Under the pieces are notes generated by a model, which saw only the letters and a list, made by a program, of their open reading frames with translations, was not told the DNA's origin and made no database searches. Below are positions 1 to 64,000 of a stretch of 64,000 bases of DNA, in pieces. Source of the stretch: Candidatus Hebobacterum abditum (lineage in GTDB: Bacteria > Armatimonadota > Hebobacteria > Hebobacterales > Hebobacteraceae); contig JALGXW010000014.1 in NCBI GenBank assembly GCA_029821875.1, positions 1 through 64,000 on the forward strand. The letters run 5' to 3'. Positions within the stretch are counted from its first letter, which is position 1, and every line of letters begins with the position of its first letter. Both the position numbers and the translations under genes were made by a program.

Positions 1-1
1 T

Positions 2-2488
2 GTCGTCGGAGGCATAGCCCTTCTGCCAGCGGTCCCAGTTCTGGGCGCAGATCTGTATCCAGAGAGTATCGCTGCCAGCGAACACGTACTTCTTCCACAC
101 ATAGCTGGAGTGGGCCGATGTCGTCGGCTGAGTCCATGGCGCGCCGCCCAAGAACTGGCTGGCCACCTGCCCCGGTGCCCGCTCATTGGGGTGAACTTCG
201 AGGACGATCTGAGGAGAGACCACGACTGGTGCGAAGAGGATCGCTGCGCCGTTGGCGACCTCCGGAGAATTGTGAGAGTACTGGAGCCCATTATCTGCGG
301 TCTGCTGGATCCCAACTGTAGCGCTGGCTCCGTAGTTGTAGAAGGAGCCCCCGAAGTACGTGTCCAGATACTGGAACTTGATCTCCCCGGTGCCCTCATA
401 CAGGATGGCCTGAAATGTCACCGGATTGCCCAGAAAGAGCAGATAGTGTTCGGCGTCCTGCCATTGGACGATCAGCCTGCGATTGGGGGCTGTGCCGCGG
501 ATCTCGTAGTAGACTATCGGAAGGAAGAGATCCTCCCAGAACGGCGCAATAAGCGTGTTCATGCTCGTGGTCGGGATGGGGCCGTTCTCGTAGGCCAACG
601 GATAGCCCTCGAAGCTGAGCCCGCCGTTGTCGTTCGCCCACACCTCGCTGTAACTCGCACCATAGAAGGGGAAATCGAAGGGCAGTGAGATCGGCAGCGA
701 ACAGTCGTCGCAGTAGAGGCCAAGATCTGTGCCGCTGCCACTGATCTCCTCCCATGCGTACGGGACCGTGTCGTCGTAGCCGTAGGTGACGGGGACAATG
801 ACTTCGGCTGTGAAGGCGGCGACCGCTGAAGTGTGGCCGGCCTCGGTCGCCGTGACGGTGACGGCGACACTTCCGACCACCACGGGCACCCACTCCCCAC
901 TGTACAGACCATCTCCCGCGTATGCATCCGGCGCCACTCCGTCGTCCAGCAGAGCGACGTCGAGTTCGCCGCTCCCGAAGCTGGCCGTCACCGAGGCGCC
1001 ACTGGCCGGACAGCAGTCTGTCACGTAGGCGGTGATGACGACGGGCTCATTCACGGAAGCCGTCCACGTCCCAGGCAAGAAGCCGGGGCCCGGTGCGGCG
1101 AAGGCCTGAAGAGCTGTCGCGTCACACCCCAGGGCTTCGTTGAGGTTCAGCCTCCCGCCAGTGAGCACCCTACCTTCGAGCGAAAGCACAGGATCGACCG
1201 TCCCGAGGATTCGGGCCTTGACACAATCGTAGGTCTGCGACGGCGCCTCGGCCCACACCAACGCAGCCGCGCCCGCGACGTGCGGGGAGGCCATGGAGGT
1301 TCCGCTCCAGATGCTGCCGCCGTAGCTGTCGCCGGGCAATGTGCTCCAGATCGAAACGCCCGGCGCGCCCAGATCAACCGATGATAGACCCCAGTGAGAG
1401 AAGGACGCCAATTCGTCGTCATGGTCGGTGGCAGCCACGGAGATGATATTCGGCAGGTCATAGCAGGAGGGGTAGTCGGGCACGGCGTCGTTGTTCAGCG
1501 AGGAGTTGCCGGCCGCTACAACGAACAGAACACCGGCCGCCTCCGCATCGGCGATCGCGTCGCGCAGGGCCTGAGAGTAGCCGCTTCCTCCCCAGCTGTT
1601 GTTCGTGATATCTGCGCCCATCGCAGTCGCATACTCGATCGCAGCGATCGCGTCTGAGGTCAGGCCGAACAGCCCCGTCCAGTCGATGAACTTGAGCACC
1701 ATGATCTGTGCGCACGGCGCCACTCCGGCAACTCCCGTGGCATTGTCGGTGCAGGCGGCGACGGTGCCGGAGACGTGAGTCCCATGACCGTTGTCATCCA
1801 TGGGGTCCGAATCCCAGACCCCGTCGTCGCTGCTGCAGAAGTCGTAGCCATAGTAGTCGTCCACGTACCCGTTCCCGTCATCGTCGATGCCGTTGGAAGG
1901 CGTTTCCCCGGGATTCGTCCACATGGTGCACGTGAGGTCCTCGTGGAGGTAATCGACGCCTGTGTCGATGATGGCTACGACCACGCCGCACGCGTCGGGC
2001 TGCGTCTGCCATGCCTCCAGCCAATCGATGTCGGCGTCCTCCGTCCCGAAGGTCTGTCCGGTATTGTGCAGCCCCCACTGGTTAGCGAATTCCGTGTCAT
2101 CGGGCGGTTCGGGCGGTGTCTGCCGAATGCGCACGATGTAGTCCGGCTCCGCGTAGAGCACCGCGGGATCCCTGTTCAGATCCGCCACGGCCTGCTTCAC
2201 GGATCTCCCAGAGGGCACTCGAAGCAGGCGCACCCCGGTCCGGCGATAGGTGCGAATCTGGGTGTGGCCGGCCGCGGCTATGGCTCCCTCAGAGGCGGCC
2301 TTCGACACTCCCGGGCGGAACTTCACCAGGACATGCTCAGGGTGATAGGCCAGTCCGGCGAGCGACCCCTGTGTGGGCCTCTCGCGCGGACGGCCGGACA
2401 GGAGCTCTCCCCTTGGCGCCGCAAGGGCGGGGCCGGTCGCGACGCACAGGAGTGCCACGATGGGTACAAGCAAGTGTCTTCCGAGCAT
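2..2488 (-). CDS. Secreted subtilisin-like serine protease (S8), 3' end outside window
   Basis: Extracellular endopeptidase of the subtilase family. The visible 829 residues begin at an ATG 8 nt after AGGAGG. They carry a signal peptide (about 1-24), an inhibitor-I9-like propeptide (about 45-110, containing VLVKFRPGVS) and the S8 catalytic domain (about 140-430). The catalytic triad is read directly: Asp175 in IIDTGVDY, His235 in NGHGTHVSGT and Ser398 in GTSMASPHVAG. After the protease come a beta-rich domain (about 450-545) and a second beta domain (about 555-760) with a FYGASYSEVWANDNG-type motif seen in many secreted bacterial proteins. The reading frame is still open at the window edge. 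Because the next four genes on this strand all end in SLH domains, an SLH C-terminus is a reasonable guess but is not visible. Confidence 0.93.
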   Translation of the reverse strand, partial: MLGRHLLVPIVALLCVATGPALAAPRGELLSGRPRERPTQGSLAGLAYHPEHVLVKFRPGVSKAASEGAIAAAGHTQIRTYRRTGVRLLRVPSGRSVKQAVADLNRDPAVLYAEPDYIVRIRQTPPEPPDDTEFANQWGLHNTGQTFGTEDADIDWLEAWQTQPDACGVVVAIIDTGVDYLHEDLTCTMWTNPGETPSNGIDDDGNGYVDDYYGYDFCSSDDGVWDSDPMDDNGHGTHVSGTVAACTDNATGVAGVAPCAQIMVLKFIDWTGLFGLTSDAIAAIEYATAMGADITNNSWGGSGYSQALRDAIADAEAAGVLFVVAAGNSSLNNDAVPDYPSCYDLPNIISVAATDHDDELASFSHWGLSSVDLGAPGVSIWSTLPGDSYGGSIWSGTSMASPHVAGAAALVWAEAPSQTYDCVKARILGTVDPVLSLEGRVLTGGRLNLNEALGCDATALQAFAAPGPGFLPGTWTASVNEPVVITAYVTDCCPASGASVTASFGSGELDVALLDDGVAPDAYAGDGLYSGEWVPVVVGSVAVTVTATEAGHTSAVAAFTAEVIVPVTYGYDDTVPYAWEEISGSGTDLGLYCDDCSLPISLPFDFPFYGASYSEVWANDNGGLSFEGYPLAYENGPIPTTSMNTLIAPFWEDLFLPIVYYEIRGTAPNRRLIVQWQDAEHYLLFLGNPVTFQAILYEGTGEIKFQYLDTYFGGSFYNYGASATVGIQQTADNGLQYSHNSPEVANGAAILFAPVVVSPQIVLEVHPNERAPGQVASQFLGGAPWTQPTTSAHSSYVWKKYVFAGSDTLWIQICAQNWDRWQKGYASDD

Positions 2489-2717
2489 TAGGTCAGACCT
2501 CCTCAGACTGCTCTCGCTGCGACCTCTCCCCGGTCCGCGAGCGCGCGGCACGCGCTCGAGAGACGACTCTCATGGTCCCTTCGCCGAGGTGCGGAGCGTC
2601 CCTGTCCTCACTGCAAACACTGTTCAGAGGACCGGTGTTCATCAGCACGCACACCGAGTCCAAGCTCGCCATCTCATTCCCGGCAGTGTTGGCCGGGCTG
2701 GGATGTGCAGGGCCGCG

Positions 2718-5072
2718 CTACGAAACGAGCCCAAACCCCCTCGCCACGTAGACGGCCATCTGATCGCGGGTGACGACTATCTCAGGGTGGTAGAGTCCGT
2801 CCAGGTACCCTGTCACGACTCCGTTCTCGACACAGTACTCTACGTGCGTGTAGGCCCAGAAGTCGGAGGCCACATCGGGGAAGTCCCGCGGATCGGCCGG
2901 GACGTAGTCGGCGAGAGCCGCCTCGCCCGTGGGGGCCACCAATGCCCTCGCGACGTACACCGCCATCTGGTCGCGGGTCACCTGATACTCGGGATGGTAG
3001 GTGCCATCCTCGTAGCCGCCGACGACGTTCTGGGAGACGGCGTACTCCACGTAGTCGAGCGCCCAGGACGCCTCCGACACATCGGGGAACGTCGGCGTGT
3101 CGGTGAACTCGGGCACGTTCTCATCCCCGCCGGCCAGAGCGCGGGAGATGTAGACAGCCATCTGATCGCGGGTGACGGGCAGCTCCGGCTTGTACGTTCC
3201 GTCCTCGTAGCCGGCGACCACACCGGCTTCGTAGCATGCGTTCACTGCGCAGACCGCCCAGAAGCCGCGCTCGACATCGGTGAAGGTGGGTGGCGCCCAC
3301 CACGAGCCGACCCAGCCGTAGGAGAAGTCATAGGTGAGACGGACGGGGTCGCCCGAGCCGTCGGCATTGATGACCCAGATCTCGGTGCCGGGCTCGAAGG
3401 TGTAGGTGCTGTACCAGTCCGGGTTCAGTGGCATGTGGTGGGCGGAGCTGAAGACGATCTTGGTTCCGGCCGGCGACCAGATCGGCAGATGAGGGGCGGC
3501 GCAGCACGCGTATCCCGCCGGGGCAACGAACACGGGCCTTATCGACCCGCCGTTGCGACTGATGACCCCGATTCCCCACAGCGCGTCTGAGGTCCCCCAG
3601 TCATCGAAGCCCGATACGAAGTCCACCACAAGCGAGCCGCCGTCGGGCGACCACGAGGCCCCACTGATGAAGTCGGGGACTACACCGGGGTAGCCGGCGA
3701 TCTCGGTCGCCGCGAGCGCGTGCCGGTCAGTTCCATCGGGATGCACGAGCCAAACGCCCTGGCCGCCGGGGTCGGCGTCATCTGTGTAGGAGATCCAACC
3801 GCCGTCGGGCGACCATGCCGGGGTGGTCAGCTCGGAGTCGAAGCTGCTTGCGACCGCGCGGACATTCGTGCCGTCAATGTTGGCGATGCGGATTTCGTAT
3901 GGTGACAGGCCGTCCTGCGTCAACTCCTTGTAGACGAGCTGCGTCCCATCGGGCGACCAGCGGGTGTCGCCCCACGGATCGATGTTGGGGATGCGGTAGG
4001 GCAGCGAGCCATCGCCGGGGTCTATCCACGCGCCCTTGTCGTTGGGGTGGTAGAGAAGCTTGACGCCATCGGGAGACCAATCCCCAGGACATGCTGTCTC
4101 CGGGCCAAGCCATTTCCGGTTCGCCAGGTCGGTGCTGTAGAGCCACATGGAGTAGGAATCGGGGTCATCGGCCCAGTCACCCCACATGGGGCCGCCGTAG
4201 CAGATCTTGCCTGGGAGCTCGGGCAGCTCGGGCCAGGTGGTGTTGACGGTAAAGCGGCCGTTGGCATAGTGCGAGGTCCAGATGGAGACGCGAGGATCGG
4301 TGACGAAGTCATCCGCCGGGAACCACGATTCGACCCGCCAGAAGTAGGAGCGGCCGGGCTCGAGCTCCGGGCGAAGCGCCGTCGCGTCGAAGTTGTAGAT
4401 GGCCTGGGTGGCGCTTCCCACATCCGCCGACCAGATGGCGCCGGAGTCATCGGCCGGCCAGCCCGACCACGGGGTGTGCCCTTCCTCCCGGACGAGGAGG
4501 GTGTTCTGCGCGTCGGGCGCGCCGTTGGTCCAACGGAACGTAGGGGTGGTGTCGGCGATTATGCTATCGGGTGGCGGGATGTCGATGGTCGCGATCGTGT
4601 CCTCCAGCGCGGGTGCGGGAGGAGTAGTCAACTCGACGGGTGTCTCGCTGGTGTTGTAGGCAACGCGGATGCGATAGGTGCCGCCCTGGGGAGCGGTGGG
4701 GAAATCGAAATGGTACATGCCAAGGTGCACGGTGTGATCGGGGTCTTCGCTGACCCACCAGTTGCAGTCGCCCAGATCGACGACATCCAGCCACCAGTCC
4801 TCCCAGTCCGGCCAGCCGCCGCCCGCGCAGACGGACACCGTCCACTGGCGGCCGGAGGGGTCGTTGATGATGACGCAGGCGACGGTCTCGGGCTCGGTCG
4901 CCGACACCGTGACCGAGACGCGCTGGTGGTAGAAGGTCATGCCCCAGGAATTCACGTCGCTGCCGCAGTCTATGCGAACCTCCTCGATCACCGGCGGCGC
5001 GGCAAGGCAGGCAGAGGCGCTGCACCCGCCGACAAGCAGAGAGAGGACTAGGCAGGCTACATATCGTCTCAT
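2718..5072 (-). CDS. TolB-like beta-propeller protein with three C-terminal SLH domains
   Basis: Predicted surface protein of 784 residues. The start MRRYVACLVLSLLVGGC was chosen over an in-frame upstream codon at 5147 because it follows AGGGAGG and opens a signal peptide; VGGC could be a lipobox. A fibronectin-III-like segment lies near residues 165-290 (TTPTFRWTNG to SYFWRVES). It is followed by PD40/TolB-type propeller blades, seen as repeated WSPDGT/WSPDGG motifs (about 340-600). The last about 175 residues are three SLH repeats, each ending in VTRDQMAVYxxRA, which bind the envelope in SLH proteins generally. The catalytic role, if any, is unknown. It shares its C-terminal cassette almost verbatim with the next three genes, so gene conversion or cassette duplication is likely. 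Confidence 0.9.
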   Translation of the reverse strand: MRRYVACLVLSLLVGGCSASACLAAPPVIEEVRIDCGSDVNSWGMTFYHQRVSVTVSATEPETVACVIINDPSGRQWTVSVCAGGGWPDWEDWWLDVVDLGDCNWWVSEDPDHTVHLGMYHFDFPTAPQGGTYRIRVAYNTSETPVELTTPPAPALEDTIATIDIPPPDSIIADTTPTFRWTNGAPDAQNTLLVREEGHTPWSGWPADDSGAIWSADVGSATQAIYNFDATALRPELEPGRSYFWRVESWFPADDFVTDPRVSIWTSHYANGRFTVNTTWPELPELPGKICYGGPMWGDWADDPDSYSMWLYSTDLANRKWLGPETACPGDWSPDGVKLLYHPNDKGAWIDPGDGSLPYRIPNIDPWGDTRWSPDGTQLVYKELTQDGLSPYEIRIANIDGTNVRAVASSFDSELTTPAWSPDGGWISYTDDADPGGQGVWLVHPDGTDRHALAATEIAGYPGVVPDFISGASWSPDGGSLVVDFVSGFDDWGTSDALWGIGVISRNGGSIRPVFVAPAGYACCAAPHLPIWSPAGTKIVFSSAHHMPLNPDWYSTYTFEPGTEIWVINADGSGDPVRLTYDFSYGWVGSWWAPPTFTDVERGFWAVCAVNACYEAGVVAGYEDGTYKPELPVTRDQMAVYISRALAGGDENVPEFTDTPTFPDVSEASWALDYVEYAVSQNVVGGYEDGTYHPEYQVTRDQMAVYVARALVAPTGEAALADYVPADPRDFPDVASDFWAYTHVEYCVENGVVTGYLDGLYHPEIVVTRDQMAVYVARGFGLVS

Positions 5073-5174
5073 GGCTGACCTCCCTGAGACGGCAATTGCC
5101 CTATCGTACCACACAAGGCCCGTTGGACAGAGGCTTGCCCCGCCCAACGGCCGGCGGGCGTTGGTGCGCCCGCC

Positions 5175-7232
5175 CTACAGCCCGAACGCCCTCGCCACGT
5201 ACACCGCCATCTGGTCGCGGGTGACGACGAACTCGGGGTGGTAGAGGCCGTCGAGGTAGCCCGCCACCACGCCATTCTCGACACAGTACTCAACGTGCCG
5301 GTAGGCCCAGAAGTCAGAGGCCACATCGGGGAAGTTCCGCGGATCGGCGGGCACGTAGTCGGCCAGGGCCGCCTCGCCGGTGGGCGCGACCAGGGCGCGG
5401 GCCACATAGACGGCCATCTGGTCGCGGGTGACCTCATACTCGGGGTGGTAGCTGCCGTCTTCGTAGCCGGCAACGACGTTCTGGGAGACGGCGTACTCCA
5501 CGTAGTCGAGCGCCCAGGACGCCTCCGACACATCGGGGAAGGTCGGCGTGTCGGTGAACTCGGGCACGTTCTCATCCCCACCTGCCAGGGCGCGGGAGAT
5601 ATAGACCGCCATCTGATCGCGGGTGACGGCGATCTCGGGATGGTACAGCCCGTCCCCGTAGCCCGCGACGATGCCCGCGTCCACACACCCCTTGATGGCC
5701 TCGTAGGCCCAGAAGTCGAGAGGCACGTCGGAGAAGATCTCCGTACGCCCCACGGGGATGTCTCTGATCGTGATCTGGTGGCTGACCGGAACACTGCGAT
5801 GTGTCACCACACTACCATCGGGAAACAGCACCCGCACGCTCACCACCGTCGAGCTGCCGACCCCGAAGTGCGCCACCTGTTCGTTCTGGCCCAGCCACCC
5901 CGATCCGCCGTCAATCAACCGCGCCAACGTCCTGTGTCCGGCGGTCGGGAAGCTGTCATCATTGTCCAGATTCAGTTCGACGCGAGCGCCGATGGCATCC
6001 CGGACAGGGCCGCCGCCCGTCGCGTCTCCCGTACCGCTGGTTAGTGTGCGCACGCGGAGCCAGTTGCCCGCGGGGCCCACATTGCGGAAGAGGTGCGACC
6101 ATGAATGCGAAGCCTCGGCCTGGAACAGGTCGAGGCGGCCGTCGAGATCGATGTCGGCCCAGATCGCCGCATTCCTCTGGTACACGCCCTCCAATCCAGA
6201 GCCATAGGCGACATCGGTGAAAGTGCCGTCCCCATCATTGTGATGAAGAAACGGGTCACGATCCAGGTTGCCCACAAAGAGATCGACCCAGCCGTCGTTA
6301 TCGTAGTCTGCCCAGGCCGCCGGCACGCTGATCGCTGAGTCGCTCGCCATGCCAGCGGTGGCACTGACGTCGGTGAACGTGCCGTCCTGGTTGTTGTGGA
6401 AGAGGTAGTCTCGCCTGCCGGATCCAGTGGCGGACATGTTCGTGGTCAGGAAGCAGTCGAGCCAGCCGTCGTTGTCGTAATCAGCCCAGATCGCGGCCGC
6501 ATTGTCGAGCGCTACGCCGATGCCGGAGTGAGCGCTGACATCAGTGAACGTGCCGTCGCCGTCATTGTGGAAGAGCATTGCGAGCTCGTTGTTCCGGGCG
6601 ATGACGAGGTCAGGCCATCCGTCGTTGTCATAGTCTCCCCAAGATGCAGACATGCCCGCGTCGGAGCTCATCCCGGATACGGCCGAGACCTCAGCGAATG
6701 TCCCGTCGCCATTGTTGCGCATCAGGTAGTTCATGCCAAGGTTTGAGCAGAAGGCGTCGAGCAAGTTGTCACCGTTGTAGTCGCACCATGCCGCGCTTCG
6801 CCCGGCGATCAGAGCCACGCGGAAGCCAGCACTCTCCCCCACCTCGACGAATCCTGTCTCGTCCTGCTGGAAAAGCACCGGATAGCCGGCACCACAGGCA
6901 ATCAGCAGGTCCAACAGGCCGTCGTTGTTGTAGTCCGCCCAGGCGGGACCGTCACGCTCTGTGGCGTCCAGAGGCAAGCCGAGCGACGCACTGACACTGG
7001 TGAACGTGAGGTTGTGATTGTTCCGGAAGAGCAGAGCGCCTGCCTGAGGTGCAGTTCCGGCAGTGACGAACAGGTCCGCGTACCCGTCGCCATCGTAGTC
7101 TCCCCAGGCGGCGCCCGCGCCAGAGGGGATGGTCTGAGAGATGATCTCATAGAAATCCGCGGCAGTAGCCGGCATGGCCAGTCCGAGCGCGAATAGGATC
7201 AGCAGCGAGGCGATCATCCATCCGGCTGTCAT
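5175..7232 (-). CDS. FG-GAP/ASPIC-UnbV propeller protein with three SLH domains
   Basis: Predicted secreted surface protein of 685 residues. The start MTAGWMIASLLILFALG follows CCAAGGAGGTGGCTGCG; an upstream ATG at 7298 lacks an SD. After the signal peptide come about seven FG-GAP/VCBS repeats (GDYDGDGYADLF, ADYDNDGWLDCF and similar), calcium-binding-type DxDxDG loops that build an integrin-alpha-like propeller. An ASPIC/UnbV domain follows (about 385-480: GARVELNLDNDD to FPDGSVVTHRSV), then three SLH repeats (about 500-685). Adhesion or binding to a surface glycan or particle is the usual proposal for this architecture; the ligand is unknown. It is a close paralogue of the gene at 9122-11179 with the same domain order and length. 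Confidence 0.9.
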   Translation of the reverse strand: MTAGWMIASLLILFALGLAMPATAADFYEIISQTIPSGAGAAWGDYDGDGYADLFVTAGTAPQAGALLFRNNHNLTFTSVSASLGLPLDATERDGPAWADYNNDGLLDLLIACGAGYPVLFQQDETGFVEVGESAGFRVALIAGRSAAWCDYNGDNLLDAFCSNLGMNYLMRNNGDGTFAEVSAVSGMSSDAGMSASWGDYDNDGWPDLVIARNNELAMLFHNDGDGTFTDVSAHSGIGVALDNAAAIWADYDNDGWLDCFLTTNMSATGSGRRDYLFHNNQDGTFTDVSATAGMASDSAISVPAAWADYDNDGWVDLFVGNLDRDPFLHHNDGDGTFTDVAYGSGLEGVYQRNAAIWADIDLDGRLDLFQAEASHSWSHLFRNVGPAGNWLRVRTLTSGTGDATGGGPVRDAIGARVELNLDNDDSFPTAGHRTLARLIDGGSGWLGQNEQVAHFGVGSSTVVSVRVLFPDGSVVTHRSVPVSHQITIRDIPVGRTEIFSDVPLDFWAYEAIKGCVDAGIVAGYGDGLYHPEIAVTRDQMAVYISRALAGGDENVPEFTDTPTFPDVSEASWALDYVEYAVSQNVVAGYEDGSYHPEYEVTRDQMAVYVARALVAPTGEAALADYVPADPRNFPDVASDFWAYRHVEYCVENGVVAGYLDGLYHPEFVVTRDQMAVYVARAFGL

Positions 7233-7352
7233 CGCAGCCACCTCCTTGGAGGCGAGGCGGAGAGCGTGACTCAGCATGAATCCCCCCGAGGATGTCACGA
7301 CGTACTAGTCCCGCTTATTGTATCACAGGTCCGCCCGACCCTTGGAACGCGC

Positions 7353-8951
7353 TCAGCTCACCAGCCCAAACGCCCTCGCCACGTACACCGCCATCTGATC
7401 GCGGGTGACGACGATCTCGGGGTGGTAGAGCCCGTCGAGGTAGCCGGCGACGACTCCATTCTCGACACAGTACTCCACGTGCGTGTAGGCCCAGAAGTCA
7501 GAGGCCACGTCCGAGAAGTCCCGCGGGTCGGCGGGCACGTAATCGGCCAGGCCGTCTTCGCCCTCCGGCGCGACGAGGGCGCGGGCGACGTAGACGGCCA
7601 TCTGGTCACGCGTGACCTGGTATTCGGGATGGTAAGTGCCGTCCTGGTACCCGGCGACGACGTTCTGGGAGACGGCATACTCCACGTACTTCAGCGCCCA
7701 GTGCATCTCGCCGACATCGGGGAAGGTAGGCGTGTCGGTAAACTCAGGCACGTTCTCATCACCACCCGTCAGAGCGCGGGCGATGTAGACCGCCATTTGA
7801 TCCCGCGTCACAGCGGCCCCTGGCTGGTAGGTCCCATCGGGGTAGCCAGCGACGATCCCAGCCGCCGCGCAGCCCTCTGCAGCGTCGTAGGCCCAGTGTG
7901 TGGACAGCACATCGCGGAACATGGGGAGGATGTAGGCGTAGATGTCGGAGTTCGTGTAGGCATCGCGGTCGCCGTTCCGGAAGTCCTGCCAGGCGACGAT
8001 GCCGGTCTCTGCGATGGCCGGACCGAGATTCCCGTAGGGATGGTCGCTGGCGATGAGCGGCCGCTCCTCGCCCTTCTCCATGTCGTGGGCGTAGACCTCG
8101 TCTTTGGTCGTATCCCCTTCGCCGTTGCGATCGTCAGACCAGACCACCCAGCGCCCGTTGATCCTCGGATGATCCTGGGTGTAGTCGGCCTCACAGAGAG
8201 CGGCCGCGGTCGGGGTGGTCACGTCGCGATACCAGATGTCGAAAGAGGAGCCTCCGGCCTGGGTCCAGACCACGACGTCGCCCCAGATGTCGGGCTGGCC
8301 CTGCGATATAGAGCCTCCGGCGACGAGCGTCTCTTGCTCCGTCGAGAGGTCGTACATGTAGATATCGCCGGCCGAGCCTTCGCGGAAGTCGCACCATACA
8401 ATGCGGCCCTCGTGCACGCGAGGCCCCTGCCGCCCTTGATCGGCCGCCTCGTCCGTGATCTGGATGAGGGTCTCGGTCGACAGATCGTATGCGAACACAT
8501 CGCGGTCGCCGCCGGGGTCGTTGCGGTCGTCCGCCCACACGATCAGGTCGCCGTCGATGTCGGCGCCCTCCGTATACCACACATCTGAAGTGGGGGCCGA
8601 CGCGATGAGCCGCTCGGTCTCCGTCGAGAGGTCGTAGAGGTAGATCTCCCACTGGCCGCTTCGTTCATCCCGCCAGACGATGCGATCGCCGGAGATGGAG
8701 GGCCACATCTGATCTCCCGGCGCGGTGCAGATCGCTCGCTCCTGTTCTGTTTCGATGTCGTAGAGGTAGACATCGTTGCTGCCGCCGCGGCGTTGATCGA
8801 CCCAAACGATGCGAGTGCCGCTGGTCGCGGGCATCCACTGGATGTGCGGACTCACCGTGCAGACAGGAAACTCCGAGTCGGCCTGCGCGGCCTCAGAGCC
8901 CATGCTGAGGGCCAGGCACAGCAGGAGCATCGCCGCCAATCCGCATCTCAT
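7353..8951 (-). CDS. TolB/gingipain-like propeller protein with three SLH domains
   Basis: Secreted protein of 532 residues starting MRCGLAAMLLLCLAL after GGGGAGGTAAGTGCG. Residues 30-340 are repeats of the form RIVWxDxRxGxxDVYLYDLSTExE, about 45-60 residues each, with Trp and Asp at fixed positions: a TolB-like propeller in which each blade ends in IYxYDLST. The final about 190 residues are three SLH repeats (YPDGTYQP, YQDGTYHP, YLDGLYHP). It sits between the two FG-GAP/SLH paralogues on the same strand. No enzymatic motif is visible; a role as a surface receptor or structural protein is inferred from the architecture only. Confidence 0.88.
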   Translation of the reverse strand: MRCGLAAMLLLCLALSMGSEAAQADSEFPVCTVSPHIQWMPATSGTRIVWVDQRRGGSNDVYLYDIETEQERAICTAPGDQMWPSISGDRIVWRDERSGQWEIYLYDLSTETERLIASAPTSDVWYTEGADIDGDLIVWADDRNDPGGDRDVFAYDLSTETLIQITDEAADQGRQGPRVHEGRIVWCDFREGSAGDIYMYDLSTEQETLVAGGSISQGQPDIWGDVVVWTQAGGSSFDIWYRDVTTPTAAALCEADYTQDHPRINGRWVVWSDDRNGEGDTTKDEVYAHDMEKGEERPLIASDHPYGNLGPAIAETGIVAWQDFRNGDRDAYTNSDIYAYILPMFRDVLSTHWAYDAAEGCAAAGIVAGYPDGTYQPGAAVTRDQMAVYIARALTGGDENVPEFTDTPTFPDVGEMHWALKYVEYAVSQNVVAGYQDGTYHPEYQVTRDQMAVYVARALVAPEGEDGLADYVPADPRDFSDVASDFWAYTHVEYCVENGVVAGYLDGLYHPEIVVTRDQMAVYVARAFGLVS

Positions 8952-9121
8952 CGCACTTACCTCCCCTGGGGAGCACAGAGGGCGAGCCCCGGCTTGAATC
9001 CACCGAGAATGCTATGACCTGTTAGACCCACCTGTTGTATCGGCGGTTCCGCCCATCACGTAGATTATTCAGCTTCTCTCTGCGTTGCTTGCTTCGGTAG
9101 CTCGGCGCCGAAGACCGTCTG

Positions 9122-11179
9122 CTATCCCGTTAACCCAAACGCCCTCGCCACGTACACCGCCATCTGGTCGCGGGTGACGACGAACTCGGGGTGGTAGAGG
9201 CCGTCGAGGTAGCCCGCCACCACTCCGTTCTCGACACAGTACTCAACGTGCCGGTAGGCCCAGAAGTCAGAGGCCACATCGGGGAAGTTGCGCGGGTCAG
9301 CCGGCACGTAATCGGCGAGGGCCGCCTCGCCGGTGGGCGCGACCAGGGAGCGGGCCACATAGACGGCCATCTGGTCGCGGGTGACCTCATACTCGGGATG
9401 GTAGGTGCCGTCTTCGTATCCGGCAACGACGTTCTGGGAGACGGCGTACTCTACGTAGTCGAGCGCCCAGGACCCCTCCGACACATCGGGGAACGTCGGC
9501 GTGTCGGTGAACTCGGGCACGTTATCGTCGCCGCCTGCAAGTGCGCGGGAGATGTAGACCGCCATCTGATCGCGGGTGACGGCGACCTCGGGGTGGTACA
9601 GCCCGTCCCCGTAGCCCGCGACGATGCCCGCGTCCACACACCCCTTGATCGCCTTGTAGGCCCAGAAGTCGAGAGGCACGTCGGGGAAGATCTCCGTGCG
9701 CCCCAAAGGAATGTCTCTGATCGTGATCTGCCGGTTGGCTGGGACACTGCGGTGTGTCACCACACTACCATCGGGAAACAGCACCCTCGCGCACACCACC
9801 GTCGAGCCGCCCAGACCGAAGTGCGCCACCTGTTCGTTCTGGCCCAGGAATCCAGAGCCGCCGTCGATCGTGCGCGTCAGCGTGCGGCCGGATGGGAAGG
9901 CGTCGTCGTTATCGAGATTGAGTTCGACGCGAGCGCCGATGGCGTCGCGCACAGGCACCGCCGGATCAACCGCGTCTCCGGTGCGGCTCGTGAGCACACG
10001 CACTCGCAGCCAGTGACCGACTGGACCTATGTTGTGGAAGAGAGCAGACAGCGGCCCCCCGACCCCACTGAAGAGGTCCATGCGTCCGTCCAGGTCCATG
10101 TCGCCCCAGATCGCGGTCTGGTTGGGTCGGCTGCCGCCGACGCCGGCCATCTCTGCGACATCCGTGAAGGTTCCGTCCCCGTTGTTGTGATAGAGGAAGG
10201 GCTGGTTGTACGTGTTGACGTTGCCCACGTAGAGATCGAGCCATCCATCATTATCGTAGTCAGCCCAGGCTACTCCGACGCCCATGTGATCGTCGTCGGC
10301 CATGCCGGCCGTCGCCGCAACGTCGGTAAACGTCCCGTCGCCGTTGTTGTGAAAGAGCCAATCGCGTGCCAACGCGGCCGCGGACAGATAGCAGTCGAGC
10401 CAGCCATCGTTGTCGTAATCCCCCCAGGCGACCCCAAAGGTATCGCTTGCCACGCCCAGCCCCGCTGCTATTCCGACCTCGGTGAAGGTGCCGTCTCCGT
10501 CGTTGTGGTAGAGCATGGGCCTTTCGCCCCTGCGACTGAGCACGAGATCCGCCCAGCCGTCGTTGTCGTAGTCGCCCCAGGAGGCGGACTGTCCGGCGTT
10601 GCTCGGAGCCATGCCCGACGCGACGGACACCTCGGTGAACGTTCCATCGCCGTTGTTCTCCATCAGATAGCCCGGGCCGAAGATATTCGCGCAGAAGGCT
10701 TCGAGCAGATTGTCTCCGTCGTAGTCACACCAGGCCACACCTCGGCCCGCGCTGAACGAGACATGGAACCCGGCCGCCTCGCCGACCTCGAGGAACTGGG
10801 CTTCGTCGCGCCGATACAGCCTCGGATATCCCGCGCCTGAGCCGACCAGCAGATCGAGATCGCCGTCGTTGTCGTAGTCGGCCCAGGCCGCCCCATCCTG
10901 CTCTTCTTGCTCGGAGGGGAAGCCCATTGCCGCACTCACATTGGTGAAGCCGGCAATATGGCTGTTGCGCAGAAGCATCGGACCGTGGCCTGACGGCCCC
11001 ACATTGGCAGCGAGGAAGAGGTCCGGATAGCCGTCCCCGTCGTAGTCGCCCCACGCCGCCCCGTTCGCACCAGGTATGCTCAGCATGGGTGCGATGTCCT
11101 GGAACTGCTGCGCCTCCGCGGCCGTAGCCGCGCAGCAGACCATGGAGAGAACTAGGAGCCCTGCCAATCCGCATCTCAT
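9122..11179 (-). CDS. FG-GAP/ASPIC-UnbV propeller protein with three SLH domains (paralogue)
   Basis: Secreted protein of 685 residues. The start MRCGLAGLLVLSMVCC lies 8 nt after GGGAGG and replaces an SD-less codon at 11245. Layout matches the gene at 5175-7232: signal peptide, FG-GAP repeats with DxDxDG loops (GDYDGDGYPDLF, GDYDNDGWADLV), ASPIC/UnbV domain (GARVELNLDNDD) and three SLH repeats. Similarity in the last third is nearly exact at nucleotide level, whereas the propeller blades have diverged. That fits a fixed anchor with a varying display module. The signal peptide and SD region resemble those of the TolB-like gene at 7353-8951, which suggests mosaic assembly of this cluster. Confidence 0.9.
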   Translation of the reverse strand: MRCGLAGLLVLSMVCCAATAAEAQQFQDIAPMLSIPGANGAAWGDYDGDGYPDLFLAANVGPSGHGPMLLRNSHIAGFTNVSAAMGFPSEQEEQDGAAWADYDNDGDLDLLVGSGAGYPRLYRRDEAQFLEVGEAAGFHVSFSAGRGVAWCDYDGDNLLEAFCANIFGPGYLMENNGDGTFTEVSVASGMAPSNAGQSASWGDYDNDGWADLVLSRRGERPMLYHNDGDGTFTEVGIAAGLGVASDTFGVAWGDYDNDGWLDCYLSAAALARDWLFHNNGDGTFTDVAATAGMADDDHMGVGVAWADYDNDGWLDLYVGNVNTYNQPFLYHNNGDGTFTDVAEMAGVGGSRPNQTAIWGDMDLDGRMDLFSGVGGPLSALFHNIGPVGHWLRVRVLTSRTGDAVDPAVPVRDAIGARVELNLDNDDAFPSGRTLTRTIDGGSGFLGQNEQVAHFGLGGSTVVCARVLFPDGSVVTHRSVPANRQITIRDIPLGRTEIFPDVPLDFWAYKAIKGCVDAGIVAGYGDGLYHPEVAVTRDQMAVYISRALAGGDDNVPEFTDTPTFPDVSEGSWALDYVEYAVSQNVVAGYEDGTYHPEYEVTRDQMAVYVARSLVAPTGEAALADYVPADPRNFPDVASDFWAYRHVEYCVENGVVAGYLDGLYHPEFVVTRDQMAVYVARAFGLTG

Positions 11180-11314
11180 CCCACTTGCCTCCCTTGGGGA
11201 GCACAGAGAGCGAGACCCGGCCTGAATATCCCCCGAGGATGTCACGACGTACTGACCGCGCTCATTCTATCACAAGTCCGGCCGAACAGGGGGCTCACTC
11301 GGCCCGTTCGCCTG

Positions 11315-12250
11315 CTATCGCCGCCGCTGGAGCTTGGCCTTCGCCCTGGCCACCCGCTCGATCGCATCCAAGTGGCTCTGGCGATGGCGGGGGATCGTCG
11401 GCCGCCAGGTGGTCTGAAGAAAGCCGCGCAGGCGCTTTGGGGAGATATGCCTCGCGCACCAGGGGACGGTCCGCTCGAAGTTGTCGGGGGAGGCCCAGTC
11501 GTAGCCCGCCAGGTTGCTGCCGGTGGGGATCTGATCGTAGCCGTGCTTCTCCAGGTCGAGGTAGGCCTCCACGTACCTGATCTTCTTACTAAACGAACGG
11601 TCGTAGTACCAGTTGCTCTGGAGCACGTACTTGGGCATGCGGGCGAAGAACTCGTCGGCGTGGTGCCACACGTAGTCCGACCAGATCCACGGCCGCACGC
11701 CCGATGCCTTGACCTGCTTGGCGAGGAAGAGGAAGTCGTGCCACCAGAGATCGCCCTGGCGCACGACCATATAGTGATGGCGGCGCTGGTGCTGCGGCGT
11801 CTCCTCGTCCATGCCCAGGTGGAAGAAGCGCGGCCGGTCGAAGAGGTCGGCGGCCTCGTCGATGAGGTCCTTGCACACCGCATAGTAGGTGTCGGTCGAG
11901 ACCATGCGGGAGTAGGGCCCGAGCCAGGCATCGTGGCAGGCAGAGAAGTTGAGCTTCGGGATGGGCTCCAGGCCGAGCTTGCGCAGCCGGTCCAGCTCCC
12001 GCCGCAGCCGCTTCGGGGTCCACGCGCCCTTCACCGCGATCTCCGGGTGGCTCTCGTACTTCACCCCATCGCCCAGATCGATCATGACCATGTTCAGCCC
12101 GGCCTCGGCCATGCGCTCCGTGACTTCATCCCACAGGTCCTTGTCGAACCGAAGGACGGGGTCGTAGTAGGACCTGTCATCCGCGCCGCGCGGCCGCTCG
12201 TAATCGACCCACATGTTGGTGCTGAGATGCAGCAGATTCGCCCAGATCAT
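11315..12250 (-). CDS. GH20-like TIM-barrel protein (HLGMDEE motif)
   Basis: Putative cytoplasmic glycosidase-like protein of about 311 residues; no signal peptide. It carries FFHLGMDEE, matching the H-x-G-x-D-E signature that holds the Asp-Glu catalytic pair of GH20 hexosaminidases. Upstream it has VMIDLGDGVKYESHPEIAV and LEPIPKLNFS, the latter resembling a barrel strand. The same landmarks occur in the paralogue at 23094-23984. Usual GH20 enzymes carry an extra N-terminal domain and are longer, so this would be a minimal barrel. The ATG at 12250 is preferred, because it aligns with the paralogue; a GTG at 12283 has no SD. Activity on amino-sugar glycans is inference only. Confidence 0.75.
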   Translation of the reverse strand: MIWANLLHLSTNMWVDYERPRGADDRSYYDPVLRFDKDLWDEVTERMAEAGLNMVMIDLGDGVKYESHPEIAVKGAWTPKRLRRELDRLRKLGLEPIPKLNFSACHDAWLGPYSRMVSTDTYYAVCKDLIDEAADLFDRPRFFHLGMDEETPQHQRRHHYMVVRQGDLWWHDFLFLAKQVKASGVRPWIWSDYVWHHADEFFARMPKYVLQSNWYYDRSFSKKIRYVEAYLDLEKHGYDQIPTGSNLAGYDWASPDNFERTVPWCARHISPKRLRGFLQTTWRPTIPRHRQSHLDAIERVARAKAKLQRRR

Positions 12251-12384
12251 CTCGATGTCGATCCTTTCGTTCGTTTCGGCCACTTCGGTGGTCGAGGTCG
12301 AAGACCTGTCGGGATGGGCCCGCGCCTTGGGGGGGGCCGTTCCTGCTGCCTCTCGGAGATCTGCTCGGAAGCCCAGCGGCCGGC

Positions 12385-13605
12385 TTACTGAGGGCCTTTG
12401 CGCAGGCGGTCGAGGTCGCCCCTCACCTCCTCGGCCTCCCGCATCCCGATCTCCTCCATCATGGCAAGCACCTTCTCCATCTGCTGCGCCGCGCCTCGCA
12501 GGTCTCCGCGGTCCTCCGCGAGCAGCGCAAGCTGGTGCAGGGCCCGCGCCTCGTCACACCGGGCGCCCACCTCCTGCGAGATAGCGAGGCTGCGGGTGTA
12601 GGACTCCTCCGCCTGGTCCAGGTTGCCGCGCTGCTGTGCCGTCATCCCCGACTGGTGTAGGGCTTTGGCTTCGCCCAGCCGATCGCTGACCTGCCGCGCC
12701 ATCTTCAGGCTCTGCGTGCAGAGGTCCTCCGCCTGATTCAGTTTGCCCCGGGTCCTTGCCACCATCGCCAGTCCGCACAGGGAGGCGCCCTCCCACTGCT
12801 GGTCGTCCATTTCCCTGGCCACAGCAAGGCTCTGGTGGTAGAGGTCCTCCGCTTCATCCAGCCTGCCGCGAATCCGCGCCACCACCGCCAACCCAAGCAG
12901 CGAGGCACTCTCGCAAGCCCGGTTGTCTAGCTCGTACGCGATCGCGAGGGTCTGGCGGTAGAGGTCCTCCGCCTCGCCCAACTCCCCGCGGAGTCCCGCC
13001 ACTGTCGCCAACCCATTCAAGGCGGCGCCTTGCACGTACCGGTCATCCGCCTCCTCCGCGAGTGTGAGTCCCTCGCGACACAGATCCTCCGCTTCGTCGA
13101 GCTTGCCGCGGAAGATCGCCACCCACGCCAACCCGTGCAGACAGGCCGCCTCCCAGGCCTGGTCTCCCAGCTTCCGTGCGATCGTCAGACCGTGGGTGAA
13201 GAAGCCGTGTGCCTCCTCCGCCTTCCCGACCTGCAGGGCCAACCATCCCAACTCATGGAGGGAGGTCACCTCCCCATACCGGTTCCCTGACCTCACGGAG
13301 ACGGCGAGGCTCTGGTTGTGCAGCTTCTCTGCCTCGTCCAGGTCGCCGCGGGTCTCGGCCACCAAGCCCAACCGGTGCAGCACGTCGGCTTCTCGCTGCT
13401 GGTCGCCCTGCCTCCGCGCGATCTCCAGGCTCCGGGTGAGGAGCTGCTCGGCCTCATCCAGGTTTCCGTGGTCGATCGCCTCCCAGGCCATCTCGACGAG
13501 GACGGTGGGGTCTCCCTGTGGCACCGCCCTCTGCCACCACAGCCAGCCAAACCAGCCGGCCGCCAGCACGACCAGGACCAGTGTGACCGCAACCACAATC
13601 CGCAT
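12385..13605 (-). CDS. Membrane-anchored tetratricopeptide-repeat protein
   Basis: Protein of 406 residues with one N-terminal membrane segment (about 3-24, VVAVTLVLVVLAAGWFGWLWW) and then nine consecutive 40-residue TPR units of the MalT/TPR_12 type. Their shared core is DEAEDLYxQSLAIAxxxxD followed by ALxGLAxVAxxRGxL. TPR arrays form superhelical protein-binding scaffolds; the partner is unknown. The repeats are visible at DNA level as 120-bp periodicity. The start codon has only a weak SD (AGGAA). It lies 86 bp downstream of the GH2 gene on the same strand, so co-transcription is possible. Confidence 0.85.
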   Translation of the reverse strand: MRIVVAVTLVLVVLAAGWFGWLWWQRAVPQGDPTVLVEMAWEAIDHGNLDEAEQLLTRSLEIARRQGDQQREADVLHRLGLVAETRGDLDEAEKLHNQSLAVSVRSGNRYGEVTSLHELGWLALQVGKAEEAHGFFTHGLTIARKLGDQAWEAACLHGLAWVAIFRGKLDEAEDLCREGLTLAEEADDRYVQGAALNGLATVAGLRGELGEAEDLYRQTLAIAYELDNRACESASLLGLAVVARIRGRLDEAEDLYHQSLAVAREMDDQQWEGASLCGLAMVARTRGKLNQAEDLCTQSLKMARQVSDRLGEAKALHQSGMTAQQRGNLDQAEESYTRSLAISQEVGARCDEARALHQLALLAEDRGDLRGAAQQMEKVLAMMEEIGMREAEEVRGDLDRLRKGPQ

Positions 13606-13691
13606 GGCGGGATTCCTATCGGTCCGATTCTACACCAGGGCCGCTACGCCGCCAACCGGACCCTTGCGCCGGGAGGGAGCGGCCGCGAGGT

Positions 13692-16163
13692 CTAGGGTTG
13701 CGGCCGCGCCTGGGCGCCGATAGTGATCTCCGCGGGCGCGAGGCCATCGGCTTCGGCGCGGAGGGTGATCTCGCCGGCCTCCTCGCTCGGCCGCACGATG
13801 GCGAGGCAGCGGCCGCGGTGGAGGCGGTGCTTATCACCGCGGTAGGCCTCGGTGTGCCGCGGGTTGTTGCTGCCCACGGCGGCGAGGTGGCCCGGGCCGG
13901 TGACGGCGAAGCGGGCGACATGATCGGCGGTCGGCACCGGGCGGCCCTCCGCGTCAACGGCTTCCACGGTGACGTAGGCGAGATCGTTCGGGTCGGCCCA
14001 GATGGGATTACGGTCGGCCGTGAGGCGAAGGCTCGCGGCCGGGCCGGTGGTCGCCAGCGAATGCGCCACCACCTTGGCCCCGGCCCGGTAGCCAACGGCG
14101 GTGAGTTCCCCCGCCGCGTAGGGCACGGTGAAGGTGGCGATTAGCCGGTCTTCCTCGGCCATCTTCTTCCTGCCCACGGGGGTGCCGCTGAGCAGCAGCT
14201 CCACTTCCTCGCAGGCGGAGTAGACATCGACCTGCAGCTCGCGGCCTTCCAGGCCGGGCCAGGTCCAGGAGGCCTGCACGTCGGGCCAGCCCCAGTCCAG
14301 CCGGGCGACCTTCTTCCCCTCGGGCACAGGCGCGTGCACGCCGATGTAGAGCGCATCGGGCGAGCCCCAGAGCAGGTCCCGGTAGTAGGAGGCCGGGCGC
14401 TTCCAGCCGCAGACGTCGATGTCCCCGCAGTAGGCCTGGTGCCAGGGCCATTCCGGCAGCCAGCCGCCCTCGACCGGCGCGTCCTCGTCGCCCTCGAACC
14501 AGCTTCCGCCGATGCCGGACTCGCCGAGGTAGTCCATGGAGGTCCACACGAAGTCGCCGATGACATAGGGCAGGCGCTCCGCCGCCCGCCAGTACTCATA
14601 GGCCTGGCTGGCGAAGGTCTCGGTCGCCACCATGATCCGGTCGGGATGTCGCCGGTGGTCGTCCTCGTAGCGGCCGACCAGGTAGTTGTACCCGCAGACA
14701 TCCAGCTCCGCGAAGAAGGGGTCCACCTTCTCCCACCGCGGCCAGTCATTGACGGCGGAGGTCACCGGCCGGGTAGGATCGAGGGCCCGCACCCGCTCGG
14801 CCAGGCGGCGGGCGATGCCCGGCCCCCAGGCCAGACCTCGCTCCTTCACCTCGTTGCCGATGCTCCACATGATGATGCTTGGATGGTTGCGGTCGCGCAG
14901 CACCATGCTGTCGAGATCGCGCTGCCACCAATCATCGAAGACGAGGTGATAGTCGTTGGGCATGCCGCGCTCGCGCCAGTTGTCGAAGGCCTCGTCGATC
15001 ACCAGCATCCCCAGCCGGTCGCAGGCTTCGAGGAAGGCCGGCGCGGGCGGGTTGTGCGCGCAGCGCACCGCGTTGAACCCGCTCGCCTTCAGCACCTCCA
15101 CCTTGCGCTCCTCCGCGCGGTCGATGGACATGGAGCCCAGCGGGCCGCAGTCATGATGCACGCATCCGCCGCGCATGACCACCGGCTCGCCATTGAGGAG
15201 GAACCCCTCCGCCGCGCTGAACTCGATTCGGCGCACGCCGAAGGCGGTGGCGTCCGCGTCCAGCACCTCGTCGCCCGCGCGCACCTCCACCTCCACACGA
15301 TACAGCGAGGGCTGATCTGGTGACCACAGCCTTGGGTTGGAGAGTGGCAGCTCTCCGGTGAGGGCATGGCTCTCGCCGGGCGGAATCTCGGCCGCCGCCT
15401 CCCGGCGGCCGCACTCCTCGCCCTCCGGAGCCCGCACGGCCCACCGTGCGGTCACCGACCTGTCCGCCTCGGACTCGTTCACCACCGTGGTCTCGAGGCG
15501 CACGAGCGCGGAGGCGGCCGATACCTCGGGCGTGGTCACGTAGAGGCCGCCCTCGGCGATGTGAACAAGGTCGCTTACTAACAGCCAGACATGACGGTAG
15601 ATGCCGGAACCGGAGTACCAGCGGCTGTGCCTCGGCGCCGAATTGTCTACCCGCACCACCACCAAGTTCTCCGCCCCGGCCTCGATGTAGTCGGTGAGAT
15701 CCATGGTGAAGCTGGAGTACCCGTAGGGGTGGCGACCCACATAGAGCTCGTTCATCCACACTTCGGCGTTCTTGAACACGCCCTCGAAGTTGAGGGCGAC
15801 GCGCTTGCCTCCCCAGGAGTCGGGCACGCTGAAGCGCTTGCGGTACCACCCGACTCCGTCCACGAAGAAGCCGCCCAGCGTGCCGCCCGGGCTCGCCGGA
15901 TCGCGCGGCAGCTCGATGCTCCAATCATGCGGCAAGTCGAGGCGGCGCCACGACGTGTCGTCGAACTCCCGAGTCCGCCACTCGGACGCGAAGGCGTCCG
16001 ACTCCTCTCCCAGGTGGAACCGCCAGTCCTTATCGAAGCACGTCTTCATCGCCTCACCTCCGGTCGTCGCCGGCTCCTTGCCGGCCGCCGCGACCAGCGC
16101 TCCCGCGAACAGGAGCGCCGCACACAAAGCGACACACACCGCCGCCTGCCAGTGTGGCTGCAT
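13692..16163 (-). CDS. Secreted glycoside hydrolase family 2 (beta-galactosidase-like)
   Basis: Retaining glycosidase of 823 residues with a signal peptide (about 1-27) and start after GAGGAGGGGCAG. Order: GH2 sugar-binding sandwich (about 42-205, with DLPHDWSIE, GWYRKRF and SGSGIYRHVW), immunoglobulin-like domain (about 205-310), TIM barrel (about 312-590), then C-terminal beta domains resembling DUF4982 (about 610-700) and a further Ig-like domain. The acid/base residue is Glu438 in WSIGNEV and the likely nucleophile Glu515 in ATETFA. The barrel also has the conserved RCAHNPP and DEAFDNW motifs. Probable substrates are beta-galactosides or beta-glucuronides of plant or algal polysaccharide; the exact sugar cannot be told. 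GH20-like and agarase-like genes in the window point to a polysaccharide-degrading lifestyle. Confidence 0.93.
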   Translation of the reverse strand: MQPHWQAAVCVALCAALLFAGALVAAAGKEPATTGGEAMKTCFDKDWRFHLGEESDAFASEWRTREFDDTSWRRLDLPHDWSIELPRDPASPGGTLGGFFVDGVGWYRKRFSVPDSWGGKRVALNFEGVFKNAEVWMNELYVGRHPYGYSSFTMDLTDYIEAGAENLVVVRVDNSAPRHSRWYSGSGIYRHVWLLVSDLVHIAEGGLYVTTPEVSAASALVRLETTVVNESEADRSVTARWAVRAPEGEECGRREAAAEIPPGESHALTGELPLSNPRLWSPDQPSLYRVEVEVRAGDEVLDADATAFGVRRIEFSAAEGFLLNGEPVVMRGGCVHHDCGPLGSMSIDRAEERKVEVLKASGFNAVRCAHNPPAPAFLEACDRLGMLVIDEAFDNWRERGMPNDYHLVFDDWWQRDLDSMVLRDRNHPSIIMWSIGNEVKERGLAWGPGIARRLAERVRALDPTRPVTSAVNDWPRWEKVDPFFAELDVCGYNYLVGRYEDDHRRHPDRIMVATETFASQAYEYWRAAERLPYVIGDFVWTSMDYLGESGIGGSWFEGDEDAPVEGGWLPEWPWHQAYCGDIDVCGWKRPASYYRDLLWGSPDALYIGVHAPVPEGKKVARLDWGWPDVQASWTWPGLEGRELQVDVYSACEEVELLLSGTPVGRKKMAEEDRLIATFTVPYAAGELTAVGYRAGAKVVAHSLATTGPAASLRLTADRNPIWADPNDLAYVTVEAVDAEGRPVPTADHVARFAVTGPGHLAAVGSNNPRHTEAYRGDKHRLHRGRCLAIVRPSEEAGEITLRAEADGLAPAEITIGAQARPQP

Positions 16164-16321
16164 CTGCCCCTCCTCAGCCGGGCGCGGAACTGAGGTGTGT
16201 TCGCCGACAGGCCCTCTCCTCCTGCCCTCACGGCCCGCGCTTGACGTCGGCCCCCTTACTGCGCGAGAGTGGGAGGGGGATGGCCCCAGAAGTCGGCGGG
16301 TCCGGGCTCCGGGAGGCAGGG

Positions 16322-16924
16322 ATGCGTTGCTCGCGATGTGAGTGCGAGAGTACCCATCCCGACTACTGCAACTCCTGCGGCGCGCCGCTGCGCGAGACGC
16401 CGGCGGCGCCCGAGGCGAGCCAGCCTCGTCGGGGAGTGAGCCCGGCCCTATTGTTCGCGGGGGCGTTTCTCATCATCCATGCCTCGGCCTGGATGCTCAT
16501 TGAGTCCAGCGGCTTCTGGCGCGGCTTCGGCATCGCCTGTGCCAGCGCGTTCCTCGTCGGCCTGCTTGCGGGCGCCCTGCGCCTGATGAACCCGATGGAC
16601 GCGGAGGCCCTCGGCGAGCCGCTCCGCATCCCCTCCACTCTGCCGGGCCGAGAGACGCCCGTTCTGGTCGTCAGCCTGGTCATCGGCATGGTGGCCACCC
16701 CCATTGCCGGCCTCCTGTTCTACCTCTTCTTCGCCTATGCGAGGTCTTGCCTCGACAGCCGCGTGATCGCCATCTTCGGGTTGGCGATAGTGAGCAGCGT
16801 GGTGCTGAGCATCCCGTCTCCGGCGAACTCCGCGGTGGCGTTTCGCCTGCAATCTGGCGCCATGCTTCCCTCGATGATGACGGGCTGGGCGCTCAGCTCC
16901 TTGTTCCGGTCGGGGGCCTGGTGA
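16322..16924 (+). CDS. Zinc-ribbon membrane protein, unknown function
   Basis: Protein of 200 residues. The start MRCSRCECES was picked because it follows CGGGAGGCAGGG and puts a zinc-ribbon (CSRC then CNSC) at the N-terminus. An in-frame extension to 16154 would give a basic, unstructured leader that overlaps the divergent GH2 gene. After a Pro-rich linker there are four hydrophobic segments (roughly residues 42-62, 70-90, 115-140 and 145-165). Small proteins with an N-terminal zinc ribbon and a few membrane helices are common in this genome (see 38213-38578). Function not recognised. Confidence 0.75.
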   Translation: MRCSRCECESTHPDYCNSCGAPLRETPAAPEASQPRRGVSPALLFAGAFLIIHASAWMLIESSGFWRGFGIACASAFLVGLLAGALRLMNPMDAEALGEPLRIPSTLPGRETPVLVVSLVIGMVATPIAGLLFYLFFAYARSCLDSRVIAIFGLAIVSSVVLSIPSPANSAVAFRLQSGAMLPSMMTGWALSSLFRSGAW

Positions 16925-16948
16925 GCGAGCCGGCGATGGCGGGAAGTG

Positions 16949-16980
16949 GTCCGTGCGGTAGGAGTTGCGTCTCCTGCCCT
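16949..16980. repeat. Degenerate GGxAGGAG/CTCCTGCC hairpin repeat
   Basis: Short inverted repeat (16957-16964 against 16971-16978, one G-T pair) in the gap before the ankyrin gene. It belongs to the dispersed GGGCAGGAG hairpin family seen at 30656, 31079, 33401 and 51307. Confidence 0.45.
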
Positions 16981-17006
16981 GGGGAGTGCGGATTAAGTGA
17001 GGTGAC

Positions 17007-17552
17007 ATGCGACGGAGACTGAGGATAGGCGTAGTCGCTGCCCTCGTTGGAGTTCTCCTGCTCTCCCTGGCACACGCGGTCTACGTGCGTGCGGCTCACG
17101 AGACGTTGCTGCATACCGCGGTCTCAGATGGCAGGCTGCGCTTGGCGCGGGCTCTGGTGTTGGTGCCGGGGGCTGCCAACAGCAGGGACAATTACCAGAT
17201 GACTCCCCTACACCGGGCGGCGGCGCGAGGCGACACTCGCATGGTGGAGCTCCTGCTTGCGAAGGGGGCCGACGTGAACGCCAAGAGCATCAAATCGCAG
17301 ACCCCGCTGCACTTCGCAGCCGCCCACGGGCATACCGATGCGGCGCGGATGCTGCTCGAAAGCGGCGCCGATCCGAGCATCCGGACGACCAGCGAAGAGG
17401 AGACGCCGCTCGACTGCGCAGTGAGTGCAGGCCACGAGGAACTCGCCGAGCTTATCCGCCGGCACAGCCAGGCGCAGTGGCGCGATGTATCGGGAGCAAG
17501 CTCCCGATACACCAAAAGTGGTCCGTGGGGCAGGAGGCCCTCGCCTGCCTGA
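17007..17552 (+). CDS. Secreted or anchored ankyrin-repeat protein
   Basis: Protein of 181 residues with an N-terminal signal/anchor (about 6-25) and three to four ankyrin repeats: TLLHTAVSDGRLRLARAL, TPLHRAAARGDTRMVELLLAKGADVNA, TPLHFAAAHGHTDAARMLLESGADPS and a last partial TPLDCAVSAGHEELAELIRR. Ankyrin repeats mediate protein binding; the partner is unknown. The natural repeat array ends near residue 155. The remaining tail is encoded by a perfect 11-bp inverted repeat (17486-17511) plus sequence resembling the intergenic repeat at 16945, so the C-terminus looks as if it was extended by insertion of a small repeat element. Confidence 0.8.
   Translation: MRRRLRIGVVAALVGVLLLSLAHAVYVRAAHETLLHTAVSDGRLRLARALVLVPGAANSRDNYQMTPLHRAAARGDTRMVELLLAKGADVNAKSIKSQTPLHFAAAHGHTDAARMLLESGADPSIRTTSEEETPLDCAVSAGHEELAELIRRHSQAQWRDVSGASSRYTKSGPWGRRPSPA
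17486..17511. repeat. Perfect 11-bp inverted repeat, 4-nt loop
   Basis: TGTATCGGGAG and CTCCCGATACA separated by CAAG. It lies inside the 3' end of the ankyrin gene and could act as an RNA hairpin or be a small mobile repeat; no T-tract follows. Confidence 0.7.
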
Positions 17553-17607
17553 GAAACGGGAAACCATCGGTCCGATACGGTCTGGATGGCCCTGGAGGGG
17601 CAAGCAG

Positions 17608-18822
17608 ATGGGGGAGCTGCCGGACTTGAGCGAGGAAGAACTCGAAGGCCTCACCCCAGTCGCTCAGATGTACTACAGGTGGGCGAAGTGGGCCATCGGA
17701 GTGCTGGGGGAAGAGGAGTGGCGGCGGCTGGGGAAGGTGCGCGAGAGCTGGAGTTCGCCCCAACACGTCTCCTTCGTGCTCGGCTTCTGGCTCATCCCTG
17801 CGGCGGCCCTCTTCGTGTGGAGTCTCGCCGTACGTGAGCCCCCGCTGCCCTGGCTCGCCGTGGTCACCGGTGCGGCGATCGTACTGCAGCAGACGAGTTG
17901 GTGGCGGGCGCGCCGTGCGTACAAGAGGGCCAAGGCCGAGGTCACCCGATTTGCCACCGATGACCCGCGACGGTTGGCCACGCTCATCGCCCTCGGCGAT
18001 GACCTCGCCGGACGCATCCGGGGGCCGATGACGCCCGAGGAGGAAGAGCGGGAGTCAGATCACACGGTGGCATTCCTCCACGAGCAGTTCGTGCAGCCGG
18101 CAAAGGCGCAGCTTGCCGAGCAGGAGTGGCGGAAGCTTGTGTGGCTGCGCGACTGGCGCGAGAGATTCCACGCGGCGAGGAACATCTCGCTGCTCTTCAT
18201 CGTGGTGGTGCTACTGCCGCTCGGCTTGGTCGCCTACACCTCCGCGCACGAGTGGGCCTCACGGCCGGTCAGCCTCCGGCTGCCTCCGGTGCTGCTCGTG
18301 ATTCCCCTTGTACCGGCTATCGCCGGGCTCGGGATGTGGCTCGTCGGGCGCGCTCTCACGCGGGAGCTGGAGCGACTCTCCGAGGGCGGGCGCGATGCAG
18401 AGGCAATCGCCAGGGGCCTGCAGGATGATCTGGAGGCTGCGCGCGTCGCGGGAGACAAGGCCGGGTGGGTAGCGGCCGCACGGGAGGAGAACCGCCCCTG
18501 GACGGCCTGGATTCGGACTGAGTTCTCCGGGCTCCACCTGCTGCTGTGGGTGGCCTTGCTCCTTGTGCCAGTGTACGACCGATGGCAGTACAGCGCCCCA
18601 AAGTGGGTGGGGCCGCTTATGGTCGCAGCTCTCCTCCTCTGGGTGGCCAAGCTCATCGCGTGGTTCCTGCTGCTGTGTACTCAGGGTGGAGGGAAGGTGC
18701 TCCATTACTACCGGTACGCTGGCACGTGGCGCGGGATGTGGCCGTCGCTGTTTGTCGTGTTGGGCGCCATTACTGTGTTCGGCTTGCTCTGCCTGGGCGT
18801 CAGCGACGTGCTGGGACGGTGA
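17608..18822 (+). CDS. Multi-pass membrane protein, unknown function
   Basis: Protein of 404 residues; start MGELPDLSEEELEG after GGAGGGGCAAGCAG. About seven hydrophobic segments can be counted: near residues 55-75, 82-98, 195-215, 228-250, 315-333, 340-362 and 375-397. The soluble stretches (100-185 and 250-310) are highly charged and helical, with EEEERESDHTVAFLHEQFVQPAKAQLAEQEW suggesting a coiled coil (only part is quoted here as a landmark). No enzymatic motif is apparent. It follows the ankyrin gene by 55 bp on the same strand. Similar pairing of charged helices and membrane segments occurs in the TPR protein at 32110-33300, but I see no clear homology. Confidence 0.75.
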   Translation: MGELPDLSEEELEGLTPVAQMYYRWAKWAIGVLGEEEWRRLGKVRESWSSPQHVSFVLGFWLIPAAALFVWSLAVREPPLPWLAVVTGAAIVLQQTSWWRARRAYKRAKAEVTRFATDDPRRLATLIALGDDLAGRIRGPMTPEEEERESDHTVAFLHEQFVQPAKAQLAEQEWRKLVWLRDWRERFHAARNISLLFIVVVLLPLGLVAYTSAHEWASRPVSLRLPPVLLVIPLVPAIAGLGMWLVGRALTRELERLSEGGRDAEAIARGLQDDLEAARVAGDKAGWVAAAREENRPWTAWIRTEFSGLHLLLWVALLLVPVYDRWQYSAPKWVGPLMVAALLLWVAKLIAWFLLLCTQGGGKVLHYYRYAGTWRGMWPSLFVVLGAITVFGLLCLGVSDVLGR

Positions 18823-18889
18823 CCAACGCGGCCGCCCATGGCGCCCCGCGCCCCTTGCCCAGCACCGGGCTCCGGGCCAGGCCGGAGGC

Positions 18890-18922
18890 GGCGGGACTCT
18901 TCGCTGCGCTCAGAGTGACAAC
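18890..18922. repeat. Dispersed TTCGCTGCGCTCAGAGTGACA repeat copy
   Basis: A copy of the CTTCGC-T-CGCTCAG-(A/G)-TGACA repeat in the spacer before the aminotransferase gene. Other copies are at 30623-30652, 31051-31077 and 31141-31166. Such repeats recur in intergenic regions of many uncultured bacterial genomes. Confidence 0.6.
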
Positions 18923-19006
18923 GAGGGTCAGGAGCCTGTCTCCCACCCCATAGGAACCCCCTCCTCGGCCGGAGAAGTAGAGCGCCATCAGTAGAGGAGG
19001 TCCCCC

Positions 19007-20203
19007 TTGGAGGCGAGTCTTAGGAAGAAGGTTCTGAAGCGCGGGCTGTCGGAGCGGTGGCAGTCCGAGCCGATGTTGGGCACGGATTACGGCGAGGAGG
19101 AGATCGAGGTCGTCGTCGCCACCATCCGCGCCTCGATGGAGCCGTCGGTTGGGTTCGGGTTCATCACCGACGAGTTCGACGTCTTCGAGCGCGAGTTCGC
19201 CGACTACTGCGGCACCGAGCACGCGGTCTCCATCTGCACGGCCAGCGTCGGGCTGGAGATAGCGATGCGCTGCCTCGACCTGCAGCCCGGCGATGAGGTC
19301 ATCTGCCCGAGCATCAACTTCGTCGCCGCGCCGATGTCGGTGCTGGGGCACGGCGGGAAGCTGGTGCTGTGTGAGGTGGATCCGCGCACCCTGTGCGCCG
19401 ACCCCAACGATGTCGAGAAGCGCATGACTCCCCGCACACGCGCCCTCCTCATCACCCACATGAACGGCCTCTCCGCGCCGATGGACGACTTCTTCGAGCT
19501 GGCCGAGCGCCACCCCAATCCCGACTACGGGCCGCCGAAGGTGATCGGCGACGCGGCGCGGGCGGCCGGCGGCGGCTACAAGGGAGGGAAGATCGGCAAG
19601 TGGGGCTGGATGACGATCTTCAGCTTCCACACCATGAAGAACATGTCCACCCTGGGCGAGGGCGGCATGATCACCACCGATGACGGCGACATCGTGCCGC
19701 GGCTGCGGGAGATGCGCCAGTTCGGCGGCGAGCACTGGGGATCGAGCTATAAGATGACCAAGGTGCAGGCCGCCGTGGGGCCGGTGCAGCTTAGCCGGCT
19801 CGATGGTTTCATCGCGGCCCGCCGCAAGCTGGCCGAGCAGAGGACCAAGCTGCTGTCGGGATGTCCCTGGCTGACGCTGCCCCATGAGCCCGAGGACTGC
19901 TACCACTCCTACTACATGTACACCATGTTCGTGCCGCGGGAGTGGGGCGGGAAGAAGCGGGACCGGCTGATCTCCCTGCTCGACGATGAGTACGATGTCG
20001 AGTGCCGCATCTTCAACCCGCCGGTGCACAAGACGGTCGCCTTCGTCGCACGCCACACCGAGGGCCAGGAGCTTCCCCTGTCCGAGGAGCTGGGCGGCCG
20101 CATCATCTGCCCGCCGATTCACCCGACCATGTCGGAAGAGGACAACGAGTACATCGCCGCCGCCGTGTGGGAGGCGGCGGAGAAGATCGCGGCGGAGGGG
20201 TGA
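19007..20203 (+). CDS. DegT/DnrJ/EryC1-family PLP-dependent aminotransferase
   Basis: Sugar aminotransferase-type enzyme of 398 residues, normal length for the family. It begins at TTG, six nucleotides after AGAGGAGG. The internal-aldimine lysine is Lys211 in FSFHTMKNMSTLGEGG; the PLP-pyridine Asp is Asp182 in VIGDAARAAGG. The fold-I landmarks GTEHAVSICTASVGLE, GDEVICPSINFVA and YKMTKVQAAVGPVQL are present. Family members transaminate keto-sugars for surface polysaccharide, or act on inositol- or AHBA-type substrates; the substrate here is not determinable. It stands alone, without nucleotide-sugar genes next to it, among membrane and surface genes. Confidence 0.92.
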   Translation: MEASLRKKVLKRGLSERWQSEPMLGTDYGEEEIEVVVATIRASMEPSVGFGFITDEFDVFEREFADYCGTEHAVSICTASVGLEIAMRCLDLQPGDEVICPSINFVAAPMSVLGHGGKLVLCEVDPRTLCADPNDVEKRMTPRTRALLITHMNGLSAPMDDFFELAERHPNPDYGPPKVIGDAARAAGGGYKGGKIGKWGWMTIFSFHTMKNMSTLGEGGMITTDDGDIVPRLREMRQFGGEHWGSSYKMTKVQAAVGPVQLSRLDGFIAARRKLAEQRTKLLSGCPWLTLPHEPEDCYHSYYMYTMFVPREWGGKKRDRLISLLDDEYDVECRIFNPPVHKTVAFVARHTEGQELPLSEELGGRIICPPIHPTMSEEDNEYIAAAVWEAAEKIAAEG

Positions 20204-20214
20204 TGGGGTCCAGC

Positions 20215-20243
20215 GGGAGGCCGATCTGTCTTCTTGACTGACT
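20215..20243. repeat. Repeat GGAGGCCG-TCTGTC-TCTTGACTGAC, copy 1
   Basis: About 27 bp nearly identical to 21241-21267. One copy lies upstream of each of the next two genes (CPBP protease and DUF2330 protein). It contains TTGACT, so it could carry a shared -35 element, but I do not see a well-spaced -10. Confidence 0.5.
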
Positions 20244-20343
20244 TCCATGGTGAGCCAGTGTCACTGGTCGCGGTCCGTGGTTTCCAACGCTGCCATAGAG
20301 AATCACAGGCTCAGGACGTGGTAGTGTCCGTCGGAGCGGAGAG

Positions 20344-21201
20344 ATGACGGTCTTCAGAGGCAGCGCTGGCGACGTCCGGTTGGTGTGGAGACTGCTGATC
20401 ATCGTTGTGCTATCTGTGGTCGTTGCCGTCCTTCTCCGCTTCATACCCATCTTTCTCTACACCGCGATTCTGGTACGCAGCGGCATGGCCCAGGAAAGCG
20501 CGCTCGCCACGGCCAAGCAGGCCGTCTTCGAGGGCCCGATCTGGTCAACTGTGCTCGGCGTTCTCAACGCCGCCATGTACTTCTTGCTCGTCTGGTTCCT
20601 GGTAAGGGTGATCGAAAGAGGCGGCTTCCGGTGGCAGGATGTGGGCCTGGACTGGCGGCGCAGCAGTCTGCCGAGCTTGGTCCTCGGCGGCCTGCTCGCC
20701 CTGGCCATGTACCTTGCCAACGGGGCGATCGATCAAGGCCTCGTCTCTCTCTCGCCCGCCATGCGAGTCATCCTGTCAGGCCTTGGTGAGCCGCGAACGC
20801 TGCAGGTGCTGGTTCTCTGGATCGCGATGGGCTTCGGCGAAGAGATCGTATTCAGGGGGTACGTGCAGACCAGGCTCGTGGAGCGACAGGGCGCGATAGT
20901 CGGAGTTCTGCTGGCCAGTATCATCTTCACCTTGGTGCACCTCGCAGTCAGGCCGCTGACGCCTCTCGCCCTCCTGTCCGGCATCATCCTATGGACGGCA
21001 ATGGGCGCTCTGTATCATTGGGCCAGATCACTCTATCTCGTGGGGATGTACCACGGGATCGCGAACGGCCTATCGAACGCCTTCCCCCTCGAGGCCCCCG
21101 AGCACGCAGGTCTGATCGTGCATGCTGTGACGCTGCTGCTGGTTGTGATTGTCGCCCTCTATAGGTCACGGGCTTCCCGAGTCACCGCCAATCCCACGTG
21201 A
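20344..21201 (+). CDS. CPBP-family intramembrane metalloprotease
   Basis: Membrane protein of 285 residues of the CAAX-prenyl-protease/bacteriocin-processing (CPBP, Abi) family. The three family motifs are visible: EExxxR in FGEEIVFRGYVQ (about residue 163), FxxxH in IIFTLVHLAV, and HxxxN in GMYHGIANGLSN. Several transmembrane helices surround them (about 15-38, 72-92, 105-125, 150-162, 180-200, 205-225, 255-275). Family members cleave membrane or lipid-modified peptides, or serve as adaptors. The ATG is preceded by CGGAGCGGAGAG, a moderate SD. No bacteriocin genes are adjacent. Confidence 0.9.
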   Translation: MTVFRGSAGDVRLVWRLLIIVVLSVVVAVLLRFIPIFLYTAILVRSGMAQESALATAKQAVFEGPIWSTVLGVLNAAMYFLLVWFLVRVIERGGFRWQDVGLDWRRSSLPSLVLGGLLALAMYLANGAIDQGLVSLSPAMRVILSGLGEPRTLQVLVLWIAMGFGEEIVFRGYVQTRLVERQGAIVGVLLASIIFTLVHLAVRPLTPLALLSGIILWTAMGALYHWARSLYLVGMYHGIANGLSNAFPLEAPEHAGLIVHAVTLLLVVIVALYRSRASRVTANPT

Positions 21202-21240
21202 GCAGCCGTGGCCCCAATGCCGCGATCGACGGCCCCCGGC

Positions 21241-21267
21241 TGGAGGCCGGTCTGTCGTCTTGACTGA
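21241..21267. repeat. Repeat GGAGGCCG-TCTGTC-TCTTGACTGAC, copy 2
   Basis: Second copy of the repeat at 20215-20243, ending about 22 bp before the DUF2330 start codon. Confidence 0.5.
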
Positions 21268-21288
21268 CGTGCCGGAGGGGCACATACT

Positions 21289-23028
21289 GTGTCTGCAATG
21301 AGGGGGCTGGTTATCGTAGCGTTAGCCGTCTCACTATCCGTCGGCGCGGCCGCGGTGTGGGCGGACGGGAAGTTCTTCAGCGCGGCCAATGACGTCATGC
21401 AGCCCGACCAGAAGGCCCTGCTCTGGCATGACGGCGGCCGCGAGACACTGCTGCTCCAGGTGAAGTACGAGGGGGACGCAACCGACTTCGGCTGGGTGGT
21501 GCCCGTGCCCGAGCGCCCCAAGCTCGACGTCGCCTCTTCCGATATCTTCTACGAGCTGGCCTGGATCACGCAGCCAGTACACGTGACGGCCTGGTGGTCG
21601 AAGCATCGGGGAATGGTGGCGGGCGGCGTCGAAGGTGTCACCGTCGTCGAGCAGGCCCAGGTCGGGCCCTATGACGCGACGGTCCTGGCGGCGACCGATG
21701 CCAGGGGCCTCACCGCCTGGCTGGAGGAGCACGGCTACGCCATGCCGCCGGGCGCGGCCCGCGTGCTGAAGAGCTATGTGGACCAGCAGTGGTACTACGT
21801 GGCCGTGCGGATCAACGCGCAGCGGGTGTACGATCAGCTCCTGGCCGACCTCCAGCAGATCGACCCCGAGATCGAGAGCCTGGAGGAGGCGCCCGGCCAC
21901 GTGGCTGACCGTATCTTGACGCTCTCGGACGAAGCGCCGGGCCGGGGAGAGCGCCAGCTTCAGGCACTGGTCGAGGTCCTTGCTGACCGCCCGCCCGCCC
22001 CACTTCTGCGGCTGTTCGCGAGAGGCGAGCACACACTGCAGAGACTGCTGGATGCCTATGGTGCCCACGGCGAGGTGCGTGCGCGGCTGTTGGGCAAAGT
22101 CATCGGTGTGGAGTTCACAAGGCGCTTCCGGTCGAGCACTAGTCTGAGCGAAGAAACACTTGCCGAGGCTGCGCGAGAGGCAGTCCGAGGGCCTGCAGGC
22201 CCCGCTGACGACCCTGTGGGCGCGTTTGCGAAGCAGGCGCGCCGGGACATCTTGCAGGGCGTCCCGTGGCCGGAGTCTGCGGCAGCTTCCGTCATGTCGC
22301 ATCTGCGTGAACCTCGCGGCCGTGTCTCGGCCCAGACCGAGGCGAGTGGCAGATACGTATACGAGAGCTTCTCGAGGCTAGTCGCAACGCAGTCTGAGGT
22401 CCCGCCTCTATCTTACGAGGCCATCAGCGACCTCAGGTCCGAGGTCGAGGAGAGGCGCCTCCGCGCGTCGGACTGGGGCGAGTCCATGGTCGAGTTGCTG
22501 CAGACCCGACGGGCGCTGCATTCGGACATCGCGGGGGAGGTCGCGGACAGAGTGGGTGGTGTGGAGATGGCCCTTTCTTTCGGCGCCATCGAACCACTTC
22601 GCCTCGACTTCGACTGCAAGGAGCTGGTCTATCCGCTCCACATGACTAGCCTCAACGGCGCGCCGGTGGACCTGCAGCTCTACGTGCTGTCAGACCATCG
22701 CATCGGGGCGGAAGGATTCGAGACCACCTTCGCCGGGCGGCTCGACGAGCAGTCACTGCACTACGCGCCGGAAACAACGAAGCTCGTCGCGGCGGGGCGC
22801 GATTACCTCACCGAGCTACGGGCCACGCTCGCGCCGGAGCAGATGACGGCCGACCTCCTCTTCGCCCGCGCCGCCACCGACGAACCCTATCGGGAGGAGA
22901 TCGTCCGCGGCGGGCCCCCATCCCCGTTCATCGTCATCGTCGCGATCGTGTTGCTGATCGCTGCCGTGGGAGTAGTGACGATCATCTACTCCAGTGTCCG
23001 ACGGGCCCTGGCCAGGCGCCGCGCTTGA
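21289..23028 (+). CDS. DUF2330-domain secreted protein with C-terminal membrane anchor
   Basis: Protein of 579 residues starting at GTG after CGGAGGGGCACATACT; an ATG three codons later is possible. It has a signal peptide (to about VWA-DG at residue 26), then a DUF2330 domain: FFSAANDVMQPDQKALLWHDGG and ATDFGWVVPVPERPKLDVA are typical family motifs. A second conserved block FDCKELVYPLHMTSLNG lies near residue 445. A single membrane helix is near 540-565, followed by a basic tail (RRALARRRA) that should face the cytoplasm, so the bulk is extracytoplasmic. The biochemical function of DUF2330 is unknown. The central 230-400 region is variable and helical. Confidence 0.88.
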   Translation: MSAMRGLVIVALAVSLSVGAAAVWADGKFFSAANDVMQPDQKALLWHDGGRETLLLQVKYEGDATDFGWVVPVPERPKLDVASSDIFYELAWITQPVHVTAWWSKHRGMVAGGVEGVTVVEQAQVGPYDATVLAATDARGLTAWLEEHGYAMPPGAARVLKSYVDQQWYYVAVRINAQRVYDQLLADLQQIDPEIESLEEAPGHVADRILTLSDEAPGRGERQLQALVEVLADRPPAPLLRLFARGEHTLQRLLDAYGAHGEVRARLLGKVIGVEFTRRFRSSTSLSEETLAEAAREAVRGPAGPADDPVGAFAKQARRDILQGVPWPESAAASVMSHLREPRGRVSAQTEASGRYVYESFSRLVATQSEVPPLSYEAISDLRSEVEERRLRASDWGESMVELLQTRRALHSDIAGEVADRVGGVEMALSFGAIEPLRLDFDCKELVYPLHMTSLNGAPVDLQLYVLSDHRIGAEGFETTFAGRLDEQSLHYAPETTKLVAAGRDYLTELRATLAPEQMTADLLFARAATDEPYREEIVRGGPPSPFIVIVAIVLLIAAVGVVTIIYSSVRRALARRRA

Positions 23029-23093
23029 CGACACACGACCTCTCACCGTAGTCTGACACCGCAAACAGCCCGAAGCGACTGAAAGGAGCACTG

Positions 23094-23984
23094 ATGCCTG
23101 CGAGCAAGCGACTCTCGGTGAGGGGGTATCTGCTTCACCTCACACACTATGACCCGATGTGGATGCGGCGCAAGGCGCGGGAGAAGCCCTTCGATCTGGA
23201 GGTGGCGCTGGAGATGGTGCAGGCGCTGGGGGAGGAGGGGTTCAACCTGCTGGTGATCGATATGGCCGACGCGGTGAAGTACAGGTCCCACCCCGAGCTG
23301 GCGAAGCACTATACCGTGCCGATGGGCCACCTCGCCAAGCTGGCCGCGGCGGCGCGGGAGGCGGGGCTGGACGTGGCGCCGAAGCTCAACTTCTCCCAGA
23401 GCCGGTGGCACCATCATAATGATTGGATGCGCGGCCCCGACGAGCTCTGGTACGAGCACTTCGACGATGAGCCCTACTGGAAGAAGGCCTTCGAGCTGAT
23501 CGACGAGCTGATTGGCGCCTGCCGGCCGAAGCGGTACTTCCACGTCGGCATGGACGAGGACCACGACCGGTCCTACACGCAGTATGCGGAGGCGATCAAG
23601 ACGCTTCGGGCGGGGCTGCGGAAGCGGAAGCTGAAGACGCTCATCTGGAACGACACCGCCATCGAGTACCCGCCGGGGATGGCGCATGCCGAGAAGTCGC
23701 TGGCCGCCGAGCAGGCCATCCCGAAGGATGTTGTGCAGATCATCTGGCGCTACGATGCGGTGCCGGCGGCGGCCATTCGGCGGGTGGCGCGGCGGGGCTT
23801 CGAGGTGTGGGGCGCGCCCGGATCCCGTGACCCGGCGATGGCGGCGGAGTTCCGGGAGGCGGTCGTCGGGGCGGGCGGAAAGGGCCTGCTCATGACAACC
23901 TGGCGGCCGGTGCAGAGGTCGACGCGGAAGGACTTCCTCGCCGGGATCAGACGAATGGGACTGGTGTACCGGGGCGAGGCCTAG
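23094..23984 (+). CDS. GH20-like TIM-barrel protein (HVGMDED motif)
   Basis: Protein of 296 residues; start after GAAAGGAGCACTG. Paralogue of 11315-12250. Shared landmarks are LLHLTHYDPMW, a barrel strand NLLVIDMADAVKYRSHPEL, APKLNFSQSRWHHHNDW, the YFHVGMDED motif that matches the GH20 HxGxDE acid/base site, and a C-terminal TTWRPVQRSTRKDF against TTWRPTIPRHRQSH. There is no signal peptide, so a cytoplasmic role on imported sugars is likelier than secretion. A degenerate copy of its 3' end lies at 25456-25535, between the first two prepilin genes. Confidence 0.8.
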   Translation: MPASKRLSVRGYLLHLTHYDPMWMRRKAREKPFDLEVALEMVQALGEEGFNLLVIDMADAVKYRSHPELAKHYTVPMGHLAKLAAAAREAGLDVAPKLNFSQSRWHHHNDWMRGPDELWYEHFDDEPYWKKAFELIDELIGACRPKRYFHVGMDEDHDRSYTQYAEAIKTLRAGLRKRKLKTLIWNDTAIEYPPGMAHAEKSLAAEQAIPKDVVQIIWRYDAVPAAAIRRVARRGFEVWGAPGSRDPAMAAEFREAVVGAGGKGLLMTTWRPVQRSTRKDFLAGIRRMGLVYRGEA

Positions 23985-24248
23985 CGTAGGCAAGAGGATG
24001 CGCCCGCGGGAGCCCGAAGAATGGGGCCTGTGTATCACATGGACAGCTAGCCTGGCCGACTTGCAGTTGGGTATGATGGAAGTGGCAGGCAATAGCTCCA
24101 ATGCGCAGATTCGCGCTACGACTCCCCCTCGACAGGGAGGCCACTATAGGTGGAAGGGAGGTGACGGGACGGCACGACGGCCTCTGAGGGGACGGGCGCG
24201 TTTTCAATGGGGATGCAAATCCCACTCTAACTGGAGGTGTGTTTTGCG

Positions 24249-25352
24249 ATGAGACGGCGGAAGGGATTCACTCTGATCGAGCTGCTGGTTGTCATCGCGA
24301 TCATCGGCATCCTAGCAGCCATGGTCTTTCCCGTTTTCGCAAGGGCGCGCGAATCCGCGCGCAAGGCGGTGTGCCTCTCGAACGTGAAGAACATCGCCCT
24401 GGCCATTCAGATGTACCTGGCGGACAACAACGACACTCTCCCTCCCAGCGAACACAGGCTGGAGGTGGAGGAGTACTTCCAGACTGTTCCGGGCGGCGAT
24501 GACGTGTGCCGGCCTGGTGAGGACAACGAACGCGCCGACTTCTTCGCCAATTGGGGCAACCCGTATCTGCGGTGGCCGGTTATCTTGGATGAGTACATCA
24601 AGAACCGCGACGTGTGGAGCTGCCCGAGCGCGAAAGTCACCGGCGGCGCCACCTTCATTCTCCCCGGGCCGGATTGGCTAACCTACCTGCGGGTCAACGA
24701 GGGAATGTGGGGCGGAGGCTACTCCACGCCGATGGGCGGCCCCTGCAACCGCTCCTGGCCGCCAGGCTGGGGCGGCGAGGTGACGGACTCCATTCTCCAG
24801 CAGCGGATCGCAACGGCCTTTGGGGTATCCGGCATGTGGGTGGATCCCGTCCACAAGGCCTTCGTCCAGTCGGTCGGCGTCAGGGAAGGCTACCGCGACG
24901 TGAAGCTGGTATCGGTTCAGGACCCGGTCCGGTGCCTGATCGCCGCTGATGCGGGGGTTCTGGTCGGATCCATCGACAGTCCCGGCGTACTGGCCTACCC
25001 TGATACCTGCTGTGCAGAGTGCTCCGGAGTCGCGTACTACATGTGGGGGGCATGGCCCGATCCCGACGGATGCCCAGATGGGAGCTACTGCCCGGAGTGC
25101 GTGGAGATTCACGCCAACATCAACTGGGCCAGGGACCCGGACGCGAAGAGGGCCAGCACGCGACACCTCGGCGGCAGCAATATGGGATTCCTCGATGGCC
25201 ACGCGGCATGGGCCTCCGCCCAGGCCATCATCGCCATGGCCAACGAGGGAGATCTCGAGGGTGTAGGATGGTGGTGCTATCCCGGCACCTCCCTGGAAGG
25301 CCATAAAGCTGAGTGCGGAACGCCCGATCCGGGCATGGTCTTCCTGTGGTAG
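24249..25352 (+). CDS. H-X9-DG type IV pilin-like pseudopilin, copy 1
   Basis: Secreted or pilus-associated protein of 367 residues. The ATG at 24249 gives the classic short prepilin leader MRRRKG followed by F+TLIELLVVIAIIGILA, cleaved before Phe and N-methylated in this class. The helix continues into FPVFARARESARKAVCLSN. The C-terminal domain has the H-X9-DG box (RHLGGSNMGFLDGHAAW) and Cys-rich pairs (CCAEC, CPDGSYCPEC) that may form disulfides or bind metal. SD is TGGAGGTG. Such H-X9-DG pseudopilins occur in large families in Armatimonadota and Planctomycetota and are thought to be processed with a type II-like machinery not present in this window. Confidence 0.92.
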   Translation: MRRRKGFTLIELLVVIAIIGILAAMVFPVFARARESARKAVCLSNVKNIALAIQMYLADNNDTLPPSEHRLEVEEYFQTVPGGDDVCRPGEDNERADFFANWGNPYLRWPVILDEYIKNRDVWSCPSAKVTGGATFILPGPDWLTYLRVNEGMWGGGYSTPMGGPCNRSWPPGWGGEVTDSILQQRIATAFGVSGMWVDPVHKAFVQSVGVREGYRDVKLVSVQDPVRCLIAADAGVLVGSIDSPGVLAYPDTCCAECSGVAYYMWGAWPDPDGCPDGSYCPECVEIHANINWARDPDAKRASTRHLGGSNMGFLDGHAAWASAQAIIAMANEGDLEGVGWWCYPGTSLEGHKAECGTPDPGMVFLW

Positions 25353-25399
25353 GACAACAGGTCAGGCCTCCACCTGACCGAGATATGTGAGCGAACGAT

Positions 25400-25435
25400 G
25401 GCGGAGCGCCCATCCTGGGCGCTCCGCCTCGTTTC
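25400..25435 (+). terminator. 13-bp stem terminator after prepilin copy 1
   Basis: GGCGGAGCGCCCA and TGGGCGCTCCGCC flank a TCC loop (25400-25428), followed by TCGTTTCTC. The same element follows prepilin copy 3. Confidence 0.8.
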
Positions 25436-25455
25436 TCGCGGGCGGCGGGCGAGGG

Positions 25456-25535
25456 CGGCCGGCCCAGGGTTGAGGCGGAAGGATTCGCTGGCGCGGCTCC
25501 GAAGAATGGCGTCAGTCTGCCGCGGCGAGAGTCAA
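25456..25535 (+). pseudogene. Remnant of a GH20-like gene 3' end
   Basis: About 75 bp align to the last codons of the GH20-like gene at 23094-23984 with one 1-nt gap. RKDSLARLRRMASVCRGE matches RKDFLAGIRRMGLVYRGE. No start, no upstream body; a decayed leftover of a tandem duplication whose unit probably included both the GH20-like gene and a prepilin gene. Confidence 0.6.
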
Positions 25536-25554
25536 GCGGGTCAACCCGCGGTGG

Positions 25555-25732
25555 GGCGTGCTGTAATAGTAGGTGGCCGTCCTAGTTGGGGGAGCACGCG
25601 TTGCGGCATCCCTCGACGAGAGACAGCTGCAGGCGGAAGGGAGGTGACGGGAGAAGACACGACAGCCTTCGAGGGATCCGGCGCGTTTTCGTTGCGAATG
25701 TGAACTCTACTCCAAGTGGAGGTGCATTTCGA
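25555..25732 (+). promoter_or_regulatory. Conserved promoter/leader of prepilin copy 2
   Basis: About 175 bp that match 27138-27313 almost base for base: GTGCTGTAATAGTAGG (likely -10 at 25562-25567), then a leader containing GGAAGGGAGGTGACGGGA and GGCGCGTTTTCG, ending in GTGGAGGTGCATTTCGA before the ATG. A shorter, more diverged version precedes copy 1. Retention of a long leader may mean regulation, or only recent duplication. Confidence 0.55.
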
Positions 25733-26854
25733 ATGAGAAGGCGGAAGGGATTCACTCTGATTGAGCTGTTGGTTGTCATTGCGATCATCGGGATCCTGGC
25801 AGCCATGGTCTTTCCTGTGTTTGCGCGTGCGAGAGAGTCGGCGCGCAAGGCGGTGTGTCTGAGCAATGTGAAGAACATCGCCCTGGCCATTCAGATGTAC
25901 CTGGCGGACAACAACGACACCCTGCCGCCCATAGAGCAAAGGCAGGAGGCATTCGATCTGGTGGCGAGAGGAACAGGGGGCGGGGACCCTGCGGACGGCG
26001 GATTCAGGTGCAGGGCAGTGGAGAACCCTCATAGGGCATGGCAGTGGGCTCGCAAGTTCAACCCGTACCTGCGGTGGGTGGTCATCCTCGACGAGTACGT
26101 GAAGAACCGCGACGTATGGAACTGCCCCAGCGCCAAGGTGGCAGGTGGCGCGACCTTCATGTTGCCAGGGCCCGACTGGCTGGGCTATCTGGCAGCCAAC
26201 GAAGGCAGCTGGGGGCGCGGCTTGGGCAACGCTAACCTCGGTCCCTGCCACTCGTCGTGGCCGCCCGGCTGGGGCGGGCAGATCACTGACTCCATCGTAC
26301 AAGGCCGACTGGCCACGCCGGCTGTGCTGGCCGGAGTGGAGTACGACGAAGCCCACCGGACGTTCGTGCAGTCCATTTCGGTGAAAGAGGGCGCGCTAGG
26401 GCTGAAGTTGGTCGAGGTCCAGGACCCGGTGCACTTCGTCATCTGCGCGGATGCTGGGGTGGACGTGGCGACGTCTGGATGCAGCCCAGGCCTCTTGGCC
26501 TATCCTGACACTTGCTGCGCGGAGTGCGCTGGGTTTAACTACGCCGCCTGGGGTTGGCCTACGTACGACCCCCCGTGCCCGAATGGCGACTGGTGCCCAA
26601 CGTGCTGGGATCTGCACGCTGACTTGTCCTGGGCTAAGGACCCGGCCGCGAAGAAGGCGTCCACGCGGCATCTGGGTGGAAGCAACCTCGGGTTCCTGGA
26701 TGGTCACGCGGCATGGCACCAGGCCGAGGCGATCATTGCCATGGCCGACGAAGGCGAGCTCGAGTGCAGCCTTTGGTGGTGCGGCGAAGCCAGTGCATCC
26801 GCTACCTACTGCGGACCGTCTGATCCAGGCCTGGGCCTGGCCTTCTTGCACTAA
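25733..26854 (+). CDS. H-X9-DG pseudopilin, copy 2
   Basis: Pseudopilin of 373 residues, paralogous to its neighbours. The ATG at 25733 follows GTGGAGGTG and yields leader MRRRKG|FTLIELLVVIA; the in-frame extension to 25586 is the conserved non-coding leader. The first about 60 residues are almost identical to copies 1 and 3. The middle shares WNCPSAKVAGGATF, LPGPDWLGYL and PPGWGGQITDS; the end shares DTCCAEC, a WCPTC pair and RHLGGSNLGFLDGHAAW (H-X9-DG). Divergence is concentrated between residues 60 and 125, which may be the exposed, ligand- or partner-specific face. No terminator like those of copies 1 and 3 follows. Confidence 0.92.
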   Translation: MRRRKGFTLIELLVVIAIIGILAAMVFPVFARARESARKAVCLSNVKNIALAIQMYLADNNDTLPPIEQRQEAFDLVARGTGGGDPADGGFRCRAVENPHRAWQWARKFNPYLRWVVILDEYVKNRDVWNCPSAKVAGGATFMLPGPDWLGYLAANEGSWGRGLGNANLGPCHSSWPPGWGGQITDSIVQGRLATPAVLAGVEYDEAHRTFVQSISVKEGALGLKLVEVQDPVHFVICADAGVDVATSGCSPGLLAYPDTCCAECAGFNYAAWGWPTYDPPCPNGDWCPTCWDLHADLSWAKDPAAKKASTRHLGGSNLGFLDGHAAWHQAEAIIAMADEGELECSLWWCGEASASATYCGPSDPGLGLAFLH

Positions 26855-27137
26855 GAGGACAGTGCACGTCTCGGGTGGGCTGTAGTGCGCAAATACTCAC
26901 CGGAGCATCATGCCCATGTCAAGCAGGCTTGGGACACCTCCTGAGCGGCTCAGACTGGCTGTGCTCCTCGTGGCCGGCAACGTGACGTCGCGTGTCGCCG
27001 CAAGGATGGGGCAGGAATGGGCCCTCGGGGCATCTGGTAGGGAGGCAGAAGGTCTCGAAGGCGCGGCGGCACGCGCTCTGTCCGACACCGCAGACATCGG
27101 TTGATGGGAGAGTCAGGCGGGTCGAGCCGCGGCCGGG

Positions 27138-27313
27138 CGTGCTATAATAGTAGGTGGCCGTCCTAGTTGCGGGAGCACGCGTTGGGGCATGCCTCGACGA
27201 GAGACAGCAGCAGGCGGAAGGGAGGTGACGGGAGAAGACACGACAGCCTTCGAGGGATCCGGCGCGTTTTCGTTGCGAATGCGAGCTCTACTCTAAGTGG
27301 AGGTGCATTTCGA
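27138..27313 (+). promoter_or_regulatory. Conserved promoter/leader of prepilin copy 3
   Basis: Near-duplicate of 25555-25732, with a perfect TATAAT at 27143-27148 (copy 2 has TGTAAT) and no good -35. The spacer 26855-27137 before it holds no convincing gene. Confidence 0.6.
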
Positions 27314-28417
27314 ATGAGAAGGCGGAAGGGATTTACTCTGATTGAGCTGCTGGTTGTCATTGCGATCATCGGGATCCTGGCAGCCATGGTCTTCCCTGTC
27401 TTCGCAAGGGCGCGCGAATCCGCGCGCAAGGCGGTGTGTCTGAGCAACGTGAAGAACATCGCCCTGGCCTTTCAAATGTACCTGGCGGACAACAACGACA
27501 CCTTGACCCCGAGTGAGCACCGCCAGGAGGTCATTGACTACTTCCGCCTCGGTGGCCATGACCCCGACACTGACTGCGGAAGCCAGGAAAGTGGGTGGGA
27601 CAAGGCCGACGGATACGCCACCCGCGGCAACCCCTACCTGAGACACTCGGTGATCCTGGATGAGTACGTCAAGAACCGGGATGTGTGGAGCTGCCCGAGT
27701 GCGAAGCTGGTCTCAGGCGCCACCTTCATCCTCCCCGGGCCGGATTGGTTCGGATACCTGGTGGCGAGCGAGGGCATGTGGGGCGGAGGCTTCCCCTGGG
27801 GTCCCTGTGCTTGGACCCATCCCCCTGGCTGGGGCGGCGACGTGACGGACTCGGTCCTCCAGGGGCGGATTGCCGCTCCCTTCGCCCAGCTCGGCGGCAC
27901 TACAGACGCCGCCCACAAGGCCTTCGTCCAGAGCATTAACACCAATGACTGGCATGGGACGAAGTTGGTCGAGGTCGAGGATCCGGTCAACTTCATCGTC
28001 TGCTGCGATGGCGGCTCCTTGATGGAAGGCGCCAGCCCCGGCATCGCGGCCTATCCGGACATCTGCTGTGCGGAGTGCGGTGGCATCAACTGGAGCGCCT
28101 GGGGTTGGCCCACCTATGATGAGAACTGGAACGTGACCTGCCCGAGTGGCGCGTATTGCCCGGATTGCCCGCCGCTGCACGCCCGTATGGACTTCATGAG
28201 AGACCCCAATGTCAGGAGGGCTTACTCGCGGCACCTGGGTGGCGTCAACCTTGGTTTCCTCGACGGCCATGCCGCCTGGATCCACTCCGAGCGGCTCATC
28301 GCGAAGTATGCCGATGGAGAACTGGACGGCATCGCCGACTACTGCGGCGGTGGCAGCCGCGAGCTGTACATCCAGAACTGCGGCGACCCGCCAGCTGACG
28401 CCGAGTTCCTCTACTGA
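27314..28417 (+). CDS. H-X9-DG pseudopilin, copy 3
   Basis: Pseudopilin of 367 residues; ATG at 27314 after GTGGAGGTG, leader MRRRKG|FTLIELL. Shared landmarks with copies 1 and 2: FPVFARARESARK, VWSCPSAKLVSGATF, LPGPDWFGYL, PPGWGGDVTDS, HKAFVQS, DICCAEC, GAYCPDC and the H-X9-DG box in RHLGGVNLGFLDGHAAW. It combines the leader type of copy 2 with the terminator type of copy 1. Likely a minor or tip subunit of a type IV pilus/type II secretion-like fibre, or a surface-exposed pseudopilin; assembly genes are not in the window. Confidence 0.92.
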   Translation: MRRRKGFTLIELLVVIAIIGILAAMVFPVFARARESARKAVCLSNVKNIALAFQMYLADNNDTLTPSEHRQEVIDYFRLGGHDPDTDCGSQESGWDKADGYATRGNPYLRHSVILDEYVKNRDVWSCPSAKLVSGATFILPGPDWFGYLVASEGMWGGGFPWGPCAWTHPPGWGGDVTDSVLQGRIAAPFAQLGGTTDAAHKAFVQSINTNDWHGTKLVEVEDPVNFIVCCDGGSLMEGASPGIAAYPDICCAECGGINWSAWGWPTYDENWNVTCPSGAYCPDCPPLHARMDFMRDPNVRRAYSRHLGGVNLGFLDGHAAWIHSERLIAKYADGELDGIADYCGGGSRELYIQNCGDPPADAEFLY

Positions 28418-28453
28418 GTCCTGACTACGTCGGCGTCTACCTGGATGAACACC

Positions 28454-28492
28454 GGGCGGAGCGCCCATCCTGGGCGCTCCGCCCTCGTTTCT
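28454..28492 (+). terminator. 14-bp stem terminator after prepilin copy 3
   Basis: GGGCGGAGCGCCCA and TGGGCGCTCCGCCC with a TCC loop (28454-28484), then TCGTTTCTC. Sequence is essentially that of 25400-25435. Confidence 0.82.
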
Positions 28493-28572
28493 CCCCTCCG
28501 AGGGCCGGCACACGTCAAGAGGATACGCGTCCCCACGAGGGGTAGCGATGAAACCGTGAGCGCACGACCACG

Positions 28573-30546
28573 ATGACGGCCGATGACAGCCACGCGCCTT
28601 CGGCTCCGGTGAGCGCGCCCCGCCGCGGGGTGAGCGCCCGTGCGCTGCTCATCGGGTTCCTGCTCACCCCGGTCAACGTGTTCTTCATCGTGAAGGCGCT
28701 ATGGGTGTGGGCTGGCTTCACCGGCGCCGAGTCCCTTTTCACGAACACGATCGGCTTCCTCTTCCTCCTCGCGGTCGGGAACCAATGGCTCAAACGCCGT
28801 CGGCCGGCGTGGGCCTTCAGCGCGGGGGAGATGCTCACCATCTACCTGATGCTCAGCATTGGCACCGGCTTGACCTGCAGCCTATGGGACCTCGGCGGGG
28901 CCATCGCGGTCTGTGTCACGCATGTCTTCTGGTTCGCCACCGAGCAGAACAAGTGGCAGGCGGCCCTCTGGCCGAACCTTCCCACGTGGCTGACCGTCCC
29001 AGACCGGGAGGTGCTCGCCGGCTTCTACGAAGGCGACGCTACCGCCTACGAGCCGTGGATACTCCGCGCCTGGGCCGTCCCCGCCTTCTGGTGGACGTGC
29101 CTCGTGGCCACCATCATGTGGGTGTGCCTGTGCATGAACTCAATCGTGCGCCGCCGCTGGGCCGACGAGGAGAAGCTCGCCTTCCCCATGGCCGTGCTGC
29201 CGACCCAGCTCGCGGACGACCACTTCGGGCTGCTGAAGAGCAGGCTCTTCTGGCTCGGCGTCGCGGTCGCGGCCGGCATTGGTGTGTGGAACCTCCTCGC
29301 CAGCATCGTGCCGGCCCTCCCCGCGGTGCCGCTGAGCCTCGACTTCACCAACGCCGTCGAGAACAAGCCCCCCTGGAGCTTCCTCCGCTACCGCAGCTTC
29401 TCGCTGAGTCCGTGGTATCTGGGGCTCTCCTACCTCATCCCGCTCGACTTGACGTTCTCGCTCTTCGCCTTCGGCACACTGTGGAGCGCGGAGTACGTGG
29501 TGTCTGGGCACCTCGGCTGGTGCACCAACAAGTGGTCCGGCTTTCCCTATGGCGAGCAGCAGACCGCAGGCGGCTTCATCGCGCTGGCGGTCGTCGCCAT
29601 TTGGCTCGACCGCAGGTTTCTCGCGCAGGTCCTTCGGCGGGCGGCCGGGCTGAGGGCGAGCTTGCCGGAGGAGAGCGGCGAGGCCCTCCGCTACCGCACG
29701 GCCGTGCTCGGGATCGTGGGAGGCATCGGCTTCCTCTGGTGGCTGCTGGATCGGGCCGAGCTGCCGCACTGGGTGGCGCTGGCCTTCCTGGGCCACTACT
29801 TCCTCATGGCGATGGTGATCTGTCGGCTGCGGGCCCAGCTCGGCGCGCCCAGCCACCAGCTCTACGGCGCCATGCCCAACTGGGTGCTGCCAACGCTGGC
29901 CGGCTCCCGCAACCTGGGCGCTCGGGCGATGGGCCTGTTCTACCTGCTGCGGCCGCTGCTCCAGGAGCAGCGCAACCATCCCGCGCCGCTCCAGATCGAG
30001 GGCCTCAAGATGGCCGAGGGCGGCCGCATGGAGCGCCGCCGCCTCGCCGTCGCCATGGCCATCGTGCCCGTGCTCGCCCTCCTCTTCTACTTCTGGGCCA
30101 GCGTCCACTTCGGCTACGATATGGGCATGACCTCAGGCCACACGCATGTCTACCACATGCTAATCGGCCAGTGGGGTACTGAGGAGCTCGATGCCATCCT
30201 GGAGAATCCCACCGCGCCCAACGTCTCGGGCACGATGGCCATGGCCATCTCCGCCGGGATCACCACCGCGCTCTACTTCCTCAAGCTGCGGTTCATCTGG
30301 TGGCCGCTCCACCCGGTGGCCTACCCCATCTCGATGTCGAACACCATCGCCGCCATGGCGCCGGTGCTCTTTGCCGCTTGGCTGATCAAGGGGCTGCTGC
30401 TGCGGTACGGAGGCCTGCGCGCCCACCGCACCGCGCTGCCGTTCTTCCTCGGCCTCATCGCGGGAGACGCGGTGCGCAGCTTCCTCGTGGCCGTGTTCGC
30501 CGAACTCCTCGGCTCCACCGGGTGGGACCCGTTCGCGGCCGGGTAG
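28573..30546 (+). CDS. DUF6785/DUF6784-type polytopic membrane protein
   Basis: Integral membrane protein of 657 residues with about 14-16 hydrophobic segments. It shows the landmarks of the DUF6785 family found in Armatimonadota, Planctomycetota and related phyla: LLIGFLLTPVNVFFIVK near residue 25, AFSAGEMLTIYLMLS, WADEEKLAFPMAVLP (about 205), a TQQTAGGF-like GEQQTAGGFIAL motif, and a late FIWWPLHPVAYPISMS (about 580). The family is distantly reminiscent of oligopeptide (OPT) transporters, but its substrate is unknown. SD is weak; the ATG at 28573 fits the usual short cytoplasmic N-terminus. It follows the terminator of prepilin copy 3, so it is probably its own unit. Confidence 0.88.
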   Translation: MTADDSHAPSAPVSAPRRGVSARALLIGFLLTPVNVFFIVKALWVWAGFTGAESLFTNTIGFLFLLAVGNQWLKRRRPAWAFSAGEMLTIYLMLSIGTGLTCSLWDLGGAIAVCVTHVFWFATEQNKWQAALWPNLPTWLTVPDREVLAGFYEGDATAYEPWILRAWAVPAFWWTCLVATIMWVCLCMNSIVRRRWADEEKLAFPMAVLPTQLADDHFGLLKSRLFWLGVAVAAGIGVWNLLASIVPALPAVPLSLDFTNAVENKPPWSFLRYRSFSLSPWYLGLSYLIPLDLTFSLFAFGTLWSAEYVVSGHLGWCTNKWSGFPYGEQQTAGGFIALAVVAIWLDRRFLAQVLRRAAGLRASLPEESGEALRYRTAVLGIVGGIGFLWWLLDRAELPHWVALAFLGHYFLMAMVICRLRAQLGAPSHQLYGAMPNWVLPTLAGSRNLGARAMGLFYLLRPLLQEQRNHPAPLQIEGLKMAEGGRMERRRLAVAMAIVPVLALLFYFWASVHFGYDMGMTSGHTHVYHMLIGQWGTEELDAILENPTAPNVSGTMAMAISAGITTALYFLKLRFIWWPLHPVAYPISMSNTIAAMAPVLFAAWLIKGLLLRYGGLRAHRTALPFFLGLIAGDAVRSFLVAVFAELLGSTGWDPFAAG

Positions 30547-30622
30547 GCGGCCGGCTCACCTCTCGGTGCTTGCCGCGCAGGGATGTAGCGCAGGAGCATT
30601 TCTTCTGCCCATGGCCAGCACG

Positions 30623-30652
30623 AGGTCATCCTGAGCGAAGCGAAGGATGACA
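30623..30652. repeat. CATCCTGAGCGAAGCGAAGGATGACA repeat
   Basis: Copy of the dispersed CTGAGCGAAGCGAAGGAT repeat in the DUF6785 downstream spacer. It is itself partly palindromic (CATCCT/AGGATG). Further copies lie at 31051-31077 and 31141-31166. Confidence 0.7.
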
Positions 30653-30655
30653 GCG

Positions 30656-30715
30656 GGGCAGGAGACACGGGGGTCGGCTTTCGGGCCGGACCCGAAGCGC
30701 CAGTCGCTCCTGCCT
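30656..30715. repeat. GGGCAGGAG ... CTCCTGCCT inverted repeat
   Basis: Nine-base arms (30656-30664 and 30707-30715) around 42 nt, followed by AACGAA. Member of the dispersed GGGCAGGAG family. Confidence 0.6.
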
Positions 30716-30744
30716 AACGAACGGCCGAGGCCTAGCGCGCCGGA

Positions 30745-30950
30745 TCAGTGGTCCGGCCGGCCGAGCGAGCAGAATCCTTCCTTGAGATTGTGCGCCTTCA
30801 GAGCGTCGGGGGCGATCCGGAAGAGCATGCACTTCGGGCCGATGCAGGAGAAGGCCTTCGAGATCTCCTCCGGCAGAGCGGAGAATGGATCGGTCGCGGC
30901 GGGCGGGAGATCGTCCACCCCCACGAGCCGGAACGGGCAGATCTTCATGG
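30745..30950 (-). CDS. Small four-cysteine protein, unknown function
   Basis: Protein of 67 residues beginning MKICPFRLVGVDD, about 8 nt after GGGAGGGAGCGCC. Four cysteines in the arrangement CPF - CIGPKC - C near the end suggest a metal site or [Fe-S]-type cluster. Short bacterial and archaeal proteins with a CP...CxGxxC...C pattern are widespread and uncharacterised; this resemblance is from memory of the pattern, not a search. It sits on the minus strand within a repeat-rich spacer, and an upstream in-frame codon at 30993 lacks an SD. Confidence 0.65.
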
Positions 30951-31050
30951 CGCTCCCTCCCGGCTGTCTCTTCCGCGGGGCGCCAGCGAGCACCTGCCCA
31001 ACGGGACAGCTGCTTCCTCAGCAAGCTAACCGAAGCAACGGCAACAGCGG

Positions 31051-31166
31051 GATTCTTCACTTCGTTCAGAATGACAGTGGGCAGGAGGCACGCCGCCCGA
31101 GGCGGCCAAGGCTCCTGCCCTACGAACTGGCGAGGCCAAGATCCTTCGCTTCGCTCAGGATGACAG
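31051..31166. repeat. Composite of dispersed repeats
   Basis: In 116 bp: a TTCTTCACTTCGTTCAGAATGACA copy (31051-31077), a GGGCAGGAG/CTCCTGCCC inverted repeat (31079-31087 with 31112-31120) ending TACGAA, and a CCTTCGCTTCGCTCAGGATGACA copy (31141-31166). No gene is supported between 30951 and 31179. Confidence 0.7.
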
Positions 31167-31179
31167 CTTCACAGTCGCC

Positions 31180-31965
31180 TCAGAACCTACATACCTGGTC
31201 GGCGGTGGGGACGACTTTGCGGCAGGTGCGGGCGTCAATGCGTTCGATGGCGGGGTTGGCGGCGGCGTCATCGGCGTAGTCGGCGCGGGTGTAGGTCAGC
31301 TCCAGGGTGATCGGGAGACCGGGCTTCCAGGGCTGAAGCTCCTTCGCCTTGCCCACGGCCTCCGCCGCCCGCTTGTGGATGAGTTCCTGGCCCCGGCCGG
31401 GCGGGAGGCAGCGCGCCCGGTTGCGCCCGAGGCCCTCCTTCACCGGCGCGGTGACCACACCGGGGAACATCGCCTCCGCCTCGTCGCAGGCGGCCCGGTC
31501 GCCGGCGACCATGATCAACGGCACCCCGAAGTGCCCCGCCACCGCGGTCTCCAGGCCGATCTCCCCGACGGGCTGGCCGTTGAGCGTGAAACGGAACCAG
31601 TGGGCCGAACTCATCGTGTGGTCGAGGAAGCCATTGAGCGTGCCCGCCATGGCGTGGTGTCCGGTGAGGATGAGCCCGTCGAAGGACTCGTCGATCGCGG
31701 GCAGTGCGTCTCCCCCGCTTGGGGTCTCGTAGACCACCCGCGGGTCGTCGGCCATCTGCTCGATGATGAAGTTGCGGCCCCCGGCATGGGTGTCGCAGAC
31801 CACCAGCTCGGCGGCGCCGCCCTCGAAGGCGCCGGCGATGGCTGCGTTGACGTCGGCCACCAGCAGCCCGCGGCCCTGCTGGTACTGGGACGATGTGAGG
31901 TCCACCTGCTCCGGCTGCCAGATGCCGGAGGTGCCTTCCATGTCGCAGAGGATGTAGATCTTCAT
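31180..31965 (-). CDS. M55-family D-aminopeptidase (DppA-like)
   Basis: Zinc-dependent D-aminopeptidase-type protein of 261 residues, the usual length of DppA. The ATG at 31965 follows GAGGGAGACCCG and gives MKIYILCDMEGTSGI, whose Asp8 and Glu10 are the conserved first metal ligands of the family. Further expected histidines are in CDTHAGGRN, TGHHAMAGT and FLDHTMSS, and a Glu in GEIGLETAVAGHFG. DppA forms a ring-shaped decamer and releases D-amino acids such as D-Ala from peptides, so a role in recycling peptidoglycan peptides is plausible. No Dpp transporter genes are adjacent. Confidence 0.93.
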   Translation of the reverse strand: MKIYILCDMEGTSGIWQPEQVDLTSSQYQQGRGLLVADVNAAIAGAFEGGAAELVVCDTHAGGRNFIIEQMADDPRVVYETPSGGDALPAIDESFDGLILTGHHAMAGTLNGFLDHTMSSAHWFRFTLNGQPVGEIGLETAVAGHFGVPLIMVAGDRAACDEAEAMFPGVVTAPVKEGLGRNRARCLPPGRGQELIHKRAAEAVGKAKELQPWKPGLPITLELTYTRADYADDAAANPAIERIDARTCRKVVPTADQVCRF

Positions 31966-32109
31966 CGGGTCTCCCTCGCCTCGAAGTGAGGCCGTCGCCC
32001 AACCGGCGGGCGAGCGCGGCCGACGTCGAAGGCAACTTCCGCCCAAGGCGCGGCGGTCCTGCCCCTTGTTGCCATTCCCTGCAGAGGCGGCGACCGGCCC
32101 GCGCCTTGC

Positions 32110-33300
32110 TCACCAATCGGTGAGGGGGTTAACTCCCCAGAACAGAAGCGGGACGCCGACGAGGACGGCGGGTATTACGAGCAGCATGAAGACGGTGCCG
32201 CGAAGGGTGCCGAACCAGCGATAGGCCCGGCCCCAGGCGGCGCGGCGTTCGGGCTCCACCTGGACGAGCGCCATCCAGAAGCCTGCCTTGAGGAAACCGC
32301 CAATCGCCGCATAGAGGAAGATCACGTCTGCCCAGTCGGACCACCTCTGCCCAGAGGCGATCTTGATGGCTGAGGCGAGTAGGGACAGCCACACGACCAG
32401 ATGGAATCCTGACAGCTCCACTCGCCACCACGGTGGCCCCACTCCCATCGGGAAGACCGCGTCGATCTCCTCCCTTGCGACGTTCGACTGCGTCAGGAGT
32501 CGGCGCAGGAAGCCCCTTCGGTGAGCATCCATCGCTCGCAGCGCGACCGCGATCAGACCCATAGACCCGAAGATCGAGAGCACCAAGACCAGCCGGGCCG
32601 AATCGGGAATCGCAGATTCCAACTTGCCGGTGCCGGCCACTCGGTTGTACAGCGCCGTCGCTGCTTCAACGGCAAGCCAGGCCAGGCAGGCCCCTCCCGC
32701 GAGCAGCTGGATGCCCGTCAGTAGACCCTCCACCGAATCCCACCGATGCAGCCGCTCCCAGCCCCCGGGACCCAGCTGGGCGCCGATCATCTCCCGGCGC
32801 GCCACGTCTTCGGGAGGCAGCGGGGTGTAGCCCGGACAGACCTCCTCCGCCTCCTCCGTCCGTCCGAGGGCATGGTAGACATCGGCGAGCGCGCTTCGGC
32901 TATCATAGCCATCGGGATTCACTTCGACCGCCCGCTGGTAGTGCTCCAGCGCCCCCTCCATGTCGCCCTTGTGATAGTGGGCCGCGCCCAGGGCGTGGTG
33001 GACCTCGTATACATCGTCGACATACTGCCGGGCCTGAATCAGGTGTTCGATGGCGGCGTCGAAGTCGCCGCGATGCATCGCGGTGGTGGCCAGCCCGTAG
33101 TGCGCCTCCGCGTTCGAGTGGTCGACCCGGATGGCCTCCCGGTAGTGCTCGCAGGCGGCGTCGAGATCACCCCTGCCGAGAGCGCGGTCGCCGACGCGCA
33201 GGTGGTCTGCTGAGGTGCGGGGCTTCCGCCGACTGCGGAGGTGAATGATCAGTTCCACGAGCACTGCGATGGCGATTGCGGCGGCGATGAACAACTTCAT
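32110..33300 (-). CDS. TPR protein with C-terminal membrane domain
   Basis: Protein of 396 residues; start MKLFIAAAIAIAVLVEL after GAGGGGGCTTGC (an upstream GTG/ATG option to 33369 adds a basic stretch without SD). One N-terminal membrane helix, then four TPR units (about 32-165: LGRGDLDAACEHYREAI, HRGDFDAAIEHLIQA, HKGDMEGALEHYQRAV, ALGRTEEAEEV), then four to five hydrophobic segments (about 195-215, 240-260, 305-325, 335-352, 370-392). The TPR part would be a docking platform, on which side of the membrane is uncertain. Function not recognised. Confidence 0.8.
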   Translation of the reverse strand: MKLFIAAAIAIAVLVELIIHLRSRRKPRTSADHLRVGDRALGRGDLDAACEHYREAIRVDHSNAEAHYGLATTAMHRGDFDAAIEHLIQARQYVDDVYEVHHALGAAHYHKGDMEGALEHYQRAVEVNPDGYDSRSALADVYHALGRTEEAEEVCPGYTPLPPEDVARREMIGAQLGPGGWERLHRWDSVEGLLTGIQLLAGGACLAWLAVEAATALYNRVAGTGKLESAIPDSARLVLVLSIFGSMGLIAVALRAMDAHRRGFLRRLLTQSNVAREEIDAVFPMGVGPPWWRVELSGFHLVVWLSLLASAIKIASGQRWSDWADVIFLYAAIGGFLKAGFWMALVQVEPERRAAWGRAYRWFGTLRGTVFMLLVIPAVLVGVPLLFWGVNPLTDW

Positions 33301-33400
33301 GCAAGCCCCCTCTTCAGAGAAGCAGGCGTCGCCTGCCCGCATTCTACGCCGCCCGCGCTCCCTCGCCAAGCGGCGGCTTGGGGCGTGCTCTTAACGACAG

Positions 33401-33424
33401 GGGCAGGAGCTGGCGCTCCTGCCC
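33401..33424. repeat. GGGCAGGAGC-TGGC-GCTCCTGCCC hairpin
   Basis: Perfect 10-bp inverted repeat with a 4-nt loop in the gap between the TPR and GNAT genes, followed by AACGGAA. It is the cleanest member of the dispersed GGGCAGGAG hairpin family and may double as a terminator for the GNAT gene, which ends at 33467 on the minus strand. Confidence 0.75.
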
Positions 33425-33466
33425 AACGGAATCGAACGGCCCCCCTCCGCGCAGCGGCGGCCGACC

Positions 33467-34807
33467 TCAGGCCGCCGGCCACACCTCCGAGGGGAGCTTG
33501 GGGAAGATGATCTCGAGCAGCACGTTGGCCTCGTCGGTTCCGCCGCAGTCGGCGTAGGCGTCGCGCAGCTCCTGGTAGGAGCGGTAGCCGAACAGAAGCT
33601 GGCGGAAGGTGAGGAAGGGGAAGGAGGCGGAGGCGCCCTCGGCTGGCTCCCAGGCTTCCACCTTCTTCAGCTTGCCGCGTGCGAAGGCGAGACGGAGGCC
33701 GTCGCGGTAGAAGCTCAGCTTCAGCTCGCCGGTGTGTCCGACCGCGATGGACTCGGCGAGGCGCCCCTCCAGGACAGGGGCGACGTGCCGCACGAAGCCC
33801 GGCAGGTCCGCCACTCGCACGTAGTACGCGTACGGGCCCCAATTGCGGCGGAAGGAGCCCGGAGCGGCCCGGAAGATCGGGTGGGCCTCCGAGACGAAGA
33901 AGTGGATCCACGAGAGGCTCTTCTCCGCCCGCGCGGCCCGCTTCTTCCCGTAGTCGGCGAGGTAGCGCAGCACGCTGGGGGTGACGGCGAGCCAACTGGC
34001 ACCGGGCGCGAGCTCGTAGGGACCCGCGCAGATGGTCTCCTGTCGGCGGGCGCCCCCGCGCTCGTGCGCTAGGAAGCCGACCCGCCGCCCTCCCGCCGTC
34101 TCAACCATGCGCAGCTCCCTGTGAGAGGCGCCTCCCCGCGTGCGGCCGTCGAGCTCGTACCGCCACATCGCCAGGTCCCGCGCGCCCGAGACCAGATAGC
34201 GGCCCATACCCAGCGCATAAGTGCGGCCGACGAAGGGAAGGTCGTCCCGCCTAGCCCGGCGCACCCGGAAGGGCTCCTTCTCTCCCTTCTTTAGCTTCGG
34301 CACCGCCGAGGTGTGAAGGCGGTGGCCGGTGATCATGTCGAGGCCCATCTCATAGCCGAACTGCCGGTAGAAGTAGGGGATGCCTCCGATCATCTGCACG
34401 TGGTGGCCGGCCGCTCGGCTCCACTCGTGCGCGACCTCGAACTGCGCGCGTATCAGCCCTCGCCGCCGATACTCCTTTTCGGTGCCCACGAGTTCAGGTA
34501 TCCCGAGGGGAACGGCGACGCCGCCGTATGACAGGACGCTCGGAATGAGGCACAGCGTCGAGACGATCTCGCCCTTGCGCGTGTCCTCCACCAGAGTGAA
34601 CCACTCCGGCCCGCAGGCCGGATGCCGATCCGACATCAGATCTTGGGTCAAGTTCCGAAGCTCCACCGGCAGGTCATGCTCGCCGCTGTGTATCGCGACG
34701 TTGAAGTCGGCGACGGCCTTGCGGTCCTTGCGCGTCGCCTGGCGGAGCACGAGCCCGTCGCCCAGCTCGCGCGGGGTGAGTTGTGGTACGTACGTCTTTC
34801 GCGCCAC
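33467..34807 (-). CDS. GNAT-family N-acetyltransferase (Eis-like architecture)
   Basis: Protein of 446 residues starting at GTG after TGGGAGGGAAGCGAC. The N-terminal GNAT fold (about 18-165) has the acetyl-CoA loop VGTEKEYRRRGLIRAQFE, matching the R/Q-x-x-G-x-G/A signature, followed by GGIPYFYRQFGYEMG, typical of motif B. Residues 175-330 look like a second, degenerate GNAT domain, and the last about 100 residues resemble the SCP2-like C-terminal domain, the layout of Eis-type acetyltransferases. Substrate unknown. It is divergent from the sigma gene at 35223, with a 415-bp spacer between them. Confidence 0.85.
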   Translation of the reverse strand: MARKTYVPQLTPRELGDGLVLRQATRKDRKAVADFNVAIHSGEHDLPVELRNLTQDLMSDRHPACGPEWFTLVEDTRKGEIVSTLCLIPSVLSYGGVAVPLGIPELVGTEKEYRRRGLIRAQFEVAHEWSRAAGHHVQMIGGIPYFYRQFGYEMGLDMITGHRLHTSAVPKLKKGEKEPFRVRRARRDDLPFVGRTYALGMGRYLVSGARDLAMWRYELDGRTRGGASHRELRMVETAGGRRVGFLAHERGGARRQETICAGPYELAPGASWLAVTPSVLRYLADYGKKRAARAEKSLSWIHFFVSEAHPIFRAAPGSFRRNWGPYAYYVRVADLPGFVRHVAPVLEGRLAESIAVGHTGELKLSFYRDGLRLAFARGKLKKVEAWEPAEGASASFPFLTFRQLLFGYRSYQELRDAYADCGGTDEANVLLEIIFPKLPSEVWPAA

Positions 34808-35075
34808 GTCGCTTCCCTCCCAAGTGGGAACACACGCGCCTGCCTCTCTCCACGTGACTGTCCCCGTGAAGAAAAGCAGGCGCGTCGAGGGCCGATATCG
34901 CGTTCGTCCTGCTGAGTGAGTATCGTTTTGTCGCTGGTCGGCCGCGCCTACTCTACCGCGCCCGGCCTGGACGCGTCAACTCCGCCCCGACGCCTCGCCC
35001 GGGATGTCGTACCTCACGCGGGGGCCTGCCTGAGTCGTGACTGCAACCGCGCCGGCAGCCTGCTCCCGAAGCAAC

Positions 35076-35115
35076 GCAACCTGCCGAGGCCGTCGTGCGG
35101 CGGGGGGCAGGTTGC
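35076..35115. repeat. 10-bp inverted repeat in divergent spacer
   Basis: GCAACCTGCC (35076-35085) and GGCAGGTTGC (35106-35115) with a 20-nt G/C-rich loop, between the divergent GNAT and sigma genes (34808-35222). Could be an operator or an RNA hairpin; the rest of this spacer shows no gene. Confidence 0.6.
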
Positions 35116-35222
35116 GGGCCGTCGAAGCCTCGGAATGTGAGGGGGCGGGGTGCGGGATTTCGGACGGATTCGCATTAGTACACGAGTAGAGGCGCACTCG
35201 CGCGAGAGCCGGGAAAGGCCGA

Positions 35223-35834
35223 GTGTCGATGGGGGAAGCCGACGTCTCGAGGGCGACGACTGGCGGCGAGGAGGCCGCGGCCGTGTTGGTCGAGGGCCTG
35301 CGGGTCGGTGACGATGGGGCCTACGGCCGGCTCTACGACGACTTCGGAGAGCCCGTCCACCGGTACGTCGCCAGGCTGCTGCGGACGGGGGACGAGCTGG
35401 CGGAGGACGTGATGGTGCAGACGCTGGCCGAGGCCGTGCACAACATCGACCGCTTCGACCCGCGCCGATCAACTTTCCGGGCCTGGCTGTTCGGCATCGC
35501 TCGGCAGAGAGCGCGGGAGGAGCTGCGCCGGCTGAACAGGCGTAAGGCGGTGCCGGCCGGCGCGCAGGTGTCGCTGGAAGCGCTGCCCGAACAGGCTGGG
35601 GCGGCCGACCTGGCGACGGAGTCGGCCGAACGGCTGGACGCGAGGCGACGGGTGCGGGAGATCAGGAGCTGTCTCTCGGGCCCCGAGATGGAAGTGCTGG
35701 TGCTTCGCTGCGTCCACGAGTACTCGCTCAGGGAGATCGGCCACATCATCGGCCGCTCCGAGCGAGCGGCCGAATCGCTGCTGCGCCGGGCCAAGCAGAA
35801 GGCCCGGGAAGGGCTGGACCGCGATGATGGATGA
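35223..35834 (+). CDS. ECF-like RNA polymerase sigma factor
   Basis: Sigma-70 family factor of about 203 residues (GTG at 35223; an ATG at 35229 is closer to the GGGAAAGG SD). Region 2 is at about 38-108 (AYGRLYDDFGEPVHRYVARLL, DELAEDVMVQTL, FRAWLFGIARQRAREELRR). Region 4 is at about 150-198 (GPEMEVLVLRCVHEYSLREIGHIIGRSERAAESLLRRAKQK; only partly quoted as a landmark). The stop overlaps the next gene's start by several bases, so the pair is translationally coupled. A degenerate relative is at 62112-62665, also followed by a membrane sensor protein. Confidence 0.9.
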   Translation: MSMGEADVSRATTGGEEAAAVLVEGLRVGDDGAYGRLYDDFGEPVHRYVARLLRTGDELAEDVMVQTLAEAVHNIDRFDPRRSTFRAWLFGIARQRAREELRRLNRRKAVPAGAQVSLEALPEQAGAADLATESAERLDARRRVREIRSCLSGPEMEVLVLRCVHEYSLREIGHIIGRSERAAESLLRRAKQKAREGLDRDDG

Positions 35835-36834
35835 TCGCTGCGAGAAAGAGCTCGGCGAGCTGCTGGAGTCGGGCGATCCGGTGCGGCCGTTGCGGGCCGG
35901 CGCGAGGTCGCGGGCGCTCCGAGCGATGCAGCGGTCCGCCGCGCAGGGGCCGACCAGCTCGCTGCTCGATCGAATCCTCGGGAAGGGGGAGAAGAAGATG
36001 AGGCGATTCGCCTATGTGGTTGCGTTTCTCGTGCTCATGGGGGCAGCGGCTGGTGTCTTCACGCGGTCGGCCCCGCCGGACCCGCGGAGCATACTCGTCA
36101 GAGCGGCGGAGGCGATGGAAGACGCGACATCGGTGCGCATCGTCGGGCACGGATGTGTAGGCGACCCGTCGTCGCCCAGCGGCATGAGGATGATGTCGGA
36201 ATCGTACGACATGTCGTGGAGGTACAACACGAGTGAGCGGGGAGTGGAATGGTGCATGCGCAACAGCGGCCGCAAGGGGCTCGCCTATAAGATCGATCTG
36301 GACAAGAAGGAGTGGCGATTCTACGACCGCGCCGCGGGCATCTGCTACAGGGCGGATATCACTGAGGTCATGTCCCAGGCGGAGGTACAGGTGCGCGCGA
36401 TGCGAGAGAGTGCGAAGAAGAGGCTGCCCGCACAGCCAGTCAAGGAACTCGATTGGCTCTCGGATAGGCAGGAATCGGTAGAGACGGAGACGCGCGACGG
36501 GCGGAAGATCGCTATCGTCACGGTTACCGGCATGAACTCGCTGACGCCGGAGCCCCTCGCTGAGCGCCACGTGTTCGAGGTCGACATGGCGACGAATCAC
36601 CTGCTCCGGAGCAAGCGCTACGTGCGCGCTGAAGGCAGCGAGGAGCAGCTGCTTGAGACCGTCGATCTCGTGGACTACGACGTGCCGGTGCCCGGCCCTC
36701 CGGAGGACGCGAAGATAGTGACCGCGACGGCCAGAGTGCAGGACTTGGATGTGCCGAACTTGGGGAAGTATCGCAGCCTCCAGATGGTCGCGCCTGACGG
36801 CGAGATCATCGTGCAGAGCGATCAGCCGAGGTAG
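35824..36834 (+). CDS. Single-pass membrane partner of the sigma factor (anti-sigma/sensor type)
   Basis: Protein of 336 residues overlapping the sigma stop by 11 bp. The first about 57 residues are charged and cytoplasmic, then one membrane helix (about 61-80, FAYVVAFLVLMGAAAGVF). The remaining about 255 residues would be extracytoplasmic and resemble LolA/outer-membrane-lipoprotein-sorting or RseB/MucB-like beta sheets: RKGLAYKIDLDKKEWRFYD, and later NHLLRSKRYV. By position and topology it is most likely the regulator of the sigma factor, sensing an envelope ligand. No zinc-finger HxxxCxxC motif is seen. Confidence 0.75.
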   Translation: MMDDRCEKELGELLESGDPVRPLRAGARSRALRAMQRSAAQGPTSSLLDRILGKGEKKMRRFAYVVAFLVLMGAAAGVFTRSAPPDPRSILVRAAEAMEDATSVRIVGHGCVGDPSSPSGMRMMSESYDMSWRYNTSERGVEWCMRNSGRKGLAYKIDLDKKEWRFYDRAAGICYRADITEVMSQAEVQVRAMRESAKKRLPAQPVKELDWLSDRQESVETETRDGRKIAIVTVTGMNSLTPEPLAERHVFEVDMATNHLLRSKRYVRAEGSEEQLLETVDLVDYDVPVPGPPEDAKIVTATARVQDLDVPNLGKYRSLQMVAPDGEIIVQSDQPR

Positions 36835-37564
36835 ACCTGAGGACGGCTGGTGCGTGTAAGCCCGGGGTGGTAACGCCGGGTGTCCTTGGCAGGGTCCATG
36901 AAGCCGTCTGCAGGCGTTGAGGACCCGTCAGGCCGTTGTGGGGGCGCTCTGGTGAGCGGACAAGTGTCTGGACACACGCGGTGCCCAGCAGCGCCGGCTG
37001 GCGGGAGAGCAAAGAGGTGAAGCGGCTGGGGACTCCCTTGCGTCCCCGTAGCAGCGGGCGGCCCTGCATGGGCGGGGCCGCCCGCGTTGCCTCGGTAGCC
37101 CTGCGGGAACTCCCGAAACGCCGGAGAACATCAGCCCTCGCCTGAGCGGCCGCACTTGGCGAGCCCTTCCCGTGTCTGCTACAATGCCACCCAGCACTGT
37201 GACAGGAGGTGGCCGAGTTGGCCTTGCTGCGTCGGTCATAGCCCCTGTAGGGGAGGACGCCGACGCCGGTGCGCAGACAACACGCCTATCGGCGACCAGT
37301 GACGGTCGCAGCGATTGTCGCCGGCGGTGCCGAGTGACGACCGCGAGAGCCGCTGCTGGGCAGTGGCCGGGACAATTCACAAACCCGGTCGAGGTCCGGA
37401 ATCCCGGCTGGAATGCCGGGAGGAAGTTGGAGCCGAAAGTAGTCGCCGGCGCGAGAGCCCGGCGGCGAACTGGCCTCTGTCTCTGCTAGCCCGGGACCCT
37501 TAGGGGGAGAGCGAACCGCACCCTACCCCTCGATACGACATCGCTCGTATTGAGAGGGTGGGCT
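36835..37564. other. 730-bp structured non-coding stretch, possible ncRNA
   Basis: No reading frame here looks like a real protein. Several strong hairpins are visible: 37054-37063 with 37076-37085 (10 bp), and 37529-37538 with 37545-37554 (10 bp with G-U). TTGGCG-18-TACAAT (37157-37186) is a fair promoter, starting a plus-strand transcript of about 350 nt that would end at the second hairpin. I could not match it to RNase P RNA, tmRNA, SRP RNA or a known riboswitch by their core motifs. Confidence 0.4.
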
Positions 37565-37921
37565 GTGACCCAGAGAAGAAACTTCCTCGGCCGCACCAAC
37601 GAGGGATTCGCCTGCGATCGCTGTGGGCTGGAGGTCCTTCCGCTGGCCCGCGGCGGATTCCGGAACCATTGCCCGCGCTGCCTGTGGAGCAAGCACGTCG
37701 ATGGCGTGCCGGGCGACCGCAGCGCCGCGTGCGGAGGGGCGATGGCCCCCATTCGCGTCGAGCCCGACGCGAAGCGGGAGTGGATGATCGTCCATCACTG
37801 CCTAGCCTGCGGCTTCCTCCGCCGCAACCGCGCCGCGCTCGCCGACCCAAGGCAACCTGACAACCTCGAGGCGCTCATCGACCTCGCACGCCAGGCCGCC
37901 GTGGGTCAGCGCGAGAGGTGA
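37565..37921 (+). CDS. RNHCP-domain protein
   Basis: Protein of about 118 residues of the RNHCP family, named for its FRNHCPRCLWSKHVD motif, here complete. Other family landmarks are FACDRCGLEVLP (first Cys pair), PGDRSAACGGAMAPI and HHCLACGFLRRNR (further Cys pair). The cysteines probably bind zinc. The function of this family is unknown. The GTG at 37565 is favoured because it gives MTQRRNFLGRTNEGF; a TTG at 37550 would add five residues and overlap the hairpin at 37529-37554. It stands alone between the structured spacer and an empty 290-bp gap. Confidence 0.85.
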   Translation: MTQRRNFLGRTNEGFACDRCGLEVLPLARGGFRNHCPRCLWSKHVDGVPGDRSAACGGAMAPIRVEPDAKREWMIVHHCLACGFLRRNRAALADPRQPDNLEALIDLARQAAVGQRER

Positions 37922-38212
37922 GGCCGGAAGCAGAGACAGTCGCCCGCGACAGATCCTCCATGGCTAGGGGCCCAACGGCCGCCAGGCCCTCTCCCAGGCG
38001 CGGCCTTGGCGGTCGGGAGACTGACGAGCCCTCTCCTGCCCCCAATCCGCCCTGTAATCCAGTAGAATCCCTCCTCGAAATGTGGGTTAGCTATCTAGTA
38101 GCCATTGCGAATGCCCGTGGTCAGGGCGCGGGCAGCGGCCGTCACCGCGGGACTCGGCGCTGAAGGCAGGTGCAGTAAGCGACGCACGAGCACGCAAGGG
38201 AGGGCAAGTGAG

Positions 38213-38578
38213 ATGGAGCAGAATCAATGCACGAGCTGTGGCAGGGCGATCCCGGCGGGCGTGGCCCAGTGTCCGCACTGTGGCGCGACGCTGGCCGCCG
38301 CGCCGCCGGCCTACTCTTCGGTTCCCCATCGCGGGGGCATGATCCTGGCCTTCGGGATTCTCGGCCTCATCTGCTGTGCCCCGTTGGGGATTGTAGCCTG
38401 GGTCATGGGGAACGGCGACCTGGCCGAGATGGCCGCGGGTCGGATGGATCGCACCGGGAGCGGGATGACGCAGGCGGGCAAGATCTGCGGGATCGTCGCC
38501 GTGGTTCTCTGGGTCGTCGGCGCCGTCATCTCGATTATGCTCTTCGCGTTGGGGACGGCGATTCCGTTCATGGAGTAG
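38213..38578 (+). CDS. Zinc-ribbon DUF4190-like membrane protein
   Basis: Protein of 121 residues; ATG at 38213 after AAGGGAGGGCAAGTGAG. An N-terminal zinc ribbon (CTSCGRAIPAGVAQCPHCG) is followed by a short Pro/Ala linker and two membrane helices (about 43-64 and 92-115) enclosing GNGDLAEMAAGRMDRTGSGMTQAGKICG, the DUF4190 signature loop, of which only part is quoted here. DUF4190 proteins are small, of unknown role, often annotated as interacting with membrane-stress systems. The DUF2752 gene follows 40 bp later on the same strand and may be co-transcribed. Confidence 0.85.
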   Translation: MEQNQCTSCGRAIPAGVAQCPHCGATLAAAPPAYSSVPHRGGMILAFGILGLICCAPLGIVAWVMGNGDLAEMAAGRMDRTGSGMTQAGKICGIVAVVLWVVGAVISIMLFALGTAIPFME

Positions 38579-38618
38579 GGCGTCTCTGCACGTGACCGAT
38601 GGCGATGGGTGAAGGCCG

Positions 38619-39080
38619 ATGAATCGACGCATGCTCCTGCCCTGGGCGCTGCTGGCGATCTGCCTCGCGCTCTACGCGTGCGTGGTGGCCTATGAGGCGC
38701 GGGGCGGACACGCGCCTGTGCTCTGCGTCTTCCGTGCCACGACCGGGACGCCGTGCCCCACCTGTGGGGCCACGCGAGCCACGCTGGCGCTCGCCGCGGG
38801 GGAGGTGGGCGCTGCCCTTCGACTCAATCCACTGATCGCGGGGGCCTGGCTGCTGTCGCCGCTGGCGGCGGCCGCGGTCCTCGCCTGGCGGAGACGGACC
38901 CCGCGCCTGGGGCACCACGCTCAGGCCCGGCTGAGACAGGCGGCTCTCTCCCTGCTCCTGGTGGTGCTAGCGGCGAACTGGGCCTACGTGCTCCGCCACC
39001 CTCCCGAACTCGAGAACAACGGAGGCGAGGCCCGCCTGCGCGCAGTCCTCGCGCCGGAAGCAGGGCCCGGGGGCCGCTGA
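38619..39080 (+). CDS. DUF2752-family membrane protein
   Basis: Protein of 153 residues. It has the DUF2752 hallmark: a hydrophobic N-terminus (about 6-26), then CVFRATTGTPCPTCGATRATLALAAG with a CPTCG motif, and LRLNPLIAGAWLL, where conserved NPL is diagnostic. Two further hydrophobic stretches follow (about 78-97 and 115-132). Function unknown; the Cys pair could bind metal. It has no strong SD and is near enough (40 bp) to the upstream DUF4190-like gene to share its transcript. Confidence 0.88.
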   Translation: MNRRMLLPWALLAICLALYACVVAYEARGGHAPVLCVFRATTGTPCPTCGATRATLALAAGEVGAALRLNPLIAGAWLLSPLAAAAVLAWRRRTPRLGHHAQARLRQAALSLLLVVLAANWAYVLRHPPELENNGGEARLRAVLAPEAGPGGR

Positions 39081-39147
39081 CCCGGCAGGTCCGTCCGCGC
39101 TCGCCGACCCGAGGCAGCCGGACTGGCGTCGCCGGCGGCCAGCCCCA

Positions 39148-39242
39148 CCTATCCCTCCTCTTGCCGGCTCAGCCTCATCAGCGGCAGGTCGCCCTTCCAG
39201 GCGGCGTGGTTCCACTTCGGGGACTGGCTCTGCCGATTGAGC
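39148..39242 (-). pseudogene. Duplicated 3' fragment of the extended sigma gene
   Basis: On the minus strand this stretch encodes SPKWNHAAWKGDLPLMRL and a stop, matching PAKWNHAGWKGDLPLMRL at the end of the sigma gene at 39807. The nucleotide match is about 50 bp (39171-39220 against 39829-39878, three or so mismatches). It lies directly after the nucleotidyltransferase stop codon, so that gene is bracketed by direct repeats. Confidence 0.75.
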
Positions 39243-39782
39243 CTAGTCTTGTTCCGCTTCCTCAATCAACTCCCCAATGTGGGCCGCGAAGTCGCCCCAT
39301 TCCGCGTACTGCAGGCTGCTCGCTGTCCCCGCCTTGTATTGCCTGAAGGCAGCTAGCTGCTCCTCCCAGGCACTTGCCACCGCTGGATGCTCTCGGAAGT
39401 ACTCCTGCAGCCGGCGCTGGAAGCGCGTCGCCAGCCCATGTGGATCGCAAACGATCTGGCCTCGTGCCAGAGGATAGTAGGTGAAGGGCTCTTCGCTGAC
39501 AGCCTTCTCCAGGGCCTCGGTAGGCCAGCACGCGAAGTGCACGACGACTCCCTCCAGCCGTGACTCGAAGAGCGTCATCCCCTTCTCGCGGTGGAGAACT
39601 GTGGGGTCAAAATCCCGCAGATCGCAGCGGTTGCGGACGACCAGGCAGAGATCCAGGTCAGAGTCAGGGCGTTCCTCACTCCTCTGCACGCTCCCGAAGA
39701 GGATCACCCCGCACTCCATCTCGCTGCGGCGGAGACGCTCGACGACCTCTGCGAGAAGAAGGCGATGCCTGGTCATGCCCAT
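39243..39782 (-). CDS. Nucleotidyltransferase-domain protein (MNT/kanamycin-NT type)
   Basis: Protein of 179 residues. The polymerase-beta-like core is plain: GVILFGSVQRSEERPDSDLDLCLVV contains the GS motif and the DxD metal pair (Asp41/Asp43 region), with a third acidic residue likely in VVVHFACWP nearby. The C-terminal half is helical (QRRLQEYFREHP and following). Such minimal NTases act as antitoxins (MNT of HEPN/MNT pairs), as aminoglycoside or nucleic-acid modifiers, or unknown. No HEPN gene is adjacent. The gene is flanked by a 50-bp direct repeat derived from the neighbouring sigma gene, which suggests insertion or tandem duplication. Confidence 0.82.
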   Translation of the reverse strand: MGMTRHRLLLAEVVERLRRSEMECGVILFGSVQRSEERPDSDLDLCLVVRNRCDLRDFDPTVLHREKGMTLFESRLEGVVVHFACWPTEALEKAVSEEPFTYYPLARGQIVCDPHGLATRFQRRLQEYFREHPAVASAWEEQLAAFRQYKAGTASSLQYAEWGDFAAHIGELIEEAEQD

Positions 39783-39806
39783 GGAGAAGGACTTCTCGGC
39801 TCTCCC

Positions 39807-41510
39807 TCACGGCCCCTCCGGGGGCACGAGCCTCATCAGCGGGAGGTCGCCCTTCCAGCCGGCGTGGTTCCACTTCGCCGGCGGCGAGTCGCCAAGTTCG
39901 GGCAGCGTCCCCTGCTTCACCATGAACCGCAGGGCCTCGCCGAGGATGAAGCCGCACAGCCAGTGTCGCCACACCGGGTACTGGTCGCGGCGGTGCTCGT
40001 ATCCCATCTCGTCCAGCAGCGCGTCCAAGTCAGACCAGATTGGAGCGAGCACCTCGGTTGCGATCGGCTCGATGATCCGAAGCACCACTGGCGCAAGCAC
40101 CTCGCTGTCGCCCTCCCGCCAGACGGGGAAGGTAGGCCGATAGGCATCGCCGTCGGCGCGCTCGACAAGGCTCTTGCTGACCAGCTCGGCGAGCGTGGAC
40201 CTATACTGCTCGCGCTCCTCCTCGTCGAAGTGGGAAAGCATCTTCTCCTCGGGCAGCGGCCCCTCCAGCAGCGCGACCAGCACCTCTCGCCCGCGGGGCG
40301 GAGGCCCGAAGATCCAGTCGTAGCCTTTGTGACTCATTGAGGGGCCAAAGTGCCCCACGCCCCAGGCCGGGCGCTCGGTGCCGTACCACCCAGGCGCGTC
40401 CATCTCCGGACCCTCAGGCACGTACTCGTAGCCGCCCAGCCAGTAGGGGAATCCGCCGGGCCGCATCGGCCGTGGCTGCGTCTTTGCTCCGCACAGGAGA
40501 GCGGGGACGCCGCGGTTCGCGACGATGAGGCAGTTCACCGCCCACACGACGTCATCCCACGACCACCCCGACGAAGCCAGGGGCGTCCGCTCATAGGCCG
40601 CGCGCAGCGCCTCCTGCGAGTCGGCCAGCCGGCGCGCTATCTCGCCCGCAGGCTCGCGCATGCGGGCCACCAGCTTCCGCCAGTCTTCGGCGTCGAAGGC
40701 CATGAAGTTGAGCAGGTAGGTATCCTTGCGCGGCGAGACGAGCACCTCCAGCTCGGCCAGATTGTGGACCACACCGGCCACATACTTCTCGTGGGCCTCG
40801 ACCGCGGTGGCGATCTCCTTCACGGTCTTGGCGCGCTTGTTGACACTGAGGCAGATCGTCTGGGCGAGAGCTGAGTGGAGACGCGTCGGCACGTCCCATT
40901 CCCCGTGTGGCACTTCGCCGGACATCCAGTTGGACAGTGTCCGCGGTCCCGTCGGTTCGGTGTCTGTCATGGCTCTGCACTCCGTGCGCACCTTGCGGCG
41001 CGAGTCGTGGAGGATCCGCTTCACTCTCCCGGCCGACACCCCGAGCTTCCCCGCGATCTCTTCACAGGTGAATCCCTCGAGGTAGTGCAGGATCATCACC
41101 TGCCGGTGTCGCTGGGAGAGCGCGCTCAGGGCCCCGCGAACGAGCGCCACTACTTCTTCCGGTGGCTTGGGTGGTGGCGCGGCGGCCCCGACCAGGCTGT
41201 AAAGAGCGGCCGACTCGGTCGGCTCCGGCGTCCGACGGCCGTCGCGGTGCCACTGGACACTCTGTCGGCGGACGATGGTGTTGAGCCACTGCCCGAAGCG
41301 GGTCCCGTCGCGCAGCGAGTCCAGCGACCGGAAGGCCCGCAGCAGCGCCTCCTGCACCACGTCCTGCGCGGCCTCGGCCTGGCCGGTGATGTGCCGGGCG
41401 ATGTCGTAGAGCCGGCCGCGGTGGCGCATGACGAGGTGGTCGAAGGCGGCCACCTCGCCCCGGCGCGCCCGCTCCACCAGCTCGGCATCGGTCCCCGGCC
41501 CAGGCCTCAT
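39807..41510 (-). CDS. ECF sigma factor with long C-terminal extension
   Basis: Protein of 567 residues, three times the normal ECF size. The ATG at 41510 follows GGGAGG by ten bases and gives a normal ECF N-terminus; the open frame running further upstream is only antisense to the BACON-SLH gene. Region 2 is at about 22-90 (LYDIARHITGQAEAAQDVVQEALLRAF...); region 4 is at about 118-178 (LSQRHRQVMILHYLEGFTCEEIAGKLGVSAGRVKRILH, partly quoted). The 390-residue tail has two winged-helix-like blocks (about 210-265, KTVKEIATAVEAHEKYVAGVV; and about 395-445, GREVLVALLEGPLPEEKMLSHFDEEE) and an aromatic-rich segment (FPYWLGGYEYVPEGPEM). The tail is likely a built-in sensor or inhibitor; no separate anti-sigma gene is adjacent. 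Confidence 0.85.
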   Translation of the reverse strand: MRPGPGTDAELVERARRGEVAAFDHLVMRHRGRLYDIARHITGQAEAAQDVVQEALLRAFRSLDSLRDGTRFGQWLNTIVRRQSVQWHRDGRRTPEPTESAALYSLVGAAAPPPKPPEEVVALVRGALSALSQRHRQVMILHYLEGFTCEEIAGKLGVSAGRVKRILHDSRRKVRTECRAMTDTEPTGPRTLSNWMSGEVPHGEWDVPTRLHSALAQTICLSVNKRAKTVKEIATAVEAHEKYVAGVVHNLAELEVLVSPRKDTYLLNFMAFDAEDWRKLVARMREPAGEIARRLADSQEALRAAYERTPLASSGWSWDDVVWAVNCLIVANRGVPALLCGAKTQPRPMRPGGFPYWLGGYEYVPEGPEMDAPGWYGTERPAWGVGHFGPSMSHKGYDWIFGPPPRGREVLVALLEGPLPEEKMLSHFDEEEREQYRSTLAELVSKSLVERADGDAYRPTFPVWREGDSEVLAPVVLRIIEPIATEVLAPIWSDLDALLDEMGYEHRRDQYPVWRHWLCGFILGEALRFMVKQGTLPELGDSPPAKWNHAGWKGDLPLMRLVPPEGP

Positions 41511-41780
41511 CGGAAGCCGTCCTCCCGCCAGTCCAGACGCGGCACACCGCCCAATGGTTTGCCTTCGGAGGCGGGAGGCAGACATCCTACTGATGGACGG
41601 CCAGGAGCCCCCCAGGCGCGACCCGGTCGCGTTGCCGACTGAGGCGGAGAATTGGCGGCAGGGGGGCTGGAGGCAGTGGCGAAGGGTGGTCAGTGGGACC
41701 GAGGTCCGGAGTGCTCTTTCCCTGAGTCGGGCCCAGCAGCACCGTGCCTTGCGCGGGACTATGGTGTAAAGGGGAGCCAA

Positions 41781-43715
41781 ATGGACACACGCCGATCGCT
41801 GGTCGGTTTCGTCCTCTCCGTCGTTCTCTGCCTCTCGGGGGCGGCCGTCGCCCGTGGCCAGGGGGGGCCCGTTCTCGCGGTCAGCACCAACAGCCTCGAT
41901 CTCGGGATCATCGGCGGCGCCACAAGCGACAGCTCTGTCTACGTCTACAACGCCGGCAGTGGGTGCTTCAGCTGGCTCATCGCGGACACGGAGGAGTCCT
42001 GGCTTACGGTTGAGCCGGCGGAGGGCAGCGACACCTACACATGCGAGGAAGACGACTACCTCCTGATCCAAGTTGACCCTTCCGGCCTCGGCGGCGGCCC
42101 GGAAAGCGGCTCGTTCCAGGTGCGCCGGCCAGGCGGCGGCGGCTTCTCCGAGACCATCACGGTCAGCTTTGACTATCAGGCGCCCACTGGGCTCGAGGTC
42201 AACAAGACCAATGTGAATCTCGGGGCGATCACCGGGCCTGTCGCCGACGACTCCGTCTACGTCTACAACGCGCCGCCCCCCGCGTCTATCAGTTGGACGG
42301 TGACCGAGAGCGTTGCCTGGCTTGCGGTGAGCCCGATGTCGGGCACGACGACAACGGGGCAAGACACCCTCACCATCACGGTGGACCCCACGGGGCTCAC
42401 GGCCGGGCAGTCCTACAGCGACAGCTTCACGGTGACTCGGGATGGCGCGCCGAGCGACTCGGCGACCGTGACCGTGGACTTCACCTTCAAGAACTCGATC
42501 GGGATTTCGGTCAGCGGGACGCCGCCCTCGGGGCAGAAGGCCGGAAGCATCTCTGTCGCCGGGGCGGCGGCCTGGTACCACTTCGACGTCCCGGCCGGGG
42601 ACACGAAGCTCTGGAACCTGTGGACGGAGGTCGGCGTCGACACCGTCCTGGGGCTCTACACCGCAGTGGACGGGACGCTCCTGGCCGAGAACGACAACTG
42701 CGATGCGGGGGCGTGCGGCCTCGACCATTCTCCGCTTCACTCCAGGATCGACTATGACCTGAGCGGCGGCACGCGCTACTACCTGAAGGTTGAAGCCTTC
42801 GGCAGCGCCGCCGGCGATTACACGGTCCACGTGCGAGAGCAGGCGAACACGCCGCCCGAGCTGACCAACGGCAGCCTTACGCCTGACTCCGGCGATGACA
42901 CGACCACATTCACCTACTCGGTGGACTACTACGATATGGACGGCGATGCCCCGGCGACGAAGGAGGTCGTCATAGACGGCACGCCCTACCCCATGGCCCT
43001 GCAGAGCGGCGATGCGTATGACGGGACGTACCGGTACCAGACGACCGGCGCCGACCTCGGCATGGGCGATCACACCTACTACTTCTCCTTCACCGATGGT
43101 GAGGGAGGGACCGCCCGGCTGCCAACCTCAGGCACGGAGTCCGGCCCCACGGTGACCATCGAGTTCCCGGATGTTCCCGTCACCTTCTGGGCCTACGATG
43201 AGATCCAGGGCTGCGTCATGGGCGGCGTCGTGGGCGGCTACCTGGATGGCTACTACCACCCGGAGTTGCCGGTATCACGGGACCAGATGGCGGTCTTCGT
43301 CGCCCGCGCCCTCGAAGGCGGTGACGCCAATGTCCCCGACGGGCCGGCCGTGGCCACCTTCAACGACGTGCCCACCGACCACTGGGCCTACAAGTACGTC
43401 GAGTACTGTGTGCAGGAGGGCATCGTCGCGGGCTATGACCCCGTGACCTACGCGCCGACGGTCGCCGTCACCCGAGATCAGATGGCGGTCTACATCGCCC
43501 GCGCTCTTGCCGGCGGCGAGAGCGGCATTCCCAGCGGGCCGGTCATCCCGCACTTCAACGATGTTCCCGCCGGGACCTGGGCCTACAAGCACGTCGAGTA
43601 CTGCTACAGCCAAGAGGTCGTGGCTGGCTACCTGGACGGCCTCTACCACCCCGAGTACATCGTTACCCGCGACCAGATGGCCGTCTACGTCGCGAGGGCG
43701 TTCGTGACGCCGTAA
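41781..43715 (+). CDS. Secreted BACON-repeat and PPC-like protein with three SLH domains
   Basis: Protein of 644 residues. The ATG at 41781 follows AAAGGGGAGCCAA; a signal peptide ends near ARGQ (residue 26). Two BACON-type domains follow (about 30-120 and 122-225: SVYVYNAGSGCFSWLI..., VAWLAVSPMSGTTTTGQDTL). Then come a PPC-like domain (about 230-330, AAWYHFDVPAGDTKLW, DLSGGTRYYLKVEA), an Ig-like domain with an xxDMDGDxP loop (about 335-455), and three SLH repeats (about 460-644). BACON and PPC domains occur in secreted enzymes and glycan-binding proteins. No catalytic domain is present, so a binding or structural role is likely. Confidence 0.9.
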   Translation: MDTRRSLVGFVLSVVLCLSGAAVARGQGGPVLAVSTNSLDLGIIGGATSDSSVYVYNAGSGCFSWLIADTEESWLTVEPAEGSDTYTCEEDDYLLIQVDPSGLGGGPESGSFQVRRPGGGGFSETITVSFDYQAPTGLEVNKTNVNLGAITGPVADDSVYVYNAPPPASISWTVTESVAWLAVSPMSGTTTTGQDTLTITVDPTGLTAGQSYSDSFTVTRDGAPSDSATVTVDFTFKNSIGISVSGTPPSGQKAGSISVAGAAAWYHFDVPAGDTKLWNLWTEVGVDTVLGLYTAVDGTLLAENDNCDAGACGLDHSPLHSRIDYDLSGGTRYYLKVEAFGSAAGDYTVHVREQANTPPELTNGSLTPDSGDDTTTFTYSVDYYDMDGDAPATKEVVIDGTPYPMALQSGDAYDGTYRYQTTGADLGMGDHTYYFSFTDGEGGTARLPTSGTESGPTVTIEFPDVPVTFWAYDEIQGCVMGGVVGGYLDGYYHPELPVSRDQMAVFVARALEGGDANVPDGPAVATFNDVPTDHWAYKYVEYCVQEGIVAGYDPVTYAPTVAVTRDQMAVYIARALAGGESGIPSGPVIPHFNDVPAGTWAYKHVEYCYSQEVVAGYLDGLYHPEYIVTRDQMAVYVARAFVTP

Positions 43716-43757
43716 CACAGCGGTGCTCCGCTGCGCAGAGGAGCAGGTCGACTATCC

Positions 43758-43789
43758 GCGGGCCCCGCCGCGAAGCTGGCGGGGCCCGC
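43758..43789 (+). terminator. 12-bp GC-rich terminator hairpin
   Basis: GCGGGCCCCGCC and GGCGGGGCCCGC with an 8-nt loop, 43 bp after the BACON-SLH stop. No T-tract, so it may act with Rho or only stabilise the mRNA end. Confidence 0.7.
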
Positions 43790-43833
43790 AGCCATTGGCC
43801 GCCCGGCCCATCGGCGCACTCAGTATATGGAAG

Positions 43834-44064
43834 GTCTCCATCTGCGACCCGACGGGAGAAGACGGCCTGGCCGACTGCATCCCGGCCGACCCGCGGGACT
43901 TCCCCGATGTGGCCTCCGACTTCTGGGCCTATACACACATCGAGTACTGCGTCGAGCACGAAGTGGTGCAAGGATACGAAGACGGCTACTGCCATCCCGA
44001 ATACGACGTGACCCGCGACCAGATGGCGGTCTACGTGGCGAGGGCGTTCGACTTGGCGCTGTAG
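43834..44064 (+). pseudogene. Orphan SLH cassette remnant, copy 1
   Basis: About 77 codons encode the end of an SLH cassette: a linker CDPTGEDGLADCIPADPRDF, then FPDVASDFWAYTHIEYC and YEDGYCHPEYDVTRDQMAVYVARAF, and a stop. It lacks a start, signal peptide and the first two SLH repeats, yet its reading frame is undamaged. It follows the terminator of the BACON-SLH gene and looks like a leftover or donor of cassette exchange. Confidence 0.75.
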
Positions 44065-44082
44065 TACACTGACTTCGCCATC

Positions 44083-44105
44083 CCGGCCTGCCGCCGGCAG
44101 GCCGG
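44083..44105. terminator. 10-bp hairpin between convergent genes
   Basis: CCGGCCTGCC and GGCAGGCCGG with a 3-nt loop, just before the convergent anti-sigma gene end. Likely bidirectional end structure. Confidence 0.65.
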
Positions 44106-44114
44106 CGCCGTCGC

Positions 44115-44525
44115 TCACCTGGGGGAGGCGGCGATTTCGTTGGCGAGGGCCCGACGTTCCTGCTCTGAGGCGAGGAGGAGGCGGCGCAGGACATAGGGGA
44201 CGAGGATGACCACCACCGCGACTTCCACGCCAGTCTCGATTGGGAGCGGCAGCAGTCGCAGGGCCAGGCTCATGATGACGAGGAGGGGCGCAATCCACGC
44301 CACGTGAGGGCGAGGCCCGCGGAGGCGCTGCGGGATCTCCACCCGCGGCTGGAACACAGCTTCCCGGGCGTGAGCCTTCAGGTCATCGTCCAGCCGCGCC
44401 AGTTCCTCATACTCGCGGCGGAGCGCCGGATCGTCGGCGATTGCCTGGCGGACCTCAGCGGCGCGGGCGGGGGTCAGCTCGCCGTCGAGCAGAGCCGAGA
44501 GTTCGGAGGGGTCAATTCGTGTCAT
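44115..44525 (-). CDS. Anti-sigma factor-like membrane protein
   Basis: Protein of 136 residues with LSALLDGELTPARAAEVRQAI at the N-terminus (residues about 9-30). This matches the start of anti-sigma (zf-HC2/RskA-type) domains, although the zinc-binding H-x3-C-x2-C is missing. Two membrane helices are predicted (about 72-90 and 95-115). Its ATG overlaps the stop of the ECF sigma gene by 3-4 bp, so it is surely translated with it and probably holds that sigma factor at the membrane. The short loop between the helices (PIETG) leaves little sensor domain outside. Confidence 0.82.
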   Translation of the reverse strand: MTRIDPSELSALLDGELTPARAAEVRQAIADDPALRREYEELARLDDDLKAHAREAVFQPRVEIPQRLRGPRPHVAWIAPLLVIMSLALRLLPLPIETGVEVAVVVILVPYVLRRLLLASEQERRALANEIAASPR

Positions 44526-45046
44526 CTGGGTTCCCTTTCAGAGATCGCGACCAGGGCCCGGCGCGCCGCATGGAGGCGCGACATCACGGTTCCGACCGGG
44601 ATCCCAAGGGCGGTCGCGATCTCCTGATAGGAGCAGTCGCCGAAGTAGCGGAGTTGGATGATCTCCCGGTGCTCGGCGCTGAGCTGGCCGATCGCCGAGC
44701 GGAGCATGTCCCTGCGCTCGGACTCTTCCCACGCGGACTGGTCGCCGGCGGGCAGATCGGCGGCATCGACCGCGATGCTCGGGGGCCGACGGGCGCGACT
44801 GCGCTGGATATCGCGGCAGCAGTTGCGGACGATCGCGAACCACCAGGCCTTGAACCCCCGCGAGCGGTCGTATCGCGCCAGGCCGCGGTGCGCCTTCAGC
44901 AGAGCCTCCTGGATGGCGTCCTCCGCGTCTTCTCGGTTCCCCAGTAAAGAATGCGCATAGGCCGCCGCCCGGCCGAGCAGCGGCTCGGCCAGACGGTGCA
45001 GCTCATCGTCAGCCTGCTGCGAGCGTTGGCTCACGGGCCAGTCCAT
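44522..45046 (-). CDS. ECF RNA polymerase sigma factor
   Basis: Sigma factor of 174 residues, normal ECF length. Region 2 at about 20-90: LLGRAAAYAHSLLGNREDAEDAIQEALLKAHRGL and FKAWWFAIVRNCCRDIQR (landmarks, quoted in part). Region 4 at about 120-168: AIGQLSAEHREIIQLRYFGDCSYQEIATALGIPVGTVMSRLH. It is SigE/RpoE-like. It is coupled by stop/start overlap to the anti-sigma-like gene downstream. The DUF4190-like gene at 45063-45371 lies immediately upstream on the same strand (16 bp), so the three may be one operon. Confidence 0.9.
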   Translation of the reverse strand: MDWPVSQRSQQADDELHRLAEPLLGRAAAYAHSLLGNREDAEDAIQEALLKAHRGLARYDRSRGFKAWWFAIVRNCCRDIQRSRARRPPSIAVDAADLPAGDQSAWEESERRDMLRSAIGQLSAEHREIIQLRYFGDCSYQEIATALGIPVGTVMSRLHAARRALVAISEREPR

Positions 45047-45062
45047 GCCGAGGACTCCCAGT

Positions 45063-45371
45063 TCAGGAGAGCGCCTCGAGAGCGGAGATGAAGGCCCCCA
45101 CTTGCTCTCGGAACACGATGATCAACACGATAAACGCGACCTCGAAGGTTATTGCCAGGATCAATGCCGCGCCTCCGAGTCGTCTCGCACGACTCCCCTG
45201 CCGAGCCCCCTGCATCGCCAGAGCTCCGAGAACGATGGCCACCACGGCCTTCTCGATCCCGAGCAAACTCACGAAGGTGACGATGCCGACGACGATGGCC
45301 GCGATGCCGAAGCCATCCCGACGTCCGGCGATGTACATGTCATCCGGCTGTTCCCGATGAGCTTCTGCCAT
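45063..45371 (-). CDS. Small two-helix membrane protein (DUF4190-like)
   Basis: Protein of 102 residues; ATG at 45371 after GAGAGGGAAAGG, preferred to an in-frame codon at 45428. The sequence has two hydrophobic helices (about 22-45 and 65-90) separated by an Arg/Gly-rich loop (MQGARQGSRARRLGG), in the style of DUF4190. It is 16 bp upstream of the ECF sigma gene on the same strand. Function unknown. Confidence 0.72.
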   Translation of the reverse strand: MAEAHREQPDDMYIAGRRDGFGIAAIVVGIVTFVSLLGIEKAVVAIVLGALAMQGARQGSRARRLGGAALILAITFEVAFIVLIIVFREQVGAFISALEALS

Positions 45372-45581
45372 GGACGTATCCTTTCCCTCTCGCAAGTTGA
45401 GTGGGAGGTCGGCCTCCCATATAGCCATACGGACAGCGATCCCGGTTTATTCGCTGACCCGTCAGATTCCGGGCCTGGAGCGAGAGACCGGGCCGCGGCA
45501 GATCATTCGCAAGCCGTGGGAGATGGCATATGCCGGCGGCAGATGTGGCCCAGTTGCCCCCAGGATGCCTCAAAAACGGCC

Positions 45582-45610
45582 TTGACACAGGCGGGGAACT
45601 ATGCTATAAT
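45582..45610 (+). promoter_or_regulatory. Consensus sigma-70 promoter of arsR
   Basis: TTGACA (45582-45587), 17-bp spacer, TATAAT (45605-45610). This is the best promoter in the window. The expected transcription start (about 45617) is at the arsR ATG (45618), so the mRNA may be leaderless. Confidence 0.88.
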
Positions 45611-45626
45611 TCGAAACATGTCGAAT
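45609..45626 (+). promoter_or_regulatory. Putative ArsR operator
   Basis: Inverted repeat ATTCGA-N6-TCGAAT that overlaps the last two bases of the -10 box, the transcription start and the arsR start codon. Binding there would block polymerase and could explain arsenic-dependent derepression. Inference from position and symmetry. Confidence 0.7.
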
Positions 45627-45995
45627 ATTCTCACGGACAACCTGCAGCGCTCTGCGGGCATGTTCGGGGCCCTCGGCAACCCCAACCGGCTCCGCATCTT
45701 CCTGCGGCTCATGTCGTGCTGTGGGCCGGAGGCGCCGGGCCTAAGCGAGGAGCAGGCGACCGCCTTCGTGGGTGAGCTCGGCAAGGACCTGGGGATAGCC
45801 GCCTCGACGGTGTCCCACCATATAAAGGAACTGCACCGCTCGGGCCTCATCCAGATGGAGAGGCGCGGACAGAGGGTGGCGTGCTGGGTGGATCGTGCGA
45901 CCTTGCGGGAGCTCTCGGAGTTCTTCTCACACCAGCTCGATAGGCAGCCGTCGTGTTCCTGTCGGCCGACTTCGGGAGCTGCCGAATCATCTTAA
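45618..45995 (+). CDS. arsR: ArsR/SmtB-family metal(loid)-responsive repressor
   Basis: Winged-helix repressor of 125 residues. The HTH reads FGALGNPNRLRIFLRLM and LGIAASTVSHHIKELHRSGLIQMERRGQRV (partly quoted), with the typical TVSHHIKEL recognition helix. A Cys pair in MSCCGPE follows helix 1, and a CSCRP motif ends the protein; thiols in such places bind As(III) in arsenic-type ArsR proteins. Family members release their operator when metal is bound. It heads an operon with arsM, 12 bp downstream. The start could be the leaderless ATG used here or an internal Met near 45660. Confidence 0.88.
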   Translation: MSNILTDNLQRSAGMFGALGNPNRLRIFLRLMSCCGPEAPGLSEEQATAFVGELGKDLGIAASTVSHHIKELHRSGLIQMERRGQRVACWVDRATLRELSEFFSHQLDRQPSCSCRPTSGAAESS

Positions 45996-46007
45996 CGGAG
46001 GCAAGAA

Positions 46008-46829
46008 ATGAGCAAGCAGACACATGACGATATCCGCCAGGCCGTACGCAAGGCCTATGGCGACATCGCGAAATCGGGAGGCGGGTGCTGCGGTCCAGAG
46101 CAGTCCTGCTGTGACCCGTCGCAGTCCTGTGGCGGGGAGGTGAGCGGTCGCCGCCCGGCCGACGCGGCGGCGGCCATTGGCTACTCCGAAGACGATCTCT
46201 CGGCCGTGCCGGAGGGAGCGAATATGGGCCTGGGGTGCGGCAACCCGCAGGCGATCGCTTCTCTTCGTCCTGGCGAGACGGTGCTCGACCTCGGCAGTGG
46301 CGGCGGCTTCGATTGCTTTCTCGCCGCAGAGGCTGTGGGCGAGAGCGGCCATGTCATCGGCGTCGATATGACGGCGGAGATGGTGACAAGGTCCCGGGAG
46401 GCGGCGACGAAGGCAGGAGTCGACAACGTCGAGTTCCGCTTAGGTGAGATCGAGCACCTGCCCGTTGCAGACGAGACCGCAGACGTGATCATCTCGAACT
46501 GTGTGATCAACTTGTCGCCCGACAAGGTGAGCACGTACCGGGATGCCTATCGCGTCCTGAAGCGGGGCGGCCGTCTCGCCATCTCCGACGTGGTCGCCAC
46601 GGCAGAGCTGCCGGAGGAGATCAAGGCCGATCTGGCTCTCCACGCGGGCTGCATCGCGGGCGCGGCCACAGTGGAGACGCTCGAGCGCCTGCTGGCCGAA
46701 GTCGGCTTCGAGAACATTCGCATCGACATCAAGGAGGAGAGCCGCGAGGCGATCCGGCAGTGGCTGCCCGGCCGAGGGCTGGAGGACTACATCGCTTCTG
46801 CGACCATCCAGGCGGAGAAGCCGGCTTAG
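46008..46829 (+). CDS. arsM: Arsenite S-adenosylmethionine methyltransferase
   Basis: Methylates As(III) to mono-, di- and trimethyl arsenicals using SAM. 273 residues with SD AACGGAGGCAAGAA. The SAM-binding motif I is ETVLDLGSGGGFDCF (about 92), motif II VIGVDMTAEMV. The three catalytic cysteines of ArsM enzymes can be placed in GLGCGNP, ISNCVINLSPDK and HAGCIAGA. A Cys-rich N-terminus (GGGCCGPEQSCCDPSQSC) is also typical. Twelve bases after arsR and transcribed with it. Part of a likely arsenic detoxification operon running to 48152. Confidence 0.95.
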   Translation: MSKQTHDDIRQAVRKAYGDIAKSGGGCCGPEQSCCDPSQSCGGEVSGRRPADAAAAIGYSEDDLSAVPEGANMGLGCGNPQAIASLRPGETVLDLGSGGGFDCFLAAEAVGESGHVIGVDMTAEMVTRSREAATKAGVDNVEFRLGEIEHLPVADETADVIISNCVINLSPDKVSTYRDAYRVLKRGGRLAISDVVATAELPEEIKADLALHAGCIAGAATVETLERLLAEVGFENIRIDIKEESREAIRQWLPGRGLEDYIASATIQAEKPA

Positions 46830-46906
46830 AGCATCGTGCAATCAGGCGGCCGTCGGTGGCCGCCCGCGCTGGATCCAAATGAGACATCAAGGAGAGGAGT
46901 CGAGCG

Positions 46907-47410
46907 ATGGCTGACGAGAAGTGCTGTGGCGCTGCCGCGCAGGACGAGAAGAGCGCTGGCTGTGAGACCATAGCCATTGAGAAGACCGGGAACACGTGCC
47001 CGCTGTGCGAGGACTATGCGGCCAGTCAGGCCTCGAAGCCGGTCGCCGTCATGTCGTGTGAGGGAGCATGTCTGCGCGGCGAGGTCGCGAGGCGGGCGGC
47101 GAACATACTGTGCCACGAACTGGCGCCGGAGAAGACGGCCCGCATCTGTCTGGGCGCGGCCTTCACGAAGGACACCGGCCAGAGGAACCTGGTCAGGAAG
47201 GCTCCTCGGGTCGTCGCGCTGGAGGGGTGCTTCATCGAGTGCGCCTCCCGGATGATGAGGGGAGCGATTCCCGGGCTTGAGGTACACGTGATCGCGGCCG
47301 ACAAGCTCTACGAGTTCGACCGGGATCTGTTCGGGGTTGACGAGATGTCGGAGGAGGAGATGACCTCCCATGCGCGCACGGTCGCGGAGAGCGTGGCCGA
47401 GCAGCTCTGA
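46907..47410 (+). CDS. DGC-domain putative zinc/thiol-binding protein
   Basis: Protein of 167 residues; ATG after AAGGAGAGGAGTCGAGCG. It has many cysteines: MADEKCCGAAAQ at the start, CPLCEDY, then the DGC-family core VMSCEGACLRGEVARRAANI, and ALEGCFIECASRM. DGC (PF08859-like) proteins are annotated as putative zinc-binding and often accompany metal genes; a role in carrying or sensing As or another thiophilic metal is inference from the Cys content and its place after arsM (77 bp). Confidence 0.82.
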   Translation: MADEKCCGAAAQDEKSAGCETIAIEKTGNTCPLCEDYAASQASKPVAVMSCEGACLRGEVARRAANILCHELAPEKTARICLGAAFTKDTGQRNLVRKAPRVVALEGCFIECASRMMRGAIPGLEVHVIAADKLYEFDRDLFGVDEMSEEEMTSHARTVAESVAEQL

Positions 47411-47488
47411 GGGCCGTCAACTCCGCGGCCTGCCTCGCCTGTTGGCGGAACAACCCTGTGAGTCGAAGCGAAAAGGAGGAAGGGCGCG

Positions 47489-47884
47489 ATGAGTGAGCAG
47501 AACGATCAGCCTGCAGTGGATGAGGGGGCGCAGAAGAGAGAGCTGAGCCGGAAGCTGGACGCGATCGGATGGGGCCTGTTCTTCCTCATGCTCGGCGCGA
47601 TCTGGCTCGCTCCTGGGGACTGGATCTCCGAGGACAACTGGTTCATGGCGGCGGCCATCGGGGTCGGCGCGATCCTGATCGTGATGAACATCGTCCGAGT
47701 TCTGGTCGAGGTGAAGCCCAGTATCGGGGCCATGGTGCTGGGCGTCCTGATCCTGGCGTGGGGCGTGGCCGGGTACTACGGGACCGACCTGCCTTTCTTC
47801 CCCATCCTGTTCCTACTCATCGGCGTGGGCATCATCGCGTCGGCCGCACGGCGCGGAGGGGGAGGCGGCTGCGGCTGCTGGTGA
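47489..47884 (+). CDS. Small membrane protein in the ars operon
   Basis: Protein of 131 residues; ATG at 47489 after AAAAGGAGGAAGGGCGCG, a very strong SD. A charged 22-residue N-terminus precedes four hydrophobic segments (about 25-41, 48-67, 75-92, 98-115), and the protein ends in GGGGGCGCW, a Gly/Cys tail. It does not resemble ArsB, Acr3, ArsP or ArsJ permeases, being too short. It may assist an efflux or a thiol-based process; function unknown. Confidence 0.75.
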   Translation: MSEQNDQPAVDEGAQKRELSRKLDAIGWGLFFLMLGAIWLAPGDWISEDNWFMAAAIGVGAILIVMNIVRVLVEVKPSIGAMVLGVLILAWGVAGYYGTDLPFFPILFLLIGVGIIASAARRGGGGGCGCW

Positions 47885-47939
47885 GTTCCTGTCGAGGGGG
47901 AATCTGGCCCTCTGCGGCCGACAACTGGAGGTAGTGGAT

Positions 47940-48152
47940 ATGAAGGTCCTTCGATGGCTGCCTGTCATCGTGGGGGGCGTGCTGCTCGCCAAGCACTTCG
48001 GCCCGAAGATGGGTGGCATGTGTGAGCAAGTGTTCGAGAAGATGCCGGACGAGTTCCCGCCCAAGTGGATGTACCTCAACATCACCGCCATCCGGGAGCA
48101 GAACGACCGCATCATCGAACTGCTGGAGGAGCAGGCCAAGGCCCGCGGCTAG
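47940..48152 (+). CDS. Short membrane-anchored helical protein, end of the ars operon
   Basis: Protein of 70 residues; ATG at 47940 about 8 nt after GGAGGTA (a GTG two codons earlier is too close to the SD). One N-terminal membrane helix (about 6-18), then MGGMCEQVFEKMPDEFPPKWMYLNI, and a coiled-coil-like tail IREQNDRIIELLEEQAKA. Such short proteins often scaffold or dock on membrane partners. Adjacent to the four-helix protein upstream (55 bp). Function unknown. Confidence 0.7.
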   Translation: MKVLRWLPVIVGGVLLAKHFGPKMGGMCEQVFEKMPDEFPPKWMYLNITAIREQNDRIIELLEEQAKARG

Positions 48153-48200
48153 CGTCAAGCTATCGGCCGGCAAGGCGGCCACCGCGGCGCTGGTTTCCTC

Positions 48201-48235
48201 GGGTGCGGGCACGCGCTGACGGCGTGCCCGCACCC
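48201..48235 (+). terminator. 14-bp hairpin ending the ars operon
   Basis: GGGTGCGGGCACGC and GCGTGCCCGCACCC with a 7-nt loop, 49 bp after the last gene. Very stable; no T-run. The rest of 48153-48367 holds no supported gene. Confidence 0.78.
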
Positions 48236-48367
48236 AGCTTGTCCATCGCCTTTCCCCTCACGAAGATGTAGGCGGCACGCCGCTTGACGCCGTCGCAACC
48301 GCAGCCGAGCAATCTCTTGCAGGACTGTGTCCCCCGGCAGGGAATCAGGCCGCCAAGCCGTTTCAGC

Positions 48368-48430
48368 TGCTGAGTCATCCCCCTGAGTGGCCGCGGCCTG
48401 CGCTGAACTAACGCGCCCTCCGGCGCGTCT
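48368..48430 (+). promoter_or_regulatory. Conserved upstream element of propeller-SLH gene 1
   Basis: Aligns with 51356-51417 at about three-quarters identity (GCTGAG.TATCCCC..TGAGTG then CGCGCTGAAC.AACGCGCC). Both copies contain a 7-bp hairpin ACGCGCC-N4-GGCGCGT (here 48411-48428) whose loop differs (CTCC and TTGG), while the stem is kept. It lies about 30 bp before the start codon of each of two paralogous genes. Confidence 0.6.
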
Positions 48431-48460
48431 AATAGTCAGCCCGATGTGAAGGGGGAAGGC

Positions 48461-51283
48461 ATGCGACGGCTTTCAGGTTCTGCAGTCGTGATGCTCTTGC
48501 TGGCGGCGACGGCCGCCTACCCGGAGGAGGTCATCGAGGTCTGGCGGAGTCCGTTCGGAGTGCCCAGGTCCGTCTCAGTGAACCACAGCGACGGGTCTTG
48601 CTGGGCAGCAACGGGTGCCAGTGTCATGCACCTAGGAGCGGACGGAGAGACACTCAGCCAGACGAACGGCTTCTCTCTACCAGCCTCGCTCTCCGTCAAT
48701 CCCACCGATGGGTCCTGTTGGGTGGCTGACAGCGCGCTTCACCAGATCGTCCACCTGGCCGCGGACGGCACGGAGCTGTGGCGCGGGGGCGGCTACCTGA
48801 ATCCGAGTTCGGTCTCCGCGAATTCGGACGACGGCTCTTGCTGGGTCGCAGACTTGGGCAATGACCAAGTCGTTCACCTTGCCTCCGATGGCTCTGAGCT
48901 GTGGCGCGGTGGCTGGCTCAGCAGACCGTCCTCCGTTTCGGTCAACCCGACCGATGGCTCCTGCTGGGTGGCGGACCCAGGCCACGACAGTCTCGTCCAT
49001 CTGGCAGAGGACGGAAGCGAGCTATGGCGGGACGGGACCTTCAGTGAACTAACATGCGTGTCAGCGAATCCAGTGGTCGGCTCCTGTTGGGTGATTGACG
49101 AGCACAGTCAGGAGCTGACATATGTGGACGAGGACGGCACGAAACTGTGGTCGGTCTACTACGGGCTGCCGAAATCCGTCTCGGTCAATCCCTCCGATGC
49201 CTCCTGCTGGGTCGCCTATGGTTCATCCATTGCGCATGTGGCTGACGACGGAACCCAGCTCCTATCACAGGGAGGTCCCTACTGGGGCCCATGGGCGGTC
49301 GCGGTCAACCCCACTGATGGCTCCTGCTGGGTGGCAGATCGGAGCAACGATGAAGTGGTGCACCTGGCCGAGGACGGCACCACCCTCCCCGGCGGTGGCA
49401 AAGCGTTCGACTATCCTCGGGCTGTCAGCGTCAACGCCGCGGACGCGTCTTGCTGGGCGACAGATACAGGGAACCACGGGCTGGTGCATCTGGCCGAGGA
49501 CGGCACGGAGCTCTGGCGATACACCTTCGCGGAGGACAAGTACCCCAATCCTCTCTCGGTCAACTCCAGCGATGGCTCTTGCTGGGTCGTCGCGCTGGAC
49601 GTCATGTGGGACGTGACGGTGAAGTTCGCTGCCGACGGCACCGAGTTGTGGCGCAAGCACGACATCTGGGACGTCATGGCCGTCTCGGTGAACCCCACCG
49701 ATGGCTCCTGCTGGCTGACCGACCAGGGAAGCGGCGGCCTGGTCGTTCACCTACGGGAGGACGGGGTCCGGCTGCTGGAATATGAAGCGGGGAGCTTCTT
49801 CGATTCCGCCTCCGTCAACTCCGCCGACGGCTCCTGTTGGCTGGCAGGAGAGGAAGTGCTCCACCTCTCCGAGGACGGCACCGAGTTGTGGCGGAGCGGC
49901 GCCTTCGGCTACTCGTACTCCATCTCCGTCAGCCCAACCGATAGCGCGTGCTGGCTGGCAGAGACCGAGAACGACGCGATAGTACGTCTCGCGGAGGACG
50001 GCACCGAACTCTGGCGGGGCCTCGGCTTCGCCGGACCCGAGTCCGTTTCCGCCAACTCAAGTGACGGCTCTTGCTGGGTCGCCGACACGGACAACGACGA
50101 GGTGGTCCACCTGGCCCCGGATGGCGCCGAGCTGTGGCGAGGAGGTGGGTTCTCGGCTCCTCAATCTGTCTCGGTGAACCCAACCGACGGTTCCTGCTGG
50201 GTGGCCGACTGGGGCAACAGCCAGATCGCCCATCTCGCCATCACCGCCTATGAGCTCAACCTGGGCGGAGTCCACGGGGACATTGCGGTGGATGGGATGG
50301 TCCACGAACTGCCTTACGCGTTGATGGCCGACGTGGGAGCCACCGTCGCGCTGGAGGCTCTGCCCCATCCGTTCTACGAGTTCACGGGGTGGTCGGGCGA
50401 CCTCACTGGCACCGAGAACCCGACCATCGTCACCATGGACGGCGACAAGTCCGTGACAGCGAACTTCGCCATCATCCAGCACGTGCTGAGCCTCACGGGC
50501 GTGGGCGACGGCAGCGTCGCAGTGGACGGCGTCACTCACAGCCTGCCATGGTCGGGGCCCCTCGACGCTGGCACGGTGGTCGTCTTGGAGGCTGTGCCGG
50601 ACTACTGCTGGCTATTCGAATACTGGCTTGGCGACCTCACAGGCGACGTGAATCCTGTCAACGTGGAAATGCTGGGCGACTTGAGCATCGCCGCCAACTT
50701 CGCCTCGGCCGAGCGCTTCGGCGACGTCGAGTGCGGTCACTGGGCAATCACAGAGGTGGCGGCCTGCTGCGACGCCGGCATCGTCTCCGGATACGGCGAC
50801 GGGCTCTATCATCCTGAATGGCCAGTGACGCGTGATCAGATGGCCGTCTACATCGCCCGGGCCTTGGCCGACGGCGACGAGAACGTGCCGGAGTTCACCG
50901 ACACGCCCACCTTCCCCGATGTGCCGGGGGGATTCTGGGCGCTGAAGTACGTTGAGTACGCGGTCTCCCAGAACGTCGTCGCCGGGTACCAAGACGGCAG
51001 CTACCATCCGGAGTACCAGGTCACCCGCGATCAGATGGCTGTGTATGTTGCTCGTTCCATCTGCGACCCAACCGGCGAAGACGGCCTGGCCGGCTACACG
51101 CCGGCCGATCCGCGCAACTTCCCCGACGTGCCATCCGACTTCTGGGCTTACACGCACGTGGAGTACTGTGTAGAGAACGGCGTGGTCGAGGGGTACGAGG
51201 ACGGCCACTACCACCCCGAGTACACAGTCACCCGCGACCAGATGGCGGTGTACGTGGCGAGGGCGTTTGGGCTGGTTTCGTAG
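48461..51283 (+). CDS. 14-repeat GSCW propeller protein with InlB-like and SLH domains
   Basis: Secreted protein of 940 residues; ATG at 48461 six bases after AAGGGGG. A signal peptide (to about residue 22) and a short EEVIEVWRSPFG lead-in come first. Then 14 repeats of about 41 residues (about 35-595) follow the pattern SVNPTDGSCWVADxGNxxVVHLAxDGxELWRGGGF, an NHL/YncE-like propeller with one invariant Cys per blade. Two InlB B-repeat-like domains follow (about 597-750: FTGWSGDLTG..., FEYWLGDLTG...), and three SLH repeats end the protein (about 753-940). Fourteen blades equals two seven-bladed propellers. Ligand unknown. Confidence 0.88.
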   Translation: MRRLSGSAVVMLLLAATAAYPEEVIEVWRSPFGVPRSVSVNHSDGSCWAATGASVMHLGADGETLSQTNGFSLPASLSVNPTDGSCWVADSALHQIVHLAADGTELWRGGGYLNPSSVSANSDDGSCWVADLGNDQVVHLASDGSELWRGGWLSRPSSVSVNPTDGSCWVADPGHDSLVHLAEDGSELWRDGTFSELTCVSANPVVGSCWVIDEHSQELTYVDEDGTKLWSVYYGLPKSVSVNPSDASCWVAYGSSIAHVADDGTQLLSQGGPYWGPWAVAVNPTDGSCWVADRSNDEVVHLAEDGTTLPGGGKAFDYPRAVSVNAADASCWATDTGNHGLVHLAEDGTELWRYTFAEDKYPNPLSVNSSDGSCWVVALDVMWDVTVKFAADGTELWRKHDIWDVMAVSVNPTDGSCWLTDQGSGGLVVHLREDGVRLLEYEAGSFFDSASVNSADGSCWLAGEEVLHLSEDGTELWRSGAFGYSYSISVSPTDSACWLAETENDAIVRLAEDGTELWRGLGFAGPESVSANSSDGSCWVADTDNDEVVHLAPDGAELWRGGGFSAPQSVSVNPTDGSCWVADWGNSQIAHLAITAYELNLGGVHGDIAVDGMVHELPYALMADVGATVALEALPHPFYEFTGWSGDLTGTENPTIVTMDGDKSVTANFAIIQHVLSLTGVGDGSVAVDGVTHSLPWSGPLDAGTVVVLEAVPDYCWLFEYWLGDLTGDVNPVNVEMLGDLSIAANFASAERFGDVECGHWAITEVAACCDAGIVSGYGDGLYHPEWPVTRDQMAVYIARALADGDENVPEFTDTPTFPDVPGGFWALKYVEYAVSQNVVAGYQDGSYHPEYQVTRDQMAVYVARSICDPTGEDGLAGYTPADPRNFPDVPSDFWAYTHVEYCVENGVVEGYEDGHYHPEYTVTRDQMAVYVARAFGLVS

Positions 51284-51306
51284 CGCAACGCTGCACATCG
51301 CAGACC

Positions 51307-51329
51307 GGGCAGGAGGCAGGCTCCTGCCC
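51307..51329. repeat. GGGCAGGAG-N5-CTCCTGCCC hairpin
   Basis: Nine-bp perfect inverted repeat followed by CACGAA, right after the stop of the first 14-repeat gene. Member of the dispersed GGGCAGGAG family; may serve as its terminator. Confidence 0.7.
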
Positions 51330-51355
51330 CACGAAGCGAGGGAGTGACGTTTCTC

Positions 51356-51417
51356 CGCTGAGCTATCCCCTGAGTGACGACGGGTCGCGCTGAACGAACG
51401 CGCCTTGGGGCGCGTCT
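51356..51417 (+). promoter_or_regulatory. Conserved upstream element of propeller-SLH gene 2
   Basis: Paralogue of 48368-48430; hairpin ACGCGCC-TTGG-GGCGCGT at 51398-51415. Confidence 0.6.
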
Positions 51418-51454
51418 AGTGGCTAGTAACCTCAACGCAGGGAGGACGGCCCAG

Positions 51455-54400
51455 ATGCGGCGGCTTGCGGTGCTGGCGGCGGCCCTCCTTTGGCTCTCGG
51501 GGGCGACCCCCACGATCGCCGAAGAGGTCATCGAGGCTTATCGGAGCCCCTTCGGCACAGTGCGCTCTGTGTCCGTCAACCCCACCGACGGCTCTTGCTG
51601 GGTAGCGGCAGGCGGCAGCGTCATGCACGTGGCGGCCGACGGGACGATCCTCGGCCAGCACGGAGGCTTCAGCCGTCCCATAGCTGTCACGGTCAACCCC
51701 ACGGATGGCTCCTGCTGGGTGGCTGACTGGGGCAGCGGCGAAGTCGTGCACCTCTCGGCAGAGGGGGTGGCGTTGTGGCGGGGGGGAGGATTCGCCGGCC
51801 CCCGCGACATCTCGGTCAACTCTACCGATGGCTCCTGCTGGGCGGTCGACGTACTTGGCGGTGAAGTCGTGCACCTGTCAGAGGCTGGGATGGAGCTGTG
51901 GAGGGGGGGAGGGTTCGGCTGGCCCCTGTGTGTCTCGGTCAACCCCGCCGACGGCTCCTGCTGGGTGGCTGACGATGGCAACGGCCAGGTAGTCCACCTC
52001 TCGGCCGAGGGCGTGGAGCTGTGGCGCGGCGGGGGATTCTCCGGTCCCAGGGGTGTCTCGGTCAACCCTGCCGACGGCTCCTGCTGGGTGGCTGATAAGT
52101 GGAATGATGAGGTAGTGCACCTCTCCGCCGAGGGTGTGGAGCTGTGGCGGGGGGGGGGATTCGACAGGCCCAGCGATGTCTCGGCGAACTGGGCCGACGG
52201 GTCCTGCTGGGTGGCCGACTCCGAGAATCATCAGGTCGTGCACCTGTCGGCAGAAGGAATGGAGCTGTGGCGGGGCGGAGGATTCGACGATCCCACGGAC
52301 ATCTCAGTCGACCCCACCGACGGCTCCTGCTGGGTGGCCGACGATGGCAACGACCAGGTAGTCCACCTCTCGGCCGAGGGCGTGGAGCTATGGCGGGGGG
52401 GAGGGTTGGGTAGACCCAGCGATGTCTCGGTCAACCGGACCGACGGGTCCTGCTGGGTGGCCCACGGCACAGCCGACCAGGTGGTGCACCTCTCGGCCGA
52501 GGGGGCGGAGTTGTGGCGCGGCGGAGGATTCGACCGTCCCAGCGCTGTCTCGGTCAACTGGAACGACGGCTCCTGCTGGGTGGCTGACACCGAGAATTCC
52601 CAGGTCGTGCACCTCTCGGCCGAGGGAATGGAGCTGTCGCGGGCCGGGCCCTACACCTACAGCAACTTCGAAGCTCTCTCGGTCAACTGGAACGACGGCT
52701 CCTGCTGGGTGGCGTCCCTCATCCTCGGCCGGGTCCTACACCTGTCGGCAGAGGGGGTCGAACTGTGGCGGGGAGGAGAATTCGACGATCCCACGGGCAT
52801 CTCAGTCGACCCCACGGACGGCTCCTGCTGGGTGGCCGACTATGGCACCGACGAAGTCGTGCACCTGTCAGAGGCTGGGATTGAGCTGTGGCGGGGGGGG
52901 GGATTCAATTCGCCCTACGGTGTCTCGGTCAACCCTACCGACGGCTCCTGCTGGGTGGCCGACCGTGGTCACCACGAGGTCGTGCACCTGTCAAAGTCTG
53001 GGACTGAGCTGTGGCGAGGGGGAGGATTCTACTATCCCCGCAGTGTCTCGGTCAACCCCGCCGACGGCTCCTGTTGGGTGGCGGACTCCGGCAACGACGA
53101 GGTCGTGCACCTCTCTGCGGAGGGGGTGGAGCTGTGGCGGGGAAGGTCGTTCGACTACCCGGGCGACGTTTGCGTCGATCCCGGCGATGGCTCCTGTTGG
53201 GTGGCGGACACGCACAACCGCCAGGTCGTGCACCTGGTGGTGGTTCCGGACGTCGGCCCTGCGGCCGCCTTCACCGCAATCCCCACCGGCGGCGCGGCGC
53301 CGCTTACGGTCGAGTTCATCGACTTCTCCACCCGCGGCGTCGCCTCCTGGTCATGGGACTGCGGCGATGGCGGCACGTCGGCCGAGCAGCACCCGGTCCA
53401 CACGTACACGGCCTTCGGCAGCTACCCGGTCACCCTCACAGTGGCCGACGCCGACGGCTCCGACACAGAGACGAAGCTCGACTACATCACGGTGGGCCCT
53501 CTGCCGGCGGCCGATTTCGTCGGAGATCCGACCATCGGGGCAGCGCCTCTGACGGTGAACTTCAGCGATCTAACAACCGGTGGAGTGACCTTCTGGTATT
53601 GGGAGTTCGGAGATGGCGGCACCTCGACCGAACAACATCCGAGCCACGAGTACGCGGAGCCGGGCGTCTACACGGTGTCCCTCAGCATCTGGGGCCTCAC
53701 CGGATACGACACCTTGACCAAGACGGACTACATCTCGGTGCAGGCGCTCCCGCTGATCGGAGTCGCCTGCTGGCCCCCGAGGGGAACGGCGCCCCTCACG
53801 GTGGAGTTCCGAGATATGTCGAGCGGGGGAGCCGTCTCGTGGCAGTGGGACTTCGGGGATGGGTCCGTGTCCACCCAACAGAACCCGACCCACGTGTACG
53901 CCGAGCCGGGCAAGTACACGGTGAGCTTGACGGCGACGAGTGAATGGGGCAGCAGCACTCTTGTCTGCGAGGATCTGATCACCGTCGCATTCATCGATGC
54001 GCCCTTCGAGCACTGGGCCTGTGACGAAGTGTTGGCCTGCGTTTCCGCCGGCATCGTGGTGGGCTACCCGGACGGCCTCTACCGGCCCGACTGGGAGATC
54101 ACCCGCGACCAGATGGCCGTCTACATCGCCCGTGCCCTGGTGGTCCCGAGCGGCGAGGCGGCGGTCGCGGAGTACGTCGCGGCGGACCCGCAGAACTTCC
54201 CCGACGTCCCGGCCGATAACTGGGCCTACACGCATGTCGAATACTGCGCCGAGAACGGAGTGGTGGAGGGATACGAGGACGGGCTCTACCATCCCGGATA
54301 CGAGGTCACCCGCGATCAGATGGCGGTGTATGTCGCCCGCGCCATCGCCACACCCACCGGGGAGGCGGGCCTCGAGGACTACCTTCCCCGCTATCCCCGC

Positions 54401-54568
54401 AACTTCCCCGATGTGGCCTCTGACTCCTGGGCCTACACGCACGTCGAGTACTGTGTCGAGAACGGCGTCGTCGCCGGCTACCTCGACGGGCTCTACCATC
54501 CCGAGATCGTCGTCACCCGGGATCAGATGGCCGTCTACGTGGCGAGGGCGTTTAGACTAGCCATGTGA
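51455..54568 (+). CDS. 14-repeat GSCW propeller protein with three PKD and SLH domains
   Basis: Secreted protein of 1037 residues; ATG at 51455 after GGGAGGACGGCCCAG. Signal peptide (about 1-22), then EEVIEAYRSPFG and 14 repeats of about 41 residues (about 35-590) that are more uniform than those of the upstream twin: SVNPADGSCWVADDGNGQVV then HLSAEGVELWRGGGF. Three PKD domains follow (about 595-840), each with a WxWDFGDG- or WSWDCGDGG-type motif, then three SLH repeats (about 845-1037). It differs from its twin in the linker domains (PKD in place of InlB-like). The DNA repeats are 123 bp, so unit gain or loss by slippage is likely. Confidence 0.88.
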   Translation: MRRLAVLAAALLWLSGATPTIAEEVIEAYRSPFGTVRSVSVNPTDGSCWVAAGGSVMHVAADGTILGQHGGFSRPIAVTVNPTDGSCWVADWGSGEVVHLSAEGVALWRGGGFAGPRDISVNSTDGSCWAVDVLGGEVVHLSEAGMELWRGGGFGWPLCVSVNPADGSCWVADDGNGQVVHLSAEGVELWRGGGFSGPRGVSVNPADGSCWVADKWNDEVVHLSAEGVELWRGGGFDRPSDVSANWADGSCWVADSENHQVVHLSAEGMELWRGGGFDDPTDISVDPTDGSCWVADDGNDQVVHLSAEGVELWRGGGLGRPSDVSVNRTDGSCWVAHGTADQVVHLSAEGAELWRGGGFDRPSAVSVNWNDGSCWVADTENSQVVHLSAEGMELSRAGPYTYSNFEALSVNWNDGSCWVASLILGRVLHLSAEGVELWRGGEFDDPTGISVDPTDGSCWVADYGTDEVVHLSEAGIELWRGGGFNSPYGVSVNPTDGSCWVADRGHHEVVHLSKSGTELWRGGGFYYPRSVSVNPADGSCWVADSGNDEVVHLSAEGVELWRGRSFDYPGDVCVDPGDGSCWVADTHNRQVVHLVVVPDVGPAAAFTAIPTGGAAPLTVEFIDFSTRGVASWSWDCGDGGTSAEQHPVHTYTAFGSYPVTLTVADADGSDTETKLDYITVGPLPAADFVGDPTIGAAPLTVNFSDLTTGGVTFWYWEFGDGGTSTEQHPSHEYAEPGVYTVSLSIWGLTGYDTLTKTDYISVQALPLIGVACWPPRGTAPLTVEFRDMSSGGAVSWQWDFGDGSVSTQQNPTHVYAEPGKYTVSLTATSEWGSSTLVCEDLITVAFIDAPFEHWACDEVLACVSAGIVVGYPDGLYRPDWEITRDQMAVYIARALVVPSGEAAVAEYVAADPQNFPDVPADNWAYTHVEYCAENGVVEGYEDGLYHPGYEVTRDQMAVYVARAIATPTGEAGLEDYLPRYPRNFPDVASDSWAYTHVEYCVENGVVAGYLDGLYHPEIVVTRDQMAVYVARAFRLAM
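51565..53240 (+). repeat. Fourteen 123-bp coding repeats
   Basis: In-frame tandem repeats of about 123 bp within the second propeller-SLH gene, with a core such as GTCTCGGTCAACCCC and GACGGCTCCTGCTGGGTGGC. The equivalent array at 48571-50240 is older and more diverged. Confidence 0.85.
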
Positions 54569-54704
54569 ACGGGGCGGGAGCTAGGCCACGGATGTGGTCG
54601 CAGGCAGGTATCGCGCTCACAATAAACCACTATCCCAACAACAGTCTCCCCGCGCCTCGCTTCCACTGGCCCGGCTCCTTCCCCCGCTCTGTTGAGCAGC
54701 GATG

Positions 54705-56825
54705 TCACTCGGCGCGTAGGCGGTACTCGTACATATCGGCCCCTACCTCGCGTGCGGCGGCGATGGTCTCCGGATAGGGCGTGTCGCACACGTCGAGGAA
54801 GCCGATCTGGTAGTTCTCACCGTCGCCGCGACCGGTGGTGGCCTGATCTCCGAACTGAAACCAGTGGGTGCCGACGATGTAGGGGTCGCGGAGGGCGCCG
54901 CGGACGTAGTCGCGGTACAGCTCGGCGCGGTGCTCCTGGCTTCTTGCCCGCCCCAGCCCGGTGTGGAACATGCCTCGGTCGAGCGCCCCGAAGTGGAACT
55001 CGCCCACGATGATTGGCACGTCAAGTCCATCGGGAGGGCGAGCGTTCTCGACACTGTAGGAGTACCGATTGGCGCTGACTACATCACAGTGCTTGGCCGC
55101 CGCGCGCACCGCGCCCTCATTCGCCCACCACGAGAAGCGGCACCCCAGGTAAAGCTGGTTGGGCGCCACCCGCTTCAGCTCCTCCCGCACCACACGGAAG
55201 TATGTCTCTGCCGTCTTGGCGCAGAACACCGTCAGGTCCTCCGAGGCCTTCTCTCGGTCCGGCGCCTCGCGGCACTCCAGCAGCGCCTCCCACGACGCGT
55301 GGCTGGTGCCCCACGCGGCGTTGAGTCGTTCGATCTGGTCGTACTTCGCTTTCAGATCCTCCACGAAGACTTGCTTGGCGGCTTGGCTGGCAGGGCTCAG
55401 AAGCGCGCCCACGGCCAGCGCCACTTCGTCGCCCCACCTGCTCTCGTTGTCCACGAAGTACCCGATGCACCAGGGGTCTCCGGCCGACCCGTCCCGCTCC
55501 CGCTCGAAGCGCTCCCGCAGCGCCTGCCGGAACGAGGGGTCGAACACATCGTAGAGCTTCGCCCCGAAGCCCTCCGGGACTTCGAGCTGTTTGGACCAGT
55601 AGTGGATGGCGACGGTGTACGGTGTCTTCTTCATGAGCCAGATGCGGTGGTCGGACCAGTTGCCGATGGTGTTGAAGCCCCAGCTGCGAAGCCGCCGGTG
55701 TGCCCTCTCGCGGTAGATGGGATCCCAGTTCTCGCCGTACTTCCTCAGCGCGTTGGCCCCGGTGAAGTTGTACCAGCGGCCCTCGCCGCTCCCGCCGTAG
55801 AACTGGGCGAAGGGCGAGTCCTCTTCAGGGAGATTGCGGAAGTAGTGTTCGCGGTCGGTGATAGGCGTGCCGGCGCCCCAGCTCCCCACGCAGTCGATGC
55901 CATGCGACCAGAAGAGCCGCCCCTCGGGGTCCACCAGCCACCACTTGCCCTCATACTTCTCGGGCCGGAAGTAGCCCGTCGCCTCAAGCTGTGGCCCACC
56001 CGTCCACCCGCCATACTGGTTGCGGTCGGGGGGTGCGGGGTGCGCCGCCAGGTCGCGGTCCTCTTCCTCCAGGCGGGCCCGCATCTCCTCCACCGAGTGC
56101 GTCTTGCCGGGCCATTCCTTGTGGATGAACTGGCCGAACTCGTCGATGAACGGGAAGAACTCCTCGGCGCTCCACGGCGCGCCCTCAGGCGAGGGGCTCA
56201 CGCCGGCGGCGCGGATGTTGTCGATCTCAAATGCGTGGTCCTCTTTCGGCCGAGGAACGAAGACGATGAGCTGCGTGACGTTCGACGTGTCTAGGACGTC
56301 GGCACCGGCGGGTACGCCCCTCATGTTGATGAACTCAAGCTCTTGGCCGGCAAAGGCATTCCAGGGAAAGGGCACTTCAAGCACGCCACTCTCGCCCGGC
56401 CCCAGGTCGAGGGCGCCCGTCTCGCAGTGCCGGCGGCCATCCGCGCCCGGGTTGTCCACGCGGCAACGCACGGCAACGCGATTCGTGCCGGTGTTCTTCA
56501 CGTCGAGGGCGAGATGGCCGTACTGGCTCAGGTCCCACTTGCCTTCGGGGGCCGCCAGCACGATGCCCGGCCAGGGATGTTTGTGTCTGGTTAGCAGCGT
56601 TAGTCTGCCGTCGTCGGTCCAGCAAATCGCGGCATCGGTCGCGGGAACGGACTCCACGTCGAAGCCCGCGCTGAAGTCGAAGAGCACCACCGGCGGCGCT
56701 TGGGGCGAGGGCGCGGCGCTGCCTGCGACGCAGGTGACGAGCAGGGACAGAACCGCCGCTGCCAGAGCAACTCCGCGTGACGCCTCCGCAATGTGCGCGC
56801 ACACTGCAGTGAAAGGCCGATCCAT
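54705..56825 (-). CDS. Secreted agarase-like glycoside hydrolase (GH50/GH42-type barrel)
   Basis: Protein of 706 residues; start MDRPFTAVCAHI after TGGAGGATAGTCG, with a signal peptide to about residue 37. An N-terminal jelly-roll carbohydrate-binding-like domain (about 45-215, FEIDNIRAAG) is followed by a TIM barrel (about 280-700). Barrel signatures shared with beta-agarases: GKWWLVDPEGRLFWSHGIDCVG, LRSWGFNTIGNWSD, the acid/base candidate Glu in GYFVDNESRW, and the nucleophile candidate Glu in IIVGEFHFGALDRG. Family membership is by motif memory (agarase/GH50-GH42 clan A); the substrate could be another beta-galactan. It is convergent with the propeller-SLH gene, 136 bp away. Confidence 0.85.
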   Translation of the reverse strand: MDRPFTAVCAHIAEASRGVALAAAVLSLLVTCVAGSAAPSPQAPPVVLFDFSAGFDVESVPATDAAICWTDDGRLTLLTRHKHPWPGIVLAAPEGKWDLSQYGHLALDVKNTGTNRVAVRCRVDNPGADGRRHCETGALDLGPGESGVLEVPFPWNAFAGQELEFINMRGVPAGADVLDTSNVTQLIVFVPRPKEDHAFEIDNIRAAGVSPSPEGAPWSAEEFFPFIDEFGQFIHKEWPGKTHSVEEMRARLEEEDRDLAAHPAPPDRNQYGGWTGGPQLEATGYFRPEKYEGKWWLVDPEGRLFWSHGIDCVGSWGAGTPITDREHYFRNLPEEDSPFAQFYGGSGEGRWYNFTGANALRKYGENWDPIYRERAHRRLRSWGFNTIGNWSDHRIWLMKKTPYTVAIHYWSKQLEVPEGFGAKLYDVFDPSFRQALRERFERERDGSAGDPWCIGYFVDNESRWGDEVALAVGALLSPASQAAKQVFVEDLKAKYDQIERLNAAWGTSHASWEALLECREAPDREKASEDLTVFCAKTAETYFRVVREELKRVAPNQLYLGCRFSWWANEGAVRAAAKHCDVVSANRYSYSVENARPPDGLDVPIIVGEFHFGALDRGMFHTGLGRARSQEHRAELYRDYVRGALRDPYIVGTHWFQFGDQATTGRGDGENYQIGFLDVCDTPYPETIAAAREVGADMYEYRLRAE

Positions 56826-57230
56826 CGACTATCCTCCATATGAGGCCCTATCGGGTGTCCTGCCGAAGTGTACCAGAACTGATCTGAGGCATCCAGGAAG
56901 CCAGGGGGTCCTCCCCAGAGACTCTATCCCGGTGTTCTGACGGCTCTCAGGCGTGTCCCATCGCCATGTAGCAAGGGCACAAGGTGCGGGAATACCACGA
57001 GAGAGGCTGCACGAGCGCCCTGGGCACCAGATCAGTTTCTGGACAGCACGCCCGTGGAACTCCCTTGCCCTGGCATCCGTCCAAACACTGGCGAAGAACA
57101 CAGGCTCTGTCCATCGGGACGAACAGGAGGTGACGGGATGGTCTTGGGGATCGGTCATCACGGGTCGCGAACGGGCCCCCCGCTTCTGCTCACAGCGGGG
57201 AGGTTCGACTGCCTCAGGAAGGGGAGTCTT

Positions 57231-57782
57231 GTGAGGGCCTTGGGTCTTGTGTTCCTGCTGTTGCTTCCGGCGGGCCTGGGATGCCGCCGCGGTCCCGCGG
57301 AGCCGACACCCAGCGCCGCGAAGACCAACGATGCCGTGCGGCCCGTTCCGAGACCACTGATCTCTCGGTCGGTGTACGAAGACGATGTGCTGGAGGCAGT
57401 CTTTCGCTATCAGTTCAGCCATGATTCCTCCGGCCTGCAAGGGCGTGCCAGAGTGTTCTTCCTGTCCGTCTACGACCACGATCCGAGCAGCAATCTCATG
57501 GAGAGGTTCCAGGGACATGAGCCGCCCGTAAGGCGAGTGTCAGACTGTGAGCATTCGGATGAAGCTCGCGGGAGCAGCGCCATCTGGGTCGTGGACAGCA
57601 ACACAGGCGAGCCGGGCCTGATCTACCGCGTGGAACGCATCATGTGGCTCACCGACGCGGAAGCTGAGGTGACAGGCGGATACTACGCCGGCGGGCGCGC
57701 CGCCTCGGGAAATCTCTACCGCGTCGTGCGCGAAGGCGAAGAGTGGGTGGTGAAGAAGGACACGCTGCAGTGGGTTTCGTGA
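57231..57782 (+). CDS. Small secreted lipoprotein-like protein, unknown function
   Basis: Protein of 183 residues from a GTG five bases after AAGGGGAG; MRALGLVFLLLLPAGLGC is a lipoprotein-like signal peptide with a slightly unusual lipobox. An ATG at 57138, preceded by AGGAGGTGACGGG, is possible but would bury the signal peptide. The C-terminal half has a pattern recurring in small bacterial lipoproteins: IMWLTDAEAEVTGGYYAGG and NLYRVVREGEEWVVKKD, an NTF2/cystatin-like sheet. Function unknown. The 405-bp gap before it contains no gene. Confidence 0.72.
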   Translation: MRALGLVFLLLLPAGLGCRRGPAEPTPSAAKTNDAVRPVPRPLISRSVYEDDVLEAVFRYQFSHDSSGLQGRARVFFLSVYDHDPSSNLMERFQGHEPPVRRVSDCEHSDEARGSSAIWVVDSNTGEPGLIYRVERIMWLTDAEAEVTGGYYAGGRAASGNLYRVVREGEEWVVKKDTLQWVS

Positions 57783-57835
57783 GTGCAAGATGCCGGAACT
57801 GCCCTCCGCTGTGGCAGCGCTCTGGGAGTTCCGAC

Positions 57836-58122
57836 TCAGGTACGCGCGGAGTAGGACAGGAGTCGCGAATTCGCGCTGCCGTCCGATGAGCGAGCAGGGA
57901 CGCCTCGCCGCCGTCTAACGCCAGCAGGAAGTACGGGTGCGGGCCTAGCTCGCTCGTGGTCGCACGCCGCGCCTGGCCGTAGGCTTCTGCTAGCTGCCCG
58001 CCAGGCGCTGATCTGGGTATCGGGGAAGAAGCGGGGCTCGGGGTCCACCGGTAGTGTCTTCGCTAGCTTCTCCGGCTTGTTCCATTGCTCGCCGCGGTGT
58101 ATCACCTCGGGCACAGGCGGAA
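57836..58122 (-). pseudogene. Frameshifted gene, unknown function
   Basis: Two adjacent frames both look protein-like. The upstream one reads PEVIHRGEQWNKPEKLAKTL and PRFFPDTQIS. After a frame change near 58000-58012 the next frame reads GQLAEAYGQARRATTSELGP then FLLALDGGEASLLAHRTAARI. Neither part is complete and no SD is seen. It lies just after the small gene at 58123-58359, so a broken second gene of that unit is the simplest reading; a sequencing error is the alternative. Confidence 0.35.
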
Positions 58123-58359
58123 TCAGCTTCTGTCTGCGCTTCTACGCGTCGCTTCGGCCGACGCCTGGTTCAATGCATCGGCAGTCATGGCTGCCTGATT
58201 CGGGGTGAGCAGAAGACTCCGCCTAAGAGCCGGGAACCGCACGGACACCATCGGATCGCGCGTTTCAGAGCTGCTCGTGACGCTCACCTCGAAGCTCATC
58301 TCTGCTGGCTCGGCAAACTGGCGGAAGGGCCACTCAATGCTGTCTTGCTGCCTACTCAT
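58123..58359 (-). CDS. Small conserved-looking protein, unknown function
   Basis: Protein of 78 residues beginning MSRQQDSIEWPFRQFAEP, with a GAGAGG/GAGGG run upstream as SD. It continues EMSFEVSVTSSSETRDPMVSV and ends LLLTPNQAAMTADALNQASAEATRR, a beta-sheet followed by an amphipathic helix. The codon use and composition look like those of a real gene. No family name is known to me. The space 58360-58753 upstream shows nothing else. Confidence 0.6.
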   Translation of the reverse strand: MSRQQDSIEWPFRQFAEPAEMSFEVSVTSSSETRDPMVSVRFPALRRSLLLTPNQAAMTADALNQASAEATRRSADRS

Positions 58360-58753
58360 TCCCTCGTCCTCTCTTCCGAAAGCGATGGCATGCCTTCTTG
58401 CACTGCAGTCGGAGACCTCTGAGTGCGCTACACGATCGGGCACCCAGGGGATTTGCCCTATGGTCTGAAACCATTCTGCGGCAGGCGTGGGGCTCTTTCC
58501 TTCCCCAGAGAGTCACGCATGTCGCTTAACACCGCGTGACACGGCTGTACGTGGACGCGGAAGTCGGATTGTTGACAGCCGAGCGCGACCTATTGGACTC
58601 GTGTCAGCGCGATCTCAGGGTTGCTCGGCAGGGACCTGCCGTCCCCGCGACAGTTAACAGGGACTGGTGGTCTCATGGCAGAATCGTCGGTGATGGCCGC
58701 GGGCAGACAGCCACATGAGAATCGTGCCTGGTCGCTGCGAGGAGGGTCGAGTC

Positions 58754-59026
58754 ATGACAGAAGAACGCGAGACTCCTAGGGTCACTCTAGAGATCGTGTC
58801 TCAGAAGGGGGAATGCCCCAGTGGGCACAAGGTGGGTCAGAAGTTCGATGTCAGCGGGGCCACTCCCGGAGGTCTATGCCCATCAGCTTACCACAGTGCC
58901 TATCCAGCTATCTTTGCCCTGAAGTTCGGCGGGCAACTACCTTGGGAGGAGAAGGAAGGCACAGCACACATCGCCTGCCCTGACCCAGAGAATCCGGTGG
59001 TCATGAAGATAACACGCGAAGGCTAG
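58754..59026 (+). CDS. TIGR04076-family protein
   Basis: Protein of 90 residues; ATG at 58754 after GAGGAGGGTCGAGTC. It matches the TIGR04076 pattern end to end: VTLEIVSQKGECPSGHKVGQKFDV (part quoted), TPGGLCPSAYHSAYPAI, LKFGGQLPW, and IACPDPENPVVMKI. Three conserved cysteines (in GEC, GLC and ACP) may bind a metal. The family is common in anaerobes and of unknown function. It stands alone between empty spacers. Confidence 0.88.
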   Translation: MTEERETPRVTLEIVSQKGECPSGHKVGQKFDVSGATPGGLCPSAYHSAYPAIFALKFGGQLPWEEKEGTAHIACPDPENPVVMKITREG

Positions 59027-59156
59027 CCTATGTAGTCCCCGAGAGTTCGTCGAACGCGTCGCGTGGCGTCGTGCCGCTCCGTCTGCACCATGACCGTGGG
59101 GCGGGGTCGCTGTGCTAGCAAGCGACCTGACGGAAGTGCCTGCGGAGATGGGACTA

Positions 59157-59831
59157 TCAGCACCTCGAGAGGATTATCTCGGCGAGGCGCCGGCGGCGCT
59201 GGCAAACCTGATCATCTCGGGGCGAGCGCTTGACGTATCGCTCACAGACTGGTGCCACGTAGCGCATTTCCTCAATGGCACCGGGAAACTCCATCTCAGA
59301 AAGAGCAAGCAGCGTGTAGTAGAAGGGAAAGGCCCGCCACCTGCCATTGCCAGCGCGCAGCGTCCTCAGCACTTCTACGCCAGCGCTCAGGCAATGCTCG
59401 CCGCCGTCAAACTCCTTCGCCGTCATGTGACGCCAGAAGGCGGGAGTGCAGGTGCCGCAGCAGTACATGCCATAGGGGCGCTGCTTCGGAAGCCGGCTCA
59501 TGATCCCGTGCCGCGCGCGCTCGAGAGCTTGTTCGACCTCGCGCCCGGCCACGTCGAGAAGGATCAAGGCTCGGCAAGCTTCCTCTCCCAGGATATGGCT
59601 GGCGCTGACAAGTGAGCCAGGCTTCTCGCCAGTGAAGACTCGCGTGATCTCTTTGCGATCCTCTTCGGTTGGCGCGAACATGTCTGCATAGGAGCCAGGC
59701 AGGCCCTGGCGGCTGGCGATCCATCTCGCCGTCTCTTTCTTCTCTTCGTTCGAGATGCGTCTTTGACAGAACAACGCCTCATTGATAGCGTCCAGTGTGG
59801 CCGCGAGGCTCCTGGTGTCAAGCAGCTTCAT
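59157..59831 (-). CDS. Hypothetical protein with YCCGTCTPAFWRH motif
   Basis: Protein of 224 residues; ATG follows ACAGGAGGAGACA, a strong SD. Two parts: a helical N-terminal half (ISNEEKKETARWIASRQGLPGSYADMF landmark, part quoted) and a C-terminal half with GMYCCGTCTPAFWRHM and WRAFPFYYTLLALSEM. The repeated short helices (ETARWIASRQG..., FPFYYTLLALSE...) recall alpha-alpha barrels such as those of terpenoid-cyclase/prenyltransferase folds, but this is only a resemblance. No family name recognised. Monocistronic. Confidence 0.72.
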   Translation of the reverse strand: MKLLDTRSLAATLDAINEALFCQRRISNEEKKETARWIASRQGLPGSYADMFAPTEEDRKEITRVFTGEKPGSLVSASHILGEEACRALILLDVAGREVEQALERARHGIMSRLPKQRPYGMYCCGTCTPAFWRHMTAKEFDGGEHCLSAGVEVLRTLRAGNGRWRAFPFYYTLLALSEMEFPGAIEEMRYVAPVCERYVKRSPRDDQVCQRRRRLAEIILSRC

Positions 59832-60052
59832 TGTCTCCTCCTGTCTGCTCTATGGTGCCCAGAATCTGTGGCCTTCAGGAACCGCGCTACTCCAGGCGCT
59901 CTCACCGGCAACGGCTGGGTTCAAGCCTGCGGAAAGGGAATCCTGCCAGAAGACCTCCGACTCCAGGAGCGCCGTCTGCTGGGCATGTATGTGCCGATGC
60001 CGGGTCGCGGAAGGCGCCAGTGAAAGGGCGTGCGGCGCCACTGCCTTCCCTT

Positions 60053-60199
60053 CTAGCCACCCATCAGGTGCCAGACGACGCCGATGACGACCAGCAGTAT
60101 GCCAGCCGGGATCGCAATCCTGATGACACACCCCACAAGTCGTACGAGGAGACCGACCGCGATCATAGCAGGCCCGAGAACGATCAGGGCGATCGGCAC
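60053..60199 (-). CDS. Two-helix small membrane protein (48 residues)
   Basis: Starts at GTG (60197-60199) after ATGGAGGTCAGCT and ends at TAG (60053-60055). The product MPIALIVLGPAMIAVGLL.. continues through VRLVGCVIRIAIPAGILLVVIGVVWHLMGG in two membrane segments around a short basic/Cys turn (only part quoted). Too short for most gene callers, but the SD, start and hydrophobic pattern fit a real small membrane protein. Confidence 0.55.
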   Translation of the reverse strand: MPIALIVLGPAMIAVGLLVRLVGCVIRIAIPAGILLVVIGVVWHLMGG

Positions 60200-60469
60200 A
60201 GCTGACCTCCATTCCAGTACTAGGTCGGCTCGGCACTTCCCCTGCGCGGCTCCTAGCGATCATTCGCTCTGTCAGGGCTGTCGCCTGCTGCCAGCGGCCT
60301 GCTCAGCTTCCCCACGGCCGTCTGCTTCGTGCGGGTGTCGGAGTGCAGGTACGCGTGGCGGCCTCGCCATTCCACACCGACGGCATGTGCGATGTCAGCG
60401 CCGATAGGGACCTATCCCAACAGAGGCCACATGAGCGTACCGATGCACAGCAGGAGGGCTGTTGACACG

Positions 60470-60534
60470 CCGCCTGATGGGGGCCGCTGCAGGCGAGGTC
60501 CTCGGGGGGCCGGGAACATCGGCCTATCAGGCGG
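60470..60534. repeat. Inverted repeat CCGCCTGAT / ATCAGGCGG
   Basis: Nine-base arms at 60470-60478 and 60526-60534 around 47 nt, preceded by TTGACA (60462). This is within the gene-free spacer 60200-60671; it may be a small RNA or an operator. No other feature is seen in the spacer. Confidence 0.4.
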
Positions 60535-60671
60535 GGTCTAATGCAATAGGTGTGGTGCCATGCCCGTCGCCACGAAGGAGTGGCGGAGATCTCCTGAGGA
60601 GAGCAACCGGGGGCGGCCGCAGCTAAGGCCCACGGGAACGTAGGCGGCTAGAAGGGGAACTGGATAGGTCA

Positions 60672-61655
60672 ATGTCGATGCGTCACTCGTTGAGGATGAA
60701 TGCCCTCACAATCACCGCTCTCGCGGCCATCCTGGTGTGGCCGACTGCTGGGGCCTCGTGGGATCAGGCACTGGACGCGGGTATCCCGTCCAAAGGCGGG
60801 AAGGCAGAGGTCGGATCAGGCCGTGGAGGCTACAAGCCGAGGCCAGATGGTCCCTACGTGACGTACTACAAGACAGGCGAGAAGTGGGCTGAGGGATACT
60901 ACAGGAACGGCGAACTCGAGGGCCTCTTCACGAACTGGTTCAAGAATGGGCGCATGATGAACCAGTGCGTCTACGTGAACGGGGAGCGACACGGTCTCTT
61001 CCTTTCCTGGCACGCCAACGGTGCCAGGCGGGAGCAAGGGCAGTATGCACATGGCGTCAAGACCGGTGCCTGGACGAAGTGGGACGACCGGGGGCGCAAG
61101 AAGAGCACGATAGAATGGCGGAACGGCAGACCGAATGGTGACGCCACCCTCTGGCATGACAACGGAACCATGTTCAAGACGGGACGTTTCCGGGATGGGG
61201 AAGAGACGGGGTTGTGGATCACCCGAGATACGGATGGGGCGAAGCTGTCAGAGGCGGCATGGCGGGAGGGGCGTCTTCACGGCTTGGCGATGAACTGGTG
61301 GAAGAGTGGCAGGAAGAGAAGCGAGGGATCGTACAGAGACGGGAAGATGGACGGGACATGGCTTGAGTGGGACGATAACGGCATCCTGAGAGTCGTGCAG
61401 GACTACCGGGAGGGGGCTCTCCATGGGCGGCGGACCGTGTGGAACAGCGACGGGAGGAGATGGCGGGAGTTCTTATACGCCAACGGTGAGCTCAATGGGG
61501 AATGCCTCGAGTGGCACGAGAACGGCGAACTGAAGGGCGTCGGCTTGTACAAGGATGGTCACAGACACGGTCGGTGGCTGGCGTGGGACGACGAGGGGAA
61601 GCTTACCGAGGAAGAGCTCTACGAGCAGGGCGAGCGGGTGTGCCTAACTAACTAA
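60672..61655 (+). CDS. Secreted MORN-repeat (YwqK-type) protein
   Basis: Protein of 327 residues with a signal peptide (about 1-28, ending TAGAS). The rest is MORN-type variant repeats of about 23 residues, with recurring forms such as WAEGYYRNGELEGLFTNWFKNG, YVNGERHGLFLSWHANGARREQG, and YKDGHRHGRWLAWDDEGKL (each a short landmark), about eleven in all. YwqK/MORN_2 repeats are used as antitoxin or glycan/lipid-contact modules in bacteria; no toxin gene is adjacent here. ATG at 60672, alternative at 60678; SD weak (GGATAGG). Confidence 0.85.
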   Translation: MSMRHSLRMNALTITALAAILVWPTAGASWDQALDAGIPSKGGKAEVGSGRGGYKPRPDGPYVTYYKTGEKWAEGYYRNGELEGLFTNWFKNGRMMNQCVYVNGERHGLFLSWHANGARREQGQYAHGVKTGAWTKWDDRGRKKSTIEWRNGRPNGDATLWHDNGTMFKTGRFRDGEETGLWITRDTDGAKLSEAAWREGRLHGLAMNWWKSGRKRSEGSYRDGKMDGTWLEWDDNGILRVVQDYREGALHGRRTVWNSDGRRWREFLYANGELNGECLEWHENGELKGVGLYKDGHRHGRWLAWDDEGKLTEEELYEQGERVCLTN

Positions 61656-61751
61656 GCGCGACGGCGACCTGGCGCGGCGTGCGCGCATCAACGGTGCACG
61701 ATGTAGGAGTGGAGCATCCGGACGGGGTCTCTGCGGATCACAGGGGTCCAG

Positions 61752-61896
61752 CTTCTGGGCCCACATGCACATCGAGCACTGTGTCGAGAACGGTGTGGTG
61801 CAGGGCTACGAGGACGGCTACTACCACCCCGATTACGTAGTCACCCGCGACCAGATGGCGGTGTACGTGGCGAGGGCGTTTGGGTTGGTGAGTTAG
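61752..61896 (+). pseudogene. Orphan SLH cassette remnant, copy 2
   Basis: Only the last SLH repeat remains: FWAHMHIEHCVENGVVQGYE, then DGYYHPDYVVTRDQMAVYVARAFGLVS and a stop. The next 215 bp up to the sigma pseudogene show no gene; a candidate -10 (TATACT at 62052) is the only other signal. Confidence 0.75.
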
Positions 61897-62111
61897 CCCC
61901 GCGGCTTCGGCCCTGCGGCGAAGCTCAGAGTAGACGGCGAGGCCCTGGCGGAAGCCGAAGGCTCGGCGTTAGCGGCCCGCATCGTGCCCTGCCCCCCTGA
62001 CTGCCCTCACAGCCCCCTCACTCGGCGCGTGGATTCGCGCCGGCTTCGCGTTATACTAGGCAGAGGACCCAGGGCGTAAAGGCCCTTCGCTGCGACCGAA
62101 TCCAAGGGGGA

Positions 62112-62665
62112 GTGGCAGTGGCGATCGAGGGAACGCGGGCACAACCCATCGTGTCTGCCGAACCTGAGGCGGAGCTGGTCCGCCGAGTGCGCCTGGCAGA
62201 TCAGGCCGCCTACGCCGACTTCTGCCGGCGCTTCGGGCCCCCGCTCCACGGCTTCGCCGCCTCTCGCCTCTCCGGCGACCACGACCTGGCCGAGGACATC
62301 ATGGTCCAGACCCTTGGCTCTACGGCATCGCCCGCCGCCAGATCCAGGCCGAAATCCGCAGACAGAAGAGGCGCAAGTCCGTGCCCGCCCACGCCCAGGT
62401 ACCCATCGACACCATCAACGAGGTCCCGTCTGCGGGTGACATGGCGGCCGATCTGGCCGACCGCGTCGACGCGCAGCGCAAGATCGCCGAGCTATCCCGA
62501 TTCCTTTCCGACAGCGAGATGGAGGTGCTCACCCTTCATTGGGTGGACGAGTTCTCGGCCAGGGAGATCGCCCGCATAGTGGGCCGCTCCCACCGCGCGG
62601 TCGAGTCCCTGCTCCATCGGGCCAGGCAGAAAGCACTGGAAAGGTGGGGTGACCATGCTGACTGA
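62112..62665 (+). pseudogene. ECF-like sigma factor with internal deletion and frameshift
   Basis: Relative of the sigma gene at 35223-35834. The N-terminal part reads normally to FAASRLSGDHDLAEDIMVQTL. About 58 bp corresponding to AEAVHNIDRFDPRRSTFRA in the intact relative are then missing, throwing the reading out of frame near 62315. The other frame continues LYGIARRQIQAEIRRQKRRKSVP and a complete region 4 (SEMEVLTLHWVDEFSAREIARIVGRSHRAVESLLHRAR, part quoted). Start is GTG at 62112 or 62118 behind AAGGGGG. The lost segment is in sigma region 2, so the product would not work. Confidence 0.75.
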
Positions 62666-63860
62666 TCCAAGAGAACAGCACATCGCCGCCGCATTCAAGG
62701 CCGCCCGGCCCCTGCCGAGGGCGGGATGGGATGGCCGCGCCCTCGCGGCGATGGCCGAGACCCAGCCGCGCCGGCATCCGAATCTGCTCACCTTCATCAT
62801 CGTCGCCGCGCTGCTGCTCTTGCTCGCCGCCGGCGTCTTCGCCGCGGTGCGCTACTTCTTCGTTGAGGGGACGCTGCATTTCCACGAATACCGCGGGCCC
62901 CTCCCAGGGCATCAGGAGCCTCAGGAGCCCACCGCACGTTTCTTCGGCGGCGAGCTGCAGTGGGAGACAGATGCCCGGCCCTCCGAAACGGGGGACATCG
63001 CCCCGGTCAGCGGCAAGGTGGTCTACTGGTGGGAGGACACGTGGCCCCCCACGCGCACCGAAATCCTCGTGTCCAACCTCGACTGGTCCGACGAGGTCAA
63101 CCTCACTGAGATCGCCGGGATCGGTGGCATCAACTGCGTCCCGAAGTGGTCTCCTGACGAAACCATGATCGCCTTCCAGCACTGCGACCCCGTGGAGGGC
63201 CTGCTGAACTGCAAGGCCGGATTCCACCTGTGGGTGATGAATGCGGACGGCTCTGATGCTCACCGGGTCATGCCTGAGGGTGCGCCTCCCACCGATTGCG
63301 GCACCTGGTCGCCCGACGGCTCCCGCCTCCTCACTTACATTCGGGAGCCGGACTCGTATGGGGAGCAGATCGGCGCGATCAGCACCGACATCTGGGGCAC
63401 AGACATCCTAGTGTTGCCCAATGTTGGGCGGTCCGGCTCTTGGTCTCCCGATGGCACCATGATAGTCAGCGACTACGCCGAGAAGGGGGAGTTTGATGGC
63501 CAGGAGGGGCGGTGGAATCAGCTTCTCCTCACAAATGCCGATGGCAGCGAGCCCAGAGTCCTGGTGGAGCAGTCCATTGCTGAGGCAGACATCCGCGCCC
63601 ACTATCCAACTGAGGACCAGCTCGCGCAGATTCCCGATGTCGATATCCTCGTCGAGGCCGCGCAGTACTGGGCGGGGCCATGCAAGCCGGTATGGTCTCC
63701 CAACAGCGACAAGATCGCCTTCCTCGCCGCCCTGCCCTTCGAGCCGGACGGGCTCGACAACAGGCGGCAGGCTGAGGTCTGGGTCTACGACCTTACCACC
63801 GATGAGCTGATCAGAGTCACGAACGACGATATCATGCAATCCAACATCATCTGGAAGTAG
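62655..63860 (+). CDS. Membrane-anchored TolB-like propeller protein, partner of the sigma gene
   Basis: Protein of about 401 residues (ATG at 62655; GTG at 62649 is also in frame) whose start overlaps the end of the sigma pseudogene. A cytoplasmic N-terminus of about 40 residues (KAARPLPRAGWDGRALAAM) precedes one membrane helix (about 48-68, FIIVAALLLLLAAGVFAAV). The outside part has TolB/PD40 blades with WSPDE, WSPDGS, WSPDGT and WSPNSD motifs (about 165-400). This is the same layout as 35824-36834 except that the sensor is a propeller. The sigma partner is broken, so the regulatory link may be lost. Confidence 0.8.
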   Translation: MLTDPREQHIAAAFKAARPLPRAGWDGRALAAMAETQPRRHPNLLTFIIVAALLLLLAAGVFAAVRYFFVEGTLHFHEYRGPLPGHQEPQEPTARFFGGELQWETDARPSETGDIAPVSGKVVYWWEDTWPPTRTEILVSNLDWSDEVNLTEIAGIGGINCVPKWSPDETMIAFQHCDPVEGLLNCKAGFHLWVMNADGSDAHRVMPEGAPPTDCGTWSPDGSRLLTYIREPDSYGEQIGAISTDIWGTDILVLPNVGRSGSWSPDGTMIVSDYAEKGEFDGQEGRWNQLLLTNADGSEPRVLVEQSIAEADIRAHYPTEDQLAQIPDVDILVEAAQYWAGPCKPVWSPNSDKIAFLAALPFEPDGLDNRRQAEVWVYDLTTDELIRVTNDDIMQSNIIWK

Positions 63861-64000
63861 CCCTCGCTGAGATACCACCACGAGCAGTCACCATAGCCGA
63901 CATCGCTCTCAAGCAATCGAACGCTGTTGCATAGAAGAGAATAGCAATCGACCGTTTTATAAGATAGCGATAGTTCGTTTTGCTGGATAGGGCCGTACTG
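63861..64000. other. AT-richer tail, no gene visible
   Basis: The last about 100 bp drop clearly in GC (GTTTTATAAGATAGCGATAG and neighbours) compared with the rest of the window, as expected for a promoter region or an insertion boundary. No reading frame is supported before the window ends. Confidence 0.4.

Follow-up and report, generated by a model that had tools for sequence, protein, structure and literature searches.

An ECF sigma factor with a repeated winged-helix-like tail recurs in Armatimonadota

A single reading frame in the window analysed here (the whole 64,000-nucleotide stretch of DNA) joins an ECF sigma factor to a C-terminal tail of about 380 residues, and this one-piece design recurs as 12 fusion genes in 10 of the 291 Armatimonadota genomes that were covered by profile searches. 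We posit, giving it about an even chance of being right, that the product is an orphan, autoregulated ECF sigma factor controlled by its own double winged-helix tail, with no anti-sigma protein taking that part. The reading draws on the conservation of the fusion, an internal repeat in the tail, the lack of an adjoining anti-sigma gene, and an ECF-like promoter in front of the four nearest fusion genes. When an ECF sigma factor carries its own regulator, a single protein serves as a compact signal switch, of use both for studying gene circuits and for constructing them; if the tail regulates the sigma domains, it would bring a new kind of control domain to such factors. The literature that was searched holds no study of such factors in Armatimonadota.

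The fused gene and its relatives

The window gene (Table 1) runs from an ATG at 41510 to a stop codon at 39807-39809, and the open frame of 567 residues contains zero internal stops. The frame remains open 5' of this ATG as far as 43073; we place the start at 41510 because of the GGGAGG motif 10 nt upstream and the conserved promoter block. The earlier note had described an ECF sigma factor that continues in one frame into a tail of 390 residues, and this description holds, with regions 2 and 4 over their Pfam cut-offs and a tail of nearly the length given there. The protein also scores over the cut-off of TIGR02937 (sigma70-ECF). Region 3 appears in Pfam only as a sub-threshold sliver overlapping region 4, leaving the ECF arrangement, in which no complete region 1 or 3 separates region 2 from region 4. 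No RNA family was found within 38500-42500.

Table 1. Features of the fused sigma factor gene and their coordinates in the window
Feature	Coordinates	Strand	Remarks
ECF sigma factor gene with C-terminal tail	39807..41510	(-)	567 aa, ATG start, stop included
ECF-like promoter AAACCATT-N16-CTGGA	41532..41560	(-)	conserved in 4/4 nearest fusion genes
Putative ribosome-binding site GGGAGG	41521..41526	(-)	10 nt 5' of ATG; assigned from sequence
Sigma-70 region 2, residues 26-94	41229..41435	(-)	PF04542 E 6.1e-15, over cut-off
Sigma-70 region 4, residues 124-175	40986..41141	(-)	PF04545 (residues 127-175) E 1.8e-14, PF08281 E 1.9e-11, both over cut-off
ATG of Met181 at sigma/tail junction	40968..40970	(-)	candidate internal start (hypothesis)
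Tail module 1, residues 208-341	40488..40889	(-)	winged-helix-like part then helices; repeat of module 2
Aromatic-rich segment between modules, residues 342-402	40305..40487	(-)	YWLGG.E conserved in nearest relatives
Tail module 2, residues 403-539	39894..40304	(-)	winged-helix-like part and two long helices; conserved GYxHxxxQ stretch

The fusions are found in genomes G000 (the genome of the window gene, two copies), G002 (two), G010, G032, G045, G056, G250, G058, G282 and G224, and are absent from G001, the one other genome listed of the same genus. The second copy in G000 shares 45% identity with the window protein over residues 5-560. The sigma regions were confirmed by Pfam in the window gene, L056, L077, L078, L079 and L022, judged by eye in the second G002 gene, whose region 2 is partly masked, and taken from the alignment in the remaining fusions. 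Weaker profile matches (E of about 1e-5 to 1e-2) were counted only where they had been read as frames; among these, L056, L073 and the pieces in G254 proved to be relatives, and the others resembled other proteins. The reach of these searches is set by their centring on Armatimonadota. A scan of genome contigs with a four-row tail alignment, which reaches only sites with one of two short motifs, returned 26 candidate stretches, including one relative (CP070816), whose coordinates coincide with those of G002.

Two observations had been named in the earlier note as fatal to a one-piece factor, namely a stop or frameshift between sigma and tail, and homologues in which the two are separate genes. 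Neither refutes the one-piece design, which is genuine and has been conserved: no such interruption is present in any of the 12 genes (one of them with region 2 partly masked), and no relative was found in which sigma and tail are encoded side by side by two genes. With 11 further genes of the same design, a frameshift or assembly chimera in the window is ruled out. An origin from a mobile element was likewise rejected, as viral contigs, plasmids and phages yielded no relative of the tail. Between the window gene and its G002 counterpart, identity amounts to 71% in region 2, 75% in region 4, and 74% and 72% in the two tail modules, compared with 14% in the part that separates region 2 from region 4; in more distant pairs the tail is only moderately less conserved than the sigma regions.

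The earlier note had also suggested looking for the tail as a free protein, and tail-only relatives do occur in two genomes, from which we conclude that the tail is a module in its own right. G275 carries one intact tail-only gene (L021, 1501-2712) and one truncated copy, G254 a frameshifted copy (L072) with a hydrophobic start like that of L021, and a partial tail match was seen in G274. The N-termini of L021 and L072 resemble signal peptides, which is odd for a winged-helix protein.

A tree of the sigma domains (20 rows, 11 fused and 9 unfused, the partly masked G002 gene being left out) does not unite the fusions in one clade and needs four changes, with long branches present. All fusions may still have had a single origin.

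Make-up of the tail and comparison with known ECF groups

No Pfam family matches the tail over cut-off (a scan of the whole protein listed 16 families up to E 1), and a sequence search for relatives of solved structure gave nothing convincing (best E 0.02). The tail is related to itself: when the tails of 13 proteins were split into halves and the profiles of the halves compared with hhalign, they matched with a probability of 97.2 (E 3e-11 for a single comparison, 93 columns), and we therefore regard the tail as a tandem duplication. The sequence of each copy suggests a winged helix with long helices after it. Module 1 has weak, sub-threshold Pfam matches to winged helices, and module 2 has none even below cut-off. 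A model of module 2, built from four rows (the window protein and L029, two repeats each), shows three helices and a two-stranded wing in the order expected of a winged helix (H4-13, H19-23, H28-43, E47-50, E54-57), at moderate model confidence (mean pLDDT 58.6). Many unrelated winged helices can be aligned with its residues 1-60, at Z scores of about 6 (best 6.6, over 59 residues); these alignments, as far as the model can be trusted, give the fold and not the family. Foldseek returned zero matches below E 0.001. A model of the whole tail from two sequences was unusable (pLDDT 37.7).

The two winged-helix-like blocks of the earlier note are thus supported by an internal repeat, whose second copy is predicted to have the helix-helix-helix-strand-strand order. 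The aromatic-rich segment claimed alongside them is also evident, W, Y and F making up 17% of residues 341-410 and 8% of the protein overall. In the more distant fusions L056, L073, L077 and L078, the place that GYxHxxxQ occupies in module 2 of the window family is taken by a conserved RCSF..C stretch, a possible ligand or metal site.

ECF groups with a C-terminal extension and without an anti-sigma factor are described in one survey (PMC8999054), and another counts 19 groups with extensions of 50-200 residues (PMC9023288). We set the window protein apart from them by their described domains rather than by group profiles. ECF41 (e.g. SigJ) resembles it in having no anti-sigma factor and a regulatory C-terminal extension, regulation being inferred in our case, and differs in that its extension is SnoaL-like, whereas the window tail consists of about 380 residues with two winged-helix modules (PMC8999054). 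No SnoaL family is among the 16 Pfam families up to E 1. ECF42 shares a long, mostly helical C-terminal extension without an anti-sigma factor, which as described there is made of TPR repeats over about 200 residues (PMC8999054), whereas TPR families are absent from the same 16; in the relative L077, weak TPR matches fall in the sigma part.

CorE/CorE2 (ECF238) and OrbS (ECF243) have metal-sensing C-termini on board, as stated in both surveys (PMC8999054, PMC9023288). The surveys ascribe to CorE-like ECF238 proteins a cysteine-rich C-terminal domain, with a CXC between regions 2 and 4 in former ECF44 members. In contrast to these cysteine-based metal sites, the window protein has cysteines only at 149, 178, 220, 327, 340 and 519, of which the four after residue 181 are scattered over the tail, and no CXC. 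Extensions of comparable length, up to 400 residues, are reported for ECF48, ECF52 and ECF53, where they comprise a fused zinc-finger anti-sigma domain and membrane helices (PMC8999054). Neither is seen in the window tail: Pfam gave no zf-HC2 match in the window protein, and by a crude test no convincing membrane segment is present (highest 19-residue hydropathy 1.67, compared with 0.91-1.62 in 11 relatives).

In the literature searched, a limited collection, no title or abstract described a winged-helix tail on an ECF sigma factor. The earlier note had called the design unusual; this stands for the tail's length and for its composition of two winged-helix modules, but not for C-terminal extensions as such, which other ECF groups are known to have.

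Promoter and neighbouring genes

All four of the nearest fusion genes share the pattern [GA]AACCnTT-N16-CTrGA with identical spacing, directly 5' of the ribosome-binding site. An AAC-containing -35 element marks ECF promoters, and the pattern, with this element before each of the four genes, is predicted from sequence to be of the ECF type; it resembles the sigma-E consensus. Across the four upstream regions, 14 of the 31 columns of the block are invariant, a value reached in 0 of 200 dinucleotide shuffles (maximum 10), shared descent also contributing to this conservation. The pattern was then searched without mismatch in eight genomes, having been derived from the four genes on which it was counted. 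G000 has three exact matches, two of which precede its two fusion genes, and G002 and G010 have one each, in both cases before the fusion gene; five genomes without a tail match have 0, 0, 1, 1 and 3 exact matches, and the reversed pattern gave five in all eight genomes together. The other fusion gene of G002, which is more distant, lacks the pattern; by eye, two further distant pairs, L012/L013 and L077/L078, seem to be preceded by separate promoter-like blocks.

This ECF-like promoter lies just before the start codon and seldom occurs elsewhere in the genomes concerned, so it is probable that the factor activates its own gene. In G000 there is no sign of a wider regulon: one-mismatch matches number 24 there versus 43 for the reversed pattern, which is no excess. 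With the conserved promoter as a ready reporter, regulation by the tail could be tested directly in a laboratory host.

The earlier note was right that no anti-sigma gene adjoins the window gene: the Pfam-annotated neighbours are a nucleotidyltransferase gene downstream and a divergently transcribed gene for an S-layer-homology/BACON protein upstream. Around other fusions (the second G000 copy, the first G002 copy, G010, G032 and G045) the neighbours, read from translations with Pfam applied only to those of the window gene, differ among genomes.

Several features of the surroundings may be recorded here. The divergent gene (41652-43715, (+)) encodes S-layer homology domains and BACON-like repeats, and a single intergenic region serves both it and the sigma gene. 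The anti-sigma-like gene closest to the window gene (44115-44525, (-)), whose zf-HC2 match is sub-threshold, overlaps an ECF gene of its own (44522-45046); the two (44115-45046, (-)) make up a sigma/anti-sigma pair of the ordinary kind, 2.6 kb away. Another ECF sigma gene overlaps a 336-residue gene that has a membrane-like segment and no Pfam match (35223-36834, (+)). A direct repeat of 49 bases, 47 of them identical, lies at 39171-39219 and at 39829-39877. It duplicates the sigma gene's 3' end and flanks the single-copy nucleotidyltransferase gene (39243-39782, (-)), as if the latter had been inserted there and had carried or restored the last codons of the sigma gene.

Possible functions of the tail

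By analogy with ECF41, ECF238 and OrbS, it is plausible that the tail senses or inhibits. We propose that it packs on or near the sigma domains, and that a signal would alter this contact and let the sigma domains use RNA polymerase; in the simplest case the signal would be a small ligand that binds to the tail's helical and aromatic part. The active sigma factor would then transcribe its own gene, forming a positive feedback switch. Several points speak against control by an on-board sensor. A sensor with no target but its own gene makes an incomplete account, and by their sigma domains the fusions, taken together, are not a single clade. Moreover, winged helices usually bind DNA, and sensing is therefore not the obvious role for the tail.

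The tail may instead be a built-in DNA-binding activator: by binding to an operator close to the promoter, its winged helices would hold the sigma factor in place, and one chain would combine sigma factor and activator. The two winged-helix-like modules suit this idea, as does the near confinement of the promoter pattern to the factor's own genes, which fits a need for extra DNA contacts. We nevertheless hold it to be rather unlikely: the block upstream of the four genes is a single promoter-like stretch, with no second conserved block seen by eye further upstream, and module 2 lacks a Pfam match even below cut-off. It is about as doubtful that the tail is a docking platform to which a partner protein binds, turning the sigma factor on or off, as proposed for the TPR tail of ECF42 (PMC8999054). 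Its mostly helical, repeated architecture would allow such a role, yet the contexts examined share no neighbour gene that might encode the partner, and the tail has no TPR match.

A further reading, which we consider quite improbable, is that one frame gives two products, the full fusion and a free tail started at Met181 that could act in trans as the factor's own anti-sigma protein or co-regulator. If true, the Met181 start would supply a sigma factor and its own regulator from one reading frame. The linker contains a methionine in 12 of 12 fusion genes, and the linkers together hold 23 Met in 271 residues, compared with 1.4-3.4% Met in the proteins themselves. Among the six nearest genes Met181 is the sole invariant residue between R175 and R190, the residue after the junction Met is small (T, A, A and S, with A after the second Met in L012/L013), and GC3 drops from 0.8-0.9 to 0.6 near it in four high-GC genes. 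The tail-only genes of relatives were also counted in favour of a free tail. A Shine-Dalgarno-like stretch at the junction Met is the strongest among in-frame ATGs in five of the six genes and ranks third in the window gene. Synonymous selection for it was not detected in these six, where recoding gave equally strong stretches (p 0.05 to 0.83, for the best-placed Met of each gene, which in L012/L013 differs from the aligned Met), and in L077 to L079 a typical internal start is not apparent by eye.

Finally, a chance fusion or decaying gene, in which an ordinary ECF sigma factor carries the tail as a passenger, would fit the patchy distribution (10 of 291 genomes, not including G001) and the broken or truncated tail copies in G254 and G275, but is very improbable and already disfavoured by the twelve open fusion genes and by a tail conserved like the sigma regions between the window gene and G002 and only moderately less in more distant pairs.

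Follow-up and report, generated by a model that had tools for sequence, protein, structure and literature searches.

Two neighbouring SLH-anchored proteins of Ca. Hebobacteria with 14 NHL-type blades each and a probable organisation in seven-bladed rings

The propeller of PknD is six-bladed, and virginiamycin B lyase is an enzyme with a seven-bladed propeller. The archaeal surface-layer protein 1L0Q has a single YVTN-type ring and lacks SLH motifs. In the account of Jing et al. (2002), as it is cited in PMC2447325, the YVTN propeller of this protein is combined with PKD. Two propellers in one chain are known from WRAP, the C-terminal part of Npun_R6612 of Nostoc punctiforme (PDB 2YMU; PMC6805158, PMC9218822), whose 14 blades have been solved as two seven-bladed propellers (PMC6805158). 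The parent of the NHL designs is six-bladed (PMC6805158). The blade totals of WD40-like repetitive propellers peak at 7 and 14, with one additional 7+8 case (PMC9218822); thus, the principle of whole rings is already known.

The genes A and B described here lie next to each other in the window, the whole stretch of 64,000 nucleotides that was analysed (C87:1-64000 of a 4.3 Mb assembly with 103 contigs). The organism is an uncultured sediment bacterium of the Armatimonadota, Ca. Hebobacteria. Both products are likely to be SLH-anchored strings of seven-bladed NHL-type rings, in which the rings may present binding faces. They share one domain order, which consists of an N terminus that resembles a signal peptide when read by eye, a strand-like segment ahead of the blades (EEVIEVWRSPFG in A, EEVIEAYRSPFG in B), 14 blades, spacers and three SLH motifs (Table 1). 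Counted from the upstream GTG codons, the ORFs comprise 945 amino acids for A (GTG 48446) and 1064 amino acids for B (GTG 51374). The three SLH motifs (PF00395) in each protein, together with the signal peptide seen by eye, mark both as SLH-anchored. This agrees with the preliminary description, which had called them surface proteins with different linker domains: Pfam finds SLH in both, Flg_new_2 in A and PKD in B. The end point given there, 53240, corresponds to the end of the blade array of B and not to the end of the gene. A scan of the intergenic stretch between A and B for promoters and terminators gave nothing useful.

Table 1. Coordinates in the window of the features of genes A and B, and distribution of complete blade arrays over the own genome and its relatives
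Feature	Position or location	Strand	Basis and remarks
Gene A; product exported, 14 NHL blades, two Flg_new_2 domains, three SLH motifs	48461..51283	+	ORF and translation, Pfam, repeat count; likely ATG start 48461, GTG 48446 also open
A, blades 1-7, putative first seven-bladed ring	48557..49408	+	Repeat positions; presumed split after blade 7
A, blades 8-14, putative second ring	49409..50269	+	Repeat positions; presumed split
A, two Flg_new_2 (InlB-like) spacer domains	50333..50700	+	Pfam, two stretches; limits approximate
A, three SLH motifs	50717-50845, 50912-51040, 51119-51247 (overall 50717..51247)	+	Pfam and SLH motif scoring
Gene B; product exported, 14 NHL blades, three PKD domains, three SLH motifs	51455..54568	+	ORF and translation, Pfam, repeat count; likely ATG start 51455, GTG 51374 also open
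B, blades 1-7, putative first seven-bladed ring	51554..52408	+	Repeat positions; presumed split
B, blades 8-14, putative second ring	52409..53242	+	Repeat positions; presumed split
B, three PKD spacer domains	53255..53983	+	Pfam PKD_4, three stretches; limits approximate
B, three SLH motifs	54011-54118, 54197-54325, 54404-54532 (overall 54011..54532)	+	Pfam and SLH motif scoring
7 blades, own genome	C27 (two genes), C58, C102, C21, C33, C85
14 blades, own genome	A, B, C26, C27, C57, C10, C21
15 blades, own genome	two adjoining C22 genes
21 / 13 / 4 blades, own genome	C95 / C82 / C11
21 blades, relatives	G003
14 blades, relatives	five in G001
15 blades, relatives	G001, G002
7 blades, relatives	four in G001, one in G008

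Reading of the repeats and a blade profile (14 matches in each protein) both confirm that A and B possess 14 blades each. The repeats are mostly 41 residues long, with a spacing of 38-43 residues in A and 39-43 in B, and the mean identity between the blades of an array is 52-64%. The GSCW motif, which had been described as invariant, is found in all 14 blades of B, but the blades of A show GSCW in 11 cases, ASCW in two and SACW in one; only the cysteine and the tryptophan are invariant across both proteins. Pfam assigns the repeats to the NHL family (PF01436; E 1e-10 in A and 1e-29 in B), with 41.4 bits for A and 101.1 bits for B at a curated cut-off of 20, and the best relatives of the blade among solved structures are Pizza6, PknD and TRIM71. 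Together with the structure model of A, these matches bear out the NHL-like repeat type as a four-stranded propeller blade. The virginiamycin B lyase family (PF24684), which matches weakly over much of both arrays, was rejected, with 39.7 and 37.5 bits versus a curated cut-off of 50.

The blade profile was applied to all complete paralogues found in the own genome and to relatives; matches broken by insertions were scored as one blade after reading of the alignment, and genes truncated at contig ends as well as one gene with masked bases were excluded from the counts. The 19 complete arrays of the own genome have 7 (seven arrays), 14 (seven), 15 (two), 21, 13 and 4 blades, and the 13 arrays of the relatives have 21 (one), 14 (five), 15 (two) and 7 (five). 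Multiples of seven thus account for 26 of 32 complete arrays, some of which are orthologues and hence not independent; the six exceptions are the four 15-blade arrays and those with 13 and 4 blades. A quantogram of the totals has a peak at seven alone among periods 2 to 12, while binomial values for the totals ignore relatedness and are not readable as probabilities. A random scatter of repeat numbers, which would have spoken against a structural constraint, is therefore not what this survey of 32 arrays found. Totals of 14, 15 and 21 beside 7 exceed the size of one seven-bladed ring and lie at or near multiples of it, as in highly repetitive tandem propellers of the WRAP type. Register is kept across three genera in the 15-blade class and across two in the 21-blade class, and therefore both totals are taken to be real. 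The 13-blade array of C82 aligns with a 14-blade counterpart from the same-genus genome G001 in clear register with a shift of one blade, indicating that one blade was either lost or collapsed in the assembly. In a survey of 291 Armatimonadota genomes, five contained strong homologues of the propeller (E <= 1e-30), and these five belong to the same order.

Some members deviate in other respects. A short complete gene of the own genome (C11, L042:2778-3584) encodes four blades and one SLH motif, and its signal peptide is nearly identical to that of the seven-blade gene of C33; it may have arisen by deletion, reflect repeats that collapsed in the assembly or encode a half-ring that forms dimers. 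The 15-blade loci comprise two neighbouring paralogues of the own genome (C22, L033:6948-12272) as well as L092 and L098. At L032:2283-5803 and L085:3188-6768, blade 1 in a tandem pair of seven-blade paralogues is interrupted by a long Cys-rich insertion, and of the seven GSCW cysteines three or four have been lost; the pair is kept in both same-genus genomes.

The totals strongly favour the earlier suggestion that 14 blades equal two seven-bladed propellers; the position of the split itself is an extrapolation from them. In all complete arrays, strand c is the last strand of the final blade, and most arrays have a d-like strand ahead of them; a velcro-closed propeller is organised in this way. 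The array plan would be d-(a-b-c-d)n-1-a-b-c, in which the N-terminal strand can close the ring velcro-fashion. Seven blades would then form one ring, 14 two and 21 three, and the conserved 15-blade class would probably be 7+8. Structure prediction was carried out with AlphaFold2, for B from the single sequence (pLDDT 63, pTM 0.45) and for A from a three-row alignment (pLDDT 82, pTM 0.59, blades clear). Blades are seen in both models, where about four strands recur regularly in each repeat unit, but models from such shallow alignments do not settle the ring partition, and neither does a fold search with the B model. The 7+7 partition is thus deduced from the totals and the precedent of WRAP. 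A fold search with the A model ranks 2YMU first (E 1.7e-26), yet the rigid TM is just 0.38. A fold search against a viral structure library had no informative match.

Other ways of folding, such as one large ring of all 14 blades or unequal rings of 9+5 or 6+8 blades, have to be weighed here. Part of the A model agrees with the nine-bladed design Cake9 (TM 0.77, normalised by target length; rmsd 3.8), inspection of the array sequences revealed neither a linker nor a clear motif at the boundary between blades 7 and 8, and WRAP fragments can make rings of six to nine blades (PMC6805158). Moreover, those NHL propellers of solved structure that come nearest have six blades, which counts against a seven-bladed reading. 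However, no common total lies below seven, which is also the quantum of the series, free-standing seven-blade members exist (C33, C85, C21), and the 14 blades of WRAP are arranged as 7+7. These other arrangements are therefore considered improbable, and tandem whole seven-bladed rings very probably make up the extracellular part of A and B.

The equal totals of A and B could also be the legacy of one 14-blade ancestor that was copied often, in which case common descent would suffice and structural constraint would not be needed. Blade 1 is a conserved N-terminal cap in most 14-blade members, and orthologues from different genera are in register, so that some totals have been inherited. However, in a positional comparison scored against the column background and with blades 1 and 14 omitted, a blade of A resembles the blade of the same number in B no more than it resembles other blades (p = 0.81). 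Judged by this comparison, the blades of both proteins are out of register apart from the cap blade, and A and B do not represent a single inherited array that stayed unchanged. The arrays also differ in age. The same codon is used at identical residues at a rate of 0.449 in A, which is no higher than the 0.435 expected from codon usage, and A is thus an old array with synonymously saturated blades under purifying selection. In B, the rate is 0.724 versus 0.439 expected, and B was thus amplified or homogenised recently; the signature of recent amplification at synonymous sites that is typical of WRAP is present in B and absent in A. Homogenisation of B could have altered its total, and totals of 7 and 21 exist too, which also speaks against descent as the sole explanation. 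Within the arrays, similarity is raised only between neighbouring blades (offset 1), and no offset-7 similarity, the sign of a duplicated seven-blade block, was found; the 14-blade arrays did therefore not arise by recent doubling of such a block. Equal totals are due to descent for some pairs, but for A and B this is not simply so, and descent alone is an unlikely explanation of the shared 14. A and B differ in age and register and still both have 14 blades, which argues that whole seven-bladed rings are favoured. The presumed mechanism is that arrays grow, shrink and homogenise one blade at a time, and that selection keeps mostly those totals that close into complete rings.

The cysteine of the GSCW motif starts strand b in the A model. 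In a tally of 438 blades, a few of which were counted twice since two contigs had entered the set by two routes, the column contains C in 369 blades, V in 32, A in 11, L in 9, I in 7 and other residues in 10. In NHL relatives from outside the order, 24 of 28 entries in the matching column are V, L or I; the column aligns with a valine of Pizza6, and a 15-blade paralogue (C22b) has kept its array with a cysteine in only one of 15 blades. Since the replacements are mostly V, A, L or I, the cysteine behaves as a small hydrophobic core residue, and these substitutions suggest that it is part of the core at the start of strand b. A ring of thiols, metal sites or inter-blade disulfides had been proposed instead. 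The conservation of the cysteine in most blades and its restriction to this order would fit such a function, but the mainly aliphatic substitutes and relatives and the paralogue with a single cysteine contradict it. In addition, full disulfide pairing is impossible in seven-blade members with seven cysteines, since this number is odd, and equivalent residues of adjacent propeller blades should sit too far apart for a disulfide. Such a role of the thiols is thus extremely improbable. A core cysteine would be tolerable in an anaerobe, where a buried free thiol might be harmless. The organism is probably anaerobic; Ca. Hebobacteria is a class described from anoxic sediments (PMC10290634).

In B, the variable sites are those on either side of the loop proline, in the d-a loop, and those of the b-c loop. 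For both loops together, pN/pS is 1.26 if pS is pooled over the blade (bootstrap 1.12-1.40) and about 0.87 against local pS, and positive selection is therefore not demonstrated; the other 33 blade positions are constrained (pN/pS 0.26). The d-a and b-c loops share one face of a propeller. Variation in loops of one face suggests that the rings present binding faces on the Flg_new_2 or PKD spacers. In view of the SLH anchors and the stalk-like spacers, a non-enzymatic role in surface recognition appears to be the most likely function, with adhesion, glycan binding or partner binding as candidates, and about as much can be said for this assignment as against it. The main rival is that proteins of the A/B type are structural subunits of an S-layer or matrix rather than binders. 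The SLH anchors are compatible with this, as are the many SLH genes elsewhere in the genome (150 motifs scored) and the solved archaeal surface-layer protein 1L0Q with its propeller and PKD. However, the 19 paralogues are divergent, vary in the loops of one face and differ in their spacers; they resemble a repertoire and not one lattice protein, so that a structural role is doubtful. More broadly, the family might tentatively be viewed as a surface recognition repertoire that is diversified by blade-level amplification and gene conversion, with selection admitting almost only whole-ring totals; the natural 7/14/15/21 series would then reflect ring closure that limits repeat number, and the lineage-specific cysteine core would be tolerated in an anaerobe.

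Additional propeller types are encoded in the window. Twin SLH proteins of 707 amino acids (5175-7298 and 9122-11245, both on the - strand) possess FG-GAP and ASPIC/UnbV propeller domains, and an SLH protein at 2718-5147 has a weak PD40 match, indicating that SLH anchors carry more than one type of propeller in this organism. Just after the SLH gene 41652-43715, a small separate ORF (43723-44064) encodes a solitary SLH fragment and looks like a gene remnant. On the - strand, the stretch 44115-45046 encodes an ECF-type sigma factor (44522-45046) followed by a small membrane protein, which may be its anti-sigma factor. The region adjoining A (45045-47410) is likely an arsenic locus and encodes an ArsR-like regulator (by eye), a methyltransferase with a Cys-rich N terminus (Methyltransf_31, 46008-46829) and a DGC-domain protein (46907-47410).

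Compared with the known systems, A and B resemble WRAP, with its recently amplified blades, in having 14 blades in one chain, and 2YMU is the structure closest in fold to the A model. WRAP, however, is of the WD40 type, has near-identical blades and is located on a STAND ATPase, whereas the proteins described here are of the NHL type, exported and SLH-anchored, and their blades are more divergent. In blade sequence and strand pattern they are similar to the NHL-repeat propellers (PF01436) of PknD (1RWI), TRIM71 and the Pizza6 designs; unlike the six-bladed single rings of PknD and Pizza6, the unit here is seven, and a cysteine takes the place of the aliphatic residue of strand b. Virginiamycin B lyase is an enzyme, whereas A and B give no sign of being one. 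Like 1L0Q, B is a surface protein that joins a propeller with PKD, and its PKD region matches 1L0Q, which however is archaeal, while A and B are bacterial and carry SLH motifs. A search of the literature library for NHL repeats, SLH and propellers together found no paper. New are the SLH-anchored family of the NHL type, the occurrence of the 7/14/15/21 series in a single genome, and the cysteine core that is specific to the lineage. The family provides a natural data set on changes of repeat number, with 19 paralogues of mostly 7, 14, 15 or 21 blades in a single genome, in-register orthologues from other genera, and neighbours that differ in the age of amplification and have the same total. 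It thereby extends the peaks at 7 and 14 of WD40-like propellers to an S-layer-anchored family of the NHL type whose best solved relatives are six-bladed.
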